A stretch of DNA of 64,000 bases, taken from positions 90,449,042-90,513,041 of the forward strand of contig CP092870.1 in the NCBI GenBank assembly GCA_030710605.1, given 5' to 3'. This document shows, in pieces, positions 1-64,000 of the stretch. Under the pieces are notes generated by a model. It was not told the DNA's origin. It saw only the letters and a list, made by a program, of their open reading frames with translations, and did no database searches. Position 1 is the stretch's first letter. Each line of letters starts with the position of its first letter. The translations under genes and the position numbers were made by a program. This DNA is from Cordylochernes scorpioides. Taxonomy: Eukaryota > Arthropoda > Arachnida > Pseudoscorpiones > Chernetidae.

Positions 1-347
1 TCCGGCTCACCATTTTGTAGGATGACTGTTGATGTGATGATGTGCTGGTGTGGCTTGTGGAAAGGCTGCTGATAAAAATTATAATTAAAATTAATTTATT
101 TAAAGCAAGACATTATAAAGAGAAAATAAGCAACGGTTGAAATAACGGCCGCCGCACTAGCCTACTTGTTTACCGATGAGATCAAGTGTTGGAAGAAGCC
201 AGCCGCTAGAAAGTTCTGGATGACGCCCGCGCATGCGTAGTGAAGTGTTCTGCAAACACGTGCTTGCCGAGGCAAAATGGGACCGCCATCTATCTGCCTG
301 TATGTGTTTTGAAGCTTTGTTCGCTGAAGCAAAGTGCGGTCGCCACA
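1..347 (-). mobile_element. 5' LTR (and start of primer site) of a gypsy-type element cut by the window edge
   Basis: Read on the minus strand, 347 down to 16 is a diverged copy of the LTR seen at 44789-45126 and 46418-46758. It starts TGTGGCGACC and ends TACA. Positions 15 to 1 read AAATGGTGAGCCGGA, matching the primer-binding-site region that follows the 5' LTR at 45127. This is therefore a 5' LTR whose element continues left of the window. It shows that the family is multicopy. Short open frames in this stretch are LTR noise. Confidence 0.82.
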
Positions 348-524
348 GGTATATGCAAATTAAAACATGTAGCAAAAAAAAGTTGTATTTTAGATGCGGT
401 TTGCTGGAATCCTTTTAATTTTTATAGTTCAACTCTCTCTCAGTATCGAATATATTTATTTTAAATCATTTGAAAAATATTTATCTATCTATGATGATTT
501 ATTTTACTCTGGAATGCCATTGTT

Positions 525-1434
525 GTTTTTGTCGTGTCCAATAAAGAGCCTCAGATATCTCCATGCATCTCTATCACAGCAGCAGCAGCAATGTCCATTA
601 TCTTGGATGTACGAGCTGTATAAAGCTGCTGCTCTGGGTCTATGTCAATTTTCTGCAAGGCTGCGGGCATGAGAATATGTGGGTAGGTGTTATTTCCACA
701 CTAGGACAGTTGTTGCATGTTCTATAGGTTCTTGTGCCATCTGGATGTATTGTCATTCCTTTATAATGATTTCTTCTAAGTCGTGTTATAGTTTTGTCAT
801 TTTTCTCTCGGAGTTTATTTCACATTTTGATCTTTCTTATTTTTTGTTCAATTATATTGTATTTTTCGAAAGCATTAGCGTCAAATAATAACATTTGTTC
901 TTTCCTTTGGCTCAACTTTCTGGCTTCCTTTGCCAATTCAACTGCCATTTCATTACCCCCTATCCCAGAACGGGCAGGAATCCATTGTAGAATGCAGTTA
1001 TTCTCCAATGATTTCAGTTGGGTAAGTAACGAGTGTATTTTCTGTGTGATTTTAATATTGCCCTTCTGAATTGTTTCTAAAGCGGATATGGAGTCGCTGT
1101 ATATTAAAATTCCTTCTGCTTGATGCAGGGATGGTTGGTTAAGGCATACATCAAGAGCTTTCCAGATAGCTGTCAGTTCACAAGTGAAGTTTGACGATAT
1201 CTTTCCTTCTCCTTCTTTGATTTTGATGTGCTTTCTATCTTGCAGTATTATGTTAATTCCGGCCCCTCCATTACTCAGGGTAAGGTCTGATGATCCATCT
1301 GTATATGCTGTTAAATAATTTCTCTTATCGCATAAACCAATTGCGTCAAGTCCTTTCTTTTTAAGTATGTTTTTGTTCTCTTTCTTATTATAGGGTTCAT
1401 TCAGTTTAAGATTGATTATTACATTTGATGGCAT
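525..1434 (-). pseudogene. LINE ORF2 3' fragment with RNase H domain
   Basis: An uninterrupted 204-residue frame (1434 to 820) reads as an RNase HI domain of a non-LTR retrotransposon: TDGS at the first acidic position, CELTAIWKAL with the glutamate, and YSDSISALE with the second aspartate. The final motif, normally a histidine followed by GxxGNExAD, reads ARSGIGGNEMAVE, so the histidine and last aspartate are lost and the enzyme is probably dead. Downstream, 790 to 525 matches the LINE fragment at 28336-28605, including a CNNC zinc-knuckle remnant with frameshifts. RNase H inside ORF2 points to an I-group LINE. It is 5' truncated. A host RNase H is unlikely because of this flank. Confidence 0.8.
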
Positions 1435-2082
1435 AGGAAAGAAAATATTGGTTCTTCTTGAATTTGAAATTCATTATGTTTCATATTTATGCTCTTTCTA
1501 ATATTTTTGTGTACTGAAGTGTTGAAGATCTTTTGAGTCTTTCTTTTTGTGTCCAGTCTTGATGTATCTAAATTAACATGCAAATGTCTATATGAAATGT
1601 AAAATTCAAAATTAATTTTCAATGCCTTAATATCAATTTTTGTATAGAGATATATTTATAACCCAGGTTCTTGGAGCGCAGAAGGCCAACTACCCGGTAT
1701 TGATTTGTGTGTGAATGGTTTAGAAAAGAATTCAAAATGTCTAAAATATTATACCTATTTTTCAATGAATTTTAATTCTATGAAATTATTCTGTTAAAAT
1801 ATAAATGTAATAAATTCTTGTTCTCGTTATTTCCGCGTAGAGTTGGCGTACTGTGCGATCCTTGAATATATATCTATATTTATTTTGAATTAATTATAAT
1901 TCCATTAACGCTCCAGCAATTTAATTTTACTTAATTGCGAATATTCGTCGTTTTCAGTAGATATAGAAATCTGATTTCAAACACAATATATTCACCTGTA
2001 CTACTTTCAGTTTACAAACTAGATTCAATATAAGAGCGATACATTTTATAAAATAGAATATATTTTCAACAAAATTCAGGTA
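1435..2082. other. Non-coding flank upstream of the M48 gene, with a LINE 3'-tail remnant
   Basis: AT-rich sequence. Around 1662-1702 there is a minus-strand copy of a motif (reverse complement of AACCCAGGTTCTTGGAGCGC) that forms the 3' end of the LINE copy at 30366-30715. No splice or promoter element can be assigned for the following gene. Confidence 0.5.
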
Positions 2083-2949
2083 ATGAATCTAAATATTCTG
2101 AGGCAAACAAAGAACATTTTTTCTATGATTAAATCAATAAAAAACAGTTCTCAAAGGAAGAAAATGTTCTTGAATGCTAAGTTCTTCACATTAAAGAATC
2201 CTGCTGTAAGAAAAGCAATAGGTCTAGGCACAGTGGGTTCCATAATTTATTGTTACAGGGACTCCATTCCATTTACTAATAAATCATATTTCGCTCCTTG
2301 TAAATATATAGTTGACGCTATCTCATCGATATTTGTCAACGAGTATATGAATTTACCAGAAGACCATCCCTCTGTTCTTCATGCAAAGAAATTGATGGGC
2401 AAGATAATTGAGGCAAACAAAGATGAGATCAAGCCCTATGTAGAGAAGATGCAATTAAAAGTGTTTGAGAATGGACCTTTTCCTGCATTTCAAATAGGAA
2501 ATTTTATATGTTTCGATATCGATTATTTACAGTTTAATGACGATATAATTGGAATTTGCATTGCCCATGAACTATCTCATAGAATATTTCGCCATCAAGA
2601 AATTATGATTTCATTATATTTCGATACTTTAATATTCCGCCTTACTATTATAATCTTTATAGCCTTCTATTTTGGGGTAAATTTGTGGTTAATTCCTACC
2701 ATTGCAATAACTGAATCACTTTGTTATTATGCATTGAAAATTGATTCAAAATATAAAGAACAGGAAGCAGATATTTTGGGAATGGCTTTGGCTCATAAAG
2801 CTGGATTTGATTTAAATGAGAAAATTACTTTTTATAAAAATCCTTCACAAAAATCCTCTTATTTGAAAAGACTTTTTTACACTCACCCAACGAATGAAGA
2901 GAGACGAAATTTCCTAGAAGATTTCATCAAAGCTCACTCAAATTCCTAA
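2083..2949 (+). CDS. OMA1-like M48-family zinc metalloprotease, single exon
   Basis: Intact 288-residue frame starting at an ATG. It has the M48 zinc site HELSH (about residues 165-169), the downstream third-ligand motif EQEADILGM (about 226-234), and a late THPTNEERR motif (about 266-274) like the HPS/HPxxxxR element of OMA1 proteases. The hydrophobic stretch between the zinc ligands (about 180-215) and a weak N-terminal membrane segment after a basic, mitochondrial-like leader fit OMA1 topology. OMA1 is a mitochondrial inner-membrane stress protease; the role here is inferred from motifs. The length is short for a full OMA1 precursor, so this may be a shortened paralogue or retrocopy. No intron interrupts it. 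An AATAAA lies 115 bp after the stop. All catalytic residues are present. Confidence 0.8.
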   Translation: MNLNILRQTKNIFSMIKSIKNSSQRKKMFLNAKFFTLKNPAVRKAIGLGTVGSIIYCYRDSIPFTNKSYFAPCKYIVDAISSIFVNEYMNLPEDHPSVLHAKKLMGKIIEANKDEIKPYVEKMQLKVFENGPFPAFQIGNFICFDIDYLQFNDDIIGICIAHELSHRIFRHQEIMISLYFDTLIFRLTIIIFIAFYFGVNLWLIPTIAITESLCYYALKIDSKYKEQEADILGMALAHKAGFDLNEKITFYKNPSQKSSYLKRLFYTHPTNEERRNFLEDFIKAHSNS

Positions 2950-3063
2950 TTCCGTTTACTACAAGTATATATATATATATATATATATGAAGAGAAAAAC
3001 TGACCACTAAACTGATGAGGTCATTTTACAACTTTGCATCTGTTGAATAATATATTTGAATTA

Positions 3064-3069
3064 AATAAA
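3064..3069 (+). terminator. Likely polyadenylation signal of the M48 gene
   Basis: AATAAA about 115 bp after the stop codon, after a short (AT)n run at about 2968-2988. Weak by itself in AT-rich DNA but well placed. Confidence 0.4.
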
Positions 3070-4020
3070 AATGTATTTAACTTTTAATTATAATAAATGT
3101 TATCGTCTATAATATAACTCCTCTTTCCGATGCTGAATTTAAAAGTTGAGTCGCAATCTTTTTAATAGCTTTCCATATTTACCTGGTTCCATATTTATTG
3201 ACTAATTCTTTCAGTTTTAAAATACCAGAATATTCAGTTTAATTAATCAATAAATTGAGAGAGACATTACTGCATTATTCTTTCAATTTATTGCTTGCTA
3301 CATTATGAGGGCAGAAGTAGTTTTCAACTTATGTTTGTTTTAATTTCTTCTGACTTTATATATTTTGATATTTTTAATTTCTTGAGATGTTGGTTTTGTA
3401 AATTGATATTATTTGTTTCAATATCAATGATTAAGAGCGTTAGAGCTTCTAATAGTTTCTCTAATTTGGTAATTGAGTTGTTTTTCAAGGTATTTTATAG
3501 AGTTTTTTTTTTATTTGTTTGGAAATGTATTATTTCATGTTCGATGACTTTTTGATAAAAATCTCTTTTCAACTTTTTCTTTTTTTTTTTTGTATGCGAT
3601 ATATATTCAGTAAATATTCAATTTATTATTAGAAATTTATCCCTGTTTCTGTTGCCTAAACGCTGTCCAATTCATGTTTATATATAAATAAATACAGTGG
3701 TTTCCTCTAGCTTTTTATCGAGGTTCTGTTCCCTTCCAAATTTTCCATGCGAAATTGTTGTTTTTATCATATGAAAGCCCAGTTCATATTATTTTTCCTA
3801 CTTGTAGCTTATTGAAGTTAATATTCGTTTCAGTCGCTGTCAAAATAGTTTGAAATATTTTTTTAGATTTAGTTAATTGTAGTCAATTGTGCAGCATCAC
3901 ATTTTAACACTGCCTGTGAAAATAAAAGCTTAAGTGTCACAGTTGCGGTGACAATACAATGCCAACTCCATGATGTGCAAGCACATGCGAGATTCCCAGG
4001 ATCAGTTCAATAAGTTGATG
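3070..4020. other. AT-rich stretch without recognisable gene
   Basis: T-rich sequence with only short open frames (for example 3295-3555 +) that show no motif. The part next to 4020 may be the 3' untranslated or LTR side of the gypsy remnant at 4022-5215, but no LTR pair can be identified. Confidence 0.5.
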
Positions 4021-4021
4021 G

Positions 4022-5215
4022 TCAAATAAATGTTTTCAAGTGCCTACAAATCAATTGTTTGTTTATAATAATTTCTTGGCTGATTCCATTGCTGGCAAAT
4101 TGCGCCTCCAAACCATATTTCGGGTCTGGTAGCTGGCTGGGATGTGCATTATTAGAGTCCTCCAGGATATAGACTGACTTTAGACGGTCTAGGGATATGT
4201 TGTGATTTTTGTCTATAATCAAGACTATAAAATATTTATCAGACCTCTCTAAAACTTTTAATGATCCTTCATGAACTGGTTCTAGAGTTCTTCTCACTCT
4301 GTCTTTTCTGATAAATACGTGAGAGCAACTTTTCAAATCTTTGTGCATAAAGACGTTAGGATTTATGTTCGTTTTCGACTTAAATGGTTGAAGGGTTGAC
4401 ATATCACTTTGTAAATCTGAGATCAGCCTTCCTTTTCTTTTGTATCTTTTGATTTGTTGAAAAATTCACCTGGAAGCCTGATAGTCTTGCCAAATACCAT
4501 CTGTGCTATGAAGTAATCAGAGGTGCCGTAGATTAAAGATCTTAGCCCAAAAAGGACTGTAGGCAGACTTTCTGTCCATTTGGTGTGGTTATGAGCACTT
4601 ATTGCTGTTTTCAAAGTTCGATGAAACCTTTCTACTTTGCCATTACTTTGGGGATGGTATAATGTAGTATGCTTCAATTGTATTCCACACATCGTAGCAA
4701 ATTCCTTCAGTTATTGGGACATGAATTGCATGCCACGATCGGTAATCAGGTAGCATGGAGTTCCATATCGGCTAATCCAATCTCTGAAGAAGGATTTGAT
4801 TATAGTTTCGGTTTTAATGTTCTCCAATGGTACAACTACTACCCAATTGGTGAAACAGTCTATGCGTGTCAGACAATAGGTTTTCCCTTCTGATGGTGGC
4901 AGGGGTCCAATCAAGTCGATTTGGACTGTTCCAAACCGGTCATCTGGCAGTTCGAATTTGCCATATTCGGTCTTTGTGTGGCGAGTAACTTTACTTTTCT
5001 GGCAGCTTAGGCATTTTTAGCCCAATTCCTTATATCACTTTTCATGTTGAACCATATATAGCGGGATGTAACTTCTTTGACCGTAGTCTTGATTCCAGGA
5101 TGAGACAGTTCATGAATCGATTTGAAAATAGTCAATCTGAACTTTTTTGGGATATATGGTCGTATTTTAGAAGTAGAGATTTCGCACCATAAGGTTTTTC
5201 CCGAAGGTAAAGGAT
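4022..5215 (-). pseudogene. Decayed Ty3/gypsy pol fragment: integrase
   Basis: Reading on the minus strand from about 5215 there is an H2C2 zinc-binding region (HELSHPGIK, then CLSCQKSK), then the integrase core with the three acidic positions: D in LTRIDCFTNW (near 4850), D in LITDRGMQF (near 4735) and E in NGKVERFH (near 4635). The C-terminal part (4402 to 4022) has the gypsy-type module ending in LKVLERSDKYF and LDRLKSV. Stop codons and frame changes near 5020, 4710 and 4420 break the frame. Protease, reverse transcriptase and RNase H are missing, so this is a truncated dead copy. No flanking LTR was found. Confidence 0.85.
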
Positions 5216-5580
5216 GTTTTTTGAAACTGAGTGACTTATTTTGTGAAATGGGCTAATGCTTGTTTTTGATTGGATGTGTGTCCAGTGGTGTGTTGATAAA
5301 TTAAGGATATATTGTTTTTGTAACTTAAGGTAAAAAGTGTACTTATTTTTTATTTTTTTTTTGCGAATATACTTTAATGTAATACTTAAAGTTTAACCGC
5401 ATAAGTTTCTTTTATTTGTGAAAAATCAATTTTAATTTCAAAGAGAAATATCTAATATTTCTAACTTTTTGGATGACGTATGAAAAGGTTGAATATATGA
5501 AGAGTGATGGTCTATATATGATTGGATGACGTATGGAAAGGTGAAAATATGAAGAGTAATGGCGAACGGAAAAATAAAAG

Positions 5581-5655
5581 TGTCCAGGGGCGGGAATCGA
5601 ACCCACAACCTTCTGCTTACCGGGCAGGTGCCATGTCCACTAGGCTACCCTGGAC
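5581..5655 (-). tRNA. tRNA-like SINE head (Thr-GGU-like), copy 1
   Basis: On the minus strand the sequence folds as a tRNA: acceptor GTCCAGGG pairs with CCCTGGAC, D arm with TAGTGGACA, B-box GGGTTCGATTCCC, anticodon stem CTGC/GCAG with loop CCGGTAA (GGT at 34-36). The extended acceptor and a C instead of T at position 33 argue for a SINE head rather than a working tRNA gene. Confidence 0.65.
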
Positions 5656-5932
5656 GTATTTCTCCGTTCGTAACTAATACTTAAAGTAACTTATAATACA
5701 TTATAAATGACTGCGGCATATGATTATAAAGCAATACTTAAAGTTTAACCGCATAAGTTTCTTTTATTTGTGAAAAATCAATTTTAATTTCAAAGAGAAA
5801 TATCTAATATTTCTAACTTTTTGGATGACGTATGAAAAGGTTAAATATATGAAGAGTGATTGTCTATATATGATTGGATGACGTATGGAAAGGTGAAAAT
5901 ATGAAGAGTAATGGCGAACGGAAAAATAAAAG

Positions 5933-6007
5933 TGTCCAGGGGCGGGAATCGAACCCACAACCTTCTGCTTACCGGGCAGGTGCCATGTCCACTAGGCTAC
6001 CCTGGAC
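5933..6007 (-). tRNA. tRNA-like SINE head, copy 2
   Basis: Same sequence as 5581-5655, exactly 352 bp further on, with the same acceptor, B-box and anticodon loop. Confidence 0.65.
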
Positions 6008-6098
6008 GTATTTCTCCGTTCGTAACTAATACTTAAAGTAACTTATAATACATTATAAATGACTGCGGCGTATGATTATAAAGCAATACTTAAAGTTT

Positions 6099-6362
6099 AA
6101 CCGCATAAGTTTCTTTTATTTGAGAAAAATCAATTTTTCCGTTCGCCATTACTCTTCATATTTTCACCTTTCCATACGTCATCCAATCATATATAGACCA
6201 TCACTCTTCATATATTCAACCTTTTCATACGTCATCCAAAAAGTTAGAAATATTAGATATCTCTCTTTGAAATTAAAATTGATTTTTCACAAATAAAAGA
6301 AACTTATGCGGTTAAACTTTAAGTATTGCTTTATAATCATACGCCGCAGTCATTTATAATAT
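6099..6362 (+). repeat. Inverted copy of the 352-bp repeat (tRNA head deleted)
   Basis: Reverse complement of the body of the preceding tandem units, joined near 6136 at the point where the tRNA-like head would begin. With the upstream unit it can form a long hairpin. Confidence 0.8.
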
Positions 6363-6639
6363 ACTTTAATGTTTTTACTACATATAAGTGTATATAATAC
6401 TTGTATTATATTGCTATCTCCCTATAATTCTTAATATCAATACATAAATCAAATTTTTGCATACTTCAATAAATTACTTTTTAAAAATGTAAATATTTGT
6501 AAAATATTTCTAAACATAAATTATTTTTATTGAAAATTGTGTATTTTAGATTTGTAACAGGCTAAATTTATGCAAAAATAAAGCACTATATAAAGAAGAA
6601 AGTGATCATTTTTGAGTCAAAGCCTGGGGAAAGTATAGT
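6363..6639. other. AT-rich spacer
   Basis: No gene or repeat recognised between the inverted repeat and the 42-bp minisatellite. Confidence 0.5.
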
Positions 6640-6644
6640 CGCCA

Positions 6645-7138
6645 AGAAGAAGAACCCTGTCCAGACAGTTCCAAGGTGAAAGTAGATAAAGAAGAATCCT
6701 GTCCAGACAGTTCCAAGGTGAAAGTAGATAAAGAAGAACCCTGTCCAGACAGTTCCAAGGTGAAAGTAGATAAAGAAGAACCCTGTCCAGACAGTTCCAA
6801 GGTGAAAGTAGATAAAGAAGAACCCTGTCCAGACAGTTCCAAGGTGAAAGTAGATAAAGAAGAACCCTGTCCAGACAGTTCCAAGGTGAAAGTAGATAAA
6901 GAAGAACCCTGTCCAGACAGTTTCAAGGTGAAAGTAGATAAAGAAGAACCCTGTCCAGACAGTTCCAAGGTGAAAGTAGATAAAGAAGAACCCTGTCCAG
7001 ACAGTTCCAAGGTGAAAGTAGATAAAGAAGAACCCTGTCCAGACAGTTCCAAGGTGAAAGTAGATAAAGAAGAACCCTGTCCAGACAGTTCCAAAGTGAA
7101 AGTAGATAAAGAAGAACCCTGTCCAGACAGTTCCAAAG
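6645..7138. repeat. 42-bp minisatellite, about 12 units
   Basis: The unit containing GAAGAACCCTGTCCAGACAG recurs every 42 bp with very few substitutions. Because 42 is a multiple of three, several frames stay open on both strands (plus strand: a 14-residue unit with KEEPCPDSS; minus strand: hydrophobic). There is no independent sign of which, if any, is translated. The array ends 3 bp before the start codon of the small membrane-protein frame at 7142. Confidence 0.9.
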
Positions 7139-7141
7139 GTC

Positions 7142-7318
7142 ATGAGGAACTCCAAACGGTTTGAAGCCATGAACCAGCAGCGTGTTCGTCAAATGAAAGT
7201 TGACAACCGACAGACAGCAGCTATCTGCGTGGGCTTAGTCGGAGTTGGAGCAATCCTGGGTTACGTTGTCTACAAATGGATTGGCCCTTGGCACACGGAC
7301 CCTAAAGGAAAAAGATAG
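7142..7318 (+). CDS. Small single-pass membrane protein, 58 residues, unrecognised
   Basis: ATG to TAG frame of 58 residues. A basic N-terminal third (MRNSKRFEAM..QQRVRQMK) is followed by one hydrophobic segment (about residues 26-44, with the GLVGVGAILGYVVY core) and a short tail WIGPWHTDPKGKR. The basic-hydrophobic-tail layout is typical of small mitochondrial or ER membrane proteins, but I do not recognise the family. The codons look coding-like (GC-rich third positions against the AT-rich flanks) and AATAAA follows 82 bp after the stop, which suggests a final or only exon. A second in-frame ATG at codon 10 is an alternative start. The frame is closed inside the upstream minisatellite, so the array would be 5' UTR, an intron, or an insertion at the gene's 5' end. 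Confidence 0.6.
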   Translation: MRNSKRFEAMNQQRVRQMKVDNRQTAAICVGLVGVGAILGYVVYKWIGPWHTDPKGKR

Positions 7319-7399
7319 AAAATTGCAATAGTTAGTCCTGATACCTACTATATTTGTCAAATGTTTGTAATGATATTTGTCAACTGATATTTAAACTTG

Positions 7400-7405
7400 A
7401 ATAAA
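7400..7405 (+). terminator. Likely polyadenylation signal of the small membrane-protein gene
   Basis: AATAAA 82 bp after the stop at 7318, followed by T-rich sequence. Confidence 0.5.
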
Positions 7406-7964
7406 ATGTTTTCAGTTACATTTGTAGGTATTTCAATTTTAACATTTGTACAGTCATTCACAATCATTGGACAAAACATTCACACGAGGAGTTCACAAAA
7501 ATCAAGGTCATGCTAAATGATTGTTTTGTTTTTAATTTGAAACAGAGAAATTCATACATTGATATACACTTGGATAAAAATGCCCTCGAGTAAATTACTG
7601 GGATTGTCATTTATATATATAGCTAGTTAATAAATCTATACAAATATAATTAACATTTTACGAAACTATATTTATGGGTATACATCCACAGAACCAGGAC
7701 GTATTTTTAAAATACTTCAAAGCGATGATGATGATAATGGATAAATAACAAAATCATTACCTTTATAATCTAATTAGAAACTTGAAAATTTGCCTTTTTA
7801 ACGGAATATAAAATTACCGAGTCTATTCTTCTAAAAAAAATTTCCGATATTTACAAATAAATATGATAACCATTGTAAAATTTTGCATGCATATAGTTTG
7901 ATAAAAATGAAAATATTGCTGGGACGAAATTGATCTATAAAATATATCTACAAAAGTGTCGTTT
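7406..7964. other. AT-rich stretch, nothing recognised
   Basis: No open frame, repeat or RNA motif seen beyond short AT-rich runs. Confidence 0.5.
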
Positions 7965-8050
7965 TGTCACCGACCCCTGAGTCCGCTAGTTTGCGTCTAC
8001 AGTCAATAGATGGCGCTTAATTTAATTAGACTATTTTAACGGGAGAGGTG
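7965..8050 (+). repeat. Fragment related to the hammerhead-bearing repeat
   Basis: Shares GTCACCGAC, CAATAGATGGCG and CGGGAGAGG in the same order and spacing as 50498-50582, but lacks a hammerhead core. It appears to be a diverged, ribozyme-less copy of that family. Confidence 0.6.
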
Positions 8051-8265
8051 ACCTTTATTTTAAGAGTTGAATATATAAATTAACACAAAAGTCATTCAAA
8101 GCCTCTGAAATTAGATAAATAACAAAATATTTTTAATATATATTTTAGGAGTTATAAAATGATAATAATTTTCATATACTATAACTCTGAAAGATCCAGC
8201 TTTGCCCATCTTCTTCCAGAATGAATATTTTCCAGAGAAATATTGTTTCAACAAATACCTACGAT

Positions 8266-8460
8266 TTAAAATACAATATAACGCGGCTGATGATTGTAAA
8301 ACGAAAATTAAAATTATACCGCGAATGTTTCTTTTAAAAATCGAAATTTATTTTCAAAGAGAAATAGCGACATTTCTATTAGAAATGTCGCTATTTCTCT
8401 TTGAAAATAAATTTCGATTTTTAAAAGAAACATTCGCGGTATAATTTTAATTTTCGTTTT
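8266..8460. mobile_element. Perfect-palindrome foldback element flanked by a 15-bp duplication
   Basis: Positions about 8296-8463 form a near-perfect inverted repeat centred near 8380 (arms contain AAATCGAAATTTATTTTC and its complement). The sequence ACAAATACCTACGAT stands on both sides (8251-8265 and 8461-8475), consistent with a target-site duplication. No coding capacity; the frame at 8202-8444 is accidental. Confidence 0.75.
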
Positions 8461-8489
8461 ACAAATACCTACGATATTGCTGACCCTCA

Positions 8490-8826
8490 TATAGATGATT
8501 CCAATGAGAATACAGCGGTGAAGACTCGAGTTGTGGACATGGGAAAAACAAACCTCAATACATCTTTTACTGGATTGTCCTGTTTTTCAAGATTACAGAT
8601 TCGAAAATAATTTAATAGTAACAGATCCAAGTATTTTTATTTCCAGTAAATAAATGTATATTAAATTCAATACCTTTTGTAGATATATTTTAAATTATAT
8701 AGCAACAAATATCTTTTAAGAAACTGGTAATTTATATTATACTTATTGTACATATTGCCAGACACTTCTTTCTTTTGTACACAGTTCTTTTTTCTCGTTT
8801 TTTTTTCTCTTTCTCCTTGTTAATAT
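8490..8826 (+). pseudogene. LINE ORF2 C-terminal fragment (zinc knuckle), part 1
   Basis: Near 8520-8605 the plus strand keeps the shape of a LINE C-terminal zinc knuckle (cysteine pair, then a CPVFQD-like stretch), very like the better copy at 31785-31905. The matching LINE 3' tail continues at 9595-9720 beyond the LTR element. Confidence 0.55.
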
Positions 8827-9043
8827 TGCCACGTGGAAAATTAGGGAAGACAAAAACTTCAGGAGGAAACAAAATTTATTTCAGGGAAGGACAAACTAAG
8901 AAAGGTAAACAAAAGATAAGCCACGAGGGAAATTTACAGAGTCGCAAGATATAAAAATAAAAATGACCACTCTGTTGAATAAAAAATAATAAAATTAAGA
9001 AATACTATGTTACATAAATTAAATTAATACATACTATGTTACA
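8827..9043 (-). repeat. Left LTR of the short LTR element
   Basis: 217 bp with TG/CA ends; same as 9374-9590 by eye. Confidence 0.85.
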
Positions 9044-9373
9044 TAGCTTCTTCCCTATGGGAGCTGTGACCCACAGCTAGCAATTATTGTAGATACTGAC
9101 GTGGATTTGTCGTGCTTCTGCCAAGGATTCCATCGAAGTCTTGGAACTTTGTCCCTAGTACCTTTGCGTCCATTTTCTTGCGGCGTGAAGAGCGGCTTTG
9201 TCGTCGTATCGTCTATAGGGACATCGTCATCTTCGAGGGAAGTCTTGGCTTTATCACGGCGGTGGAATCCTGATGTCAGTCTCCGAAAATGTAGTCACAG
9301 CACCCATGGCTTCAAGGTCTTCTCGGCGATCTTCAGTTTGTCTTCCCTAACTTACCCAGCATCTCCACCAAAA

Positions 9374-9590
9374 TGCCACGTGGAAAATTAGGGAAGACAA
9401 AAACTTCAGGAGGAAACAAAATTTATTTCAGGGAAGGACAAACTAAGAAAGGTAAACAAAAGATAAGCCACGAGGGAAATTTACAGAGTCGCAAGATATA
9501 AAAATAAAAATGACCACTCTGTTGAATAAAAAATAATAAAATTAAGAAATACTATGTTACATAAATTAAATTAATACATACTATGTTACA
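9374..9590 (-). repeat. Right LTR of the short LTR element
   Basis: 217 bp with TG/CA ends; relatives, probably fragments of other copies, are at 25270-25645 and 26519-26690. Confidence 0.85.
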
Positions 9591-9594
9591 ATAT

Positions 9595-9720
9595 CATATG
9601 ACTATTCTATTCACGGCCTAAAATTATTGTATATATATGTGTAGATAAATGTAAAGGCATACATGTATGACAGCGCAAGTGTCCCTAGGAGGACATAGCG
9701 CTTTAAATTGAAATAAAAAT
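9595..9720 (+). repeat. LINE 3' tail (continuation of 8490-8826)
   Basis: Contains GCGCAAGTGTCCCT and ATAGCGCTTT followed by AAATAAAAAT, matching the tail at 32045-32095 of the LINE copy starting at 31785. The LTR element therefore inserted into the 3' UTR of a LINE copy. Confidence 0.65.
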
Positions 9721-10196
9721 ATCAATTAGAATATATCAATTTTACTGTCATCCTCGTAATTTTACCCCACAAAATATGATTTTCAATTTATTTCACTATA
9801 GATTAGTAAAATATAATCATAATAAATAATATTTGTTAAAACATTATTTATTGGGCATACATAAACTGAGGAAGAAAACGAACGAAGCAAGGTCAAAATA
9901 TTCAACTTAAAAACAGCATTTTATTATTTGGTGAAAATTCACTCTGATAAAACCTGGACGTTACCAGCCCTGTTTATTCGGTTAGTTATGTTTATTTTAA
10001 TCAAATGAGCCCTCGTTCTATTTTATTGAAAATATGATATCTCTGAAAAATATTCAAAATAATTGAACAGTAACATGGCAAGTGAGAGAGAGAGAGAGTA
10101 AGTTGTAAAATAATACTGAAAGAGAAAAATCTATATAAAAGGTTTTTATATGACTTGTATTAAAACAGGGTGTAGTATCAGATGTCATAAAATATA
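9721..10196. other. AT-rich stretch, nothing recognised
   Basis: Contains a short (GA)n run near 10086-10100; no gene or RNA motif seen. Confidence 0.5.
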
Positions 10197-10357
10197 CAGT
10201 AGAACCTCTCTTTAGCGCACACCTCTCCACAAAGAACAGTTTTCATTTGCAAAATTACCATTTTTTATAATTTAACAACTCTCCGGTAAGAGGACAACTT
10301 TCCCTAAAGGACAATTTGGCTTTGCAATTAGGTGTCCTTTACAGGGAGGTTCTACTG
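10197..10357. mobile_element. Short inverted-repeat DNA element (CAGTAGAACC family), copy 1
   Basis: Ends CAGTAGAACCTC and GAGGTTCTACTG form terminal inverted repeats flanked by TA on both sides, as for pogo/Tigger-type MITEs. Other copies lie at 25056-25209, 32323-32486 and 33733-33877. Confidence 0.8.
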
Positions 10358-10529
10358 TACATTGTAAAAATAGATAAGACTTTATGTGAAACATTTTTTT
10401 CTGATAATACGATTTCGAAATATTCATACTTTAAGTAAAGTTTAAAATATATTAATGAATCTGTCTTTGCATATTTGCTCTTTAAATATTTGTTATTTGT
10501 GTACAATTTACATAATTTTTAATTTAACG

Positions 10530-10855
10530 TATTTAAAATATACAGTTATCAGCGTCATAATCAATTATTTCTTAATTCTGTCACCGTTTGCTTTTGTGAA
10601 TGGAATAAATACCCAAATATGGCCATTTCTCATAACCATCGTGTTTAAGTGGTAGAATGCTCGCCTGCCACTGCGGGCGGCCCGGGTTCGATTCCAGGCC
10701 GATGCATTTTTTTTTTTTTTACAATTTTTAAAACTCATTTATATATTATACAAGAATGACATCCACGGCGCCAATTTATAATTGTAACGAATAGTAATTG
10801 AATAAAAGCATTTAATCGGGTAAAACCCGGGCTTTGCCCGGGCCATTCGGCTAGT
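10530..10855 (+). mobile_element. Helitron-like 3' terminus carrying a tRNA-Gly-like sequence
   Basis: The 3' end shows the Helitron signature: GC hairpin CCCGGGC-TTT-GCCCGGG (10826-10842) followed 8 nt later by CTAG (10851-10854). The body contains the family block with GACATCCACGGCGCCAATTT and a degenerate tRNA-Gly. The 5' boundary is not defined; the shared family sequence begins near TACAGTTATCAGCGTCAT (10539). Confidence 0.65.
10636..10706 (+). tRNA. tRNA-Gly(GCC)-like pseudogene in Helitron-like element
   Basis: Keeps TGGTAGAATGCTCGCCTGCCA and a B-box GGGTTCGATTCC, but has a damaged D-arm (GTGTTTAAG), an extra T in the anticodon arm and a mutated T-stem. Confidence 0.7.
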
Positions 10856-10859
10856 GTTT

Positions 10860-11254
10860 TTGATATAATTAGGACGTAATAATAAAGTTAGGTAGTCCAG
10901 CCTTAGGAATAATCTTGTTTCCTTAAACTTCGTTCGTGGCCCGGATCGAAAAGACAGAACCATATGCCTTCGTACAGTTACTCTCTATTTTAGTTTTACT
11001 AAGCTAAAACTCTAATTACACTGGTCTACACCGAAAAAGATGTTTTTGATAATTCATCAGTTACTAGCTTAATTAGAGGTGCTGATCACGAATATAATGT
11101 TAGTTTTTATGTATATCATCCAATTTTAGATATATAACATATACATATTTAGGCCACAATGTGGTACATCAGTCCATATAAGCGTTACGAAAAACACATT
11201 GAAGGCAAATAAAAATTGAGAACGTGATACCAAAAGGTACTTTATTTACTTTAG
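10860..11254. other. No gene recognised
   Basis: Mixed-composition spacer between a Helitron-like end and the SINE-LINE-SINE block. Confidence 0.5.
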
Positions 11255-11255
11255 T

Positions 11256-11438
11256 CCTGGTTCACCTGGTTCAAATTCACATAAATAGGTACCGCTCAGC
11301 AAGAGCAACCTAGTTCATGACAATTGAACAATCAATAATATGTGAAGGTTATTCACATATTAAACAATTTTTACGCCGGATTCAATCCCGGTTCATGACT
11401 GTCGGGAACCGAGGGTGTTACCCACTCGTCCACCGACT
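11256..11438 (-). mobile_element. tRNA-headed SINE (Ser-like head), copy 1
   Basis: Minus strand: head GTCGGTGGACGAGTGGGTAA (A-box-like), then GGTTCCCGACAGTCATGAAC and a degenerate B-box, an unrelated body, and a 3' end with AGGTTGCTCTTGCTGAGCGG and TACCTATTT. That 3' end resembles the 3' end of the adjoining LINE. Flanked by TTACTTTAGT on both sides. Confidence 0.75.
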
Positions 11439-11566
11439 TTATTGTTATTTTACTTTAGTTTCCAAGTTCCAAATAACTTTATTAGGTGCCGCTCAAAAAG
11501 AGCAACCTAGATCATCATATTTACAATATACTGAGGGGGTGGTTATGTACAGGGGTTCATTTACAA

Positions 11567-13609
11567 TTATAATTCATAATGATGTCGTTGGGTCCGGATT
11601 CTTAGGTCCTTGGGGATATTGTTCTTGAGAAGGTTTTTTCTGGCTTGTTTGATATTCAAGGTGGGTTTGTTTTTCCTTTTTTTCCACTTTTCGTCATTCT
11701 GGCTTAATTGATGGAGAATTTGTCTAGGTTTTAAATTTCTTATTTTCCTTTTTCCGCATTTGTAGTTTGTGGCTTCCTTAAAGGTGGGGTTTTCTAATTT
11801 TTCGGATTTTTCATAGAATTTAAATGATTGTCTAACAATGTAGTCATTGATGTTTTCGATATTTAGATCGTTCCTGAGGATTGTGTTCCGAACGAACCAG
11901 GGTGAAGACATGATTTTTCTGATCATTTTATTTTCGAAGACTTCTAGCTTTTTAAGGATGGTCTTATGTGCTGTCATAAAAATGGGGTGGCCATATATGA
12001 GTATTGGTCTTATTATTGACGTGTAAATGGTTCTTTTGCAATGAATGGATAATTTGCTTTTCGGTCCTAGAAGTAGGGATAATCGCTGTTGGGCAGCTTT
12101 CGCCAAATTAATTCTGTTTTCGATGTGTGTTTTTTGAAGGTTAGGTGCTCGTCTAGGGTCATCCCTAGGTATCGGATGTTCTCTTTCCATTTAATATTGT
12201 CTTCGAAGACAAAAAGTTCGTCTAAAGGTTTCTTAATTTTGTCTTTTTTTCTGGAGAAAATTATTGCTTCACTTTTTTGGGGGTTCATTGTGACTCGCCA
12301 TTCTTTACACCAGAGCGTGGAAAAGATGCAGGCCTCTTGTAGTTTCATGTGGAGTCTGTCGAAGTCGTATGTCGAGGCCAAAATGGCGGCATCATCGGCA
12401 AATAGGTGTAAAGAGGTGTCTTCAATACAGGGGAAGTCATCTATATATATGTCAAATAAGGTTGGTCCTGTGACTGATCCTTGGGGGACCCCGGCAAGGA
12501 TGTTCCTAGCTGTTGAAAGTTCGTCTTTGATTCGTACCTTGAATGTTCTATATGTTAAGAAGTTTTGCGTTATTTTTATGATGTCTCCAGGAAGGTGCTT
12601 TTTGCACATTTTGTAGAGATGGGCTTCGTGCCAGACTTTATCGAATGCTTTGGCATATCGAAGAATACGGCTCCTGTTATTTGGTTTAGGTCCATGGCTT
12701 TTCTTATTTTTTCAGTGACAACAACTAGCTGGTGCAATGTTGAGTGCTTGGCTTGGTAGCCAAATTGTTCAAGTCTGAGTGGATTCTTTTCTTCTAGGGA
12801 TTTTCTGAGTCTTCTTAAAACAATTCTTTCGAATAGTTTTGAGATGGAAGGTAACAGCGAAATGGGCCTGTAGCTTGTTGGTTCATGGATGTATTTTCCT
12901 TTTTCAAGTATGGGACAGATAATGGACGTTTTCCATCTGTCAGGGAAGTGGGCAAGCTGCAGTGAGGCGTTAAAGATTTCGGTTATTGATGCTAGCATAT
13001 GATTAGGGAGCAGTTTGAGAGCTTCATTAGGCAATTCGTCGATTCCGGGAGCTTTTTTATTTGGTAGATATTCAATAATCGCTTTTATTTCACCAATGTT
13101 TGTTGGTTCTAGTCCTGTTTCTTTGGAGCCTTCTCCCGCTTGGGTTAGTGGTGGTGGAACCCCAGGCAGGATGTTTGCAGTTTAGGTCCCCTGCTATGAT
13201 GGTCGGTGTGTCCGTTCAAAAAAATGTTATAGATATCGGTTTGATCTAGATAGGTGTTTGGTGGTTTGTAGCACGAATACAGGTTCATATTTAACCCGTT
13301 TTTGTTTTTGATTGAAATTCCTCTTGTTTCCAGGTTTGAGGTGGTGGCATGAATAGGTGCATGGCTGTACTTCTTGTGGATGAATATGGCAGTTCCACCA
13401 CCTTGTCCGGTTAGTCTGTCGTTGCGGAGGGTGATGAAGTTTTGAATCCTCTTTTTATGGCACGGCTTAAGCCAGGTTTCTGACACTAGTGCGATGTCGA
13501 TGTCGTGGTCGTTCGGGAATTCTGAGAATTGTTGTTTTTTGTTTCGGAGACTACACGCGTTCCAGTGAACGATTCGAAGGCTATTTTTATACATATTTTT
13601 GTTATTCAT
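11567..13609 (-). pseudogene. LINE ORF2: endonuclease/reverse transcriptase, frameshifted and deleted
   Basis: Begins with an apurinic-type endonuclease (IVHWNACSL, then LVSETWL with the catalytic glutamate, then GGGTAIFIHKKY). In a shifted frame around 13190 follows GDLNCKHPAWGS, the catalytic Asp/Asn motif, and then within about 30 codons the reverse-transcriptase N-terminus (NKKAPGIDELPNE near 13045), so roughly 200 residues are missing. The polymerase has FPDRWKTS, YRPISLLP, GVPQGSVTGPTLF and the active-site FADD (12402-12391). Frame breaks lie near 13190, 12590 and 12130. The C-terminal part (11567 onward) lacks an RNase H domain, as expected for the Jockey clade. It is not functional as it stands. 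Confidence 0.88.
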
Positions 13610-15063
13610 TTACATCTAAAGGTGTCTACAACGTTCTTCATGATGTTGGCTATTATTGCGGGGTCACTGAGAGCCTTTTTGATAGCGCTCTCTAGTTGGT
13701 TGACCTTAGTGGCTGAAGGAGGATTGGGACGTTCTTTATTGACATATGGAGTTTTATTCTTGTTTTGAGTGGGTTGGGGAATTTCAGAAGGGTTTGGACC
13801 TGTAGGGTTGGATTTTTCTTTTTCTGTATTGGAGTTTGGTTTCTTATTAATTTGGGTTTGGGGCACTCTATTTATTTTTCTGTATAGTGGGCAACCACGC
13901 CAACTTGCTGTATGCTGACCCTGGCAGTTTGCACATTTAGGTGGGACTTCCTTTTCTTTGGCGCATTCGAATGTGAAATGATTTTCTCCCCATTTTACAC
14001 ATTTAGGAGTTTCCCTGCATTCAAACTGAGAGTGACCAAAGTTTTGGCACCTATGGCATTGTCCGGGGCCTTTGGGAGCCCTGTAAGCCTCGACGTTGCA
14101 CTTCATGTCGCAGAGATCTGTGATATTGTAAATTTCTTTATTCCTTGCAGTCTTAGGAAGGGTTACCTGGATTAGTGGAAGCTCCTCCTTTGTTCTTGAA
14201 TTTCGTAGTCTTGCAAGTTTGGACATCTCGAATCCCTTGTTTTCCAGATCCTCTTGTATTTCGGGGATAGTGATGCAGCGGTCGAGACCTCTGACGACCA
14301 CTCTAATGCTCTTTTCGTCGTCTAGGATCTTGAAGTGGAAGGTGTAGTGGCGATCTTCCAACCACTTGGTAGCTATCCGGTAGTCTGATGTTGTGTGAGT
14401 CTGAACGTTGATGTATCGGCCTGATGTGTAAAATTCTGGCTTTTGTTTGGTACACTTGATAAGACCATCTCTAAGGCCTGACCATTCCTTTACTCCGCTT
14501 ATTTTAATTGGTGGTATTCTGATCTTGGGGTTAGGGGTGGGATTGTTAGGTTTGTTATTCGATGTTTCGTTAGGTTTCTTTGATGGGTTAGAGTTTTTAT
14601 GGTTTTGTTCATGATTTGGCATTTTGTTTGGTGTCACTTCGATTTCCATTTCGACTGTTTCTGCTCCATGAGGCTTTTCAGGCTGTTTATTTTGTAATTT
14701 TGGTTCGGGATTACCTTGTGACCTTTGGTTGGAGCACCAGGTTGTTTTTTGCGTTGTTGTTTCTTTTGCGGCTACTGGTGATTTTTCTCTTGGGCGCTTC
14801 GCTGGAGCTTTTGTAGTATTGTGTTCTAGGTAGTTTGAGCGCAGTTCGCACAGTTCCCTTTCGTAAAAGTCAATAAAATTTATTAGCTCAGCAAAGGTAG
14901 TTTCGACCGCGCCGGAGTATTTTTTCAAAGCTTGAGAATCTTCTTCATTTTTTAATTCTGGGCATTATGAAAGTTTCCAGATTGAATATTTACGGGTACC
15001 TAACGGGTATTTGGGGTTGGTAAAATTAGTGTTGGGTACTTCTGGTGCAGGGAGGTCTTCCAT
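13606..15063 (-). pseudogene. LINE ORF1: Gag-like protein with three zinc knuckles, one stop codon
   Basis: The frame starts at an ATG (15063) and would give 485 residues, but a TAA at 14967-14965 (33rd codon) interrupts it. The rest is open. The N-terminal third is charged and proline/lysine rich. The middle resembles the PRE_C2HC region of arthropod LINE Gags (about 14440-14110). Three clustered knuckles follow: CHRCQNFGHSQFEC, CVKWGENHFTFEC (second Cys replaced by Trp) and CANCQGQHTASWRGC. The stop TGA overlaps the ORF2 start as ATGA. Such proteins bind element RNA. The single stop suggests recent decay. Confidence 0.88.
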
Positions 15064-15137
15064 GGTTCGGGTTTTTCGCGTGGGACTCAAAATTCTTCAA
15101 AATTCCTTATATAATATTCGTCTTTTTTTACTTTAGT

Positions 15138-15319
15138 GGTTGGTTCAAATTCACATAAATAGGTACCGCTCAGCAAGAGCAACCTAGTTCATGATATGAT
15201 AATGGAACAATGAATAATATGTGAAGGTTAATCACATATTAAACAAAATTTTAAAGCGGGATTCAATCCCGGTTCATGACTGTCGGGAATCGAGGGTGTT
15301 ACCCACTCGTCCACCGACT
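15138..15319 (-). mobile_element. tRNA-headed SINE (Ser-like head), copy 2
   Basis: Same family and orientation as 11256-11438: head GTCGGTGGACGAGTGGGTAA, 3' tail AGGTTGCTCTTGCTGAGCGG then TACCTATTTATGTG. Flanked by TTTACTTTAGT on both sides (15127-15137 and 15325-15335). Confidence 0.75.
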
Positions 15320-15335
15320 TATTTTTACTTTAGTA

Positions 15336-15887
15336 TAAGAAAACTGAATCTATACACAAATATATAAAATGCTACAGTCAATCCTTCATGAATTTCAACC
15401 TTATAATCCTTAGAACTGGCTGTCATTCTATACCTACCCGTAGAACAGGACAATGTTCTAATAGCATTATATATAAGAACGCGTTATTGCCAATCATGAT
15501 GCAGAACAAAGGACCTAATGGAACCTTCACAATCTGCCAAAGTCGCTAGGCCAAATCTATGGCCAAAATATAGATTAAAATTTTCCGAGAGGATATTCAT
15601 TTATAAAATTAAAGCTCACTTCACCGTCAAAACAGACGCCAATTAAAACAATTGACAATTTTTTTATATATAATTTATAATAATAATAACAAGATTTACT
15701 GGCCTACGTATCTTTAATTTTAATAAAATCATATTAACAATGCAGCATTCAATTTTAATGTATTACCTAGTAATTTTACAATCATCACAAACATACATTT
15801 TCAAATTGTAAAAGAGATAACTTGTTTTCTCTTTATTGCTTTAACGAATTACTTTTTTATATTAACTGCTTTGAATCTCCTGGACAT
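15336..15887. other. AT-rich stretch, nothing recognised
   Basis: No open frame, RNA gene or repeat family identified. Confidence 0.5.
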
Positions 15888-16128
15888 AAATTTAAAAACT
15901 AAAAAGATTTCTGGAGATGAATTTCTTTTTATCTTATTAAAGTCTCAAAAAAGCTTACGTAATTTTTCTACAGGAGAACATAAATAAACGACGCCTGATG
16001 ATAAAGGAATAGTTTAGGTGGTGTTTTATTCCTGTAGAGAGGCTGAGATGCCCATAAAGCTTGAGACTGCTTTAATTAAATAAAAAGAAAATCATCTCCA
16101 GAAACCTTTTTAATTTAACGAATTTTAA
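15888..16128. mobile_element. Foldback element
   Basis: Left arm with GATTTCTGGAGATGAATTTC and right arm with GAAAATCATCTCCAGAAACC are imperfect inverted repeats, also pairing AAGTCTCAA with TTGAGACTGC further in. The loop contains no coding sequence. Confidence 0.65.
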
Positions 16129-16139
16129 AATATTTGTTG

Positions 16140-16352
16140 TTATAACCACAGTTTTTCTTTATTGGAGAGAAGACGTTCTGAAAACATTGCTAAAACTGTC
16201 GCTTCTGAAAACGGTCTCTCATCGGAGACACTTTTAGAAAAGACCACTTCTTGAAGAGACCGGTGAAGCCACGCTTTTAGGAATTCTTTTAATGGAACAT
16301 CTCCTTCTTCAATGCGTTCCTCTACTGAGGTTAGGCCACATGGTCTCTCCAT
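16140..16352 (-). CDS. Short open frame running out of the minisatellite; possible exon, unrecognised
   Basis: Minus-strand frame of 70 residues. The first 13 or so residues lie in the 55-bp minisatellite; the rest (LKEFLKAWLHRSLQEVVF..) has a protein-like amphipathic composition and ends KEKLWL. No family is recognised. It may be the 3' exon of a gene whose body contains, or was invaded by, the repeat array; it may also be chance. No polyadenylation signal is clear because the foldback element at 15888-16128 follows the stop. Confidence 0.3.
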   Translation of the reverse strand: MERPCGLTSVEERIEEGDVPLKEFLKAWLHRSLQEVVFSKSVSDERPFSEATVLAMFSERLLSNKEKLWL

Positions 16353-16634
16353 ATCTCCCTCCTTCAGTGCCTTTCTCTACTGAGGGTGGGCCACATGGTC
16401 TCTCCATATCTCCCTCCTTCAGTACCTTCCTCTACTGAGGGTGGGCCACATGGTCTCTCCATATCTCCCTCCTTCAGTGCCTTCCTCTACTGAGGTTAGG
16501 CCACATGGTCTCTCCATATCTCCCTCCTTCAGTACCTTCCTCTACTGAGGGTGGGCCACATGGTCTCTCCATATCTCCCTCCTTCAGTGCCTTCCTCTAC
16601 TGAGGTTAGGCCACATGATCTCTCCATATCTCCC
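16318..16634. repeat. 55-bp minisatellite, left block
   Basis: Unit with GGCCACATGGTCTCTCCATA and TCCCTCCTTCAGT repeats every 55 bp, about six units. It stops abruptly at 16634 inside a unit (ATATCTCCCT) where LINE sequence begins; the array resumes at 18207. Confidence 0.9.
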
Positions 16635-16660
16635 TAGGGTGCGGTTCCTGGAGGCACCGG

Positions 16661-17983
16661 ATGGATTCTCCTCTAGGGATCTCCTGGACATCCGAATCGC
16701 TAAATATCCTGGGCTGCACGATCACCGCTGGGAACACCGTTGCCTCCCAGGCCTCCCACCTGATGGGGCTGCTAGAGCGAGCCATCGCGAGGTGGTCTAC
16801 CTTCGTTCGCGGACTGTCTCTGGTGGGTCGTGCCCGCGCGGCCAACTGCTTGGTCCTGGGTTCCTGCACCACCTCCACGGCTACGTTCCACCTGAAACCA
16901 CCATCGGCCTGTTGCAGGCACGGCTGGCGCGCTTCGTGTGGGGTACGAGCCGAGTCTCGTGGCTCCCAGGGGGTATTCTGGCTCGCCCAGTCTCCGAGGG
17001 TGGCGTCGGCCTGCTTGACATCGCGGGCCAGCTTCGGCTTGCCTGCCTGAAGGGCGTTCAAGCTTCTCTGCGCGGCGCCGCCAACGGCTATTCTTGGCTG
17101 GTCCGTAGCCGGACGTGGATGACATCGCCGGCTCCTGATGTCTGGCTCTCACCGAGGAGAAGGAGGCTGCTGAGTGAGTCTTTGGGAATCCGTGTCCAGC
17201 ATTCTTGAGCTGAACCACCGAATTCTCCATCCTGCCAGCTTGAGGTCTCTGCGTCTTCGAGGCGACAACAGGTTCCTGCGGCCGCCAGACCTGCTGGCTC
17301 CCGACCGCTGGCTTCAGACGACTGTCGGAGACTTCTCAGATGGCGCCCCTGCTCTTGTACGCTCAACGCGGGCTGCGCTTCTGGACGCACAGCACCTCGG
17401 GACCTTCTGCCAGCGACTCCTGCAGGAAAATTCCAGTTCCAGATATCATATGGAGTACGAGGCGGAGACCATCGTTTTGAGGGGCTCAACAACGCCTATT
17501 ACCCGCCTAAACAACCAGAGTGCGCGCCGGGAACTGGACGCGGCACGGCTCCAGGCGCACCCTGCTGCAGAGCTGGCTGAGCGGTGGGACCATACCGTAG
17601 ATGTGACCCGCTCCATCTCATGGGCTGACCTGCGTCGCAATTACTTCTCGGAGCACGACGCAGATATCGCTCTACGATTGGCCCTCCACGCCCTACCACA
17701 TCTTGAACATCCTGCCTCGAGGCGTGCAAACTGTGCCGCCTGTGAGTCCAGCGACGGGTTGCTGACCCACAGATATTGGAGTTGCCGAGCCGTGCGACCC
17801 CTGCTCCGGGAGGTGTTCGCCTCCTGCGAAATGCCCCTGGATCTACTGGCCTGGCTCTTCGGCGTCGGCCTCCATACCGAGGTAATGAAGATCACAAGTG
17901 TGGCGAAGGCCACCATCTACAAGATCCATCTTGGTCTTGAGCTGGGCAACGCCAGCCAACACCTAAACCTGCCCAATCTGTGA
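16661..17983 (+). pseudogene. LINE ORF2 C-terminal part with two frameshifts
   Basis: Three consecutive frames: 16661-16900 (thumb, ILGCTITAGN..), 16900-17190 (LARFVWGTSRVSWLPGG..GGVGLLD) and 17174-17983. The last is open for 269 residues and has DADIALRLALHALPH and the knuckle CAACESSDGLLTHRYWSC, then ITSVAKATIYKIHLGLE near the stop. Two frameshifts and the missing endonuclease and polymerase core make it nonfunctional. Confidence 0.85.
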
Positions 17984-18186
17984 GAAAGAACTCTCGCAGT
18001 CCACCGGTGGCGGAGTCTTTCCCGCGGTGGGCGCCACCAATGTAGCCTTGTATATATCTAAATATTTCTGTATATTTTATCATTTTTAAAAAAATTCGTA
18101 TCTGTTTATTCGTATATTTGTAGTTATATATTTTTTATTTATATTTATTCTGTATTTAACCTTGTATAATTTTATATGAACATTGA

Positions 18187-18192
18187 AATAAA
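18187..18192 (+). terminator. LINE polyadenylation signal
   Basis: AATAAA close to the 3' border of the LINE copy, as in many LINEs. Confidence 0.6.
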
Positions 18193-18206
18193 GTAGTTTC
18201 AATCTC

Positions 18207-19490
18207 TATCTCCATATCTCCCTCCTTAAATACCTTCCTCTACTGAGGATGGGCCACATGGTCTCTCCATATCTCCCTCCTTAAATACCTTCCTCTACTG
18301 AGGGTGGGCCACATGGTCTCTCCATATCTCCCTCCTTAAATACCTTCCTCTACTGAGGGTGGGCCACATGGTCTCTCCATATCTCCCTCCTTAAATACCT
18401 TCCTCTACTGAGGGTGGGCCACATGGTCTCTCCATATCTCCCTCCTTCAATACCTTCCTCTACTGAGGGTGGGCCACATGGTCTCTCCATATCTCCCTCC
18501 TTCAATACCTTCCTTTACTAAGGGAGAGCCACATGGTCTCTCCATATCTTCCTCCTTCAAATTATTCTTTACTGAGGTGGGCCACATGGTCTCTCCATAT
18601 TTCCCTCCTTCAGTACCTTCCTCTACTGAGGGTGGGCCACATGGTCTCTCCATATCTCCCTCCTCCAATACCTTCCTTTACTAAGGGAGAGCCACATGGT
18701 CTCTCCATATCTTCCTCCTTCAAATTATTCTTTACTGAGGTGGGCCACATGGTCTCTCCATATCTCCCTCCTTCAGTACCTTCCTCTACTGAGGGTGGGC
18801 CACATGGTCTCTCCATATCTTCCTCCTTCAAATTATTCTTTACTGAGGTGGGCCACATGGTCTCTCCATATCTCCCTCCTTCAGTACCTTCCTCTACTGA
18901 GGGTGGGCCACATGGTCTCTCCATATCTTCCTCCTTCAAATTATTCTTTACTGAGGTGGGCCACAAGGTCTCTCCATATTTCCCTCCTTCAATACCTTCC
19001 TTTACTAAGGGAGAGCTACATGGTCTCTCCATATCTCTCTCTTTCAATTCCTTCTTCTACTAAGGGTGGGCCAAATGGTCTCTCCATATTTCCCTCCTTC
19101 AATGCCTTCCTTTACTAAGGGAGAGCCACATGGTCTCTTCATATCTCCCTCTTTCAATTCCTTCTTCTACTGACTGTGCCCACAAGGTCTCTCCATATCT
19201 TCCTCCTTCAATTCCTTTTCTAATGTGGGTGGGTCACATGTTCTTTCCATATCTACCTCCTTCAAATTCTTCTTCTACTGAGGGTGGGCCACATGGTCTC
19301 TCCATATCTCCCTCCTTCATTGCTTTCCAATACTGAGGTTGGGCCACATGGTCTCTCCATATCTCCCTCCTTCATTGCTTTCCTATTATTTAGGTTGGGC
19401 CACATGGTCTCTCCAGATCTCCCTCCTTCAATTCCTTCCTCTACTGAGGGTGGGCCACATGGTCTTTCCATATCTCCCTCCTCAGCTCCA
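18207..19490. repeat. 55-bp minisatellite, right block, with higher-order structure
   Basis: Continuation of the array at 16318-16634. At 18210-18500 the unit is 55 bp. From about 18520 to 18990 alternating variants (one ending CAAATTATTCTTTACTGAGG, one ending CAGTACCTTCCTCTACTGAG) form a dimer of about 108 bp, which keeps a frame open on each strand. Later units diverge. The long frames here follow from the period and are not evidence of a gene. Confidence 0.9.
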
Positions 19491-19579
19491 TTATTCAAGT
19501 GTGCATCATATAGTTGACATTGTCATGTATTTTAATAACTTTCCACTTAGTATTTGAAAAATATAAAAATAAATATATA

Positions 19580-20570
19580 AGGTGAGTTCATTAATTTCTA
19601 GGACTGCTCCACGTTTTTTTTTTTTATAATACCAATTCAATATTTTTAAAAATATGCCGCTCCTACCTCAATATACCTGTGTAAACTTGTTTTCAATTGT
19701 CGCGCGCGAAGCAGGAGATAAAATAATATTTTGAAAGGCTCTTCAAATTTTCCCTCGATTCAGCTTGTATCTTATCAACGTTGTTAAATTTCATTCCCTT
19801 CAACTTAATTATCCATTTAGGATAAATAAAAAATTCATTGTGGGCTCTATCGGGGGAATAGGGTGGATGAGGGAGCTATGTGGTTGAATTCTTGTCCAAG
19901 AACTGTAAAACTGCTGTCGCGCATTATAGACGTAAAGTATCCAGTCATTGTTTTACCATCTTTCAGGTCTTTTAAGGCGCACTGCCTCTCTTAAACACGC
20001 TTCATTATCCCCAAATAAATAAACCTTTCGATTATTTGCACATTCAAAAGGAATAAATTCATGATGAAACACACCATTAATTTCAAAAAATGTAACAAGC
20101 AATGTCTTGACTTTGCAAACCTTGGCTTCGGTTCCCTTCTTTGATTTCCGGATCATACTGATACACCCATGTCTTATCCCCGGTAATTTGACTCCACTCT
20201 GGATCAATCCGACCATGTTTTGACAAACTTCCATTCTAACCTCCTTTTGTTCCTCAGTTAGGATCCGGGGAACACATTTTGAAGCAGTCCGGATCATGTC
20301 AAGATCTTTTGTTAATATTTGATGACACAGTCCTACAGATAGCCCATTCTGTGAAGATAAATCTTTAATAGAAATTCTTCTTTTCTCTTTTAAATTAATT
20401 CCTTTATTTTGAGTTTGTTTTCCTCGCAATGTAAAGTTCTTGGACGCCCAGTAGGTTGATCATCGTTTACATCTACCCAACCTTTTGGGAAGGGTGAAAA
20501 CCATTAAACAGTTCATTACCGGGATAAAGCAGCATTGGCAAAAGTTTCTTTAATCAATTCATACGTCTCA
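19580..20570 (-). pseudogene. mariner-type transposase remnant
   Basis: The minus strand encodes a mos1/mellifera-like mariner transposase. Upstream of the best frame (20560-20430) are decayed traces (DVNDDQPTGRPR). The open part (20429-19953) has ISIKDLSSQNGLSVGLCHQIL, then EEQKEVRMEVCQ, and ends in FEINGVFHHEFIPF and REAVRLKRPERW. The first catalytic aspartate region (normally a GDETW-type motif) is destroyed by a frameshift near 20160. C-terminal residues with stops continue to about 19690. A terminal-repeat-like TTCATTAATTTCTAGGACTG is at 19587. Dead copy; no clear left terminus. Confidence 0.85.
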
Positions 20571-20589
20571 TAATACGTCATATAATATA

Positions 20590-21575
20590 TATATTATATA
20601 TATATTTATTTCTTTTATATATATTATTTTATTTATATATATATATTTATAATTGATTTACCAGACATCTACACACCATTTAGATCTTCTTAATTTTTTT
20701 GTCTAATTATTTTAATTTCAATTAGTTAATTTTTATTTTTTAATTGACTTATTATGTACTATTTTAAAGGGAGAGGTGCCGTTTTTTAAAAATTTCTTAA
20801 CTTTGCTCTTTTATTTTTTTTACTTTATTTTACTTTATATTTTGTTGTAATACCCGCGATTTCTTAAATTATATTTCACACATTAGTAATTACCTGTAAT
20901 TAATACATGCCACTTGTTTAATTATTTTTACATTTATCGCTTCAAAACGCAAAAGTTTTGATACATTAAATATATAACATTTTACATGCAATAATTTAAA
21001 CTTTTTAGTTTCCATTTTTAAACTTATTTTCTCATTTATTCATCCTAAATTGTTTTAACTTCCATTTTAATGCATTTTTATAAAATATTTCTTACTTATT
21101 TATAAATCGATCTCCTAAATTTTGAAATGAATTTTTTAAATACCCACATTTTTAAAAACTTTTTATAAGGTTCTTACAGTTTATTGTTTAAATCATTTAA
21201 AATTTATTTTCAAATGTTTTAATAGATACACACATTTTTACATTTATCTCTTTATGAGTTATTAATGAATTATTTTATGTACTTATATTACAATTTTTTA
21301 AATATAAGATAGAACTTTTTTCCTTTTATATTTTAAGATATTTTACATTTTTGATTGCATTTTTTATAATAATTTTTTCATACACAAATTTTCTTCCACC
21401 TACTCTGTATTTTAATTGATTTCAACTGTGATATTATAACACTATGCGGCGCTGAGTTTGTGTATACAAAAATGTAATGCCTCGATAAAGGTTGGCGTTC
21501 AGCCAGCCGAAATATTGGCAAAATAAATATTTTATTAAATCCAATATATGCCATTTATTATCTAATATATATATA
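20590..21575. other. Very AT-rich stretch, nothing recognised
   Basis: Mostly T-rich runs. A fragment AAGGGAGAGGTGCCG near 20768 resembles the start of the repeat at 50230, but is too short to assign. Confidence 0.5.
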
Positions 21576-21923
21576 TGTGATATGATCCTGTCGACTTTCG
21601 ATGTGGCAATATAGTGGTAAATGTGGTGAGTGAGAAATAAGGAAACAACAAGTTTGGAAGATGGAACCCAGCAAACCGAGGTAGAGAGGGAGCGCTAGCG
21701 GCTGCCACCGCGGAAATGCACGTCTTGTGTGTCCACCACCCCCCCCCCCCCCCCCCCCCGACTGAGTAAACATAGAACTGAGGTTCCAAGAAAAGGCCCT
21801 GCGGTCGCCCCCTTGGAATGTGACTGCTATATCAAGTGACCGGCCTTAGCTGCGTTCTCTCTCTCTCTCTCTGGTCGACTGTAGATTTACTTTATTATTC
21901 CTGGAAGAGCATATATTATGACA
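21576..21923. repeat. LTR (left) of the 2.9-kb element
   Basis: 348 bp with TG/CA ends; contains an expanded C homopolymer at about 21737-21759 and a (CT)n run near 21858. Confidence 0.8.
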
Positions 21924-24105
21924 TATGGCCCCCGTTGACGAAGGCTGAACATGGTTTAAGTATACTTAAAGCTGGAGAAGCCAGGAATAGAGAAAATAAT
22001 TTTACAGTTGAAATTAGTTAAGGTAATGGTGACATAGTTTTATGTAAATAAAATATTGTATAGTACACAAGTAAATATTATTTACAAGCAGTTTTACAAC
22101 ACCGGAGAGTTTGATATTTAAGGGAATTTTGGATAATATCAAAGCTAAAAAAGGCTATATACAATAACATCTAATGTATTATAAGGGAAATGTTATTGAG
22201 GAGTGTGAACAAGGAGAAGAAGAGTCACATACATATGATGAAATTCTGAAGATCATTAAGACTGGGGAACTCTACACTTTAAGATATTTTTCAGGCGGAC
22301 ATGGCAAGGGGAAACTTGTCATGGGCCTTATATGCTATAGGTGTAGAGTACGAGAAATGAGGTTGAGGTTGGCAATTGTGTGAGCTCAGGACTGAGGTAA
22401 ATATAAAACTACTTACAATGTTAGAACCTTGGCGAACAGAGCGAGGGGAAACTTGCCCTGGGCCATTCTACCTTATCTATGCAGTTACTTGTGTAGCGAG
22501 TCCCAGGAGGAAAAGTCTCGTGTGTAGGTGAGGAAGTCGAATGGACTTATATTTAATTTGCGGAAAGTATGCGCGCACAGTGCCAAAATTGGGACGAGGA
22601 CGGCGTTGTCCGTTACAAGTGACAAGCTGCTCGGACACGAGGTGTTTGAACCGTCGTGGAAGTTGTGCAAGGCGATGATTTCGCGGTGGGTTGTACGTAA
22701 GACCCATGTCTGCGCGAAATGATGACGGACCGGACAGAATCAGCGACGATGTTTAACGTACCTCCGTGGGAAATATCGGAGGTAGGCTATATCGTGCTGG
22801 TTTGGACAATGGACAAACATAGATTTGAAGACAGGGTCCGTGTGGCGAACGTGTGGCGCGAGGAGAAGAGGCGAACTGTGTCGCTCGATGCAGATTGTTC
22901 AAGTGCGAACAAAAAGGGATTGATAAATATCTAGCAGTTAGTCAATCTGCACCCTGTAACGAACACGCCATTGGCTAGATGGTGTGGGTCGGTGGATAGG
23001 CTAGAGATGAACTACGAAATAAATTATCATAAATGAAGGGCGAAGGTTAGGATTTTGAAATGACAATATAGAAGTTCGATAATTGATTAATCAATAATTC
23101 TCTATAAAGGTCCTGAGCTGGTATAAAGTTAACAAAGTTGTAAAAATGAGAGGGGCATTAAGGGGAAGATAGATAAGAGTCACCAAGGGTTGGTTGTAAG
23201 CAAGGCTCACGTGGTGGTTGGAATTCTTCGGCGCCTGAATTACAGGGTGAATTTTGAATCGATTAGGGAAAGAAATTATTTTTCGTGAGCCGTGCTTACA
23301 AGTAGGAGAGGTCTATACAAAAGTTTAGGTGCTGGAGGCATATTTTTATAAATAATTTGATTATGAAAAATCTATTGTTAATAGTAAAAATCGTAAAGCG
23401 TTAATAGGTAGAATTCCCTTTTTTTTTCAATGATTTTTTTTTTTTAAGAGTTACGTTAAAATGGAAATTATTTAATTAAAATGACGATTTTTACATCTAC
23501 ACTGGTAAGGTAACTAATTAAATGGGTTTCACATAGCTAGATATAATATGGATAATAAGATCACTGTTAATAGGGGGGGAGAGATAAATGGAAATATTAA
23601 ATATTTTTACATATTCACACATATTGAGCTAATTATGGAAATATTGGGACAATCTACAAGGAATGACTTATTTAAAGAATGAATGGTAGGAGTTAAGACA
23701 ATTACACTAACGAGTTATGTTGGTTTAGGGCGCAGGTAAGTTCATTGAGCTTCGGGAGAGTTCTGTCTGTGACACTGTGCGTACCAGTGTTGTACATCAC
23801 AGTAGCGGTAGGGAGATGGCGGAGTCTTGTCCATGATGGCGGGAGGTGTCCTGCTCTGGCACGGCGATCGTTCTTGAGTAGATCTAGTGCTGGAAGAAGT
23901 GCGTGGCAGCTCCATCTCCGTCGTAGGTGAATACTTCTTCGGGATCACGGTTTAAAGGTTGGCGAGGAAGGGGTTGAGGGCTCGAAGAGGAGTGGTTACA
24001 GTTGAGTTGGGTTTGGCCGATCATCGTGGCTTGGCTTCTTGTTTCTTCATACTCCGGTATATGAGGGATTCGCTTCCCGGCCAGATCTTATCCTGTCGAC
24101 TTTTC

Positions 24106-24435
24106 TGTGATATGATCCTGTCGACTTTCGATGTGGCAATATAGTGGTAAATGTGGTGAGTGAGAAATAAGGAAACAACAAGTTTGGAAGATGGAACCCA
24201 GCAAACCGAGGGAGAGAGGGAGCGCTAGCGGCTGCCACCGCGGAAATGCACGTCTTGTGTGTCCACCACCCCCCCGACTGAGTAAACATAGAACTGAGGT
24301 TCCAAGAAAAGGCCCTGCGGTCGCCCCCTTGGAATGTGACTGCTATATCAAGTGACCGGCCTTAGCTGCGTTCTCTCTCTCTCTCTCTGGTCGACTGTAG
24401 ATTTACTTTATTATTCCTGGAAGAGCATATATTAT

Positions 24436-24439
<4 letters not shown>
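24106..24439. repeat. LTR (right) of the 2.9-kb element
   Basis: 334 bp, same ends; the C run is only about 7, and an (AT)n microsatellite follows (24438-24469). Confidence 0.8.
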
Positions 24440-24470
<31 letters not shown>

Positions 24471-24699
24471 TCAATTTAAAACTATACTTAATTCAGATTC
24501 TATCTGCACTTCGAAAATGCCCATTTTATTCTTTTTTTTTTTTTTGATCGGCGCGTGCGCGATGAGACTCGTGCATTCAGTCAGGTGTGATTAAATATCC
24601 AGTATTTTATATAACTGTGTATATTTTTTCTCTAACTTTTGAAAAAAAAGTATTTTTTTAAACCATTCCTGTAAATTAATGAAAGCACCTTGTATATTA

Positions 24700-24760
24700 A
24701 TACTAGCGAATATACCCGGCTTCGCTTGGTTTGTTTTACCGGAGAGAGGGTAACGAGTAT
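24700..24760 (-). repeat. Helitron-like 3' end (CTAGCG / GAAGCCGGGT type)
   Basis: ACTAGCGAATATACCCGGCT then TCGCTTGG on the minus side of the family whose plus copies end GGGCGAAGCCGGGTACA-TCCGCTAG (48684, 57080). The hairpin is degenerate. Confidence 0.5.
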
Positions 24761-25055
24761 TTGTTGAACAATATTCGCGGGGAAGGTTATCATCCAATTC
24801 CAATGAATCCATTATTGTAAAGATAAACTAATATTTGTTACTCTTCTCCAACAAAAACATTGGAAAATTTTACATGAAGGTAGCTGAATATATACCTTAA
24901 CATATAAGCTATTCAGACAATAAACAAAACATTTTTCATATTTTGGATGTTGTAAAATTATTATTATATACTGACTGCATGACCCAGCTTCACCCGGCTT
25001 ACCTAGAGAATGTTTGCCAGGCGAATTATGCTTATTGCGATTTTTTTTCTAGTTA

Positions 25056-25209
25056 CAGCAGAACCTCCTTTTAGCGGACAACTCTCTACAAAAGACAGTT
25101 TTCATTTGCAAAATTACCATTTAGTAACTCTCCGGTAAGAGGACACCTCTCCCTATAGGACATTTTAGCTCTGTAATTAGGTGTTGTCCTTTACAGGGAG
25201 GTCCTACTG
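25056..25209. mobile_element. Short inverted-repeat DNA element (CAGTAGAACC family), copy 2
   Basis: Ends CAGCAGAACCTCC and GGAGGTCCTACTG with TA on both sides. Confidence 0.75.
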
Positions 25210-25269
25210 TATAACTTATAATTACTCTAATTAATGGTCATAAATATTTTAATTGTGATTTTTAAATAT

Positions 25270-25645
25270 TGCCACGTGGAAAATTAGGGAAGACAAACTT
25301 CAGGATGAAATATCTTTATTTACGGGGTTGCTAACCAAAATAAAATGATTTTTGAGCCCCGAGGGCTGCGTAAAGCGGAATATATAAAACAAACTTCAGG
25401 ATGAACAACAACATCCGCTCCAAAATGTGGACGGGTTACACTTACATCGCTCGCTCAAGTCCATCTGGGAACTTTTCCGGGCTCATCTTAAGAAGGTTCA
25501 GTGAAAAGGTGGGTCTTGTAAGGAGAGCAAGTCAAGAGATGAGTCCCGGATATGTACAGTTTATAGATACTGTAGTGTGTGAGCAGATAGTTAAATAAAG
25601 GTTATGAAAGTATAAATTGGAAGGGTACATTACAGTTATAATACA
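25270..25645. repeat. LTR-like sequence related to the short LTR element at 8827-9590
   Basis: Starts TGCCACGTGGAAAATTAGGG exactly like that LTR, repeats ACTTCAGGATGAA internally, and reaches an end like CAGTTACA. No matching flanking duplication was found, so it may be a diverged solo LTR or a fragment. Confidence 0.5.
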
Positions 25646-26030
25646 GTTACAAGTTCATGGGCAGCCAGGGGATTGATGAGGGGATTTAATTATTTTATTT
25701 ATTTACTTATTAATTTTTATTTAATTATTTATCATAGTTTTTTTTTAATATAATATCTTTATGGTTAAAATTATAACCATATTGCCTTTAGAGTTTTTTT
25801 TTTTCAATTTATTTTAGTTCAGGATTTTTTTATTTATTTATATTTTATTTATTTTTTCCTTTATTTTATTTTTTATTTTCCAAGGGCTGAAAATGGAGGG
25901 GATAGCAAAGGAGACTATATACAGTTAGGGAAGGCATCATTATGTTAAAAGGGAGAAAGTGATTTGAAGAAGGAACATATGCGGTTGCAGTGGACAAAGC
26001 AAAATGATTTAAGTTAGGTTGAGGTCGAAG
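25646..26030. other. T/A-rich stretch, nothing recognised
   Basis: Long runs of TTTA type at 25685-25890; no coding signal. Confidence 0.5.
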
Positions 26031-26519
26031 CTGTTATATTAGAAGGGACAAATCTATCGCTGACATGTGCAAATCTTAGAATTAATTTCCAAAGTTTGTC
26101 CTTCCAAAAAAGGTCCTTCAAGGTTATAGGTATGTACCTAATGGTCCTGAGGCAGGCTGTATACAGTTGTGATCGTTCAGGATCAAGATTGGGACACTCG
26201 AAGAAAATATGTGAAATTGTTTCTGGGGAGGAGAGACAGTGGTTGCATGTTGGGGCACGTATATGTTTGGTTTTGTCAAAGGACCCTATCCATGTGTGTC
26301 CAGTAACGAGACCTGTAGTTATTGCACAATCAGGTATGATGTGTTTGTGGGATGAAGATAAAGAACGAGGAGAGATACCCAGGTTCTTGTAGATTGTAGG
26401 GTTGGCGGTGATGAATTCCTCCTCCCATGTGTCCCAGAAGGATTTGCTAAGATGGTTAAAAAGGGTGCGGCGTGAGGCTAGTTTGTATTGAGCGGGAGAG
26501 GCGGTGTTCGCAGAGGCTT
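26030..26519 (-). pseudogene. LINE ORF2 C-terminal fragment with zinc knuckle
   Basis: The minus strand is open for about 160 codons from near 26519: LASRRTLFNHLSKSFWDTWE, then GLVTGHTWIGSF, then the knuckle CNHCLSSPETISHIFFECP, and a leucine-rich tail. It is the end of a LINE reverse-transcriptase protein, 5' truncated, and abuts an LTR-like fragment at 26519. No catalytic part remains. Confidence 0.75.
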
Positions 26520-26690
26520 CAGGATGAGACAGGAATTTATTTAAGGCAAAAACAAACTATGAATGATAAACAAAAGATAAGGAATGAGGGAAGTTTACAG
26601 TATAGTAAATTATAAACATTAAAAATGATGCTCTGTTAATACTAGTGAAAAACAATAAATTCTTGTAAAACAATAAATACTTGCTACAAT
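26519..26690. repeat. LTR-like fragment related to the 217-bp LTR family
   Basis: Shares GATAAACAAAAGATAAG, GAGGGAAGTTTACAG and the CTCTGTTRA-AAA pattern with 8860-9000, with many substitutions. Confidence 0.5.
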
Positions 26691-26699
26691 ATTATTTTA

Positions 26700-26765
26700 T
26701 TAACATGGTTATCCGGTTAGTTGGCGCTCTTGGGTTCCAGGAACCTGGGTTATAAATATCTCTCA
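26700..26765 (+). repeat. LINE 3'-tail fragment
   Basis: CCGGTTAGTTGGCGCTC...CCAGGAACCTGGGTTATAAA matches the 3' end at 30657-30712 of another LINE copy. Confidence 0.55.
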
Positions 26766-27066
26766 ACATCATTTTGTATTTCATTTTAATTTTTTTTTTT
26801 ATCATATTACTTTCCAGTGATAATAAAAGATACAGTAATAAGGAATAATATTTGTTGAATCATTGTTCATTAGCCAATATTTACTCAGGGAGAACACGGG
26901 CGAAGCCGGGTCATAACAATTATTGCGAATATTTTATTTGACCTGAAACATGTCATTTTATACACTTGGATAAGAAGGTGCTCGAATAAATACCGAGCCT
27001 TCATTCAGCTAGTAAATAATGATAATTTTTCTGAAACTATATTATTGGTCAAACATTCTTGTTCCA

Positions 27067-27213
27067 CTTTATTAGGTACTGTTCAAAAAGAGCAACCTAG
27101 TTTATGATAATTATAAAAATGAATAATATGTGAAGGCTTAAACAAAATGTTAACGCGGGATTCAATCCCGGTTCATGACTGTCGGGAATCGAGGGTATCT
27201 CGTCCACCAACTT
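27067..27213 (-). mobile_element. tRNA-headed SINE (Ser-like head), copy 3
   Basis: Head GTTGGTGGACGAGATACCCTCG on the minus strand, the common GACAGTCATGAACCGGGATT core and tail AGGTTGCTCTTTTTGAACAG then CTAATAAAGTGG. TTGGTCAAACAT (27047) and TTGGCCAAACAT (27215) suggest a 12-bp target duplication with one mismatch. Confidence 0.7.
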
Positions 27214-27544
27214 CTTGGCCAAACATCCACTATAGCAGAACGCAGGCGTATTTTTTATATTATTCAAAGATGATGTTTAATAAATTATACCATCATTATA
27301 ATTCGTGAGATTCAAGAAATAAAAGTATTGAATACATTTTTTAAAAGTATATTGATATGTTTCCATACACACACAATATTTACAAAAATAACACTGCTTT
27401 AACACCATTGTAAAATTTTGCATGTAAATAGTGAGAGATGATATTTTTGTCGGGAGGAAATTGTTCCATAAAATAATATGAAATATAATTGAAATTTATA
27501 ATTAAAATTTGTAACAATCAATATTTTAGCAATTTCTTTTTTTT
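27214..27544. other. AT-rich spacer
   Basis: No gene or repeat recognised. Confidence 0.5.
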
Positions 27545-27830
27545 TTTACATATATCATCAAATATGATCTCTACAGACCTTACTGCAATGATAAAAGTTA
27601 CTGAATGAGAGGACTTGACTGATCAGTAGTGAACCCTCTCAGCGGTTTCGCCAAATTAATCTCTAGACCACTCTACTATTGTATTGGAATGGTTTTTTTT
27701 ATATACCCTGTATTTACTAAGGAAGGCAGCTTAGGGATGTTTAAGGAACTTATGGACTTAAGCTTATAGGGTCTGTAGAGGTACACATATAGAATTTCAA
27801 GAAATTGCTCTTCTCTCTTCTATTTTCTGA
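27545..27830. repeat. Interspersed repeat, about 290 bp (copy also at 63612-63890)
   Basis: Shares CAGACCTTACTGCAATGATAA, GTGAACCCT-AGCGGTTTCG, CCCTGTATTTACTAAGGAAG and GCTTATAGG with 63612-63890. The first part also occurs at 59690-59840 and in the foldbacks at 30142, 49795 and 57545. No coding capacity. Confidence 0.7.
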
Positions 27831-27964
27831 AGAGCATTGCCCGATGCTATTTCTATTTTTAAAAAATTCTAAAAAAACATATACTCTCACACTTATACTT
27901 TATTTTAGCTATAGTAAGAAAAATCTCAAATAGGCCTTAGAACTGGTTACCATTCTAGGCCTGT

Positions 27965-28262
27965 TTGTGTAGACAATTGACAATTAAAATAATTTTATTG
28001 ACATCTTGTCAATACATGCAAAGTGCACAGTCTGCACTATTTTTTAAAAAAAGATAATATGGATTATATTAACTATGTACAATGAATATGGGGCCTCTGC
28101 CAGCGCTGCAGAGCTTGGTGGAGAATCGCCAGTGGGTCTCCAGCGACACCACGCATTTCGCGATCTACGAAGAATACGTAGATCACGTACTTCGCCGCTG
28201 AGGAGATGGTGATGGCGTGGTCCTCGAGACCAACTGGAAAGTTGTGGGTAGAGAGATAGAGA
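27965..28262 (-). pseudogene. LINE 3' fragment (C-terminus and tail)
   Basis: Minus-strand frame with GLEDHAITISSAAKYVIYVFF and GVAGDPL, matching GLEDDDLVILASAKSIIY in the copy at 44031-44768 and the same place in 16635-18206. The 3' tail GACAAGATGTCAATAAAATT is at 28012-27985. Confidence 0.7.
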
Positions 28263-28335
28263 ATGCGTGTAATTATTCTAATATTATTATATGAATTCAA
28301 TATTAACAATCATTATGTAGCAATAATAGCATCAC

Positions 28336-28605
28336 ATTTTCTGTTGTTGTCGTGTCCAATGAAGAGCCTCAGATGTCTCCATGCATCTCTATCACAGCAA
28401 TGTCCACTATCTTGGGTGTGTAAAGCTGCTGCTCTGGGTCTATGTCAATTTTCTGCAAGGCTGCGGCCATTGCTGGGCATGAGAATATGTGGGTTCAACA
28501 CCAGAACAGTTGTTACATGTCCTATAGGTTCTTGTGCCATCTGGATGTATTCTCATTCCTTTATAGTGTTTTGTTCTGGGTCTTGTTATAGTTTTTGTAA
28601 TTCTT
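28336..28605 (-). pseudogene. LINE ORF2 C-terminal fragment (same family as 525-1434)
   Basis: Nearly collinear with 525-790: minus strand PDGTRTYRTCNNCSG knuckle, then in another frame KIDIDPEQQLYTPKIVDIA. Frame changes make it dead. Confidence 0.7.
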
Positions 28606-28884
28606 ATCACATTTCCCTACTAAAAAATGATAAAATTAGTCTGATATTTGAAAATATTTAGATTCTAGGGTCAAATTCCTTTCATATCTATCCATCATTT
28701 TTCTAATACAAAATACAAAAAAAATTGATATTGGTTTAATTTTTTGAATAAGCTTTGTATATATAAAATGTATTTTAAACAGCTTCTTCATTTAAACATA
28801 TATTCTTGTTAAATATATAATTTTTCTTTGTATTTTTAATTGAATAAAGTGTGTTTATGTTTGAAAGTTGCCTTTAAACTTTTG
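28606..28884. other. AT-rich spacer
   Basis: Nothing recognised. Confidence 0.5.
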
Positions 28885-29130
28885 TTTTATATATAGAGAT
28901 GACCTGGCTTCGTCCTTTTTCTGCTCGAGTGAATGTTTTGCTGTTAGAATCTTGTTCCTGCCTATTAAAAATAATGGTCTGGCTTCGCCCGTGATCTGCT
29001 TTAGTGAATATTCTTCGATAGCATTTTGTTTCTGACAATCAAACATGATGCAGTAATGTTTTCATCATCATTTTCTGACTGAAAAAAGGAATTTTTGCCC
29101 GGTACTTTAACTTTTTCTTGGTTAAAAATG
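28885..29130 (+). repeat. Interspersed repeat with GACCTGGCTTCGTC start
   Basis: Shares CTGCTCGAGTGAATGTTTT, TTAGAATCTTGTTCCTGC and the CATCATTTTCTGA region with 40141-40440, 51897-52215 and, inverted, 43370-43615. CTGGCTTCGCCCGTG elements tie it to the GAAGCCGGG-type Helitron-like ends. Confidence 0.6.
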
Positions 29131-29419
29131 CGACAAAATGTCTTCCATAATTGACTCTATATCCTGTTAATATTTCAGCCATATTAATTACGCATACCTG
29201 ACAAGCATATATAAATACATTGACTTTTATATGTAGAGGGTGAACGCTGGAGGAAATGTACAGACACCGCTGGAGAATATTTTGAATAATACCATTCTAC
29301 TCACAAATATTTGATTTATATGTTTAAAAAATTTTTATTTAAAATATTTAGTACTTTTCGAATTATGGCTAAATAGGTATTACTTTTGGGACAACCTATG
29401 TATATAGAGGTAGGCTTTG
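29131..29419. other. AT-rich spacer
   Basis: Nothing recognised. Confidence 0.5.
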
Positions 29420-29429
29420 TTTTCATGTG

Positions 29430-30085
29430 TGCGTTTATTTCAATTAAGGTATTTTCCATAGAAATATAGACTTTGTACGTTTATTCATTTCAATTAAGGT
29501 ATTTTCCATAGAAATATAGACTTTGTACGTTTATTCATTTCAATTAAGGTATTTTCCATAGAAATATAGACTTTGTACGTTTATTCATTTCAATTAAGGT
29601 ATTTTCCATAGAAATATAGACTTTGTACGTTTATTCATTTCAATTAAGGTATTTTCCATAGAAATATAGACTTTGTACGTTTATTCATTTCAATTAAGGT
29701 ATTTTCCATAGATATAGGCTCTTTGTACGTTTATTCATTACAATTAATGTATTTTCCATAGAAATATAGACTTTGTACGTTTATTCATTTCAATTAAGGT
29801 ATTTTCCATAGAAATATAGACTTTGTACGTTTATTCATTTCAATTAAGGTATTTTCCATAGAAATATAGACTTTGTACGTTTATTCATTTCAATTAAGGT
29901 ATTTTCCATAGAAATAGGCTCTTTGTACGTTTATTCATTACAATTAATGTATTTTCCATAGAAATATAGACTTTGTACGTTTATTCATTTCAATTAAGGT
30001 ATTTTCCATAGAAATATAGACTTTGTACGTTTATTCATTTCAATTAAGGTATTTTCCATAGAAATAGGCTCTTTGTTTGCTTGTG
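29430..30085. repeat. 50-bp minisatellite, about 13 units
   Basis: Unit with CTTTGTACGTTTATTCATTT and CAATTAAGGTATTTTCCATA, period 50 bp. A variant (TAGGCTC and ACAATTAATG) recurs near 29710, 29915 and 30065, giving a higher-order pattern. No coding value. Confidence 0.92.
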
Positions 30086-30141
30086 TGCTCCATCAAATCA
30101 ATAGATTTTATAAAGAAATATATGAGAAATTTGAACTGTTT

Positions 30142-30356
30142 TTGACGCGTATGATTTTTTTTTAATAAATCAATTTTCTACTGTCCTTACTGCAATTATC
30201 AAAATTCAATATTACAGCGGTATGATAGATTAAACTGGCTAAACTTCTTAGAGGGTTCACCACTGATGAGCCAGGCCCTCCCATTGTTTTATCATTGAAG
30301 TAAGAGCAGTAGAAAAATTGATTTATTTTTTTTTTAAATCATACACGTCAAAATAG
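30142..30356. mobile_element. Foldback element of the ACTGCAATGATAA family
   Basis: Arms TGACGCGTATGATTTTTT and AAAAATCATACACGTCA, with inner arms CTACTGTCCTTACTGCAA and TTGAAGTAAGAGCAGTAG. The middle carries AGAGGGTTCACCACTGATGA. Relatives at 57545-57700, 49795-49875 and 34205-34300. Confidence 0.75.
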
Positions 30357-30365
30357 TTCATAACA

Positions 30366-30715
30366 GATGGCACGATAATGCATCATATAAAGGTGCATCC
30401 CGAAACAGACCCTACCTGTATCCACGGTTCAGAAGAGCCACAGATAGTCGATCATCTTCTCCTCAGCTGTCCAGCATTCCTGAGACATAGGATGCAAACA
30501 GCTGCTTGGACTGACCCAGTTCATCCTACATCTATGGCCAGCCTTCCATACTCAACCTCAGCATGGAAATTTCTGGTCAACTGGTTCAACTCAGCAATCA
30601 AAACAAGACGCGAGTAAAAAGCGCCCAACACTAGTCCATACTAGTGAGCTGGACTCCCCGGGTAGTTGGCGCTCCGCGCTCCAGGAACCTGGGTAATAAA
30701 TATATATAAAGAAAT
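30366..30715 (+). pseudogene. LINE ORF2 C-terminus with its 3' tail
   Basis: Plus-strand frame 30378-30617: knuckle CIHGSEEPQIVDHLLLSCPAF with the C-x-H-x-C pattern, then TSAWKFLVNWFNSA and stop. The 3' UTR has GTAGTTGGCGCTCCGCGCTCCA and GGAACCTGGGTAATAAATAT. Fragments of the same tail lie at 1662-1702 (-), 26700-26765 (+) and about 37322-37345 (-). Confidence 0.75.
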
Positions 30716-30719
30716 ATAT

Positions 30720-31595
30720 ACCTTTTATTTTTGTGTTTGCACAAAGGTACTTCGCGACACCAGCCGTACTAAAAGTTTGCGAAATCAATTATAAGAGGTG
30801 GTCTACATGAACACCCACAATACTTGGTATTTCTTTAACCGGTGGCCCCCCCCCCCACTCGATATCTCTAAAAAGGCCCACGTCGAATATTCAAAAACCT
30901 TTGATACGGGCCCCCATGACATACTCTATAACATGTATTTTACACCAAATGTACAAATTTACAGGGTCAAAAGCCACTGTGAGAAATGAACTGTCGGAAC
31001 AAACGGCCGCAGCGCATTCTAACCTGCTAATACTTTTTACCACCCTCTCAAAGAATGTTGCGCCTGGAAAAACCGAATAAAATTTCCCAGAAAATGTGGA
31101 TAGATCTCTACATCCAGAATGACTCTGCGAAAAACATTTGCTACCACCCTGAGGCTCTCAATACTTAAAAACAGCTAAAAAGAATTTACCTCAAAAACAA
31201 TTCTGTCTAGTCATGGTTATATTAAGGCAAATTTGGAGAGTTGTTGGAAGAAAACCCAACTTTCCTTCATTGCTAAGGTGACCTCTCTTCACCTGTCCAA
31301 CTTTCCAAGGATTCCTCACGGCCACTACTTTCTTAGAAATCATCAATCTAAGTCCAGCAGCCTTAGAGAATCTTCCAAGAAATAAATCTGATTGGCACTA
31401 CCTTATAAATTGAACCTCTAGTTACCTTGTAAAAAAAAAACAAATATTTAATTCAGAAAGACAGTAGTCAGAGGAAACATGCTACATGGGTTGACCAACT
31501 GAATAATGACAGGGCCCCTATGATATATTTCATTATCTATAAGATGAATTTAATAAAAATTAAAAAAAAGTCATCTTCAAATGAAATAAATAATA
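30720..31595. other. No gene recognised
   Basis: Contains C-runs at 30848-30857 and (31600-31614) and open frames without motifs. A region 31060-31430 has a somewhat protein-like plus-strand reading but too many stops to assign. Confidence 0.4.
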
Positions 31596-31784
31596 ACACC
31601 CCCCCCCCCCCCCCTTTTATTTTTTTGACATAAAATCCCCGGCTAGTAGAATGAACATTTTTAGATCTATCATTTCTGAATAAGAGCGTGTAGTCGGCAG
31701 TATACTCCGTCGGTTTCCGACAGCCGAATCCCGTATTGTATTCAATTTGTTACAAACCACGGAAATTTCAAAAGTTTTTTAAAT

Positions 31785-32100
31785 AGAATAAAGGCAGTTG
31801 AGGATTCAAGTTGCTTTTGTGGTATTGAGGAACAAACCTCAAGACATCTACTGATCGATTGCTCAGCATTTCAAGATTATAGAATGAACAAGTTGTTTGT
31901 GAATCTAACGATTTGATTTCCGATAAAAAATCATATTTAAAATTCATTTCATTTTGTTAATATTCTAAACTTTCTAAAAAATCTGGATATCTAATGTTTT
32001 AATGCGTTGAATAATGTAAATAACTTTTGCAAATAAACTTATATCCTTGTTTGGCGCAAGTATCCCTTGCGGGATATAGCGCTTTGGAAATAAAATAATT
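31785..32100 (+). pseudogene. LINE ORF2 C-terminal fragment and tail
   Basis: Plus strand: EDSSCFCGIEEQTSRHLLID, then CSAFQDYRMNK and a stop; a typical LINE C-terminal knuckle. The tail has GGCGCAAGTATCCCT and ATAGCGCTTTGG, then AAATAAAATAAT, as in 9595-9720. Confidence 0.7.
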
Positions 32101-32124
32101 GTAATTGTATTGTACACTTTTTTA

Positions 32125-32215
32125 CTGTGAAGAACCTGTTCATATTTACCATTGTAAATAACATAAGCTAGGTTTCTCTTCTTGAGAGATACCTAATAAA
32201 GTTATTTTGGAGAGA
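32125..32215 (+). repeat. 3'-tail fragment of the Jockey-type LINE or its SINE
   Basis: TTGTAAATAACATAAGCTAGG then TACCTAATAAAGTTATTTTGG matches the 3' end of the LINE at 11462 (minus). Confidence 0.6.
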
Positions 32216-32322
32216 GGGTGTGTGTTTTTAAAGTGTTCTTTACACTCTATAAAGTGTGTCCCTTTGTTTTTTTATTATTTTCATAAAAAAAATACATATA
32301 GTGATTAAAAACTATTTCAATA

Positions 32323-32486
32323 CAGTAGAACCTCCCTGTAAAGGACAACTAATTGATTATAGAGCCAAATTGGTTTTTAGGAAGAGGTATCCTCTTACCA
32401 GAGAGTTACTAAATTGTAAAAATGTTAATTTTGCAAATGAAAACTGTCCTTTGTAGAGAGTTGTCCACTAAAGGGAGGTTCTACTG
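32323..32486. mobile_element. Short inverted-repeat DNA element (CAGTAGAACC family), copy 3
   Basis: CAGTAGAACCTCCC at the left and GGGAGGTTCTACTG at the right, with TA duplicated outside. Confidence 0.82.
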
Positions 32487-32489
32487 TAC

Positions 32490-32996
32490 TACCAAATTAA
32501 CTTCCAATAGAATTAAATACACATTATCTTAAAGTTGAAATAGATTATAATAGAAATGATCTAACAAAAAGAAATGATAATATCTAACTTTATAAATGAT
32601 AAACTACAAAAATACTATGAAGATTCTAGAAATAATTCCAGAAAATATTTTAAAAACTCAAGATTACCCTAATTTATCTAGCTAAATTATTATAATACAC
32701 AATTTTTTTACGGGGCATTGGAGACTTTAACACATACTTATACAGAATTGATTCTTCAATCTGCTTATGCAACAAAGATCAAAACCCTGAGCATATTTTA
32801 ATCCGGTACCCACTTGTGGCAGATTTGAGAGTACAATGTCAAATGTTCCAGTTTAAGCTAAATGGTTTCCAATAAAGAAGAATATAGAAAATTTAACAAA
32901 TTCTGTAGACTCTATCTCAACTCCCGTGCACCTAAATTACATTAATGAATTGAAAACTATAGTTTGAATTAGTATAGTTTTATACCATTAGTTAAA
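32490..32996 (+). pseudogene. AT-rich stretch with a faint LINE knuckle remnant
   Basis: Plus strand near 32745-32835 reads ICLCNKDQNPEHILIRYPL, like a LINE knuckle with the last cysteine lost. The rest is unassigned. Confidence 0.4.
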
Positions 32997-33478
32997 CAGT
33001 CGACTATCCTATAACGCGAGTTTTTACAACGCGATTTCGTACAACGCGATAAATAAATTGCGACAAATTTATTTATACAACGCGAATTTTCGTATAACGC
33101 GTTATAAAATAAAATGCGGAAATTTCCATATTGACAACTGTACAATACATTTAATTTTTATGCACACGCGTTTAGATATTAAATTAGAATTTACATGTAA
33201 ATATTTTGCAAATATAAAAAATTACGAAACTTGCTCCCCAGGCATGATGAATAAAGTTGGAAAAAAAAAGAAAAGGAGATATACTGTATCATGTAAAATT
33301 GTATTATATAAAATGATGTGTATAGGAAAAATAATTATATACTAAAACAAAACTAAATGTTATATTATTTTATATGCAAATGTATAAAAAAATTACGTAG
33401 TGTGAATAAACTTTAATTCCTATAACGCGATTTCATACAACACGGAACACATTAATCGCGTTATAGGAGAGTTTACTG
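32997..33478. mobile_element. pogo/Tigger-type short DNA element with CTATAACGCG inverted repeats
   Basis: Left CAGTCGACTATCCTATAACG and right (reverse complement) CAGTAAACTCTCCTATAACG. Several internal ACAACGCGAT motifs. No transposase; the frame 33058-33345 has no motif. Confidence 0.75.
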
Positions 33479-33732
33479 TAATTCTGATATATTAAACATT
33501 TTTGATAATATGTAAATAAACTTTATTTCTTGTATAATTATCATTCTAAAATTTAAATACCTTTCACTCTCTCTCTCTCTCTAAAACTATAAAATATTTG
33601 CATATATGTTTTGAAACTATGAACATAAATCGTCTAAACATTCACACGCAAATATCCACATAGGATATAGCGTGTGTTTATGTAAAAAAAAAATCTTATT
33701 TATTTTATATAGAAAATTGATTTTTTTATATA

Positions 33733-33877
33733 CAGTAGAATCTCCTTGTAAAGGACACTTAATTGCAGAGCCAAAGTATCCTTTAGGGAGAGGTGTCCTC
33801 TTACAGGAGAGATTGGTAATTTTGCAAATGAAAATTGTCATTTGTGGAGAGGTGTCCGCTAATGGGAGGTTCTACTG
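33733..33877. mobile_element. Short inverted-repeat DNA element (CAGTAGAACC family), copy 4
   Basis: CAGTAGAATCTCC and GGGAGGTTCTACTG ends with TA flanks. Confidence 0.8.
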
Positions 33878-33878
33878 T

Positions 33879-34342
33879 ATTCGATGTAGCATCTAAAGAT
33901 GCACTGCACGATAATTGGTTGAATAAGGTCACCTGACAGCGAATAGCCAATCAAATCGCGAATAAAACGCACATAGTGTAACCTCTATAAATCAACACGT
34001 AACCTTTTTTTTTACAAATCCTAATGAAGTTATTCATATCATTTATCCGACTTTAATTCAACCGATAATTCGGAATCTTTGGAGTGTTGAATTAAATATG
34101 TACTCTATATATAATACCTACATATTAAAGCGTGAATTATAGGACACTCAAAATTTAATAATTACATATTTATTTTTATGATGATAATACAGAGCTAATA
34201 TTTCCACGGTTATATATATAATTTTAAAAAAGAATCATACGCGTCTATAATAGTTTTGAATTTTCATAACAGATGGCGCGCTAATGCATCATATTATGCA
34301 AATATAAAGATAAATATACATATTTACAAATATGACGTCGCA
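33879..34342. other. 3' flank of the double-PHD gene with half of a foldback element
   Basis: 34205-34300 carries AAGAATCATACGCGTCTATA and CATAACAGATGGCGCGCTAA, the outer part of the foldback at 57545-57700. On the minus strand an AATAAAT near 34170 could end the PHD gene transcript. Confidence 0.5.
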
Positions 34343-37156
34343 CTAGAAGCTGCAGAGATAGCAGTAGTAGGTCTCAGGAACATCCTCCCATTCCAGGTTG
34401 AAACACTGGGCGTGAACAAAGAAACGACAGTTCGCACACCGAATCTTGCAGCCCCAGACATCTTTCTGGTTGCATCGACATCTGACTTTCACCTTGTAAT
34501 AATCTTGAGAGTCAATAGAAGTGGTGGAAGAAGATTCCAAAAGGCTTGAATTTGATATTTCAGAGGCTGAATTTCGAAGTTCTTCAGTAGGGGATGAAAT
34601 TCTCGGAGAATTTGAATGTGTATCCTTGGGCGAAACTGAGAATATTTGCTGACTTTCATCACTAACAAACCTTGTAGGTAAATCCTCATCTTTGAAAATA
34701 GTATTTTCGTCAATGTTTTCATCCGAAATTGTAATATGATTGTTATTGGCCGTTTTTATCCCATCTAAAAGGTAAACACCTTCAAATTTGGCCTGCATTT
34801 CGGATGATAGGTCCGAGGTAACTGAAAGTTGCTCCGAATTGGTAACTAGATCCGAAGAAGGATACGGGGCACCGTAATGTTCTGGGCTACGAATTAAATT
34901 TAAAAGAGAATTATCACTAGGCTTCCCATTGGATGATGTAATGAGCATTTCAACATCGCTTTGCAATTTTGACACCCCATTGGTCATCGAAAGAGGTTGT
35001 TGGCTGTGAGGTGTAAGCAAGGAGGGCGATGTCTCATCATAACTCGGAGGACTGAGATGTGGGCTGGAAGAATCAAATTCCCTGTGGAAATGGATGGCCG
35101 TATTCATGGCAGGAGATTCTCCAGCAGAGTTCAGTGAATTAGGATATAATTGCGCTGAAGTCAATATTTCGATAGAATTCTGGATTCCTTGTAATGAACA
35201 AAGCTTCTTTATATCATTAGACTGCAGCTCCTTGGGTGGAGTTGTCTGTAAGTATGGGGAGGGGGTTAATTTGGTAGATTCTGAGCTGGGAGTTGGAAAC
35301 AACGTCAGAGGGATGTCCGAAGTAGGGTGTCTTAGTACCGAGGCTGCTAAGCATTTTAGCGTCGGAATTTCTTTTGTATTACTTTTCGCGCAAGCAACTG
35401 AATCCATTGTCGAAGTTTCCTCTGCCGAAGCAAGGTTTTTACTGGGGTTAATATGTTTATTAGATAAAATGGTTTCTTCGCTAACATTTAACGAAATATC
35501 GAAATCTAATTTCATATCCAAGAGGCGTGAATCAGCTGAAGTAGTGGAATTATTAGCTTGAGAAATTGCCTGCGGCAAAGTCATTTCGCCTGAATTTTTG
35601 GACTTCTGGGAACTAAGAGTTGTGTTTGAATCGGAACCTTCTTCTTGGACTGGGGATTTTTTAATAGAATTTAAATGTTCCTCCTGCCGTATAAGCGGTA
35701 GATCGGCACACATGAAGCACCTGTAATCCTCATAGTTTTCATTCCAATTCAAGTCGAGGCAGCTCATATGAACCCAGTATGTACATACATTACATTTTAT
35801 GTTTACCCCGGATGTGTCTTTCGAGCCGCAGTAACAGCGAATTTTTTCCTGGTGCAAGTCAGTGGAGGTGGATTGAATTGAAGGAAAGAGACAGGTCTTC
35901 GGCAGGTCGTTCGACAAAGGAGATGTTGGCTGCGAAGTATCAGCTCCTTCAGGCTGGATTGACTCTCTAAGCTCAACTGACGTCACGAATGAAAATATTT
36001 CTTTCTGCTTTTGTATGGTTAAATGGCTCAAATCTTCTTGCCTCTGGATGTTCGAATGGCTCAAATCTTCTTGCCTCTGGATGTTCGAATGGCTCAAATC
36101 TTCTTGCCTCAGGATGTTCGAATGGCTCAAATCTTCTTGCCTCTGGATGTTTGAATGGTTCAAATCTTCTTGCCTCTGGATGTTCGAATGGCTCAAATCT
36201 TCTTGCCTCTGGATGTTCGAATGACTCAAATCTTCTTGCCTCTGGATGTTCGAATGGCTCAAATCTTCTTGCCTCTGGATGTTCGAATGACTCAAATCTT
36301 CTTGCCTCTTGATGTTCGAATGGCTCAAATCTTCTTGCCTCTGGATGTTCGAATGGCTCGAATCTTCCAGCTTCACTGATGTGGCGATCTTGCGAGGAAG
36401 TGTTTCCTGATCGTTTTGACTGATCTCCAACAAATAAAATGCTTCTGGTAAATACTCTTTTAACAACTCCAAAGTTATTGCCTTCTTATTTTTAGCAACT
36501 TCTCTCAGTTTTTGTTTGCAGACAGTTGTCATTCTGAAAATGGAATTTTCCAAAATATTCTGAGTGTTACTTGTTTCTTGGGATCGAAGTAAGATTAAAT
36601 CGTTCTCCTGTCGTTCTGCAATTTGCCAAAACTGCAAGATACAGTCAGAACTTATTACCAGTAACTCATCTCCTGTAGAGGTTTGTTGACTTGTTTGAAT
36701 TATATGAACTTTGCGTCGTTTTTTCTTTGACGCACCATTGGGTTCAATATAAACCAGGATTTCCTCATATTGAGCTTTGAGAATTTTTGTGCCTTCTCTA
36801 CTTTCGCTCTCTCTATCAGAGGAGCTCAAAACTTCGCTATTTGAAGATTCTCTAATTTTTTTATTGGCTCTTGACTTTGGCTTGAATTCGACATTTTCTG
36901 TGTTGAGCTTAGATTTTCTTTTTTTAACCATTGAAGCCCGATTCTTCTTCAAGTTTACATTCATGTTTTGTTGATTGTTTTTATTGGGAGTTTTCATTAT
37001 TTCTATATCTTCTTGAAAATCGCTTGAAACTTCAAAGAATTCTTCGATAGAAGTAACAATTTTAGTTTTCTTCAATTCTGAACTACCAAATCCAGTAAAA
37101 TGAAAATTATTTTCTTCCAATAATGGATCTTTTAAAGTTGAGAAGCGGCGTTTCAT
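34343..37156 (-). CDS. Large intronless protein with two PHD fingers and an 11-residue tandem repeat
   Basis: Open frame of 937 residues from the ATG at 37156 (AAAATGAAA context) to TAG. Order: basic, serine-rich N-terminus with nuclear-localisation-like KKRKSK and KKKRRK clusters; a leucine-rich stretch around 150-260; ten copies of an 11-residue unit such as NIQRQEDLSHS (about residues 263-375); a first PHD finger, C4HC3, from CYC to CFMC (about 440-484); a long Ser/Thr/Pro-rich linker; and a second PHD finger ending in ETYYCYLC at the extreme C-terminus (about 889-936). PHD fingers usually read histone H3 tails, so a chromatin role is inferred. The second finger resembles those of PHF20/MLL5-type proteins (VPExYxCYxC), but I cannot name an orthologue. 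Nearly 2.8 kb without a stop in a TE-rich region argues for selection. Confidence 0.82.
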   Translation of the reverse strand: MKRRFSTLKDPLLEENNFHFTGFGSSELKKTKIVTSIEEFFEVSSDFQEDIEIMKTPNKNNQQNMNVNLKKNRASMVKKRKSKLNTENVEFKPKSRANKKIRESSNSEVLSSSDRESESREGTKILKAQYEEILVYIEPNGASKKKRRKVHIIQTSQQTSTGDELLVISSDCILQFWQIAERQENDLILLRSQETSNTQNILENSIFRMTTVCKQKLREVAKNKKAITLELLKEYLPEAFYLLEISQNDQETLPRKIATSVKLEDSSHSNIQRQEDLSHSNIKRQEDLSHSNIQRQEDLSHSNIQRQEDLSHSNIQRQEDLSHSNIQRQEDLNHSNIQRQEDLSHSNILRQEDLSHSNIQRQEDLSHSNIQRQEDLSHLTIQKQKEIFSFVTSVELRESIQPEGADTSQPTSPLSNDLPKTCLFPSIQSTSTDLHQEKIRCYCGSKDTSGVNIKCNVCTYWVHMSCLDLNWNENYEDYRCFMCADLPLIRQEEHLNSIKKSPVQEEGSDSNTTLSSQKSKNSGEMTLPQAISQANNSTTSADSRLLDMKLDFDISLNVSEETILSNKHINPSKNLASAEETSTMDSVACAKSNTKEIPTLKCLAASVLRHPTSDIPLTLFPTPSSESTKLTPSPYLQTTPPKELQSNDIKKLCSLQGIQNSIEILTSAQLYPNSLNSAGESPAMNTAIHFHREFDSSSPHLSPPSYDETSPSLLTPHSQQPLSMTNGVSKLQSDVEMLITSSNGKPSDNSLLNLIRSPEHYGAPYPSSDLVTNSEQLSVTSDLSSEMQAKFEGVYLLDGIKTANNNHITISDENIDENTIFKDEDLPTRFVSDESQQIFSVSPKDTHSNSPRISSPTEELRNSASEISNSSLLESSSTTSIDSQDYYKVKVRCRCNQKDVWGCKIRCANCRFFVHAQCFNLEWEDVPETYYCYLCSF
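36017..36372 (-). repeat. 33-bp coding tandem repeat inside the double-PHD gene
   Basis: The 33-bp unit (plus strand GGCTCAAATCTTCTTGCCTC) repeats about ten times with few, mostly single-base changes (Q/K/L and S/N variants). Its high identity suggests recent expansion; copy number may vary between individuals. Confidence 0.9.
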
Positions 37157-37718
37157 TTTCAACGCATCAATATGTAAATCGATGGATGAAAAAAAATATA
37201 TTAAAGTGGGAGAGGGATAAAAAAAATGATTAACATAAAAAAGATTGATTTATTTAATTCAATGACAAAAAAAATGAATATATTTAAATTTCAAAATAGA
37301 TAATTATTAAAATAAAATAGATATAACTCAGGTTATTGGAGCGCAGAATTAACAAAAGTAAATAACTTCTAATATGCATATACACAAATTATTATTGCAC
37401 CATTTGCAATCGAGATTTCAAATAATTTAAACTCTACTCTCTCAAATGTTTATCTATTATAATATTTGTCACCGCAGTCAGCAACAAATATAATTTTCAA
37501 AAAATAATAAGCAAAGCGCGCCCAATTAAATTAGTTTATAATTGAAAATGTTTATGAAAAGTAGCGATAAAAAATATTTTCAATACCGAAAAATAACCTC
37601 TTTAAAACATGTTCAGGAAAAAAAAATAAAGCTATCTACTTGTAGCAGATTTTAAACCAAATTTATTATATGTGTAAGGAACAACTTCTTTTCATATTAT
37701 ACTGAAATATATAAATAT
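37157..37718. other. 5' flank of the double-PHD gene
   Basis: AT-rich. Near 37322-37345 there is a LINE tail fragment (AACTCAGGTTATTGGAGCGC). No clear promoter element. Confidence 0.4.
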
Positions 37719-38085
37719 ACTAGCCGAATGACCCGGGCAACGCCCGGGGTTTACCCGATTAAATGCTTTTATTCAAATACTATTCGTTACAATTATAAAT
37801 TGGCGCCGTGGATGTCATTCTTGTATAATATATAAATGAGTTTTAAAAATTGTAAAAAAAAAATGCATCGGCCGGGAATCGAAACCGAACCACCCGCGTG
37901 GCAGGCGAGCATTCTACCACTGAACCACCGATGGTTATGAGAAATGGCCATATTTGGGTATTTATTCCATTCACAAAAGCAAACGGTGACAGAATTGATT
38001 AAGAAGGGGCAATGCCCGGGTTTTACCCGATTGAATGTTTTTATTCAAATACTATTTGTTACAATTATAAATTGGCGCCTTAAAT
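37719..38085 (-). mobile_element. Helitron-like element end carrying a tRNA-Gly-like sequence
   Basis: Minus strand ends ...CCCGGGCGTTGCCCGGGTCA then TTCGGCTAG at 37720, with the hairpin CCCGGGC/GCCCGGG. It contains the block GACATCCACGGCGCCAATTT and a tRNA-Gly at 37864-37934. A second, partial hairpin end is at about 38008-38050. Confidence 0.7.
37864..37934 (-). tRNA. tRNA-Gly(GCC)-like sequence, damaged T-arm
   Basis: Acceptor halves CATCGG/CCGATG pair, D-arm TGGTTCAGTGGTAGAATGC and anticodon arm CGCCTGCCACGCG are intact, but the variable/T region (GGTTCGGTTTCGATTCC) is altered, so it is probably a pseudogene. Confidence 0.7.
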
Positions 38086-38119
38086 AAATGCATATCCTAA
38101 TCCTAATCAATCAGTCATA

Positions 38120-38400
38120 GGCCGCCTCTGTCACGGATGGCCGGCGCCCTCCTATTGGACGGCTACGATCACGTGTCATCGTTGGCGCGTAGGTGACCTT
38201 GAGTGACGTAATGCCCCCCCCCCCCCCCCCTGCCGGCGGCGCGCGCCCGTTGGCTGCCGGCGAACACGTGACCTACCTGTGCGCGCGCATCCGTGACAGA
38301 GGCGGCCGATGAGGAAAGACGGTCGTGACTATATATATATAATAATAATAATATAATATAATTAATATATATAGTCACGACCGTCTGTCGTGGCCTCTGT
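38120..38400. repeat. Inverted-repeat module with CACGACCGTC ends and a poly-C tract
   Basis: CCTCTGTCACGGAT occurs at 38126 and 38393 with its complement ATCCGTGACAGAGG at 38289. GGAAAGACGGTCGTGACTAT (38313) faces ATAGTCACGACCGTC (38360) across a short AT stem. Includes C17 at 38214-38230 and alternating GC at 38240-38290. The same end sequence recurs at 38913, 40110, 47543 and 49908. Confidence 0.65.
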
Positions 38401-38403
38401 CAC

Positions 38404-38669
38404 GGATAATATACAGTTATCATCGTCATGCGTTCTTAATTCTGTCACCGTTTGCTTTTGGTTCAGTGGTAGAATGCTCGCCTGCCACGCGGGCGCCCCG
38501 GGTTCGATTCCCGGCCGATGCATTTTTTTTTTTTTTCAATTTTTAAAACTCATTTATATATTATACAAGAATGACATCCACGACGCCAATTTATAATTGT
38601 AACGAATAGTATTTGAATAAAAGCATTTAATCGGGTAAACCCCGGGCGTTGCCCGGGTCATTCGGCTAG
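38404..38669 (+). mobile_element. Helitron-like end with tRNA-Gly-like sequence (5'-deleted subtype)
   Basis: Hairpin CCCGGGC-GTT-GCCCGGG at 38641-38657, then CTAG at 38666-38669 and T. Upstream family sequence TACAGTTATCATCGTCATGC. Confidence 0.72.
38455..38522 (+). tRNA. tRNA-Gly(GCC)-like sequence lacking its 5' acceptor strand
   Basis: From GGTTCAGTGGTAGAATGCTC through the GCC anticodon arm to CGATTCCCGGCCGATGCA. A deletion joined TTTGCTTTTG to GGTTCAG, removing the acceptor 5' strand; the same junction occurs in the copy at 40640-40702. Confidence 0.78.
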
Positions 38670-38684
38670 TATAATATATGTATG

Positions 38685-38945
38685 AGTACATTTTGTGTAG
38701 AAATAGGATTAGTTGACTTTATAAGGTAAACTTATTTATACAGTTTGTATCTCCTGGTAGCTCAGTTGGCAGAGCGGAGGACTGTAGATGTTACAACGGT
38801 GATCCTTAGGTCGCTGGTTCAAATCCGCTCGAGGGAGTTTTTTTTTTATTATTTTTATTGGCTGCCGGCGAGCACGTGACCTCCCTGTGTGCGCGCATCC
38901 GTGACAGAGGCGGCCGATGAGGAAAGACGGTCGTGACTATATATA
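38685..38945 (+). repeat. tRNA-Tyr-carrying repeat, copy 1
   Basis: Body TATGAGTACATTTTGTGTAG, then GTTGACTTTATAAGGTAAAC, then a tRNA-Tyr-like sequence, a T run, and the end CATCCGTGACAGAGGC...GGTCGTGACTATAT. Two other copies: 39900-40135 (+) and 47545-47830 (-). Confidence 0.8.
38752..38836 (+). tRNA. tRNA-Tyr(GUA)-like sequence with short intron, damaged acceptor
   Basis: GTAGCTCAGTTGGCAGAGCG, GAGGACTGTAGA with GTA anticodon, intron-like TGTTACAACGGT, then ATCCTTAGGTCGCTGGTTCA. The 5' acceptor CTCCTGG no longer pairs fully with the 3' side and one T-stem base is lost. Confidence 0.75.
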
Positions 38946-38989
38946 TCTACTTATATATTTGCCTTATTCTGTCTGTCTGAAGCTCACGG

Positions 38990-39230
38990 ATGGGATTTTT
39001 CATAACCATCGGTGGTTCAGTGGTAGAATGCTCGCCTGCCACGCGGGCGGCCCGGGTTCGATTCCCGGCCGATGCATTTTTTTTTTTTTTTTACAATTTT
39101 TAAAACGCATTTATATATTATACAAGAATGACATCCACGGCGCCAATTTATAATTGTAACGAATAGTATTTGAACAAAAGCATTTAATCGGGTAAAACCC
39201 GGGCGTTGCGCGAGCGCCCGGGTCATTCGT
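38990..39230 (+). mobile_element. Helitron-like element with best-preserved tRNA-Gly
   Basis: Contains the tRNA-Gly at 39006-39076, the GACATCCACGGCGCCAATTT block and an expanded hairpin (CCCGGGCG-TTGCGCGAG-CGCCCGGG) followed by TCATTCGTATA; the terminal CTAG is replaced by TATA. Confidence 0.65.
39006..39076 (+). tRNA. tRNA-Gly(GCC), almost complete
   Basis: All arms fold: acceptor CATCGG/CCGATG (first pair C-C instead of G-C), D-arm GGTTCAGTGGTAGAATGC, anticodon arm CGCCTGCCACGCG with GCC, T-arm CCGGG-TTCGATT-CCCGG, discriminator A, then a T run that would end Pol III transcription. Only the first base deviates from a canonical tRNA-Gly. Its setting in a mobile repeat makes a pseudogene or an element promoter more likely than a dedicated tRNA gene. 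Confidence 0.82.
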
Positions 39231-39232
39231 AT

Positions 39233-39540
39233 ATAATAATTGTATAAACGAATGCAAGACAAAATCACCGCGAATGTTTCTTTTTTTAAGGCAATTTCTT
39301 TTTGAGGCAATTATCGTTATTTATCGTTAATTTTTGTTTCGATTTTATTGAAAAAAAACGATATGGTGCCTTTAAAAAATGATCTTTATTTCTATGCAGT
39401 TTTCTATTTAGTCAATATACCTAAGTTCATGTTGCAAATGTAATTATCTCTATCGATTTAGTAGGTGAAATGCAAAAAAAAAAATCGACATGATATAATC
39501 TTTATGAAAATTCACATTTTTATTTTTATATTTTCAAGAC
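39233..39540. other. AT-rich spacer
   Basis: Short piece at 39270-39310 resembles the foldback CGCGAATGTTTCTTTT of 8266-8460; otherwise unassigned. Confidence 0.4.
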
Positions 39541-39781
39541 ACACACAGTTTGGGGCGGGACGTTTCACAAGAGAGACATCCACGGCGCCAATTTATAATT
39601 GTAACGAATAGTATTTTAATTAAAACGTTTTAAAAACACACAGTTTGGAACGCGACGTTTCACAAGAGTGACATCCATGGCGCCAATTTATAATTGTAAC
39701 GAATAGTATTTGAATTAAAACGTTTTTAAAATATATACGCACTCGGGTAAAACCCGGGCGTTGCCCGGGCCATTCGTCTAG
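39541..39781 (+). mobile_element. Helitron-like 3' end with internal duplication
   Basis: CACACAGTTTGG..CGACGTTTCACAAGAG and GACATCCA(C/T)GGCGCCAATT occur twice (39540 and 39640). Ends with the hairpin CCCGGGC-GTT-GCCCGGG (39753-39769) and CTAG (39778-39781). Confidence 0.7.
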
Positions 39782-39899
39782 TTAATAATAAAAAGGCATA
39801 TATATTGAATTGAATAAGAGATGTATTTGCCAATATTTGCCTTTTTTTTATATAATGATTTTAAATTTGGATTGTTCTATTTTCAAAATATAAATATAT

Positions 39900-40135
39900 C
39901 TATATTAATATGTGAGAAATGATATAAGTATTTGTTCAAAATCTTAATTTATTGGTTAGGTATGAGTACATTTTGTGTAGAAATAGGATTAGTTGACTTT
40001 ATAAGGTAAACTTATTCATCGGTTTGTATCCTTCGATAGCTCAGTTGGCAGAGCGGAGGACTGTAGGGAGTTTTTTTTTGTAGATGCGCGCGCATCCGTG
40101 ACAGAGGCCGATGAGGAAAGACGGTCGTGACTATA
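39900..40135 (+). repeat. tRNA-Tyr-carrying repeat, copy 2 (tRNA internally deleted)
   Basis: Body as in 38685-38945. The tRNA (40030-40071) has the canonical 5' half CCTTCGATAGCTCAGTTGG to GGACTGTAG but jumps directly to the 3' acceptor GGGAG and a T run. Confidence 0.8.
40030..40075 (+). pseudogene. Truncated tRNA-Tyr(GUA) pseudogene
   Basis: 5' half identical to an ordinary tRNA-Tyr, broken right after the anticodon; about 45 nt are missing. Confidence 0.75.
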
Positions 40136-40140
40136 TATTT

Positions 40141-40440
40141 AAATGATCTGGCTTTGTATCTTCTGCTCGAATGAATGTTTTTCTGTTAGAATTTTGTTCC
40201 TGCATACTAAAAATGAACTGGCCTCACCCGTGGTCTCTGCTTTTTGGAATTTTTCCGGATATAATTTTGTATCTGATAATCAAATATGATACAGCAATAT
40301 TGTCATCATCATTTTCTTAATAAAAAACAACTACTTTTCTCCCAAAACCTGTCAATTTATTTTTCTTGACTAAAAATCCGAAAAATATATTTTCCAGATT
40401 TTTCTCTATGTCCTGTTAAAACACGTTTTACATGTCCATT
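40141..40440 (+). repeat. Interspersed repeat (same family as 28885-29130)
   Basis: TCTGCTCGAATGAATGTTTT, TTAGAATTTTGTTCCTGC, CTGGCCTCACCCGTGG and CAATATTGTCATCATCATTT in order, as at 51897-52215. Confidence 0.65.
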
Positions 40441-40589
40441 AGATCAGCTGATATTACCTCCCATCTTCACCGCTAGAGGCGCTGCTTGCGAGTGAAAGGG
40501 CAAATTTGCCACGCAATTTGCAAATAACTTGTAGACATACTTGTATACTTGTGTACATAGACCATAAATCTGTACATAGACAGGAAAAG

Positions 40590-40835
40590 CACATATATTT
40601 TAATAATATAAATGAGTTTCAAAAATTGTGAAAATAAAATGCATCGGCCGGGAATCGAACCCGGGGCGCCCGCGTGGCAGGCGAGCATTCTACCACTGAA
40701 CCAAAAGCAAACGGTGACAGAATTAAGAAAGAATTGTGCATGACGCTGATAACTGTATATATTAACTAGCTGATGTACACGGCTTCGCCCGGGTTTTACC
40801 CGAGTAAAGGTTTGTCTAACGAACATTTGTTAAAA
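40590..40835 (-). mobile_element. Helitron-like end with tRNA-Gly-like sequence (minus)
   Basis: tRNA-Gly on the minus strand (40640-40702) with the same 5' deletion junction (GCTTTTGGTTCAG) as 38455. Beside it, 40766-40800, a reverse GGGCGAAGCCGTGTACATCAG-CTAG end belongs to the second hairpin subfamily. Confidence 0.65.
40640..40702 (-). tRNA. tRNA-Gly(GCC)-like sequence lacking its 5' acceptor strand
   Basis: TTCAGTGGTAGAATGCTCGCC to GGTTCGATTCCCGGCCGATG; one base less than 39006-39076 in the variable arm. Confidence 0.75.
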
Positions 40836-41188
40836 CAATTCTCTATATATTTATTTAAAAAAAACAATAGATATATTTTGATAATTTGAAACTCGTAAAT
40901 TTGAATCTCTCGATAAAGTGAACATTTTTTCCCGGTCCCTGTGTGCCGTGTCATCCTGAATTTTGTCTTTCCTAATTTTCTACATTACAAAATCATCGTT
41001 TTAGCTAGTGAACATTTTTTCCCGGTCCCTTGAAAAATACTCGATAAGTTGAATAAAATCAATATTAATTGGTTTCCTCGGTAATTGGAAGTTAAAGGAA
41101 TAGTATCTTTGCCTTGGAATTGTATCATTATTCTTGTCTCAAATAAATTGCCGTGTCATCCTGAATTTTGTCTTTCCTAAATTTCTAC

Positions 41189-42042
41189 TGTTCGTGTTCG
41201 TTTAAAAAAAAATAAAGGGTGATCGATTGAAAGGAAAAACAATGGGGGAAATAAATGCACACTTACACAGTATAAATAAAGGGTTTTATTTAAAAATTAA
41301 AAATGGCTAAAAACTATTATACTTATATATATAAAGAATTATGCATGAAAAACAAGAAACAAGGTTAAGCAAAATTATACTTATATATAAAGGATTATGC
41401 ATAAAAAACAAGAAACAAGGTTAAGCAAAAGAAGTAAAATTAACTAATCTTAGGGAAGGGAGATAAAAATAAATGGCATTGGGGTGTCGAGCTTTGTGTT
41501 CACACAGTACCTCGGGTGGCAGCACCGTCGCACGCTTGGCTTCCTCTTGTCGCGGCTCGTGCGATGTCCAAGGCGTCCTTTCCGTCCTCAAGTTGCCGCT
41601 TGAGGGATACTCCAAGACGTCCTTTCCGTCCACGAGACTCTGCTTGTGGGATATTTCTAGACGTCTTTCCGTCCACAAGACGCTGCTTGTAGGATACTTC
41701 TCAGACGTCTTTCCGTCCACAAGACGCTGCTTGTAGGATATTTCTCAGACGTCTTTCCGTCCACAAGACGCTGCTTGTAGGATACTTCTCAGGCGCGTCT
41801 GCTCCGCCTGGGCCGCTGCTGCTAACTAAGAAAAAAAGATGACGCCACATGGCCCCCGTCCCGGGGCTTGCAGAACAAAAAACCAAATTCCAGACGTCCA
41901 CTTGACTTTGCCTCCCCGGGCCTCGACCGACCTTTGCCCACTCGTCTCAGCTGGGGCTTTCCCCGACCATGTAGATGTCTCCCTTCACCTAAGTCCTTCA
42001 TTCTATGTATAAAAGTAAAGGATCGGTAAAATAGTTTTAACA
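41189..42042. mobile_element. Solo LTR, 854 bp, with 5-bp target duplication TCTAC
   Basis: Begins TGTTCGTGTTCG and ends GTTTTAACA. TCTAC stands on both sides (41184-41188 and 42043-42047), and the empty site (TTTTCTACATTACAAAATC) is visible in the neighbouring tandem copy at 40978-40997. The GC-rich middle has a small minisatellite. Orientation is uncertain; minus-strand frames are not recognised as proteins. Confidence 0.85.
41590..41795. repeat. 44-bp minisatellite inside the solo LTR
   Basis: AGACGTCTTTCCGTCCACAA, GACGCTGCTTGTAGGATA-TTCTC repeats about every 44 bp, four to five units. Confidence 0.8.
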
Positions 42043-42230
42043 TCTACATTACAAAATCATCGTTTTATCTAGTGAACATTTTTTCCCGGTCCCTTGAAAA
42101 ATACTCGATAAGTTGAATAAAATCAATATTAATTGGTTCCCTCGGTAATTGGAAGCTAAAGGAATAGTATCTTTGCCTTGGAATTGTATCTTTATTCTTG
42201 TCTCAAATAAATTGCCGTGTCATCCTGATA

Positions 42231-42640
42231 TAATCTTACTTTTGATAAATAATCTTTAAGATAATAAACTTAGTGATAATGAAACTTATAGATAAAAAGG
42301 TTAATGTGCTTTTTGTTTTAAATGTAAAACCAAAAAGCTTTAGTTCCAGCCATTACCGCTTGGGCGCAGCACTGGTCGCGACGATAAATGAATTTGATCG
42401 GTTAATAATTTTACACGTATTTTGTTTACACGATGAATATTTTTAAAATGTAAGATTATATATATATATATATATAAACCCTTTTTGGAAATAAAATTAA
42501 TCGATCGTTATCAAATTTATACGCCTCCGGAACCTGGGTTAATTAAAACTGTATTGTGAAATTTCGCACGTAAGGTAGCTTAGGTTTTGGTTTAGCATTT
42601 AGGCTAAAAGTGCAAAAATTCAATTTTGAATAACCTTTTT
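42231..42640 (+). repeat. Interspersed repeat, paralogue of the nest host at 43880-44018 / 46763
   Basis: TCCAGCCATTACCGCTTGGG, CGCGACGATAAATGAATTTGAT and TTTTGTTTACACGATGAATA parallel 43950-44018 joined to 46759-46790. It represents the uninterrupted version of the site invaded by the LINE and LTR element. Confidence 0.7.
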
Positions 42641-43625
42641 TTTTTCTTTTTAGAAGGTAAGATTTTATTTAGTTATTTAGTAATGTTTTTCAAATTAAAT
42701 TAATTGGAAATATTATTTATTTCGTAGCTTATTCATATTTTTTGCTTCGTTTAATTTTAATTAGTGTAAATATAACGATCTACATTTTTAAGCAAAGGTT
42801 TACTATTTGATTCTCATAAGGAATATTCATATTTTCTGACAAATTGAGATTTAGAACAGTATTCAATTTTTTTTTCTTTCTTATATTTAGAGTAAGTATA
42901 TTTATTGAAAAAAAGTATGTTTTTTTTTATATAACTTGCTACATATATTTACTATATGTTTGTTCCATGTAATATGTTTATGCTCTAATAGCATTTATAT
43001 TGTAAGCAGCAGCTATGCATTTTCAGTAACTGCTTTTTTTTAAGGGTAGGCTCAAATTTTTATTTTGCCGTCATTTGTTTAGGTAGGATTTATATTTATC
43101 TGCTTCATAATATATAACTGCTCATATATATCTATATGGTACAACCATATTTTTGAATATATGTATAGACAAGTGTAGATTCAGTAGGGATTGGATGTTT
43201 GCTAGAATCGTTTTAACAAATGTTTGTTAGGCAAACTTTTACTCGAGTGAAAATCGGGCGAAGCCGGGAACATATATATACACATGTTTTTGTGTATGTT
43301 TGTCGGCTATGCATGCCCTCAATATGTAACTAATCTCGCTGAAATTTGAACAGGACAGAGAGTTAAACCTGGAAGAGTTTTTTGTCGCACTTTAACCAAG
43401 AAAAATTATAATTAACGAAGTACTGAGCAACAATATTTTTTTAGTCAGAAATGATAATGACAATATTGCTGTATCATGCTTAATTGACATAAACAAAATA
43501 TTCACTAAAGCAGTCCACGGGGGTGCCAGATAATAATTTTTTGTAGGCAGGAACAAAATTCTACCAGCGAAACATTCACTCGAGCAGAAAACACACGAAA
43601 CCAGGATATCTCTATATATAAAATA
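42641..43625. other. AT-rich stretch with Helitron-like and interspersed-repeat fragments
   Basis: 43215-43275 has TTGTTAGGCAAACTTTTACTC then GGGCGAAGCCGGGAACA (GAAGCCGGG-type end). 43370-43615 is an inverted copy of the 28885/40141 repeat family. The rest is unassigned. Confidence 0.45.
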
Positions 43626-43672
43626 TCGTTTCTTGGCCTTTTGACTAAGATCATGTAGTATATCTCTAGATA
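43626..43672 (+). pseudogene. U2 snRNA 5'-fragment pseudogene
   Basis: ATCGTTTCTTGGCCTTTTGA then CTAAGATCATGTAGTATATCT aligns with the 5' end of metazoan U2 snRNA (ATCGCTTCTCGGCCTTTTGG, CTAAGATCAAGTGTAGTAT) with a few substitutions and a small deletion, then diverges. The rest of U2 is missing. It is probably a truncated retro-copy or a snRNA-derived element head. Confidence 0.75.
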
Positions 43673-44018
43673 TTTTTATTTATATATATCTTTTTAAAAA
43701 TCTATTCAGTAGAGAGAGTGGCTATGTTTGTTCGAAAAATATATTTTATATCCTTCCTTCCTTTCCTCTATATCTATAAAAATGAAATCCAAAATCGATG
43801 TTTGTTATTGCGTTGCGCAAAATCTACAAAATCAATCATTATGAAATTTCGCATGTAGGTAACTAAAGATTTCGTTTAACATATAGGCTATTCAAAAAAC
43901 TAAAAAGGCTAATGTGCTTTTTTAAAATGTAAAAATGTAAAGTTCCAGCCTTTTACCGCTTGGCGCCGCACTGCTCGCGACGATAAATGAATTTGATTGG
44001 TTAATAATTTCACAGGTA

Positions 44019-44030
44019 GTTTGTTAGTTT
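44019..44030. repeat. 12-bp target duplication (left) of the LINE at 44031-44768
   Basis: GTTTGTTAGTTT, repeated at 44769-44780. Confidence 0.75.
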
Positions 44031-44768
44031 GACAATAGAAACAAATTTTATTGACTTCTTGTCAATAATTTACATTAAAAATGGAAATAAAACTAAAATA
44101 TATATGATCATGCGGGGGATGTGCCCCGGAGAGTGAGCCTTCTTTCCCAGGCGATGAGCGGGTCCTCTGCTCCTCCGGTCAGCCCAACCTGTACGAAGTA
44201 CCGGTAGATTATGGATTTAGCCGACGCCAGGATGACCAGGTCGTCATCTTCGAGGCCAGATCCGAAAATCCAGGCCGCAAGTCAGGGGGTCGCCCGAGGA
44301 CACTGAAGGCTTCGATGATGAGGGGCCTGATACGACTGCAGCTCCAGTAGCGATGGTCAAGGGAGCAATCTACGGAACCGCAGGCCTGGCATGATGAACT
44401 GGTCGAGGCCGGATGGTTCGGGTGGGGAAGGGCATGGAGGGCCAACCTAAGCGCAATGTCGGCGTTGTGGCCCGAGAAGGCGCAGCGCCGCAGTGAAGTC
44501 CAGTCGAGCCTGGCCGGCGCGTCAACCACAGATGTCCATCTGGAGAGAAGCCTGGTGATCGGCTGTGCCGCGAGGCGCGACGGGCCGAGCGGGTGGTGAG
44601 CCTCGAGAAGGGCGTGTTCGTCCCGCGCAAGACCACAGCCTCAGCCAGGCTGGCAGCCCTGGTGCTCTCCCGGAGGTTCTCCTCTAACGTCCTCCGGCAG
44701 AAGGCAACAAGGGCAGCGGCGTCCGCGAGAGAGGAGCGAGTAGGGCGGATGTCGGGGGCATCCCTCAG
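44031..44768 (-). mobile_element. 5'-truncated LINE with 12-bp target duplication
   Basis: 738 bp, GC-rich, on the minus strand; 3' tail at the left (GACAAGAAGTCAATAAAATT). It encodes the ORF2 C-terminus in two or more frames: NLRDAPDIRP..LADAAALVAFC, then HNADIALRLALHALPHPNH, knuckle CQACGSVDCSLDHRYWSC, then GLEDDDLVILASAKSIIY. Closest in-window relative is 16635-18206. Frameshifts near 44530 and 44260. Confidence 0.85.
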
Positions 44769-44788
44769 GTTTGTTAGTTTGTTTACAC

Positions 44789-45126
44789 TGTGGCGACCGC
44801 ACTTTGCTTCAGCGAACTGGGACAAAGCTTCAAAACACATACGGGCAGAAGCTTGGCGGCCCCATTATGCCTCGGCAAGCACGTGTTGGGAGAACACTTC
44901 ACTACGCATGCGTGGGCGTCATCCGGAACTTTCTAGCGGCTGGCGCTTCCGACACTTGATCTGGCACTCACGCGGTAAACATCTAGGCTAACTCCAGTGG
45001 CCGTTACTTCAACCGTTACTTCTTTTCTATTTTTATATTTCTCGCTTTAAATAAATTAATTTTAATTATAATTTTATCAGCAGCCTTTCCACAAGCCACA
45101 CCAACACATCACGCAACCATTCTACA
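44789..45126 (+). repeat. 5' LTR
   Basis: 338 bp; contains AAATAAATTAATTTTAATTA near the 3' end. Confidence 0.88.
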
Positions 45127-45204
45127 AATTGGTGAGCTGGACGACTCGAATGAATAATTAACGGCCAACGTCAAGGGCAAATCTTGGAAGCTCAAACATT
45201 CACG

Positions 45205-46053
45205 ATGGAACTCACCCCATCTCAAATATCAAAATTGATTTTTCGAGCTCCACCCTTCTTGCCAAACGACATTCCATTGTGGCTCAGCCAACTGGAAGTT
45301 GCCTTTATTTTCGCAAACATCGCCAGCGACGACAATTTCAAGTATAACACAATAATCGTTAATTTAGATAGACTAGCTCTCATCTGCGTATACGACATTG
45401 TAGAGAACCCACCAGTTTCAGGAAAATATGCGGCGCTCAAAGAACGACTTCTCCTGCGATTTGGCTGGTCACGCCAGGTACGAACAGCTCAAGTCTCAGA
45501 AACTAAGCCCATTGCTGATCAGAGACCCTCGATTATCCTGGTTGAATTGTCCAAACCACCTCCATCTCAGCACTGTGGTCCCTGTACTCCCACCTCCAAT
45601 AGCCTCCAATACCTGGAGCAGACGGATTTACCCCGTGACATGAATGTCACAACAACTGCCCCGGTGACTACAGTCCATAACGTTGAAGACACCAACTCAA
45701 GCTCCACCTTGCTTTCTCCCACCAGCTCTCTGAGTAACTCTTCATCCCTGGACTCCTCATCGTTCTGCTCCAACCTGCCTTCAAACACCATCTCGTGCCC
45801 CCCTGAAACTGTTTTCTCCACCCCAGTGCACAGTGACAATCCCTTGCCCCAGCAGCCGCCGTCTCATGAAGAGCCCTTGCCCCAACAGCCGCCGTCTCAT
45901 GAAGAGCCCTTGCCCCAGCAGCCGCCGTCTCACGAAGAGCCCTTGCCCCAGCAGCCGCCGTCTCATGAAGAGCCCTTGCCCCAGCAGCCGCCGTCTCACG
46001 AAGAGCCCCTGCCTCCATCCTGCGAGCAGAAACATCCACTCTTCCTAAAATAA
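45205..46053 (+). CDS. Gag-like protein of the LTR element, 282 residues
   Basis: Starts at ATG 45205 (MELTPSQISKL). The first 95 residues match the capsid-type N-terminal domain of arthropod gypsy Gags (DUF7041-like): FRAPPFLPNDIPLWLSQLE, FANIASDDNFKY and KYAALKERLLLRFGWS. The middle is Ser/Thr-rich. The C-terminus has five copies of the 11-residue unit LPQQPPSHEEP, coded by a 33-bp repeat (about 45841-46008). No zinc knuckle is seen. The frame is intact from start to stop, so the Gag-like product may still be made. Upstream TTG codons are not needed as a start. Confidence 0.8.
   Translation: MELTPSQISKLIFRAPPFLPNDIPLWLSQLEVAFIFANIASDDNFKYNTIIVNLDRLALICVYDIVENPPVSGKYAALKERLLLRFGWSRQVRTAQVSETKPIADQRPSIILVELSKPPPSQHCGPCTPTSNSLQYLEQTDLPRDMNVTTTAPVTTVHNVEDTNSSSTLLSPTSSLSNSSSLDSSSFCSNLPSNTISCPPETVFSTPVHSDNPLPQQPPSHEEPLPQQPPSHEEPLPQQPPSHEEPLPQQPPSHEEPLPQQPPSHEEPLPPSCEQKHPLFLK
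45841..46008 (+). repeat. 33-bp coding tandem repeat in Gag
   Basis: Five units with CCCCAGCAGCCGCCGTCTCA, nearly identical; CAT/CAC and CAG/CAA silent differences. Confidence 0.85.
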
Positions 46054-46404
46054 ACCAATAACGCGGCTGAAAGGACTCCTCTCCACTTGCAGCCCGCCCA
46101 AACTTCGGTAACACAACCCCTCCAACCTCAAAACCCTCTCCAACAGTCATCACCTCCCATTGAAGCAAGAGTCACTACTTCCCTAATACCAATAGCTCCT
46201 CCGGTACTCACGGCGACTATCCCTATCGCTGAGCAATCCATCGTGTCCCTGCAACCTAACAAGATGGTCGCCACCCATTACATCCCGACAACATTTGAAA
46301 AGGACAGGTGCCTCCCTCAAGCCCCCAAGACCAGATCCCAACCCAACAAGGCACCCTACCAAGAGTTCCCTCTACGACTACATAGGATCTTTAAAGATCC
46401 TACT

Positions 46405-46417
46405 GGAGGGGGAGTAG
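46405..46417 (+). other. Polypurine tract
   Basis: GGAGGGGGAGTAG directly before the 3' LTR; primes plus-strand DNA synthesis in LTR elements. Confidence 0.8.
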
Positions 46418-46758
46418 TGTGGCGACCGCACTTTGCTTCAGCGAACTGGGACAAAGCTTCAAAACACATACGGGCAGAAGCTTGGCGGCCCCATTATGCC
46501 TCGGCAAGCACGTGTTGGGAGAACACTTCACTACGCATGCGCGGGCGTCATCCGGAACTTTCTAGCGGCTGGCGCTTCCGACACTTGATCTGGCACTCAC
46601 GCGGTAAGCATCTAGGCTAACTCCAGTGGCCGTTACTTCAACCGTTACTTCTTTTCTATTTTTATATTTCTCGCTTTAAATATATTAATTTTAATTATAA
46701 TTTTATCAGCAGCCTTTCCACAAGCCACACCAGCACATCACGCAACAACCATCCTACA
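46418..46758 (+). repeat. 3' LTR
   Basis: 341 bp; differs from the 5' LTR by a 3-base insertion near the end (CAACAACCAT) and a few substitutions (for example GCATGCG-C/T, AAATAA/ATAT). Confidence 0.88.
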
Positions 46759-46762
46759 ACAC

Positions 46763-47495
46763 GATAAATGTTTTTAAGAGGTAAGATTATCCAATCGCCG
46801 TGAAACTTTAGGAAGTTATATATATATTTATTATATTACTGGGAAGGTTTCTGGTTTGAATTTGATTTGAAATAAATATTCGTTGCATTTTTATTTGCAA
46901 ATTTTCTACTTTCACTCGCAAGCAGCGCCTCTCGCGCTATCTGGTTAAATTACATTTATAAATTGTATAAATGCTAAAATGTGTTCCAAGTATAATAAAT
47001 TTAATATTTAGTTTGATGATTTAGTAATATAATATTTCAATGAAGTTGTAAAAAACTTGGCATTTCAATGCTAATATATATTTAAAGAAAATATCTTATT
47101 TAAAATTTAATAAATGTTTTCAAAAATATTATGTGTTTCAAAAATATTATGTGTTTCAAAAATATATTTAAACGCATATAACAATATTTATATACGTTTA
47201 TAAATCTATATATAGGTGTATTGGATGTTTTCTAGAATCATTTTAACAAATGTTCGTTAGGCAAATTTTACTCGGGTAAAAACCGGGTACGTTCGCTAAA
47301 TACAGTTATTTACAAATGTTCGTTTGTGGGAAGATACTATTCCTTCAAATTACCGAGTGGACCAATTAATATTGATTTTATTCAACTTATCGAGTATTTT
47401 TAAAGGGACCGGAAAAAAATTCTAATTATTGAGAGTATAGACAAGTATATCTATTCAATAGAGAGAGTGGATATGTTTGCTCGAACAATATATTT

Positions 47496-47528
<33 letters not shown>

Positions 47529-47544
47529 AACATATAAACATATA
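46763..47544. other. AT-rich stretch with a Helitron-like end fragment
   Basis: 47225-47290: GTTCGTTAGGCAAATTTTACTC then GGGTAAAAACCGGGTAC. Otherwise unassigned; (AT)n at 47495-47528. Confidence 0.45.
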
Positions 47545-47830
47545 GTCACGACCGTCTTTCCTCATCGGCCTCTGTCACGGATGCGCGCGCATCTACCAAA
47601 AAAAAAACTCCCTCGAGCCGGATTTGAACAAGCGACCTAAGGATCACCGCTTAATTACATCTACAGTCCTCCGCTCTGCCAACTGAGCTATCGAGGGATA
47701 CAAACCGATGAATAAGTTTACCTTATAAAGTCAACTAATCATATTTCTACACAAAATGTACTCATACCTAACTAATAAATTGAGATTTTGAACAAATACT
47801 TATATTATTTCTCACATATTAATATAGATA
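47545..47830 (-). repeat. tRNA-Tyr-carrying repeat, copy 3
   Basis: Inverted relative to 38685 and 39900; same end (AGTCACGACCGTCTTTCCTC), same tRNA position, same body to TTATATTTCTCACATATTAA. Confidence 0.82.
47609..47697 (-). tRNA. tRNA-Tyr(GUA) with intron, nearly complete
   Basis: Acceptor CCCTCGA/TCGAGGG with discriminator A, D-arm TAGCTCAGTTGGCAGAGC, anticodon arm GAGGACTGTAGA (GTA), intron-like TGTAATTAAGCGGTG, ATCCTTAGGTC, and T-arm GCTTG-TTCAAAT-CCGGC with one mismatch. On this strand it is followed by a T run. It could still be transcribed by Pol III; the T-stem mismatch and mobile-repeat setting argue against a main tRNA gene. Confidence 0.78.
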
Positions 47831-47844
47831 TATTTATATTATAA

Positions 47845-48127
47845 AGGACTGCGGCGTATGATTATAAAACAACACTTAGAGTTTCACCGCATAAGTTTCT
47901 TTTCTGTGAAAAATCAATATTTATTTCAAAGAGAAATATTTAACATTTCTAACTTTTTTGGATGAAGTATGAAAGGGTGAAAATATGAAGAGTAATGGCG
48001 AACGGCTCTTCATATTTTCACCCTTTCATACTTCATCCAAAAAAGTTAGAAATGGTAAATATTTCTCTTTGAAATAAATATTGATTTTTCACAGAAAAGA
48101 AACTTATGCGGTGAAACTTTAGATATA
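47845..48127. mobile_element. Foldback element related to the 352-bp repeat
   Basis: Arms contain GTTTCACCGCATAAGTTTCT and AAACTTATGCGGTGAAAC, with TTGGATGAAGTATGAAAGG against its complement; centre near 48003. The sequence resembles 5395-6098 but has no tRNA head. Confidence 0.8.
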
Positions 48128-48429
48128 TATATATTGAAAATAGAACAATCCAAATTTAAAATCATTAGATTAAAAAAAAAAGACAAATATTGGCAAATAC
48201 ATCTCTTATTCAATTCAATATATATGCCTTTTTATTATTATGCCTCCATCATGCCTCCCCCACTCGCTCTTTCGTTTTTGTAACTATTGGTTTGGAGCGG
48301 GTCGCTCTTTAAATAAATGCATATATTAGTTAATAACTAAATCGAATCCTCTCTTTCCTTTTCCCAGTATGAGACGCCTACGGAAGCCAACAGTACATAG
48401 ACAGATAAAGCACATAGGCTATAGTTATT
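48128..48429. other. AT-rich spacer
   Basis: 48165-48240 repeats part of 39780-39860 in inverse orientation (GCCTTTTTATTATT, TCAATATATATGCC). No gene. Confidence 0.4.
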
Positions 48430-48541
48430 AACTAATATATGCATCTATTAAAGGCGGCAAATTTATAATTGTAACCAATAGTATTTGAATAAAAACATTC
48501 AATCGGGTAAAACACGGGCGTTGCCCGGGTCATTCGGCTAG
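48430..48541 (+). mobile_element. Helitron-like 3' end
   Basis: Hairpin CGGGC-GTT-GCCCG then TCATTCGG and CTAG at 48538-48541. Confidence 0.65.
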
Positions 48542-48599
48542 TATAAACATAAAATGTGGCGAATATTATTATCATTATTATCATAATATTCTGTGTGTG

Positions 48600-48684
48600 T
48601 TCCGGAATATTATTATCAATAATATTCGTTAGGCAAACTTTCACTCGGATAAAACCCGGGCGAAGCCGGGTACACATCCGCTAG
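48600..48684 (+). mobile_element. Helitron-like 3' end, GAAGCCGGG subtype
   Basis: AACCCGGGC-GAA-GCCGGGTA hairpin then CACATCCG and CTAG at 48681-48684; inserted next to the previous end. Confidence 0.65.
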
Positions 48685-48852
48685 TTCTATATAAATATTG
48701 TATATATATATTGATTTTCAAGGGTTATTTCGAAAATCTCATTCTTGATATTCTCATAACTTGTAAGATTTATATAAGTGTAAAGGACTAAAGCAATTTT
48801 GTGATTTGTCGAATATAGAAAATGAAGTTTTAATATGTATTCATTAAATACA

Positions 48853-48975
48853 GTAAAACCCCTCTATAACAAACCCAATGAGACTGAACATTTGGTTCAC
48901 TATATAGCCACTGTATTATTTCAGAAAATACGGATTATATCAGGTTCGTTATAAGGGAAGGTTCGCTACATCCCT
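48853..48975. mobile_element. Short DNA element with CAGTAAAACCCCTC terminus
   Basis: Left terminus CAGTAAAACCCCTCTATAAC matches, as reverse complement, the right terminus of 61440-61616; its own right end is eroded. Confidence 0.5.
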
Positions 48976-49794
48976 GGTTCTCCAATTTTTAAACCTTTTA
49001 CACCAAATAGACAAAACTTAAGGAAGTAGAAAGTCTTTAATGTCCCTGGTTTCCTGTTTTTTTTTTTTTTTTTAAGGAGACAGAGGCAAATTGTTCACAC
49101 TTAGTTATCTTGTATGTCTTCAATAAAGGTCTGCTTTTTTATAATAGAATTCTCTACATATTCGGTCATTCATTTGAAACCAATAAATGAAAGCAAATTA
49201 TCTACCACCTAATTTTAGAAACACAACTTACCTTCATTATAGATTAAATCTCGATTGAAATATCAAATTGAGACTAGATACTTTGCGGATAGTTATTTTC
49301 ATTTATTTTTATAATTTGAATCATATTCGTTAGTCTACCAAATAGTTTTGCTTTTTTTACCTGCTTCATTAGGGGGTTTCAAATTAAAAAGAAAAACCTA
49401 CGTAGAATGTGTCCAAGTAAAATCATTTTGTTTTTAAACACTAAGTTCCCTCTCTATTTATTGATTTATTTAGTAGAAAAGTCTTATCTTAATAAAGTTT
49501 TTCTGTAGCCGAAGACAATTCGAAAAGAATAAAAAAAAAAAATTTCAGTAAATTTCTTAAGCCATAGTTTTTGATAATGGTTAGAAATATTGAAATTCAA
49601 TCAAGAAAAATGAATAAACCTTATTTTGTGGATACATATCCAACATTGATTATATACATCGAAGATAATAAATTTCTGAAAATTATAACTTGATAGTCTT
49701 AACTAAATATACACAGCTGTTAATTATAATGTGCTATCTATATATGAAGACTATAAATCACGAATTGTTATTTTAAAGATAAAACAAACTTCTA
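48976..49794. other. AT-rich stretch, nothing recognised
   Basis: Contains ACAAAACTTAAGGAAGTA near 49013, a motif also at 51282 and 58854, possibly a Tc1-type terminal repeat. No gene. Confidence 0.4.
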
Positions 49795-49875
49795 CTGTCT
49801 TTACTGCTGAGAGGGTTCACTACTGATGAGCCAAACCCTCAATATTTTTCACCGCAGTAAGGACAGTAGAAGTTT
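49795..49875. mobile_element. Short hairpin derivative of the ACTGCAATGATAA family
   Basis: CTTCTACTGTCTTTACTGC faces GCAGTAAGGACAGTAGAAG; an inner stem GAGGGTT/AACCCTC encloses CACTACTGATGAGCC. Confidence 0.7.
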
Positions 49876-50089
49876 TTTTATGGGTAAAAGAAACGTATTA
49901 TATATATAGTCACGACCGTCTTTCCTCCTCAATTCCTCATGTCACGGATGCGCGCGCATCATCATTATGATCATTATCTTCTATAGAAGCTTCTATCTTT
50001 ATAATTATGTATATTTACAAAAAGTCAATTCGATCGCGCCTCTAGCGGTGAAAATGAGGGGTAATACCAGCTGACCTAATGTACATGTA

Positions 50090-50215
50090 AAGTTTGGAGC
50101 GGGACGTTTCACAAGAGTGACATCCACGGCTCCAATTTATAATTGTAACAAATAGTATTGGAATAAAAACATTCAATCGGGTAAAACACAAGCGTTGCCC
50201 GGGTCATTCGTCTAG
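50090..50215 (+). mobile_element. Helitron-like 3' end
   Basis: GACATCCACGGCTCCAATTT block, damaged hairpin (AAGCGTTGCCCGGG), then CTAG at 50212-50215. Confidence 0.6.
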
Positions 50216-50227
50216 TATATATATAAT

Positions 50228-50622
50228 CAGGTCTTGACGTTTATTTTGACGGGAGAGGCGCCTTATGCTTCTGTGGATCAATTTCCTCCCGGCAAATTTT
50301 CCATCTATATTCTAGCCATAGATTTGGCCCAGCCACCTTGCCAGCAAAACACCTCTTTGGTAGATTGTGAAGATTTCATTAGATCCCGTGTGGATCTCAT
50401 GGAATTAAAGTCCGCCCTAGACTGACGAGGGCCATTAGCCCGAAACCATGGTCTCTAGGTGGACGCTTATCAGTTTGCCAAAGTTGGTGTTGTGGCTTTG
50501 TCACCGACCTGAGGCCGCTAGTTGCGGCGACGGTCAATAGATGGCGTCAGGTCTTGACGTTTATTTAGACGGGAGAGGCGCCCTATGCTTCCCGGCAAAT
50601 TTTCCATCTATATACATATTCG
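50228..50622 (+). mobile_element. Partly tandem, hammerhead-bearing retroelement unit (Penelope LTR or retrozyme type)
   Basis: CAGGTCTTGACGTTTATTTT at 50228 and CAGGTCTTGACGTTTATTTA at 50548 mark a 320-bp unit followed by a partial second copy (to about 50620, with CGGGAGAGGCGCC and CCGGCAAATTTTCCATCTAT in both). The second copy lacks about 15 bp near 50275. The unit holds one complete hammerhead ribozyme. There is no coding sequence. Partial tandem copies with a hammerhead are typical of Penelope-like element terminal repeats and of animal retrozymes. A ribozyme-less relative is at 7965-8050. Confidence 0.75.
50410..50464 (+). ncRNA. Type I hammerhead self-cleaving ribozyme
   Basis: All invariant positions are present. 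Stem I: CCTAGA (50416-50421) with TCTAGG (50454-50459), extended by GTCC (50410-50413) with GGAC (50461-50464) across a small internal loop. Core CTGACGA (50422-50428). Stem II: GGGC with GCCC (50429-50432, 50438-50441), loop CATTA. GAA (50442-50444). Short stem III: ACC/GGT around AT (50445-50452). C at 50453 is position 17, so cleavage is predicted between 50453 and 50454. The very short stem III is typical of retroelement hammerheads. Chance occurrence is very unlikely. Confidence 0.9.
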
Positions 50623-50625
50623 TGT

Positions 50626-51590
50626 TTCAATGCTTTCATCTCATATATACACATAAGATATCACATGTCTGATGGGATACCTTGCAAGTTGATATGCACG
50701 TGTATCGTGGATATGCACGTTAAATTTATATATAAATCTTATTTCAAACTAGTTGGATTATTGTTTCATTAATTCTTGTAGAAGGGCGTATGTGCCCGAA
50801 AGCTCGTATATATTTGTTCTAATAAAGATACGCAGCCCTCGATGCTTTGTTTTATTCATTTATAAATTGTACAGGGCTTTTTCAATTGATATACACATTT
50901 GTTTTGAAGTCAGAACTATAGGTCCTTTAGTCGTATAGGTCTTATCATATATATATAGGGCTCATTTTACAATTTAGTAATCATTAGTGTGACTTAATGA
51001 TATATTAAGAAAAATGACATTTTTTTCCTGATCGTGAAACTTAAAGTGCAACGGCAACTTTTTTTCTTAATTTATCTACCTGATCCAAATACAAATTCAC
51101 TTTTTTGTACTATTTTTTTAAATTAATAATATATGTTTCTGTGTGAAGAAAAATATTCAATATAATTTGTATAAAGAATCCTTTAAATTGAGATACACAT
51201 TTCTCTTTGTCACATTATTTTATCATAGAGTATTACATACCATTCAAAATAAAAAATAACCCTAAAATCTACACTCATGGACAAAACTTAAGGAAGTTGT
51301 ACATAATACATCAAATTTTATATATAATTCCCTTTGAACAAGATTTATATAGAATCAAACCAGAGGAGATTCTGGTGAAGATGTGTAAAGTAAATAATGT
51401 ATAGCGGTAATGAGGTAAACACGCATGTTAGAATGTTCCTTCGGGAAATAAAGGGAACAGTTGAGGTCCACACAAATCTTTTACTGAACAAATACTGAGT
51501 CCATTTTGGGGGAAGATATCTTCCTGAAGTAGGAATAAAGACCTTCTGAAACAGAGAAAAAAAATATATATTTTTAATATTATATCATAC
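50626..51590. other. AT-rich stretch with a hairpin GAAGGGC..GCCCGAAAGC
   Basis: 50781-50806 carries GAAGGGCGTATGTGCCCGAA then AGCTCG, a motif common at retroelement ends and recalling stem II plus GAAA of a hammerhead, without CTGANGA. No gene. Confidence 0.4.
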
Positions 51591-51860
51591 TAGCCGAATG
51601 ACCCGGGCAACGCCCGGGTTTTACCCGATTAAATGTTTTTATTCAAATACTATTCGTTACAATTATAAATTGGCACCGTGGATGTCACTTTTGTGAAACG
51701 TCCCGCTCCAAACTTTGTCTGTTTTTTTTTTAAATATAAAAATAAAAATGTAAATTTTCACAACGGTATTTGAAAATTATATTATTTTGATTTTCAAATA
51801 CTATTCGTTACAATTATAAATTGGCGCCGTGGATGTCACTCTTGTTAAACGTCACGCTCC
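51589..51860 (-). mobile_element. Helitron-like 3' end (minus) with internal duplication
   Basis: Minus strand ends CCCGGGC-GTT-GCCCGGGTCA, TTCGGCTAG at 51591. The AATTTATAATTGTAACGAAT and GACATCCACGG blocks occur twice (51655-51700, 51800-51850). Confidence 0.7.
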
Positions 51861-51896
51861 AAACTTTGGGTCTGAGAAGCGATATTTTTATAGAAA

Positions 51897-52215
51897 GATG
51901 TTCTGGCTTTGTATCTTCTGCTCGAATGAATGTTTTTCTGTTAGAATTTTGTTCTTGCATACTAAAAATGAACTGGCTTTACCCGTGGTATCTGCTTTTT
52001 GAAAATGTTCCCGTTATAATTTTGTATATGATAATCAAACATGATACAGCAATATTGTTATGATCATTTTCTGAATAAAATACAGCTATTTTTGTCCAGA
52101 ACCTTTCAATTTCAAATTTTCTTGGCTAAAAATCCGATAAATATCTCTTCCAGATTTTTCTCTATGTCCTGTTAAAACACGTTTTACATGTACATTAGGT
52201 CAGCTGATATTAATT
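51897..52215 (+). repeat. Interspersed repeat (same family as 40141-40440)
   Basis: TTCTGGCTTTGTATCTTCTG, CTCGAATGAATGTTTTTCTG, ending TTTACATGTACATTAGGTCA and ATCCTCACCGCTAGAGGCGC. Confidence 0.7.
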
Positions 52216-52383
52216 CCCATCCTCACCGCTAGAGGCGCTGCTTGCGAGCGAAAGGGCAAATTTGCAACGCAATTTGCAAATAACTCGAAGAATATTCGGG
52301 ATAGAGACCTGAAATTTTCACTATAAGTTTTTCCAGATTCTAGTCTATATACTGTTAAAATTTCAGTCAGATTAATTACGTAT

Positions 52384-52723
52384 TGTGGACGTGTATAGCC
52401 GACATAGATACCCAGATACATACATACTGAGCCCCTGCTGGAGCCAGGGATTTCCCTGGATTCCGTCATGTTTGCGGTCTTATACCGCGAAGATAGATTG
52501 GATCTACTCGGGGATCTCTCACCTGAGCAGGGGAGTAACCTCGCGGGCTTCCTTGACGCTGCTTTCGAGCGAACTCGGAACAGCCATCCCACCATTCGCA
52601 GGGGAATTCACAAGCTAAGGATAGCCTTGCCCTCCTGATCAATGTACATTGTTTGCCCTTTTGACTCCTCGTGAGTAATTGTTGACCAGCGGTCAATAAA
52701 AATTTATTTAATTGTCAATTGTC
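52384..52723 (+). pseudogene. Probable LINE 3' fragment
   Basis: GC-rich plus-strand reading FAVLYREDRLDLLGD, GFLDAAFERTRNSH, IHKLRIALPS then a stop. The 3' end GGTCAATAAAAATTTATTTA and ATTGTCAATTGTC matches the tail of the LINE at 27965-28262. The domain is not identified. Confidence 0.45.
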
Positions 52724-52806
52724 ATACATACATACATACATACATACATACATACATACATACATACATCATACATACATACATACATACATACATACAT
52801 ACATAC
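52724..52806. repeat. (CATA)n microsatellite
   Basis: About 20 units, broken once by ATCATAC; it directly follows the LINE-like tail and may have grown from it. Confidence 0.92.
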
Positions 52807-52814
52807 ACTGACTA

Positions 52815-53025
52815 TTTATATTTTAATTGGACAATTTTAATTTATATTTAGACATTTTTCATTTTAATTTAGACATTTTTCATTTTAATTTAGACATTTT
52901 CAATTTTAATTCATACATTTTTCATTTTAATTTAGACACATCGACCTTTCTATAAAAAGGCTATGTGTCTAAATTAAAATGAAAAATATCTAAATATAAA
53001 TTTAAATTGTCTAATTAAAAGTTAA
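52815..53025. mobile_element. Foldback element with TTTAGACA motifs, copy 1
   Basis: Arms built from ATTTTAATTTAGACAT repeats facing ATGTGTCTAAATTAAAATG around a small loop (ACCTTTCTATAAAAAGG). Confidence 0.75.
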
Positions 53026-53817
53026 ATACCTATATATGATAAAATCTTTTCAAAAAAATTGTTCATATATACAAACATATACAAATATATATGCCTTTTT
53101 ATTATCTAATATATATATTATAATTAAAGATTTATTTATGGATTGCTCTATTTTCAATAAAAAATATATCTTAATTAATTAAAAGATATATTCTGGATCA
53201 GAAATAAAAAATAAAGAATTTTATTTATTACAAGAATCTAATATTTCGCTAAGTTGTAAGTCTATCTTCGTCAGGATATTTCCTTATTTGTTGTTTATTG
53301 TTTATTTTGTTTGTTTGTTTATTTATTTATTTTTGTTGTTATTTAATGTTTTGCTTAACCACGCTATGTCCTTTCACACGAATATATACAATATTTACAA
53401 AACATTATATATAGAGAGTTAATAACTAGAGTTCAATCTGTTTATTAAAATCAAGATATTTATTTACACCACTGATTGTAGAGACAAATATGAAATCAAA
53501 TTATATGTTGTAAAATAATTATTGACTCTTTTTAAAATTTTAATATATAGGTTGTTACGCAAACTTTGACTTTAATCATCATCGATGCTGACGTCAATAC
53601 TATTACGACACACTTCTACGCTTCATGACTTTTTCTGTTTGATTCTTTGCTCGCTTGTTTACAACAATTGTATTGGAACAAGTCGTTCCTTAAATAAATA
53701 TATATTTGTTTATATCTAAAGGGATGTCCTCTTAACTACAAAATACGTGAGTAAAAAACAACTTGAAATCCTTAAAAAAGAAACATCGTATTTTTGCTAA
53801 GCCTATAGCATAGGTTT
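53026..53817. other. AT-rich stretch, nothing recognised
   Basis: TATCTTCGTCAGGATATTTC near 53270 resembles the edge of known retroelement ends only weakly. No gene. Confidence 0.45.
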
Positions 53818-54003
53818 TTAACTTTTAATTGGACAATTATAATTTATATTTAGACATTATTAATTTTAATTTAGACATTTTTCATTTTAATTTAGACACA
53901 TGGACTTTTTATAGAAAAGTCGATGTGTCTAAATAAAAATGAAAGTGTCTAAATTAAAATGAAAAATGTCTAAATATAAATTAAAATTGTCTAATTAAAA
54001 GTT
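53818..54003. mobile_element. Foldback element with TTTAGACA motifs, copy 2
   Basis: AACTTTTAATTGGACAATTA at the left, AATTGTCTAATTAAAAGTT at the right, loop ACTTTTTATAGAAAAGT; same family as 52815-53025. Confidence 0.8.
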
Positions 54004-54184
54004 TAAAACATATTTATTCATCTTTTGTTTATTATGAACTGTGTTTTTAGTTAATTAAAAGCTTTCTAAATTGTTTTAATGCTTAAAATGATAACATATT
54101 TTTAAATAAATAATATTTATTTATAAAAAATATGTTTATACTATTTTTCAAATTAATATTAATGATATTCTAATAAAAACGCTG

Positions 54185-55338
54185 GGCACTCAACCAAGTA
54201 AAGGTAGTTGATCAGGTTCAGAATATTTTCCTAAGACGCTACCTAAATTTACCAAAGTATACTCCGGGCTTTATGCTAAGAATGGAGTGTGGACGAGTAT
54301 CACAGTAGGTTATCATAACTAAACAGGTCCTGAGATTTTGGGTGAGGATTATGAAAATGGAAGAGAGTAGGTTGCCCCGGGCATGTTTGTCACACCTCTG
54401 GACATTACACAGCAATCAAAGGGCTGGTTTAACCTTTGTCGAAAACCTGTCAACCATTTTAGACTCAAACGGTTTTTCGTTCCTGAAGGGTTGTCCGGAT
54501 TACACTGCAATACTGACTGAAATCCCTGCTATTATCCGAATAGCAACCGAACAAAGCATCCAAAACGACATGGCGAAAATCCTAAATACTTCACATTACA
54601 GTCACTTCAAATACCTAAAAAATTCAATAACAGCAGAACGATATTTATTCACAACTATTCCTCTAGCAATTAAAAGATTTTTTGCACAACTGAGACTCCT
54701 ATGGACGATCTTCCCAGAAAATCGTTCAAATCGCTGGAAAATTGATTTGACTCTAACTTGCGATCTGTGTAAAAACAGAATCCAAGACGAAATTATGCAT
54801 ATAATATTTGGATGCTCTTGCTTAGAGAAACAGAGGAAAGAAATTTTGGGTGACTTACCCTGGTCTCAACCTGACTGCCAACAAATTTGCAGCTGGATGA
54901 ACACACTGATGGTTGATCAGGGTCTCTCCCTCGGTTTATATAAATTCTACAAGGCCGCAGTCAATGTCCGTTGGAGAACAATGGATGCGCCGAATGTCGT
55001 GGTTTGCTTGGAGGAAGAAAACGAAGATTGAATGCGGCTGATTCCACACTAGCCCTCTCAATGATATCCTAACCTTGACATATTCTAAACATTGGTACTT
55101 TAATTTAAATATTTAATCATGTATGGTTCCTTTTGCTCTGTATGTTTATTTTTTGTATATATGGTTATATTTTTTTTTGTTTGTTTTTTCTTTCTTCTCT
55201 CTTTTCTTTTTCCTTATTACTTCTTGTATTCTAGTTTTTACTTTTGAAATATCTTCCTTTGCTAAATCCTGTAGAGGGGAATCATGTATAGGGCTGGATG
55301 CCCCAATAAAAAGGCTTATGTGTGTGTGTGTGTGTGTG
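54185..55338 (+). mobile_element. 5'-truncated LINE with C-terminal ORF2 and (TG)n tail
   Basis: Plus strand. VQNIFLRRYLNLPKYTPGF (near 54220) is the start of the preserved part; after a stop near 54310 the frame is open to 55031. The 3' UTR holds AATAAA at 55305-55310 and ends in TTATGTGTGTG.. (55318-55338). No flanking duplication was identified. Confidence 0.8.
54330..55031 (+). pseudogene. LINE ORF2 C-terminal region with zinc knuckle
   Basis: About 230 residues: RFWVRIMKMEESRLPRACLS, a region with FAQLRLLWTIFPENR, the knuckle CDLCKNRIQDEIMHIIFGC, and a tail ending LEEENED. No polymerase core, so nonfunctional alone. Confidence 0.8.
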
Positions 55339-55339
55339 T

Positions 55340-57030
55340 ATATTCTAATAAAAACATATAATTGAAATATTTATTTTTTAAATCAGAATTTATTCTGTTA
55401 TTCAATTTTTCAAAAATATTATTGTGATAAAATAATATAATTAGGTTATGTACAGTGTTCTAAAATATTTCAGTGGAAGTATAATTATTTTATTTTGACC
55501 ATTTTGATTTGCGCTACAATGTAAATCATTTTGTTGTCAATTTTGCATATTTATAATATGTGCTAATGATACCTTTATATAATTAGTGTATGCATATTGC
55601 CTTAATTAAATTGTAATTCAAATATAAGTAAATTTTGTTCTCTAAATTTCTAAAGAAATATTTGAAAATCAAAGGTTCGAATTATTTTTATTGTTTCTCT
55701 ACTTTTAAATTTTGGCCTATATAAACATCAATATGTCGCCATCTTATTTTTTCACTTACAACACAAATTATCTTAATTCAAATATATTAAATTCAAAATA
55801 TTTCAAGAGAAAAGAAATATATCATTACAAAAAAATGAATACTAATAATTTAAATACTTTAAATAAATAATTTCAAAATTCATTTTCTCGTTATAAATTA
55901 ATTTTTATTACATTATAGATATAAACGCATGAAATATAAAAATGAATAGAAAAAGGTTAGATGTTGATATTAAAAACCAAATTGGTATATATATGTTATA
56001 AATCAAATTTTAGCGTCGTTTATTTTTACTATTTAACACGTTTCAGAACCTTTAAATCATTAAAATAAATATTCTGCTTTGAACCTGTGTAAATTTAATA
56101 ATAAAATAAATGCTAAAATAATTTAACTTATTTTATTTTTTTAATATAAATTTTAACTCCTACAAAATATCGTTCAAATATTAAAATGAAAAACATAAAA
56201 TTAATTGTTTAAAAATTAAATATTAAAATATATTTTCAATTTCAAAATATAATTTTAAATTCATTTATAATAAGTTACCTTATAAAATATATATACCTTA
56301 TAAATAATATATTTTAATCATAATTTTCGGTATATTTATTTCAAAATGTCCCAAAATTGCACATTTATATCTATATTAATAAAATGGAAATTTCATAAGT
56401 GGACATCACTAAAAACTTTCGTTACAATGCATCAATTTCAACCAAATTTTCAACATTTATGTAAAACGAGATGGAGCAGGTTTTGCTTAACATCAAAATA
56501 TATTTCCTAACATTAACATGCGTAACTTCGCTGTTATCGATTAAATACAAAAAAAAATCAACAGAGTTAATTTAATTTATATATAAATACAAAATTAAAT
56601 TTCAACAGAGTTAATTTTTTTACATACTAGCTAATAATCTCAATCTAAAAAATATTCAAAACAAGCAATTTTAAGATAACACCATATGTAAAACAGTCGG
56701 CCAAGAAAACAACAACGATATTACATCTTTCTCACATATTCACACACAATCTTGATTAATAATTAAAACTAATCTTTAACATTGTTTATTATACTTCAAC
56801 TTTTATTTCTACATTTGTTTTTAAATACCCAATTGTTTTATCATGTTTCTAATTTCGCCTAACAAATATACAAATTTATAGTGACCAACATATGCAAATT
56901 TTATCTTTGTTTTTATTTAACTTGATATCGTAAACATAACATCCATTGTAAGCATTTTTCTGTTCACCTTCCGTGGTTTCTCTTTTCTCTGATAGTTTTT
57001 AGGTGTAGTATATTTTCTTATTACTAGACT
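55340..57030. other. Very AT-rich stretch, nothing recognised
   Basis: About 1.7 kb with no open frame, RNA motif or repeat family visible. Confidence 0.55.
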
Positions 57031-57080
57031 ACAAACATTCCCTCGAGAAAACCCTGGGCGAAGCCGGGTACATCCGCTAG
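57031..57080 (+). mobile_element. Helitron-like 3' end, GAAGCCGGG subtype
   Basis: CCTGGGC-GAA-GCCGGGTA hairpin, then CATCCG and CTAG at 57077-57080. Confidence 0.6.
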
Positions 57081-57429
57081 TTTTATATAAAATTTTTAAT
57101 AATAAATATTTTAAAAATATATTTTATCTAATTTGTTCTTTTTGTCATATAACACAAATTTCATTTTATTTATTTTCCCCATATGTTTTTAAAAACTATA
57201 TTCAAATTATAATTAATGGTAATCAACATTGTTTATATAAAATTAAACCTTATGATACCACCGATATTTGATAAATACATCAAAATGACGGAATTATACC
57301 AAGGCATGGAAACTTCTAGAGCCCTTTTGTTTACTTATGTAGACCCCGTTGACGCTCGCTATTTGGCTGTTTGTTCAGATGCCAAATATGTAAAATATCA
57401 GATTTAATAGCTCTCCGAAATCATTTCTA

Positions 57430-57515
57430 TTTGGGGGTCCGTGGAAGGGTGGTCTGAACCATTGATTTTCAACCGCTACGACCCAGAATCGAATCCCGCA
57501 ATGGCCACTTTTTCT
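57430..57515 (+). mobile_element. tRNA-headed SINE fragment (GGTGGAAGG type)
   Basis: GGGGGTCCGTGGAAGGGTGG, CATTGATTTTCAACCGCTA, and a degenerate B-box AGAATCGAATCCCGCAATGG. Same family as the minus copy at 60590-60664. Confidence 0.65.
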
Positions 57516-57544
57516 AATAATGAAAATTTTTAACTATTATAGAC

Positions 57545-57700
57545 GCGTATGATTCTTTTAAAATAATTAAACAATATCTACTGCCCTTACTTGAATGGAA
57601 AAAATTAAGCCATCCCATTAAATTTTCCATTGCAGTAAAGGTAGTAGATAATTTTTAAATTTTTAAAAGAATCATACGCGTCTATAATAGTTTTGAAATT
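57545..57700. mobile_element. Foldback element
   Basis: ACTATTATAGACGCGTATGA faces TCATACGCGTCTATAATAGT; inner arms ATCTACTGCCCTTACT and GTAAAGGTAGTAGAT. Related to 30142-30356. Confidence 0.8.
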
Positions 57701-58847
57701 TCATAACAGATGTCGCGCTAATGCATTATAATATATTGAAATATTAAATGGATTCTTCTGGCTACTTTTTAGAGATAAAATGATCATGATAAATAGTAAA
57801 TTTCTTAAAATAATCTGTTAAACATTGACTCGGAAGAAGCTGGTGGCATTATTGACACCAATTGAATATTTTAACCACTTACATGCAACCATTTTTTCTT
57901 TATAATAAAACCCAATATTTTAAAGTAAATGATCTCCCATTACTTGGACATATGGACAGTGTTGAATTTACATCCATCCCCTAGAGGAAAAAAACATCGA
58001 ATAGACATAAATTCGTCTTTATTCATGGCTAAAAAAACAGCTATGGCTTCCATCCAAGTGTTCCCTCCCTACACAAAACTCTTCCAAAAAGGTTTATTTT
58101 TCCTTTTTTTTTTCCAGGAGAAATTGTGTCAAATTACTCCGAAAACATTTTATTTTCCAATAATTTAAGAATTCTTTCAAAATTTCTTTATTCCTATAGA
58201 GATAAAAAAATATATATGTATATAACGTATATATATATATATGATATACATGCTGTTTTATTTTTTTACATTTTCTCTATTCGAATAACTTTATCTAAAA
58301 GATAGATATATATAGAATATCTTTTGTTTATATATATATATATGCATTTATTTTTGAAAATATCAGTTTTTATAATTATTAGAGGATATTGTAATTATAT
58401 AATTTTCTATTATTAAAAAACTATATAGTAAAATTATATATAATATTTAATTATTGAAAAAACATTTATGCAGGTTGTCATTATAAAATTTAATATCTAC
58501 TACAATAAGAATTTAAAATGTTGTTGTTAAGATCTCTAATATAACATGTTTATTATTTAAAAATATATTTATAATTTTTAAGCTAATATATATTAATGAC
58601 TCGCTCAGCTAATAATTTGTAAAGAAAAGTAGTTCTATTGTAAAATGTGTAATCAAATATCGATATGTGGTAAGAATAATTACAAAAAAGAAATTCTTAA
58701 CCTATAATTGATTATGCCTTAATTACCTATTTACATATATCCAATATATGGTTAATATAGTTAATTAAGTTTGAAGAGATCGAATTTCGTCTCTAACTAT
58801 TTTGAACAAGATACTCTATTCTAACCCTATCTCTTTGTATAACCACT
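57701..58847. other. AT-rich stretch, nothing recognised
   Basis: Several (AT)n runs (58205-58250, 58330-58345). The open frame 57929-58168 has no motif. Confidence 0.5.
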
Positions 58848-59060
58848 CATGGACAAAACTTAAGGAAGTTGTACCTTTTAACATGTATATCGAGATTCAG
58901 AACAATAACTCTGAAAGATATTACAGTGACCTTTATTGAAGATATGAAATCACCAAGTGTGAACAAAATTGTCTCTGTTTCCTTTAAAAAAACGACCAGC
59001 TACATCAGAAACTTTCCACTTCCTTATGTTTTTTCTATGAAGTGTATATATTAGTGGATA
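58848..59060. repeat. Sequence with possible Tc1-type terminus
   Basis: ACTCATGGACAAAACTTAAGG at 58848 recurs at 51273, and part at 49011. No paired terminus or transposase is seen. Confidence 0.35.
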
Positions 59061-59689
59061 GTTTTGCTTTATTTATCAAGAAAATGGGTTGGCCAAATAT
59101 CAAGGAACAGGTTTAATCAATGTTTAGTTGATTTTTGTTCCACTAGATGGCGCTCTGCCATCTAAAAAAGCATATGTGCTTTTGGTCAGGATATGCCTTA
59201 TTTATTTTTAATATGTATACCATATCCTGACAGCTCACATCAGCATTTTTATTTTTTATTCTCTATTTAATTATTAAGAGGATTTTTTAAGGGATAAAAG
59301 GCTAAAACCTTGTATTTTTCTAAAAGCAGCTTATATAACAAAATCAATTAACTCATCATCTTCCATTACCTATTTAATACATATTTTCTCTAATTTACAT
59401 AATCTACTTAGAGATATCTTACATATTTACATGTAACTACGATTCCATGTACGTAATACTAAAACGTATTTATGCCATTAAAGAATTAATTTTGAATTTT
59501 TTTTTTCTCTTTTATATATAAGTACATTCTCAAAGTTTTCAACGTAAAATTCAAATATACATGTTTTAATAATAATGTTTTCTTATATTTCCAAATATTG
59601 AGTTGATAATTCCCCGATTAATAATCCTTAAATTAATTACTCAATATTTTACTCGCTATAAGATATTTAAACTATTTTTGAAGCGTTAT
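59061..59689. other. AT-rich stretch, nothing recognised
   Basis: Contains the motif AGATGGCGCTCTGCCATCT near 59153, a small perfect-looking hairpin; otherwise unassigned. Confidence 0.45.
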
Positions 59690-59840
59690 GTTTCTTTTTT
59701 TTTTTTAATATAAAAAGATTCTACTGTCCTTACTGCAATGATAAAATAATGAGAAAGTCTGACTCATCAATGGTAAACCCTTCCAGCAGTTTCGCCAGTT
59801 AAATCTACCATACCGTGGTATTATTGCATTTGGCTGAGTT
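59690..59840. repeat. Fragment of the 27545-27830 repeat family
   Basis: TCTACTGTCCTTACTGCAAT, then CAGCAGTTTCGCCAGTTAAAT. Confidence 0.6.
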
Positions 59841-60589
59841 TTCCTTTTTAATAACGATATTTCTAAAACAACCCTTACCATGTAAATCGGATAGGCAAAT
59901 ACATTAGTATAATGGTCTTGATATTAAAATAATATGTGATTTATAAAATATTTGTTCCATTTTTCACATAAATATGTGTGAAATTTGTTTTGATAATTGG
60001 CCTATATATAGACCCAAAACGCGAACCTGTTCAGTTTTTCTTGATTATTCAATTCGTTAAATTTATTTTTGATTATCCAACGTATTTGAAACAGTGACGC
60101 ATTGAGAGTCTTACACGTATATATCTTCAAAAATCAGCTAATAAAAACATTGTAAGGTTTTTGAAACTATTTGGCCATTTGGCTCCAATTCTGGATAAAT
60201 TAAAAAATCAACAAATAGTTGATATTTATTCCGACAGATGGCGCAAGCCATCAACAACTTTTAATTGCACGATCAAGAGATGTATTTCTCTTAATTGTAA
60301 GGTTTGTTTTCCATTAAAAAGGGTGACAGAGTGTCAATGAAATGTGGAAATTAATAACTTTTTTTTTTTTTGCTTATCCCTAGTACACGTGGTACAGGCC
60401 ATGATAATCATGGTCGGTAGTTAGCGACTGCTTTTACTGTAAGTACACCACATGTCTACACATGTGAAAGCAGTTCGACTTTGCACTTACAAATGCCAGA
60501 GCCCCGTTTGGTTACTTGCACTCGCTGGTGGGGTTGGACTTTTGCAAGAATCGGGGGCCATTGGAGCATTTTTTTTTAAACAGAAAAAA
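59841..60589. other. No gene recognised
   Basis: 60380-60590 is more GC-rich (CCACATGTCTACACATGTG) and may be the body of the SINE whose head follows. CAGATGGCGCAAGCCATC near 60236 is like 60812. Confidence 0.4.
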
Positions 60590-60664
60590 GTGTCCAATGC
60601 GGGAATCGAACCCGGGTCCTAGTGGTCGAAAATCAAACGGTTTAACCAGCCTTCCACCGACCCC
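60590..60664 (-). mobile_element. tRNA-headed SINE (GGTGGAAGG type)
   Basis: Minus strand: GGTCGGTGGAAGGCTGGTTAA, TTTGATTTTCGACCACTAGG, B-box GGGTTCGATTCCC, CATTGGACAC. A tRNA fold with altered anticodon arm, so a SINE head rather than a tRNA gene. Confidence 0.7.
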
Positions 60665-61093
60665 CCATTAATAACTTAAAATATTGTAGTATTTATTTAA
60701 TCGTGTATATAATTCCAACCTGCAAAAATACATTTTTTTCTATAATAAAAAAGGGTATTTAGACAATTCTGAAATAATTAAAAAATTAACGCTTAGTTGA
60801 TATTTATTCCGAGAGATGGCGCAAGCTATCAGCGACTTTTGTTTGAAAGATCAGGAAATACCTTTCTCATAATTTATCAACCTGATCCCAGTACAATTTC
60901 ACTTTTGTTTTTGGTGTTCTCCTGCCCTTTCAACTCTGAATACTATTCCTTGATTGTTCAGGAAGCCTCAAAGATCAGCTTTTTCAGTAATAAGAAGGCA
61001 TTTATTCGTAAATAAATCCCCTTTCAGTCCAATATATGAATCTTTCCAATATTATAACCTCTGTGAAATCTTTAGGACAAAATAATAAAGCCT
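60665..61093. other. AT-rich stretch, nothing recognised
   Basis: Open frame 60797-61015 has no motif. Confidence 0.5.
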
Positions 61094-61242
61094 CCGAGGT
61101 TGCGTTTCTTTCTTTAAAACATTTAATAAAGCTCAAGCTTTCGGGTATGGTGGCCCTTCTACAGCGTTGCTCCTCTAGAAGGGCCACCATACCCGAAAGC
61201 TTGAGCTTTATTGATTGTTTTGAAGAAAGAAACGCAACCTCG
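61094..61242. repeat. Inverted repeat with about 68-bp arms and GAAGGGCC..CCCGAAAGC motif
   Basis: Left arm begins TCCGAGGTTGCGTTTCTTTC and runs through GCTCAAGCTTTCGGGTATGG; the right arm is its complement, with a 12-nt spacer near 61162-61173. The small differences (TTAAAACATTTAAT against ATTGATTGTTTTGA) lie mid-arm. Confidence 0.8.
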
Positions 61243-61439
61243 GAGCTAGAGAAAAGGTACATATTTATAAAGCCTTTCCAAATGCTTCATTTTTATCTTT
61301 TCAGATGAGAACAAAAGATTTTTGCTGAAACGTCGAGAAACTAAAACCTTTTCTGGCCGAAGTGTTTCTTATTCTTGAGAACTATGAATGCCGGCCAGGC
61401 AACCTCATTTTTCAAGATGTATCTTTTTATTCTATAAAT

Positions 61440-61616
61440 AGAGTGCGACCTCGCTAAAATGAACTGGGGACATAGCGAAATTCTCTTATAACGAGCCTGA
61501 AAAATCCCCATTTTTATTTTATAATACAGTGTGAACTATGGTTATATTGAACCATGGCTATAGTGAACCAAAGGTTCAGTTCCATTGAAGTTCACTATAG
61601 AGGGGTTTTACTGTAT
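61440..61616. mobile_element. Short DNA element with GAGGGGTTTTACTG terminus
   Basis: Right terminus CTATAGAGGGGTTTTACTG, TA follows; left GAGTGCGACCTCGCTAAAAT. Internal GAACCATGG-CTATAGTGAACC duplications. Confidence 0.55.
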
Positions 61617-62321
61617 ATTCGTAATTTTTTTCAATAATTAAAATATTTATTAACACAAAAGTAAAACTTGATGTTCATCTCAAGGGAGATGTTTAAATTT
61701 AAAGTTTGTCACATCATTAAAATATTTTTGAAAATTGTTCAACGCGCCATCACAAATCGATATCCCAAAATAGGTGAAGTGTCATTGATAGTTTATAGTG
61801 ATAGTTAATTAAAGATAGCACTTCATAACTAGATCATTAATTAGAAGAGGTCATTTATATAGCGTGCCTGGTCTCATCGCCAAATTGTTGAAGTGGATAG
61901 ATATAGAATGTTGACTAATTAAAAATGGAAAATGCATTTTCCATCGATACACCTCTCTTTTCACAATAAGGAACATTCTCTGGAATAATAAATACTAATT
62001 CGCTCATTTAACAATGACATTCCATGATAGCTATGTCGATATTGCTAAACTGTTTATGCATTAAACTATTTAAATAAAAGTATATATAAATCAAAAAAGA
62101 AAACGGCTGAAATTATTAAGCTCATAATTTTGTGCGCGTGGACTGAAAACCAAAAAGTGAAATGACTTTGCACATGTTTCATACAAAATGGTTATCACTT
62201 GTGTAAAAGGTTATTCGTATTTAAATTCAATATGCAAATACGAAAAAAGGAAAAAAGAGATTTAAAACCGAATAATATTTTTCAACTAAGCCAGAATGAC
62301 TAAAAGTGAAAAAAATAAACC
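61617..62321. other. AT-rich stretch, nothing recognised
   Basis: No gene or repeat recognised. Confidence 0.5.
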
Positions 62322-62512
62322 CACCTTAAATATTAAACAAGCCAAAAAAAAATCCTCCTCAAGAACAAGATCCCTACGGACCTGAGGAGCCAAAGACATA
62401 ATTATAAATGAACCCTTGTATATGACCACATCCCTCATTGTAAATATGAGATATAGGTTGCTCTTTTTGAGCGGTACCTCTAATACAGTTATTTTGGAAC
62501 TGGAAATTCAAT
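62322..62512 (+). mobile_element. Truncated 3' end of the Jockey-type LINE
   Basis: Plus strand AACCCACCTTAAATATTAAAC, CTCAAGAACAAGATCCCTACG, AGGTTGCTCTTTTTGAGCGG, TACCTCTAATACAG align with the last part of ORF2 and the 3' UTR of the LINE ending at 11462. It covers only about 190 bp. Confidence 0.8.
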
Positions 62513-63611
62513 ATTTACATTCGTTGTTCTTCTAGCAATATCTTGGTTCTCTATAGATAAGTTTTCTTACTACACTTTAGACAATCTCATCGGCAATAGT
62601 GGACGAAGCTACAAACCCTAGACTGTCCATCCAGTAAAGGTAGAAACCTAGAGTGTGGAAGATAAGTTGTGAGATATTTCCAAACAATGAGAATGATGAA
62701 CGATCTTTTTTCATTATATCACAGGATTGCCGACTTCGACAAATTACAAAAAAAAAAGGCATAAGACGCCTCTTTTTATTTACTTGATTAAATAACTCTT
62801 CGGTCAAGCCCTTCTTCAGATAACCGAAAGGTACGAAAGCTTCGTTCATTATGTAAATAAAAAAAAGTTGAGACGTCTTATATGGCTTTCTTTTGACAAA
62901 ATATATTTTACTTGTATTATTAACATTAAAGAGACATAAGAAAATGAACATGCGAATAGCTTCGTTAGATTCATGATATCATACAGTGACTGGCATCTCC
63001 GACACTTCGGTCATCGTGGACCGTTTATATGTCGTTATATTAATGATTAATAATAATAAATAATATTAGCAATCATATGTTTATTGTTATGTTATTTATT
63101 TTGTTGATATACTATTTGATTACATGTAAAATGTCTACTCGTGTCTGAAGTCTATAGTTATAAATTTGAAGCATCGCTTGTGTATATAACGCACAAGAAA
63201 ATTCTAAAGCGAATTTTGTTAAAGCATTTGCTACATGTTATATTATCAAATTTTGACGAGGACAAAGGTGTTTTGGTGGAAGGTCGAAGAAATCATAGTT
63301 TTAATGTAGCTAAAGTTTTTTTTAATATATATATATATATTAATTGAAGGGCATATTTTGGATCTAATATAAAACAAACATTTTATTTTATATAAAATGC
63401 CAATATTTCAATATATATATATATATATATATAATACTTTTATCTCTCTAATAAGAACACACCATTTCGGCTTGATGAAATTATAGAAAGCCTGTAGTGA
63501 TATTCCTCGAAAGTCTGAATCTAAAGAATACCATTTGGCAGCCAATATGTCCTTACAAATAAAGTTAGGAATTTTTAAAAATTGATTTTTATGTCAATGT
63601 CTTTTTTTTTC
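62513..63611. other. AT-rich stretch, nothing recognised
   Basis: Minus-strand frame 62577-62951 has no recognisable motif. (AT)n runs at 63328-63340 and 63411-63433. Confidence 0.5.
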
Positions 63612-63890
63612 ATATATCATCGAATATTATATTTACAGACCTTACTGCAATGATAAAGGTTATTGAATGAGATAGTTTGGTTCATCAGTGGTGAACCCTT
63701 TAGCGGTTTCGTCAAATTTATCTAAAGACCTCTCAACACTATTGGATTGTTTTTTTATAAACCCTGTATTTACTAAGGAAGATCGCTCACGGGTGTTTAG
63801 GGAAGCTATGGAGATAAGCTTATAGGTTTGTAGAGGTGCATGCATATAATTTACATATAAAGTTGCATCCAGCAAAGCTCTTCAACAAAA
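63612..63890. repeat. Interspersed repeat, second copy of the 27545-27830 family
   Basis: CAGACCTTACTGCAATGATAA, TGGTGAACCCTTTAGCGGTT, CCCTGTATTTACTAAGGAAG and AAGCTTATAGG in the same order as the first copy. Confidence 0.72.
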
Positions 63891-64000
63891 ATGATTTCTT
63901 ATTAATGCTAATATTATCAAATTACATTTATAAATTCAATTGCCATCTCTATATGTAACATTCTTAGGGGAAGTTAGGAATGTAGGTCAGAGGCAACCTC

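What the first reader, a model, noticed from the sequence alone, without database searches (positions are those of the whole stretch)
50410..50464. Complete type I hammerhead ribozyme in a partly tandem, non-coding repeat
Every required element is present in order: stem I CCTAGA/TCTAGG with outer GTCC/GGAC, core CTGACGA, stem II GGGC/GCCC, GAA, three-pair stem III, and C at the cleavage position (50453). The ribozyme sits in a 320-bp unit followed by a partial second unit (50228, 50548). Hammerheads with very short stem III in partial tandem repeats are known from Penelope-like element terminal repeats and from animal retrozymes (established). No coding sequence is nearby, so this may be a non-autonomous family whose RNA self-cleaves and may circularise (inference).
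Basis: partly seen in the sequence, partly recalled or inferred. Interest (0 to 1): 0.85.

Follow-up and report, generated by a model that had tools for sequence, protein, structure and literature searches.

The report
Ribozyme-bearing retroelement with Penelope-type insertion scars
The window holds a genuine-looking self-cutting RNA motif inside a small, non-coding jumping element whose sampled genomic copies bear the insertion scars of Penelope-like elements, which points to the machinery that spreads it.

Summary
The hammerhead at 50410-50464 has the whole catalytic core (1 strict-descriptor hit; 2 in 300 shuffles). Its stems are kept by compensatory changes across three element families of this genome. 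Rfam misses it (12.5 bits, cut-off 56.3). Stem III is better read as the palindrome ACCATGGT.

The 320-nt unit belongs to a dispersed non-coding family (42 places cover over 90% of the query; 40 of 2343 candidates scored). Of 61 insertions mapped, 43 are head-to-head pairs. Their outer ends lie at two points 38 nt apart; 36 of the 43 have both ends classifiable, and 36 of 36 have one of each. Target duplications have median 10 nt, in AT-rich DNA. This is Penelope anatomy: one 'tail' per insertion. The genome holds a young Penelope element with the same anatomy.

Best reading: a retrozyme-type element mobilised in trans by a Penelope protein. Both arms share alleles (88.9% against 68.5% permuted), so RNA of one sequence, plausibly a circle, templated both. 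Cleavage, circles and mobilisation are untested. New member of a known kind, bearing on an open question.

The parts
50410..50464 (+). Type I hammerhead ribozyme motif; predicted cut between 50453 and 50454
50445..50452 (+). Stem III ACCATGGT: perfect 8-nt palindrome (2 bp + CATG tetraloop in cis, or dimer pairing; which is inference)
50228..50547 (+). One full 320-nt unit of the non-coding element (family A), u1-u320; boundaries are those of this copy
50548..50613 (+). Partial second unit, ending at u83 (the 'tailed' end); carries a 17-nt deletion
50272..50273 (+). Unit position u45|u46: outer end of the tail-less arm in other copies, inferred reverse-transcription start 1
50250..50291 (+). 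Possible stem-loop CGGGAG (50250-55) / CTCCCG (50286-91), 30-nt loop holding start 1; same layout in the resident Penelope element and family B, but weak alone
   Evidence: 264 of 2000 shuffles reach it
50613..50613 (+). End of the element at u83, inferred reverse-transcription start 2
50213..50227 (+). AT-rich target next to the left edge, at the end of another repeat that also lies left of L098 and L028; best target-duplication candidate here is only TATATA
59051..59214 (+). Family B copy (related hammerhead element), matching B query positions 131-293, without its ribozyme part
61263..61406 (+). Decayed 3' end of a Penelope-like element (75% to L102), with what looks like a hammerhead remnant and the start/tail region
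15511..15642 (-). Old diverged relative of family A (75% and 88% over two pieces)
7957..8015 (+). Old diverged relative of family A, u264-319 (85%)

Best explanation
A non-autonomous, hammerhead-bearing retroelement of the animal retrozyme type, mobilised in trans by a Penelope-type reverse transcriptase-GIY-YIG endonuclease. Steps: (1) repeat-bearing loci are transcribed (inferred). (2) Hammerheads, probably pairing as dimers through the palindromic stem III, cut the RNA after u226 into 320-nt monomers that host ligase closes into circles (inferred from published retrozymes). (3) The Penelope protein cuts both strands of AT-rich DNA about 8-14 nt apart (inferred from the target duplications). 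(4) Each DNA end primes a cDNA on the element RNA, one at u83 and the other at u45, reading 5'-ward, often through the ribozyme cut site and sometimes more than once round the unit (the ends and lengths are shown; the enzyme is inferred). (5) The two cDNAs join head-to-head (shown as structure). Both arms come from RNA of the same sequence (shown statistically). The confidence given is for the family and steps 3-5; step 2 and the circular form of the template are about even (see the third rival).
For: Core and compensatory stems. Family: 42 places over 90% of the query, 68 matches, 40 of 2343 candidates scored. Two outer end points, one of each in 36 of 36 classifiable of 43 two-armed insertions (38 of 38 of 47 before removing duplicates). 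Target duplications: median 10 nt, 28 of 42 at 8 nt or more, against 16% in permuted flank pairs; 30-nt flanks 79% AT. Arms share alleles: 224 of 252 = 88.9% against 68.5%, 0 of 5000 permutations. 54 of 86 arms cross the cut site, 32 of 86 exceed one unit. Resident Penelope element L102: RVT_1 and GIY-YIG in one frame, head-to-head arms identical over 2,402 nt, hammerhead-like motif in each arm, 32 nt of tail on one end only, 10-11-nt target duplication. A query over its tail module: 26 places identical over all 72 nt (40 of 146 candidates scored), and the five opposite-strand neighbours listed all stop before or near the start of the tail. Penelope anatomy from PMC3846280 (passages) and PMC11167929 (main text).
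Against: No transcript, cleavage or circle was tested. No clear sequence homology between the unit and a coding Penelope element. The stem-loop shared by layout is weak: 264, 125 and 45 of 2000 shuffles for A, Penelope and B. 5' ends of arms do not pile up at the cut (5 of 102 in u221-240). Rfam scores are below threshold. In one search one of five measures, further pair types, is not above shuffles (185 of 500). 16 of 61 insertions are one-armed, and only 3 of these show a short inverted remnant. The window copy itself has one arm, no visible inverted remnant and at best a 6-nt target duplication. For the Anolis Penelope element, hammerhead mutants still insert in vitro, the ribozyme needs the protein, no RNA reads end at its cut, and both DNA strands used the same start sites (PMC11167929).
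Confidence: 0.8

Rival explanations
1. The unit is the terminal repeat (pLTR) of a longer coding Penelope element, and these are solo or rearranged remnants rather than an independent small element.
For: Same insertion anatomy; Penelope elements carry type I hammerheads in their terminal repeats (PMC7761336, passages); GIY-YIG matches abound (146 matches, 150 of 17015 candidates scored).
Against: Where a mapped arm reads 5'-ward past u1 it continues into u320 of another unit with no ORF between, and arms begin at many positions. The unit was not found in the stretches held of 31 Penelope loci (30 of about 3.2 kb; L102), a small part of those present.
Confidence: 0.1
2. Mobilised by a LINE, the head-to-head forms being twin priming.
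For: Reverse transcriptase remnants of another kind lie in the window; twin priming makes inverted arms (recalled).
Against: Both arms end at one of two points, one of each per insertion (36 of 36 classifiable), and the ends printed show no poly-A tail; in twin priming only one end is fixed (recalled).
Confidence: 0.06
3. As the best explanation, but the template is an uncleaved multimeric linear transcript and the hammerhead is not needed for transposition, as reported in vitro for the Anolis element. It rivals only step 2 of the best explanation.
For: 54 of 86 arms cross the cut site and 5' ends do not stop there. PMC11167929: hammerhead mutants do not affect insertion in vitro.
Against: The ribozyme is among the most conserved stretches (core diversity 0.0325 against 0.0817 outside the ribozyme; 6 of 320 sliding windows as low or lower) and its stems are kept across families. 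A circle explains crossing and shared alleles equally well.
Confidence: 0.4
4. The hammerhead is a chance or dead motif in an ordinary repeat.
For: Below Rfam thresholds; the lowest-energy fold is not the native core.
Confidence: 0.04

Closest known systems
Animal non-LTR retrozymes (Cervera and de la Pena 2020, PMC7229834; sections 13, 14, 17 and passages read)
   Same: Type I hammerhead; unit of a few hundred bp (320; published 150-450); tandem or partial tandem; non-coding; GC below 50% (49.4%); target duplications longer than 4 bp; short helix III, as in the axolotl motifs with one or two pairs and a tetraloop
   Different: Here most mapped insertions are head-to-head pairs with two alternative ends. 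The words 'inverted' and 'head-to-head' do not occur in that paper's main text; whether its retrozymes look the same was not tested. Circular RNA was shown there, not here
Penelope-like elements (PMC3846280 passages; PMC11167929 main text)
   Same: Head-to-head arms, optional 30-40-nt tail on one of the ends, target duplications of about 8-11 bp, AT-rich targets, two start sites, hammerhead
   Different: No coding sequence in this element; the unit is 0.32 kb and runs directly into itself
Small hammerheads of Penelope elements that cleave as dimers (Lunse et al. 2017; also Cervera and de la Pena 2014; both not held, known only from citations in papers read)
   Same: Very short stem III
   Different: This motif has the canonical core and an outer stem I; the resident Penelope element's own motif (L102 6136) looks more degenerate (by eye)

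Membership tests
Type I hammerhead ribozyme | Core CTGANGA, GAA, A15.1-U16.1, H at 17, with stem I open | tested here: met
   these core columns invariant in 13 of 13 chosen rows; H17 is C, A or T (core rule and numbering recalled)
Type I hammerhead ribozyme | Stems supported by compensatory change | tested here: met
   93.9% of cells paired against 21-39% when slid; 9 of 17 pairs changed on both sides (5 of 500 shuffles reach that); further pair types not above shuffles (185 of 500)
Type I hammerhead ribozyme | Passes Rfam gathering score | tested here: not met
   a database threshold, not a defining feature of activity
Type I hammerhead ribozyme | Self-cleavage | not testable with these tools
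   needs an assay
Animal non-LTR retrozyme | Non-coding unit of about 150-450 bp with type I hammerhead, in multiple tandem or partial tandem copies | tested here: met
Animal non-LTR retrozyme | GC under 50% | tested here: met
   unit 49.4%
Animal non-LTR retrozyme | No LTR, primer-binding site or polypurine tract; target duplications over 4 bp | tested here: inconclusive
   duplications met; primer-binding site and polypurine tract were not searched for
Animal non-LTR retrozyme | Expressed as linear and circular RNA | not testable with these tools
   no RNA data
Animal non-LTR retrozyme | Host is an animal | not tested
Penelope-like element (as coding element) | ORF with Penelope reverse transcriptase and GIY-YIG endonuclease | tested here: not met
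   no ORF of 130 aa near the window copy, no room for one in the mapped arms; hence mobilised like one, not a coding member
Penelope-like element (insertion anatomy) | Inverted arms, tail on one end, target duplication | tested here: met
   met by the family, not by the window copy on its own (one arm)

The most novel reading that the evidence does not exclude
Animal retrozymes are RNA satellites of Penelope elements: one small, ribozyme-made circular RNA is copied twice by a Penelope protein pair, once from each cut DNA strand, at two fixed and mutually exclusive start sites on either side of a stem-loop arm, giving head-to-head insertions with exactly one tail.
Probability: 0.35. Interest if true: 0.85.

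Novelty: new member of a known kind. Interest (0 to 1): 0.66.

Why it matters
What mobilises animal retrozymes is open: PMC7229834 (section 17) and PMC7761336 (passages) name Penelope elements as a strong or likely candidate because both carry type I hammerheads and co-occur. Here the scars of a retrozyme-type family match the Penelope anatomy quantitatively (36 of 36 classifiable), in a genome with a young Penelope element showing the same anatomy. That makes the question testable: the start sites u45 and u83 and the one-tail rule are exact predictions. The allele-sharing test is a way to ask from genome data alone whether RNA of one sequence templated both arms. I found no paper in the held library that holds both 'retrozyme' and 'head-to-head' (0 papers); the listings (titles and starts of abstracts) showed none that reports this, but most subscription papers are not held and most listed papers were not read.

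Tried and rejected
Rfam as proof of the ribozyme: failed; replaced by the descriptor and by pair counts across families.

Cut-site run-off: I expected 5' ends of arms to pile up at u227; L005 has one starting exactly there, but only 5 of 102 ends fall in u221-240, so this gives no support for cleaved linear templates.

Shared sequence between the unit and coding Penelope elements: none clear in 30 GIY-YIG loci (best E 0.085; three of the four weak hits lie on hammerheads) or in L102. The stem-loop layout common to the three families is suggestive only; start 1 of Penelope and of B was taken from one locus each. A resemblance of tail ends (CCGGC...TCTAT) was seen by eye and not tested.

Search with the Rfam Hammerhead_1 model over the genome and a pattern search did not complete and were not repeated later.

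Unclassified or dropped before counts: 7 of 43 two-armed insertions could not be classified (L005.1, L006.1, L009, L024, L037, L038, L091); L037 is cut by the edge of its locus. 12 of 71 loci were left out as overlaps (5, by coordinates) or flank duplicates (7). Pieces under 85% identity or under 100 nt in all were not counted as insertions. L012 and L032 are complex; L077 is split by about 100 nt and was counted as two one-armed pieces. Both search queries end at u83, so one tailed arm may be over-sampled, above all in the second sample; the other arm was not selected. The first sample favours long arms because its query was long.

(a script) stopped with an error after one locus and was replaced by later scripts.

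Full report
What is in the window. The motif at 50410-50464 is exactly as written. A descriptor with the full core, stem I of at least 4 bp, stem II of at least 3 bp, stem III of at least 3 bp and H17 finds it once in the window and twice in 300 dinucleotide shuffles. Rfam does not recognise it: no hammerhead at gathering score, none at E<=1 in 701 nt, and only RAGATH-1-hammerhead at 12.5 bits (cut-off 56.3, E 5.8) in 86 nt. Stem III ACCATGGT is a palindrome; PMC7229834 describes axolotl motifs with one or two pairs of helix III and a tetraloop, palindromic in one of them, that cleave better as dimers (passages).

Is it a ribozyme family? Descriptor scans of fetched loci found two further kinds of hammerhead elements: a diverged relative (A', L006 and L094) and family B (L034, L041, L054, L069, L082, L094). 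On a 13-row alignment (11 distinct rows) the invariant columns include CTGA.GA, GAA-A and U16.1. For the drawn structure 93.9% of cells pair, against 21-39% with partners slid, and 9 of 17 pairs change on both sides (5 of 500 shuffles reach 9); the number of further pair types is not above shuffles (185 of 500). I chose the rows: 5 family A copies, both A' and the 6 B motifs found; the structure was drawn from the window copy, which favours it over slid versions. Among family A insertions, core positions vary least (mean diversity 0.0325, 11 sites), other ribozyme positions 0.0565 (44), the rest of the unit 0.0817 (265); 6 of 320 sliding 55-nt windows, the ribozyme's own included, are as conserved or more so. 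In one search, 52 of 55 copies (duplicates included) keep CTGANGA and GAA at the expected spacing.

The family. The genome holding the window has 2.62 Gb in 24 contigs and no name. The 386-nt element query gave 68 matches with 40 of 2343 candidates scored; 42 cover over 90% of it at 89-100% identity. A second query (u284-320 plus u1-83, from L005) gave 50 matches with 40 of 315 candidates scored. A' gave 40 matches with 40 of 2115 candidates scored. All are lower bounds.

Anatomy of insertions. I mapped 71 loci (41 from the first search, 30 from the second) onto a circular unit and removed 12 overlaps or flank duplicates (and coordinates), leaving 61 insertions: 43 two-armed head-to-head, 16 one-armed, 2 complex. 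Arms mostly end on the outside near u45 (counted as u41-56) or near u83 (u76-88). Of 43 two-armed insertions, 36 have both ends classifiable, and 36 of 36 have one of each (26 with u83 on the inverted, shorter arm, 10 the other way); none has two alike; 7 are unclassified. Under free choice this would have odds of about 0.5^36. Of the 16 one-armed, 11 end near u83 and 5 near u45; short inverted remnants in L022, L033 and L074 fit the same rule, as do the two pieces of L077; the others show no remnant. Target duplications: in 42 two-armed insertions the median is 10 nt and 28 reach 8 nt; permuted flank pairs give a median of 4.9 and 16%. Flanks are 79% AT. The window copy is one-armed, ends at u83, has lost 17 nt in the partial unit and has no clear target duplication.

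What templated them. Arms of two-armed insertions often exceed a unit (32 of 86) and often cross the cut site (54 of 86), so the template was continuous there: a circle or an uncut multimer. The first sample favours long arms because the query was long. At 13 polymorphic sites the two arms of one insertion agree in 224 of 252 comparisons (88.9%) against 68.5% when arms are permuted among insertions (0 of 5000 as high); an earlier count with 12 sites and with complex insertions included gave 332 of 380 between arms and 192 of 208 within arms, against 254.5 and 141.5 expected. Divergence between arms over all shared sites is 5.4% against 7.0% permuted, 0 of 1000 as low. So both arms come from RNA of one sequence; later gene conversion between arms is an alternative that I did not test.

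The likely machine. GIY-YIG domains are very numerous (146 matches, 150 of 17015 candidates scored). One locus, L102, is a Penelope-like element: two head-to-head arms identical over 2,402 nt, open frames of 776 and 663 aa with RVT_1 (2.9e-9 and 3e-9) and GIY-YIG (2.5e-6 and 2.4e-6), a hammerhead-like motif near each end, 32 nt of extra sequence on the right end only, and the same 10-11 nt on both sides. The 776-aa frame starts in the other arm, so its first residues read through the junction and both arms are probably 5'-truncated. A 72-nt query over its end and tail gave 45 matches with 40 of 146 candidates scored; 26 are identical over the whole query, and the five opposite-strand neighbours listed stop at query positions 31-45, where the tail spans 41-72. 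Held loci show tail/no-tail pairs for Penelope in L102, L043, L045, L010, L066 and for family B in L069, L041, L094, L093 (read by eye, not a systematic count). PMC3846280 describes inverted pLTRs, a 31-bp tail on one of them and 8-10-bp duplications (passages); PMC11167929 maps two start sites whose spacing gives the tail, and AT-rich cutting on both strands, with no difference in start site between strands in vitro (main text).

A shared layout. In all three families a perfect stem encloses the first start: A CGGGAG/CTCCCG (loop 30), Penelope CTGGCCG/CGGCCAG (loop 31), B GGTCAGG/CCTGACC (loop 29). Shuffles reach this in 264, 125 and 45 of 2000, so it is a lead, not proof.

Comparison and verdict. 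As an element it meets the tested features of animal retrozymes, host identity and RNA apart, and fails the coding test of Penelope elements; it inserts like a Penelope element. PMC7229834 (section 17) and PMC7761336 (passages) propose Penelope elements as mobilisers on indirect grounds. The present scars are genomic evidence for one family. Self-cleavage, circles and trans-mobilisation are not shown.

Noticed in passing
window 59051-59214 and 61263-61406: Two further Penelope-related remnants near the finding: a family B copy and a decayed Penelope 3' end with hammerhead remnant and tail region.
   Followed up: partly
L094 1690-1930; L006 557-708: Older related hammerhead family (A'), 2115 first-look candidates in the genome, with compensatory changes in stems I and II.
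   Followed up: partly
window 50093-50227 and 39541-39731: Sequence just upstream of the element resembles (by eye) a 95-bp tandem repeat at 39541-39731; sequence left of the element is shared with L098 and L028 and ends in AT-rich DNA, so it may act as a landing site.
   Followed up: no
window 5381-6137: 352-bp tandem repeat (2.2 copies) that carries two tRNA genes with the same score and sequence (5582-5654 and 5934-6006, minus strand).
   Followed up: no
window 37864-40708: Five tRNA-model hits within 3 kb (33 to 59.5 bits); a similar tRNA-like stretch in L045 (by eye) suggests tRNA-derived short repeats.
   Followed up: no
window 12070-14928 (-), 823-1434 (-), 54342-55028 (+): Retrotransposon remnants: RVT_1 pieces, PRE_C2HC, RNase H, zf-RVT below its cut-off.
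   Followed up: no
window 34346-37162 (-), 2083-2946 (+), 45184-46050 (+): Open frames with PHD_5, peptidase M48 and DUF7041 domains.
   Followed up: no
L102 (C14) and 26 places: Penelope ends identical over 72 nt at 26 places on many contigs, and arms identical over 2,402 nt in one copy, suggest very recent Penelope activity.
   Followed up: partly
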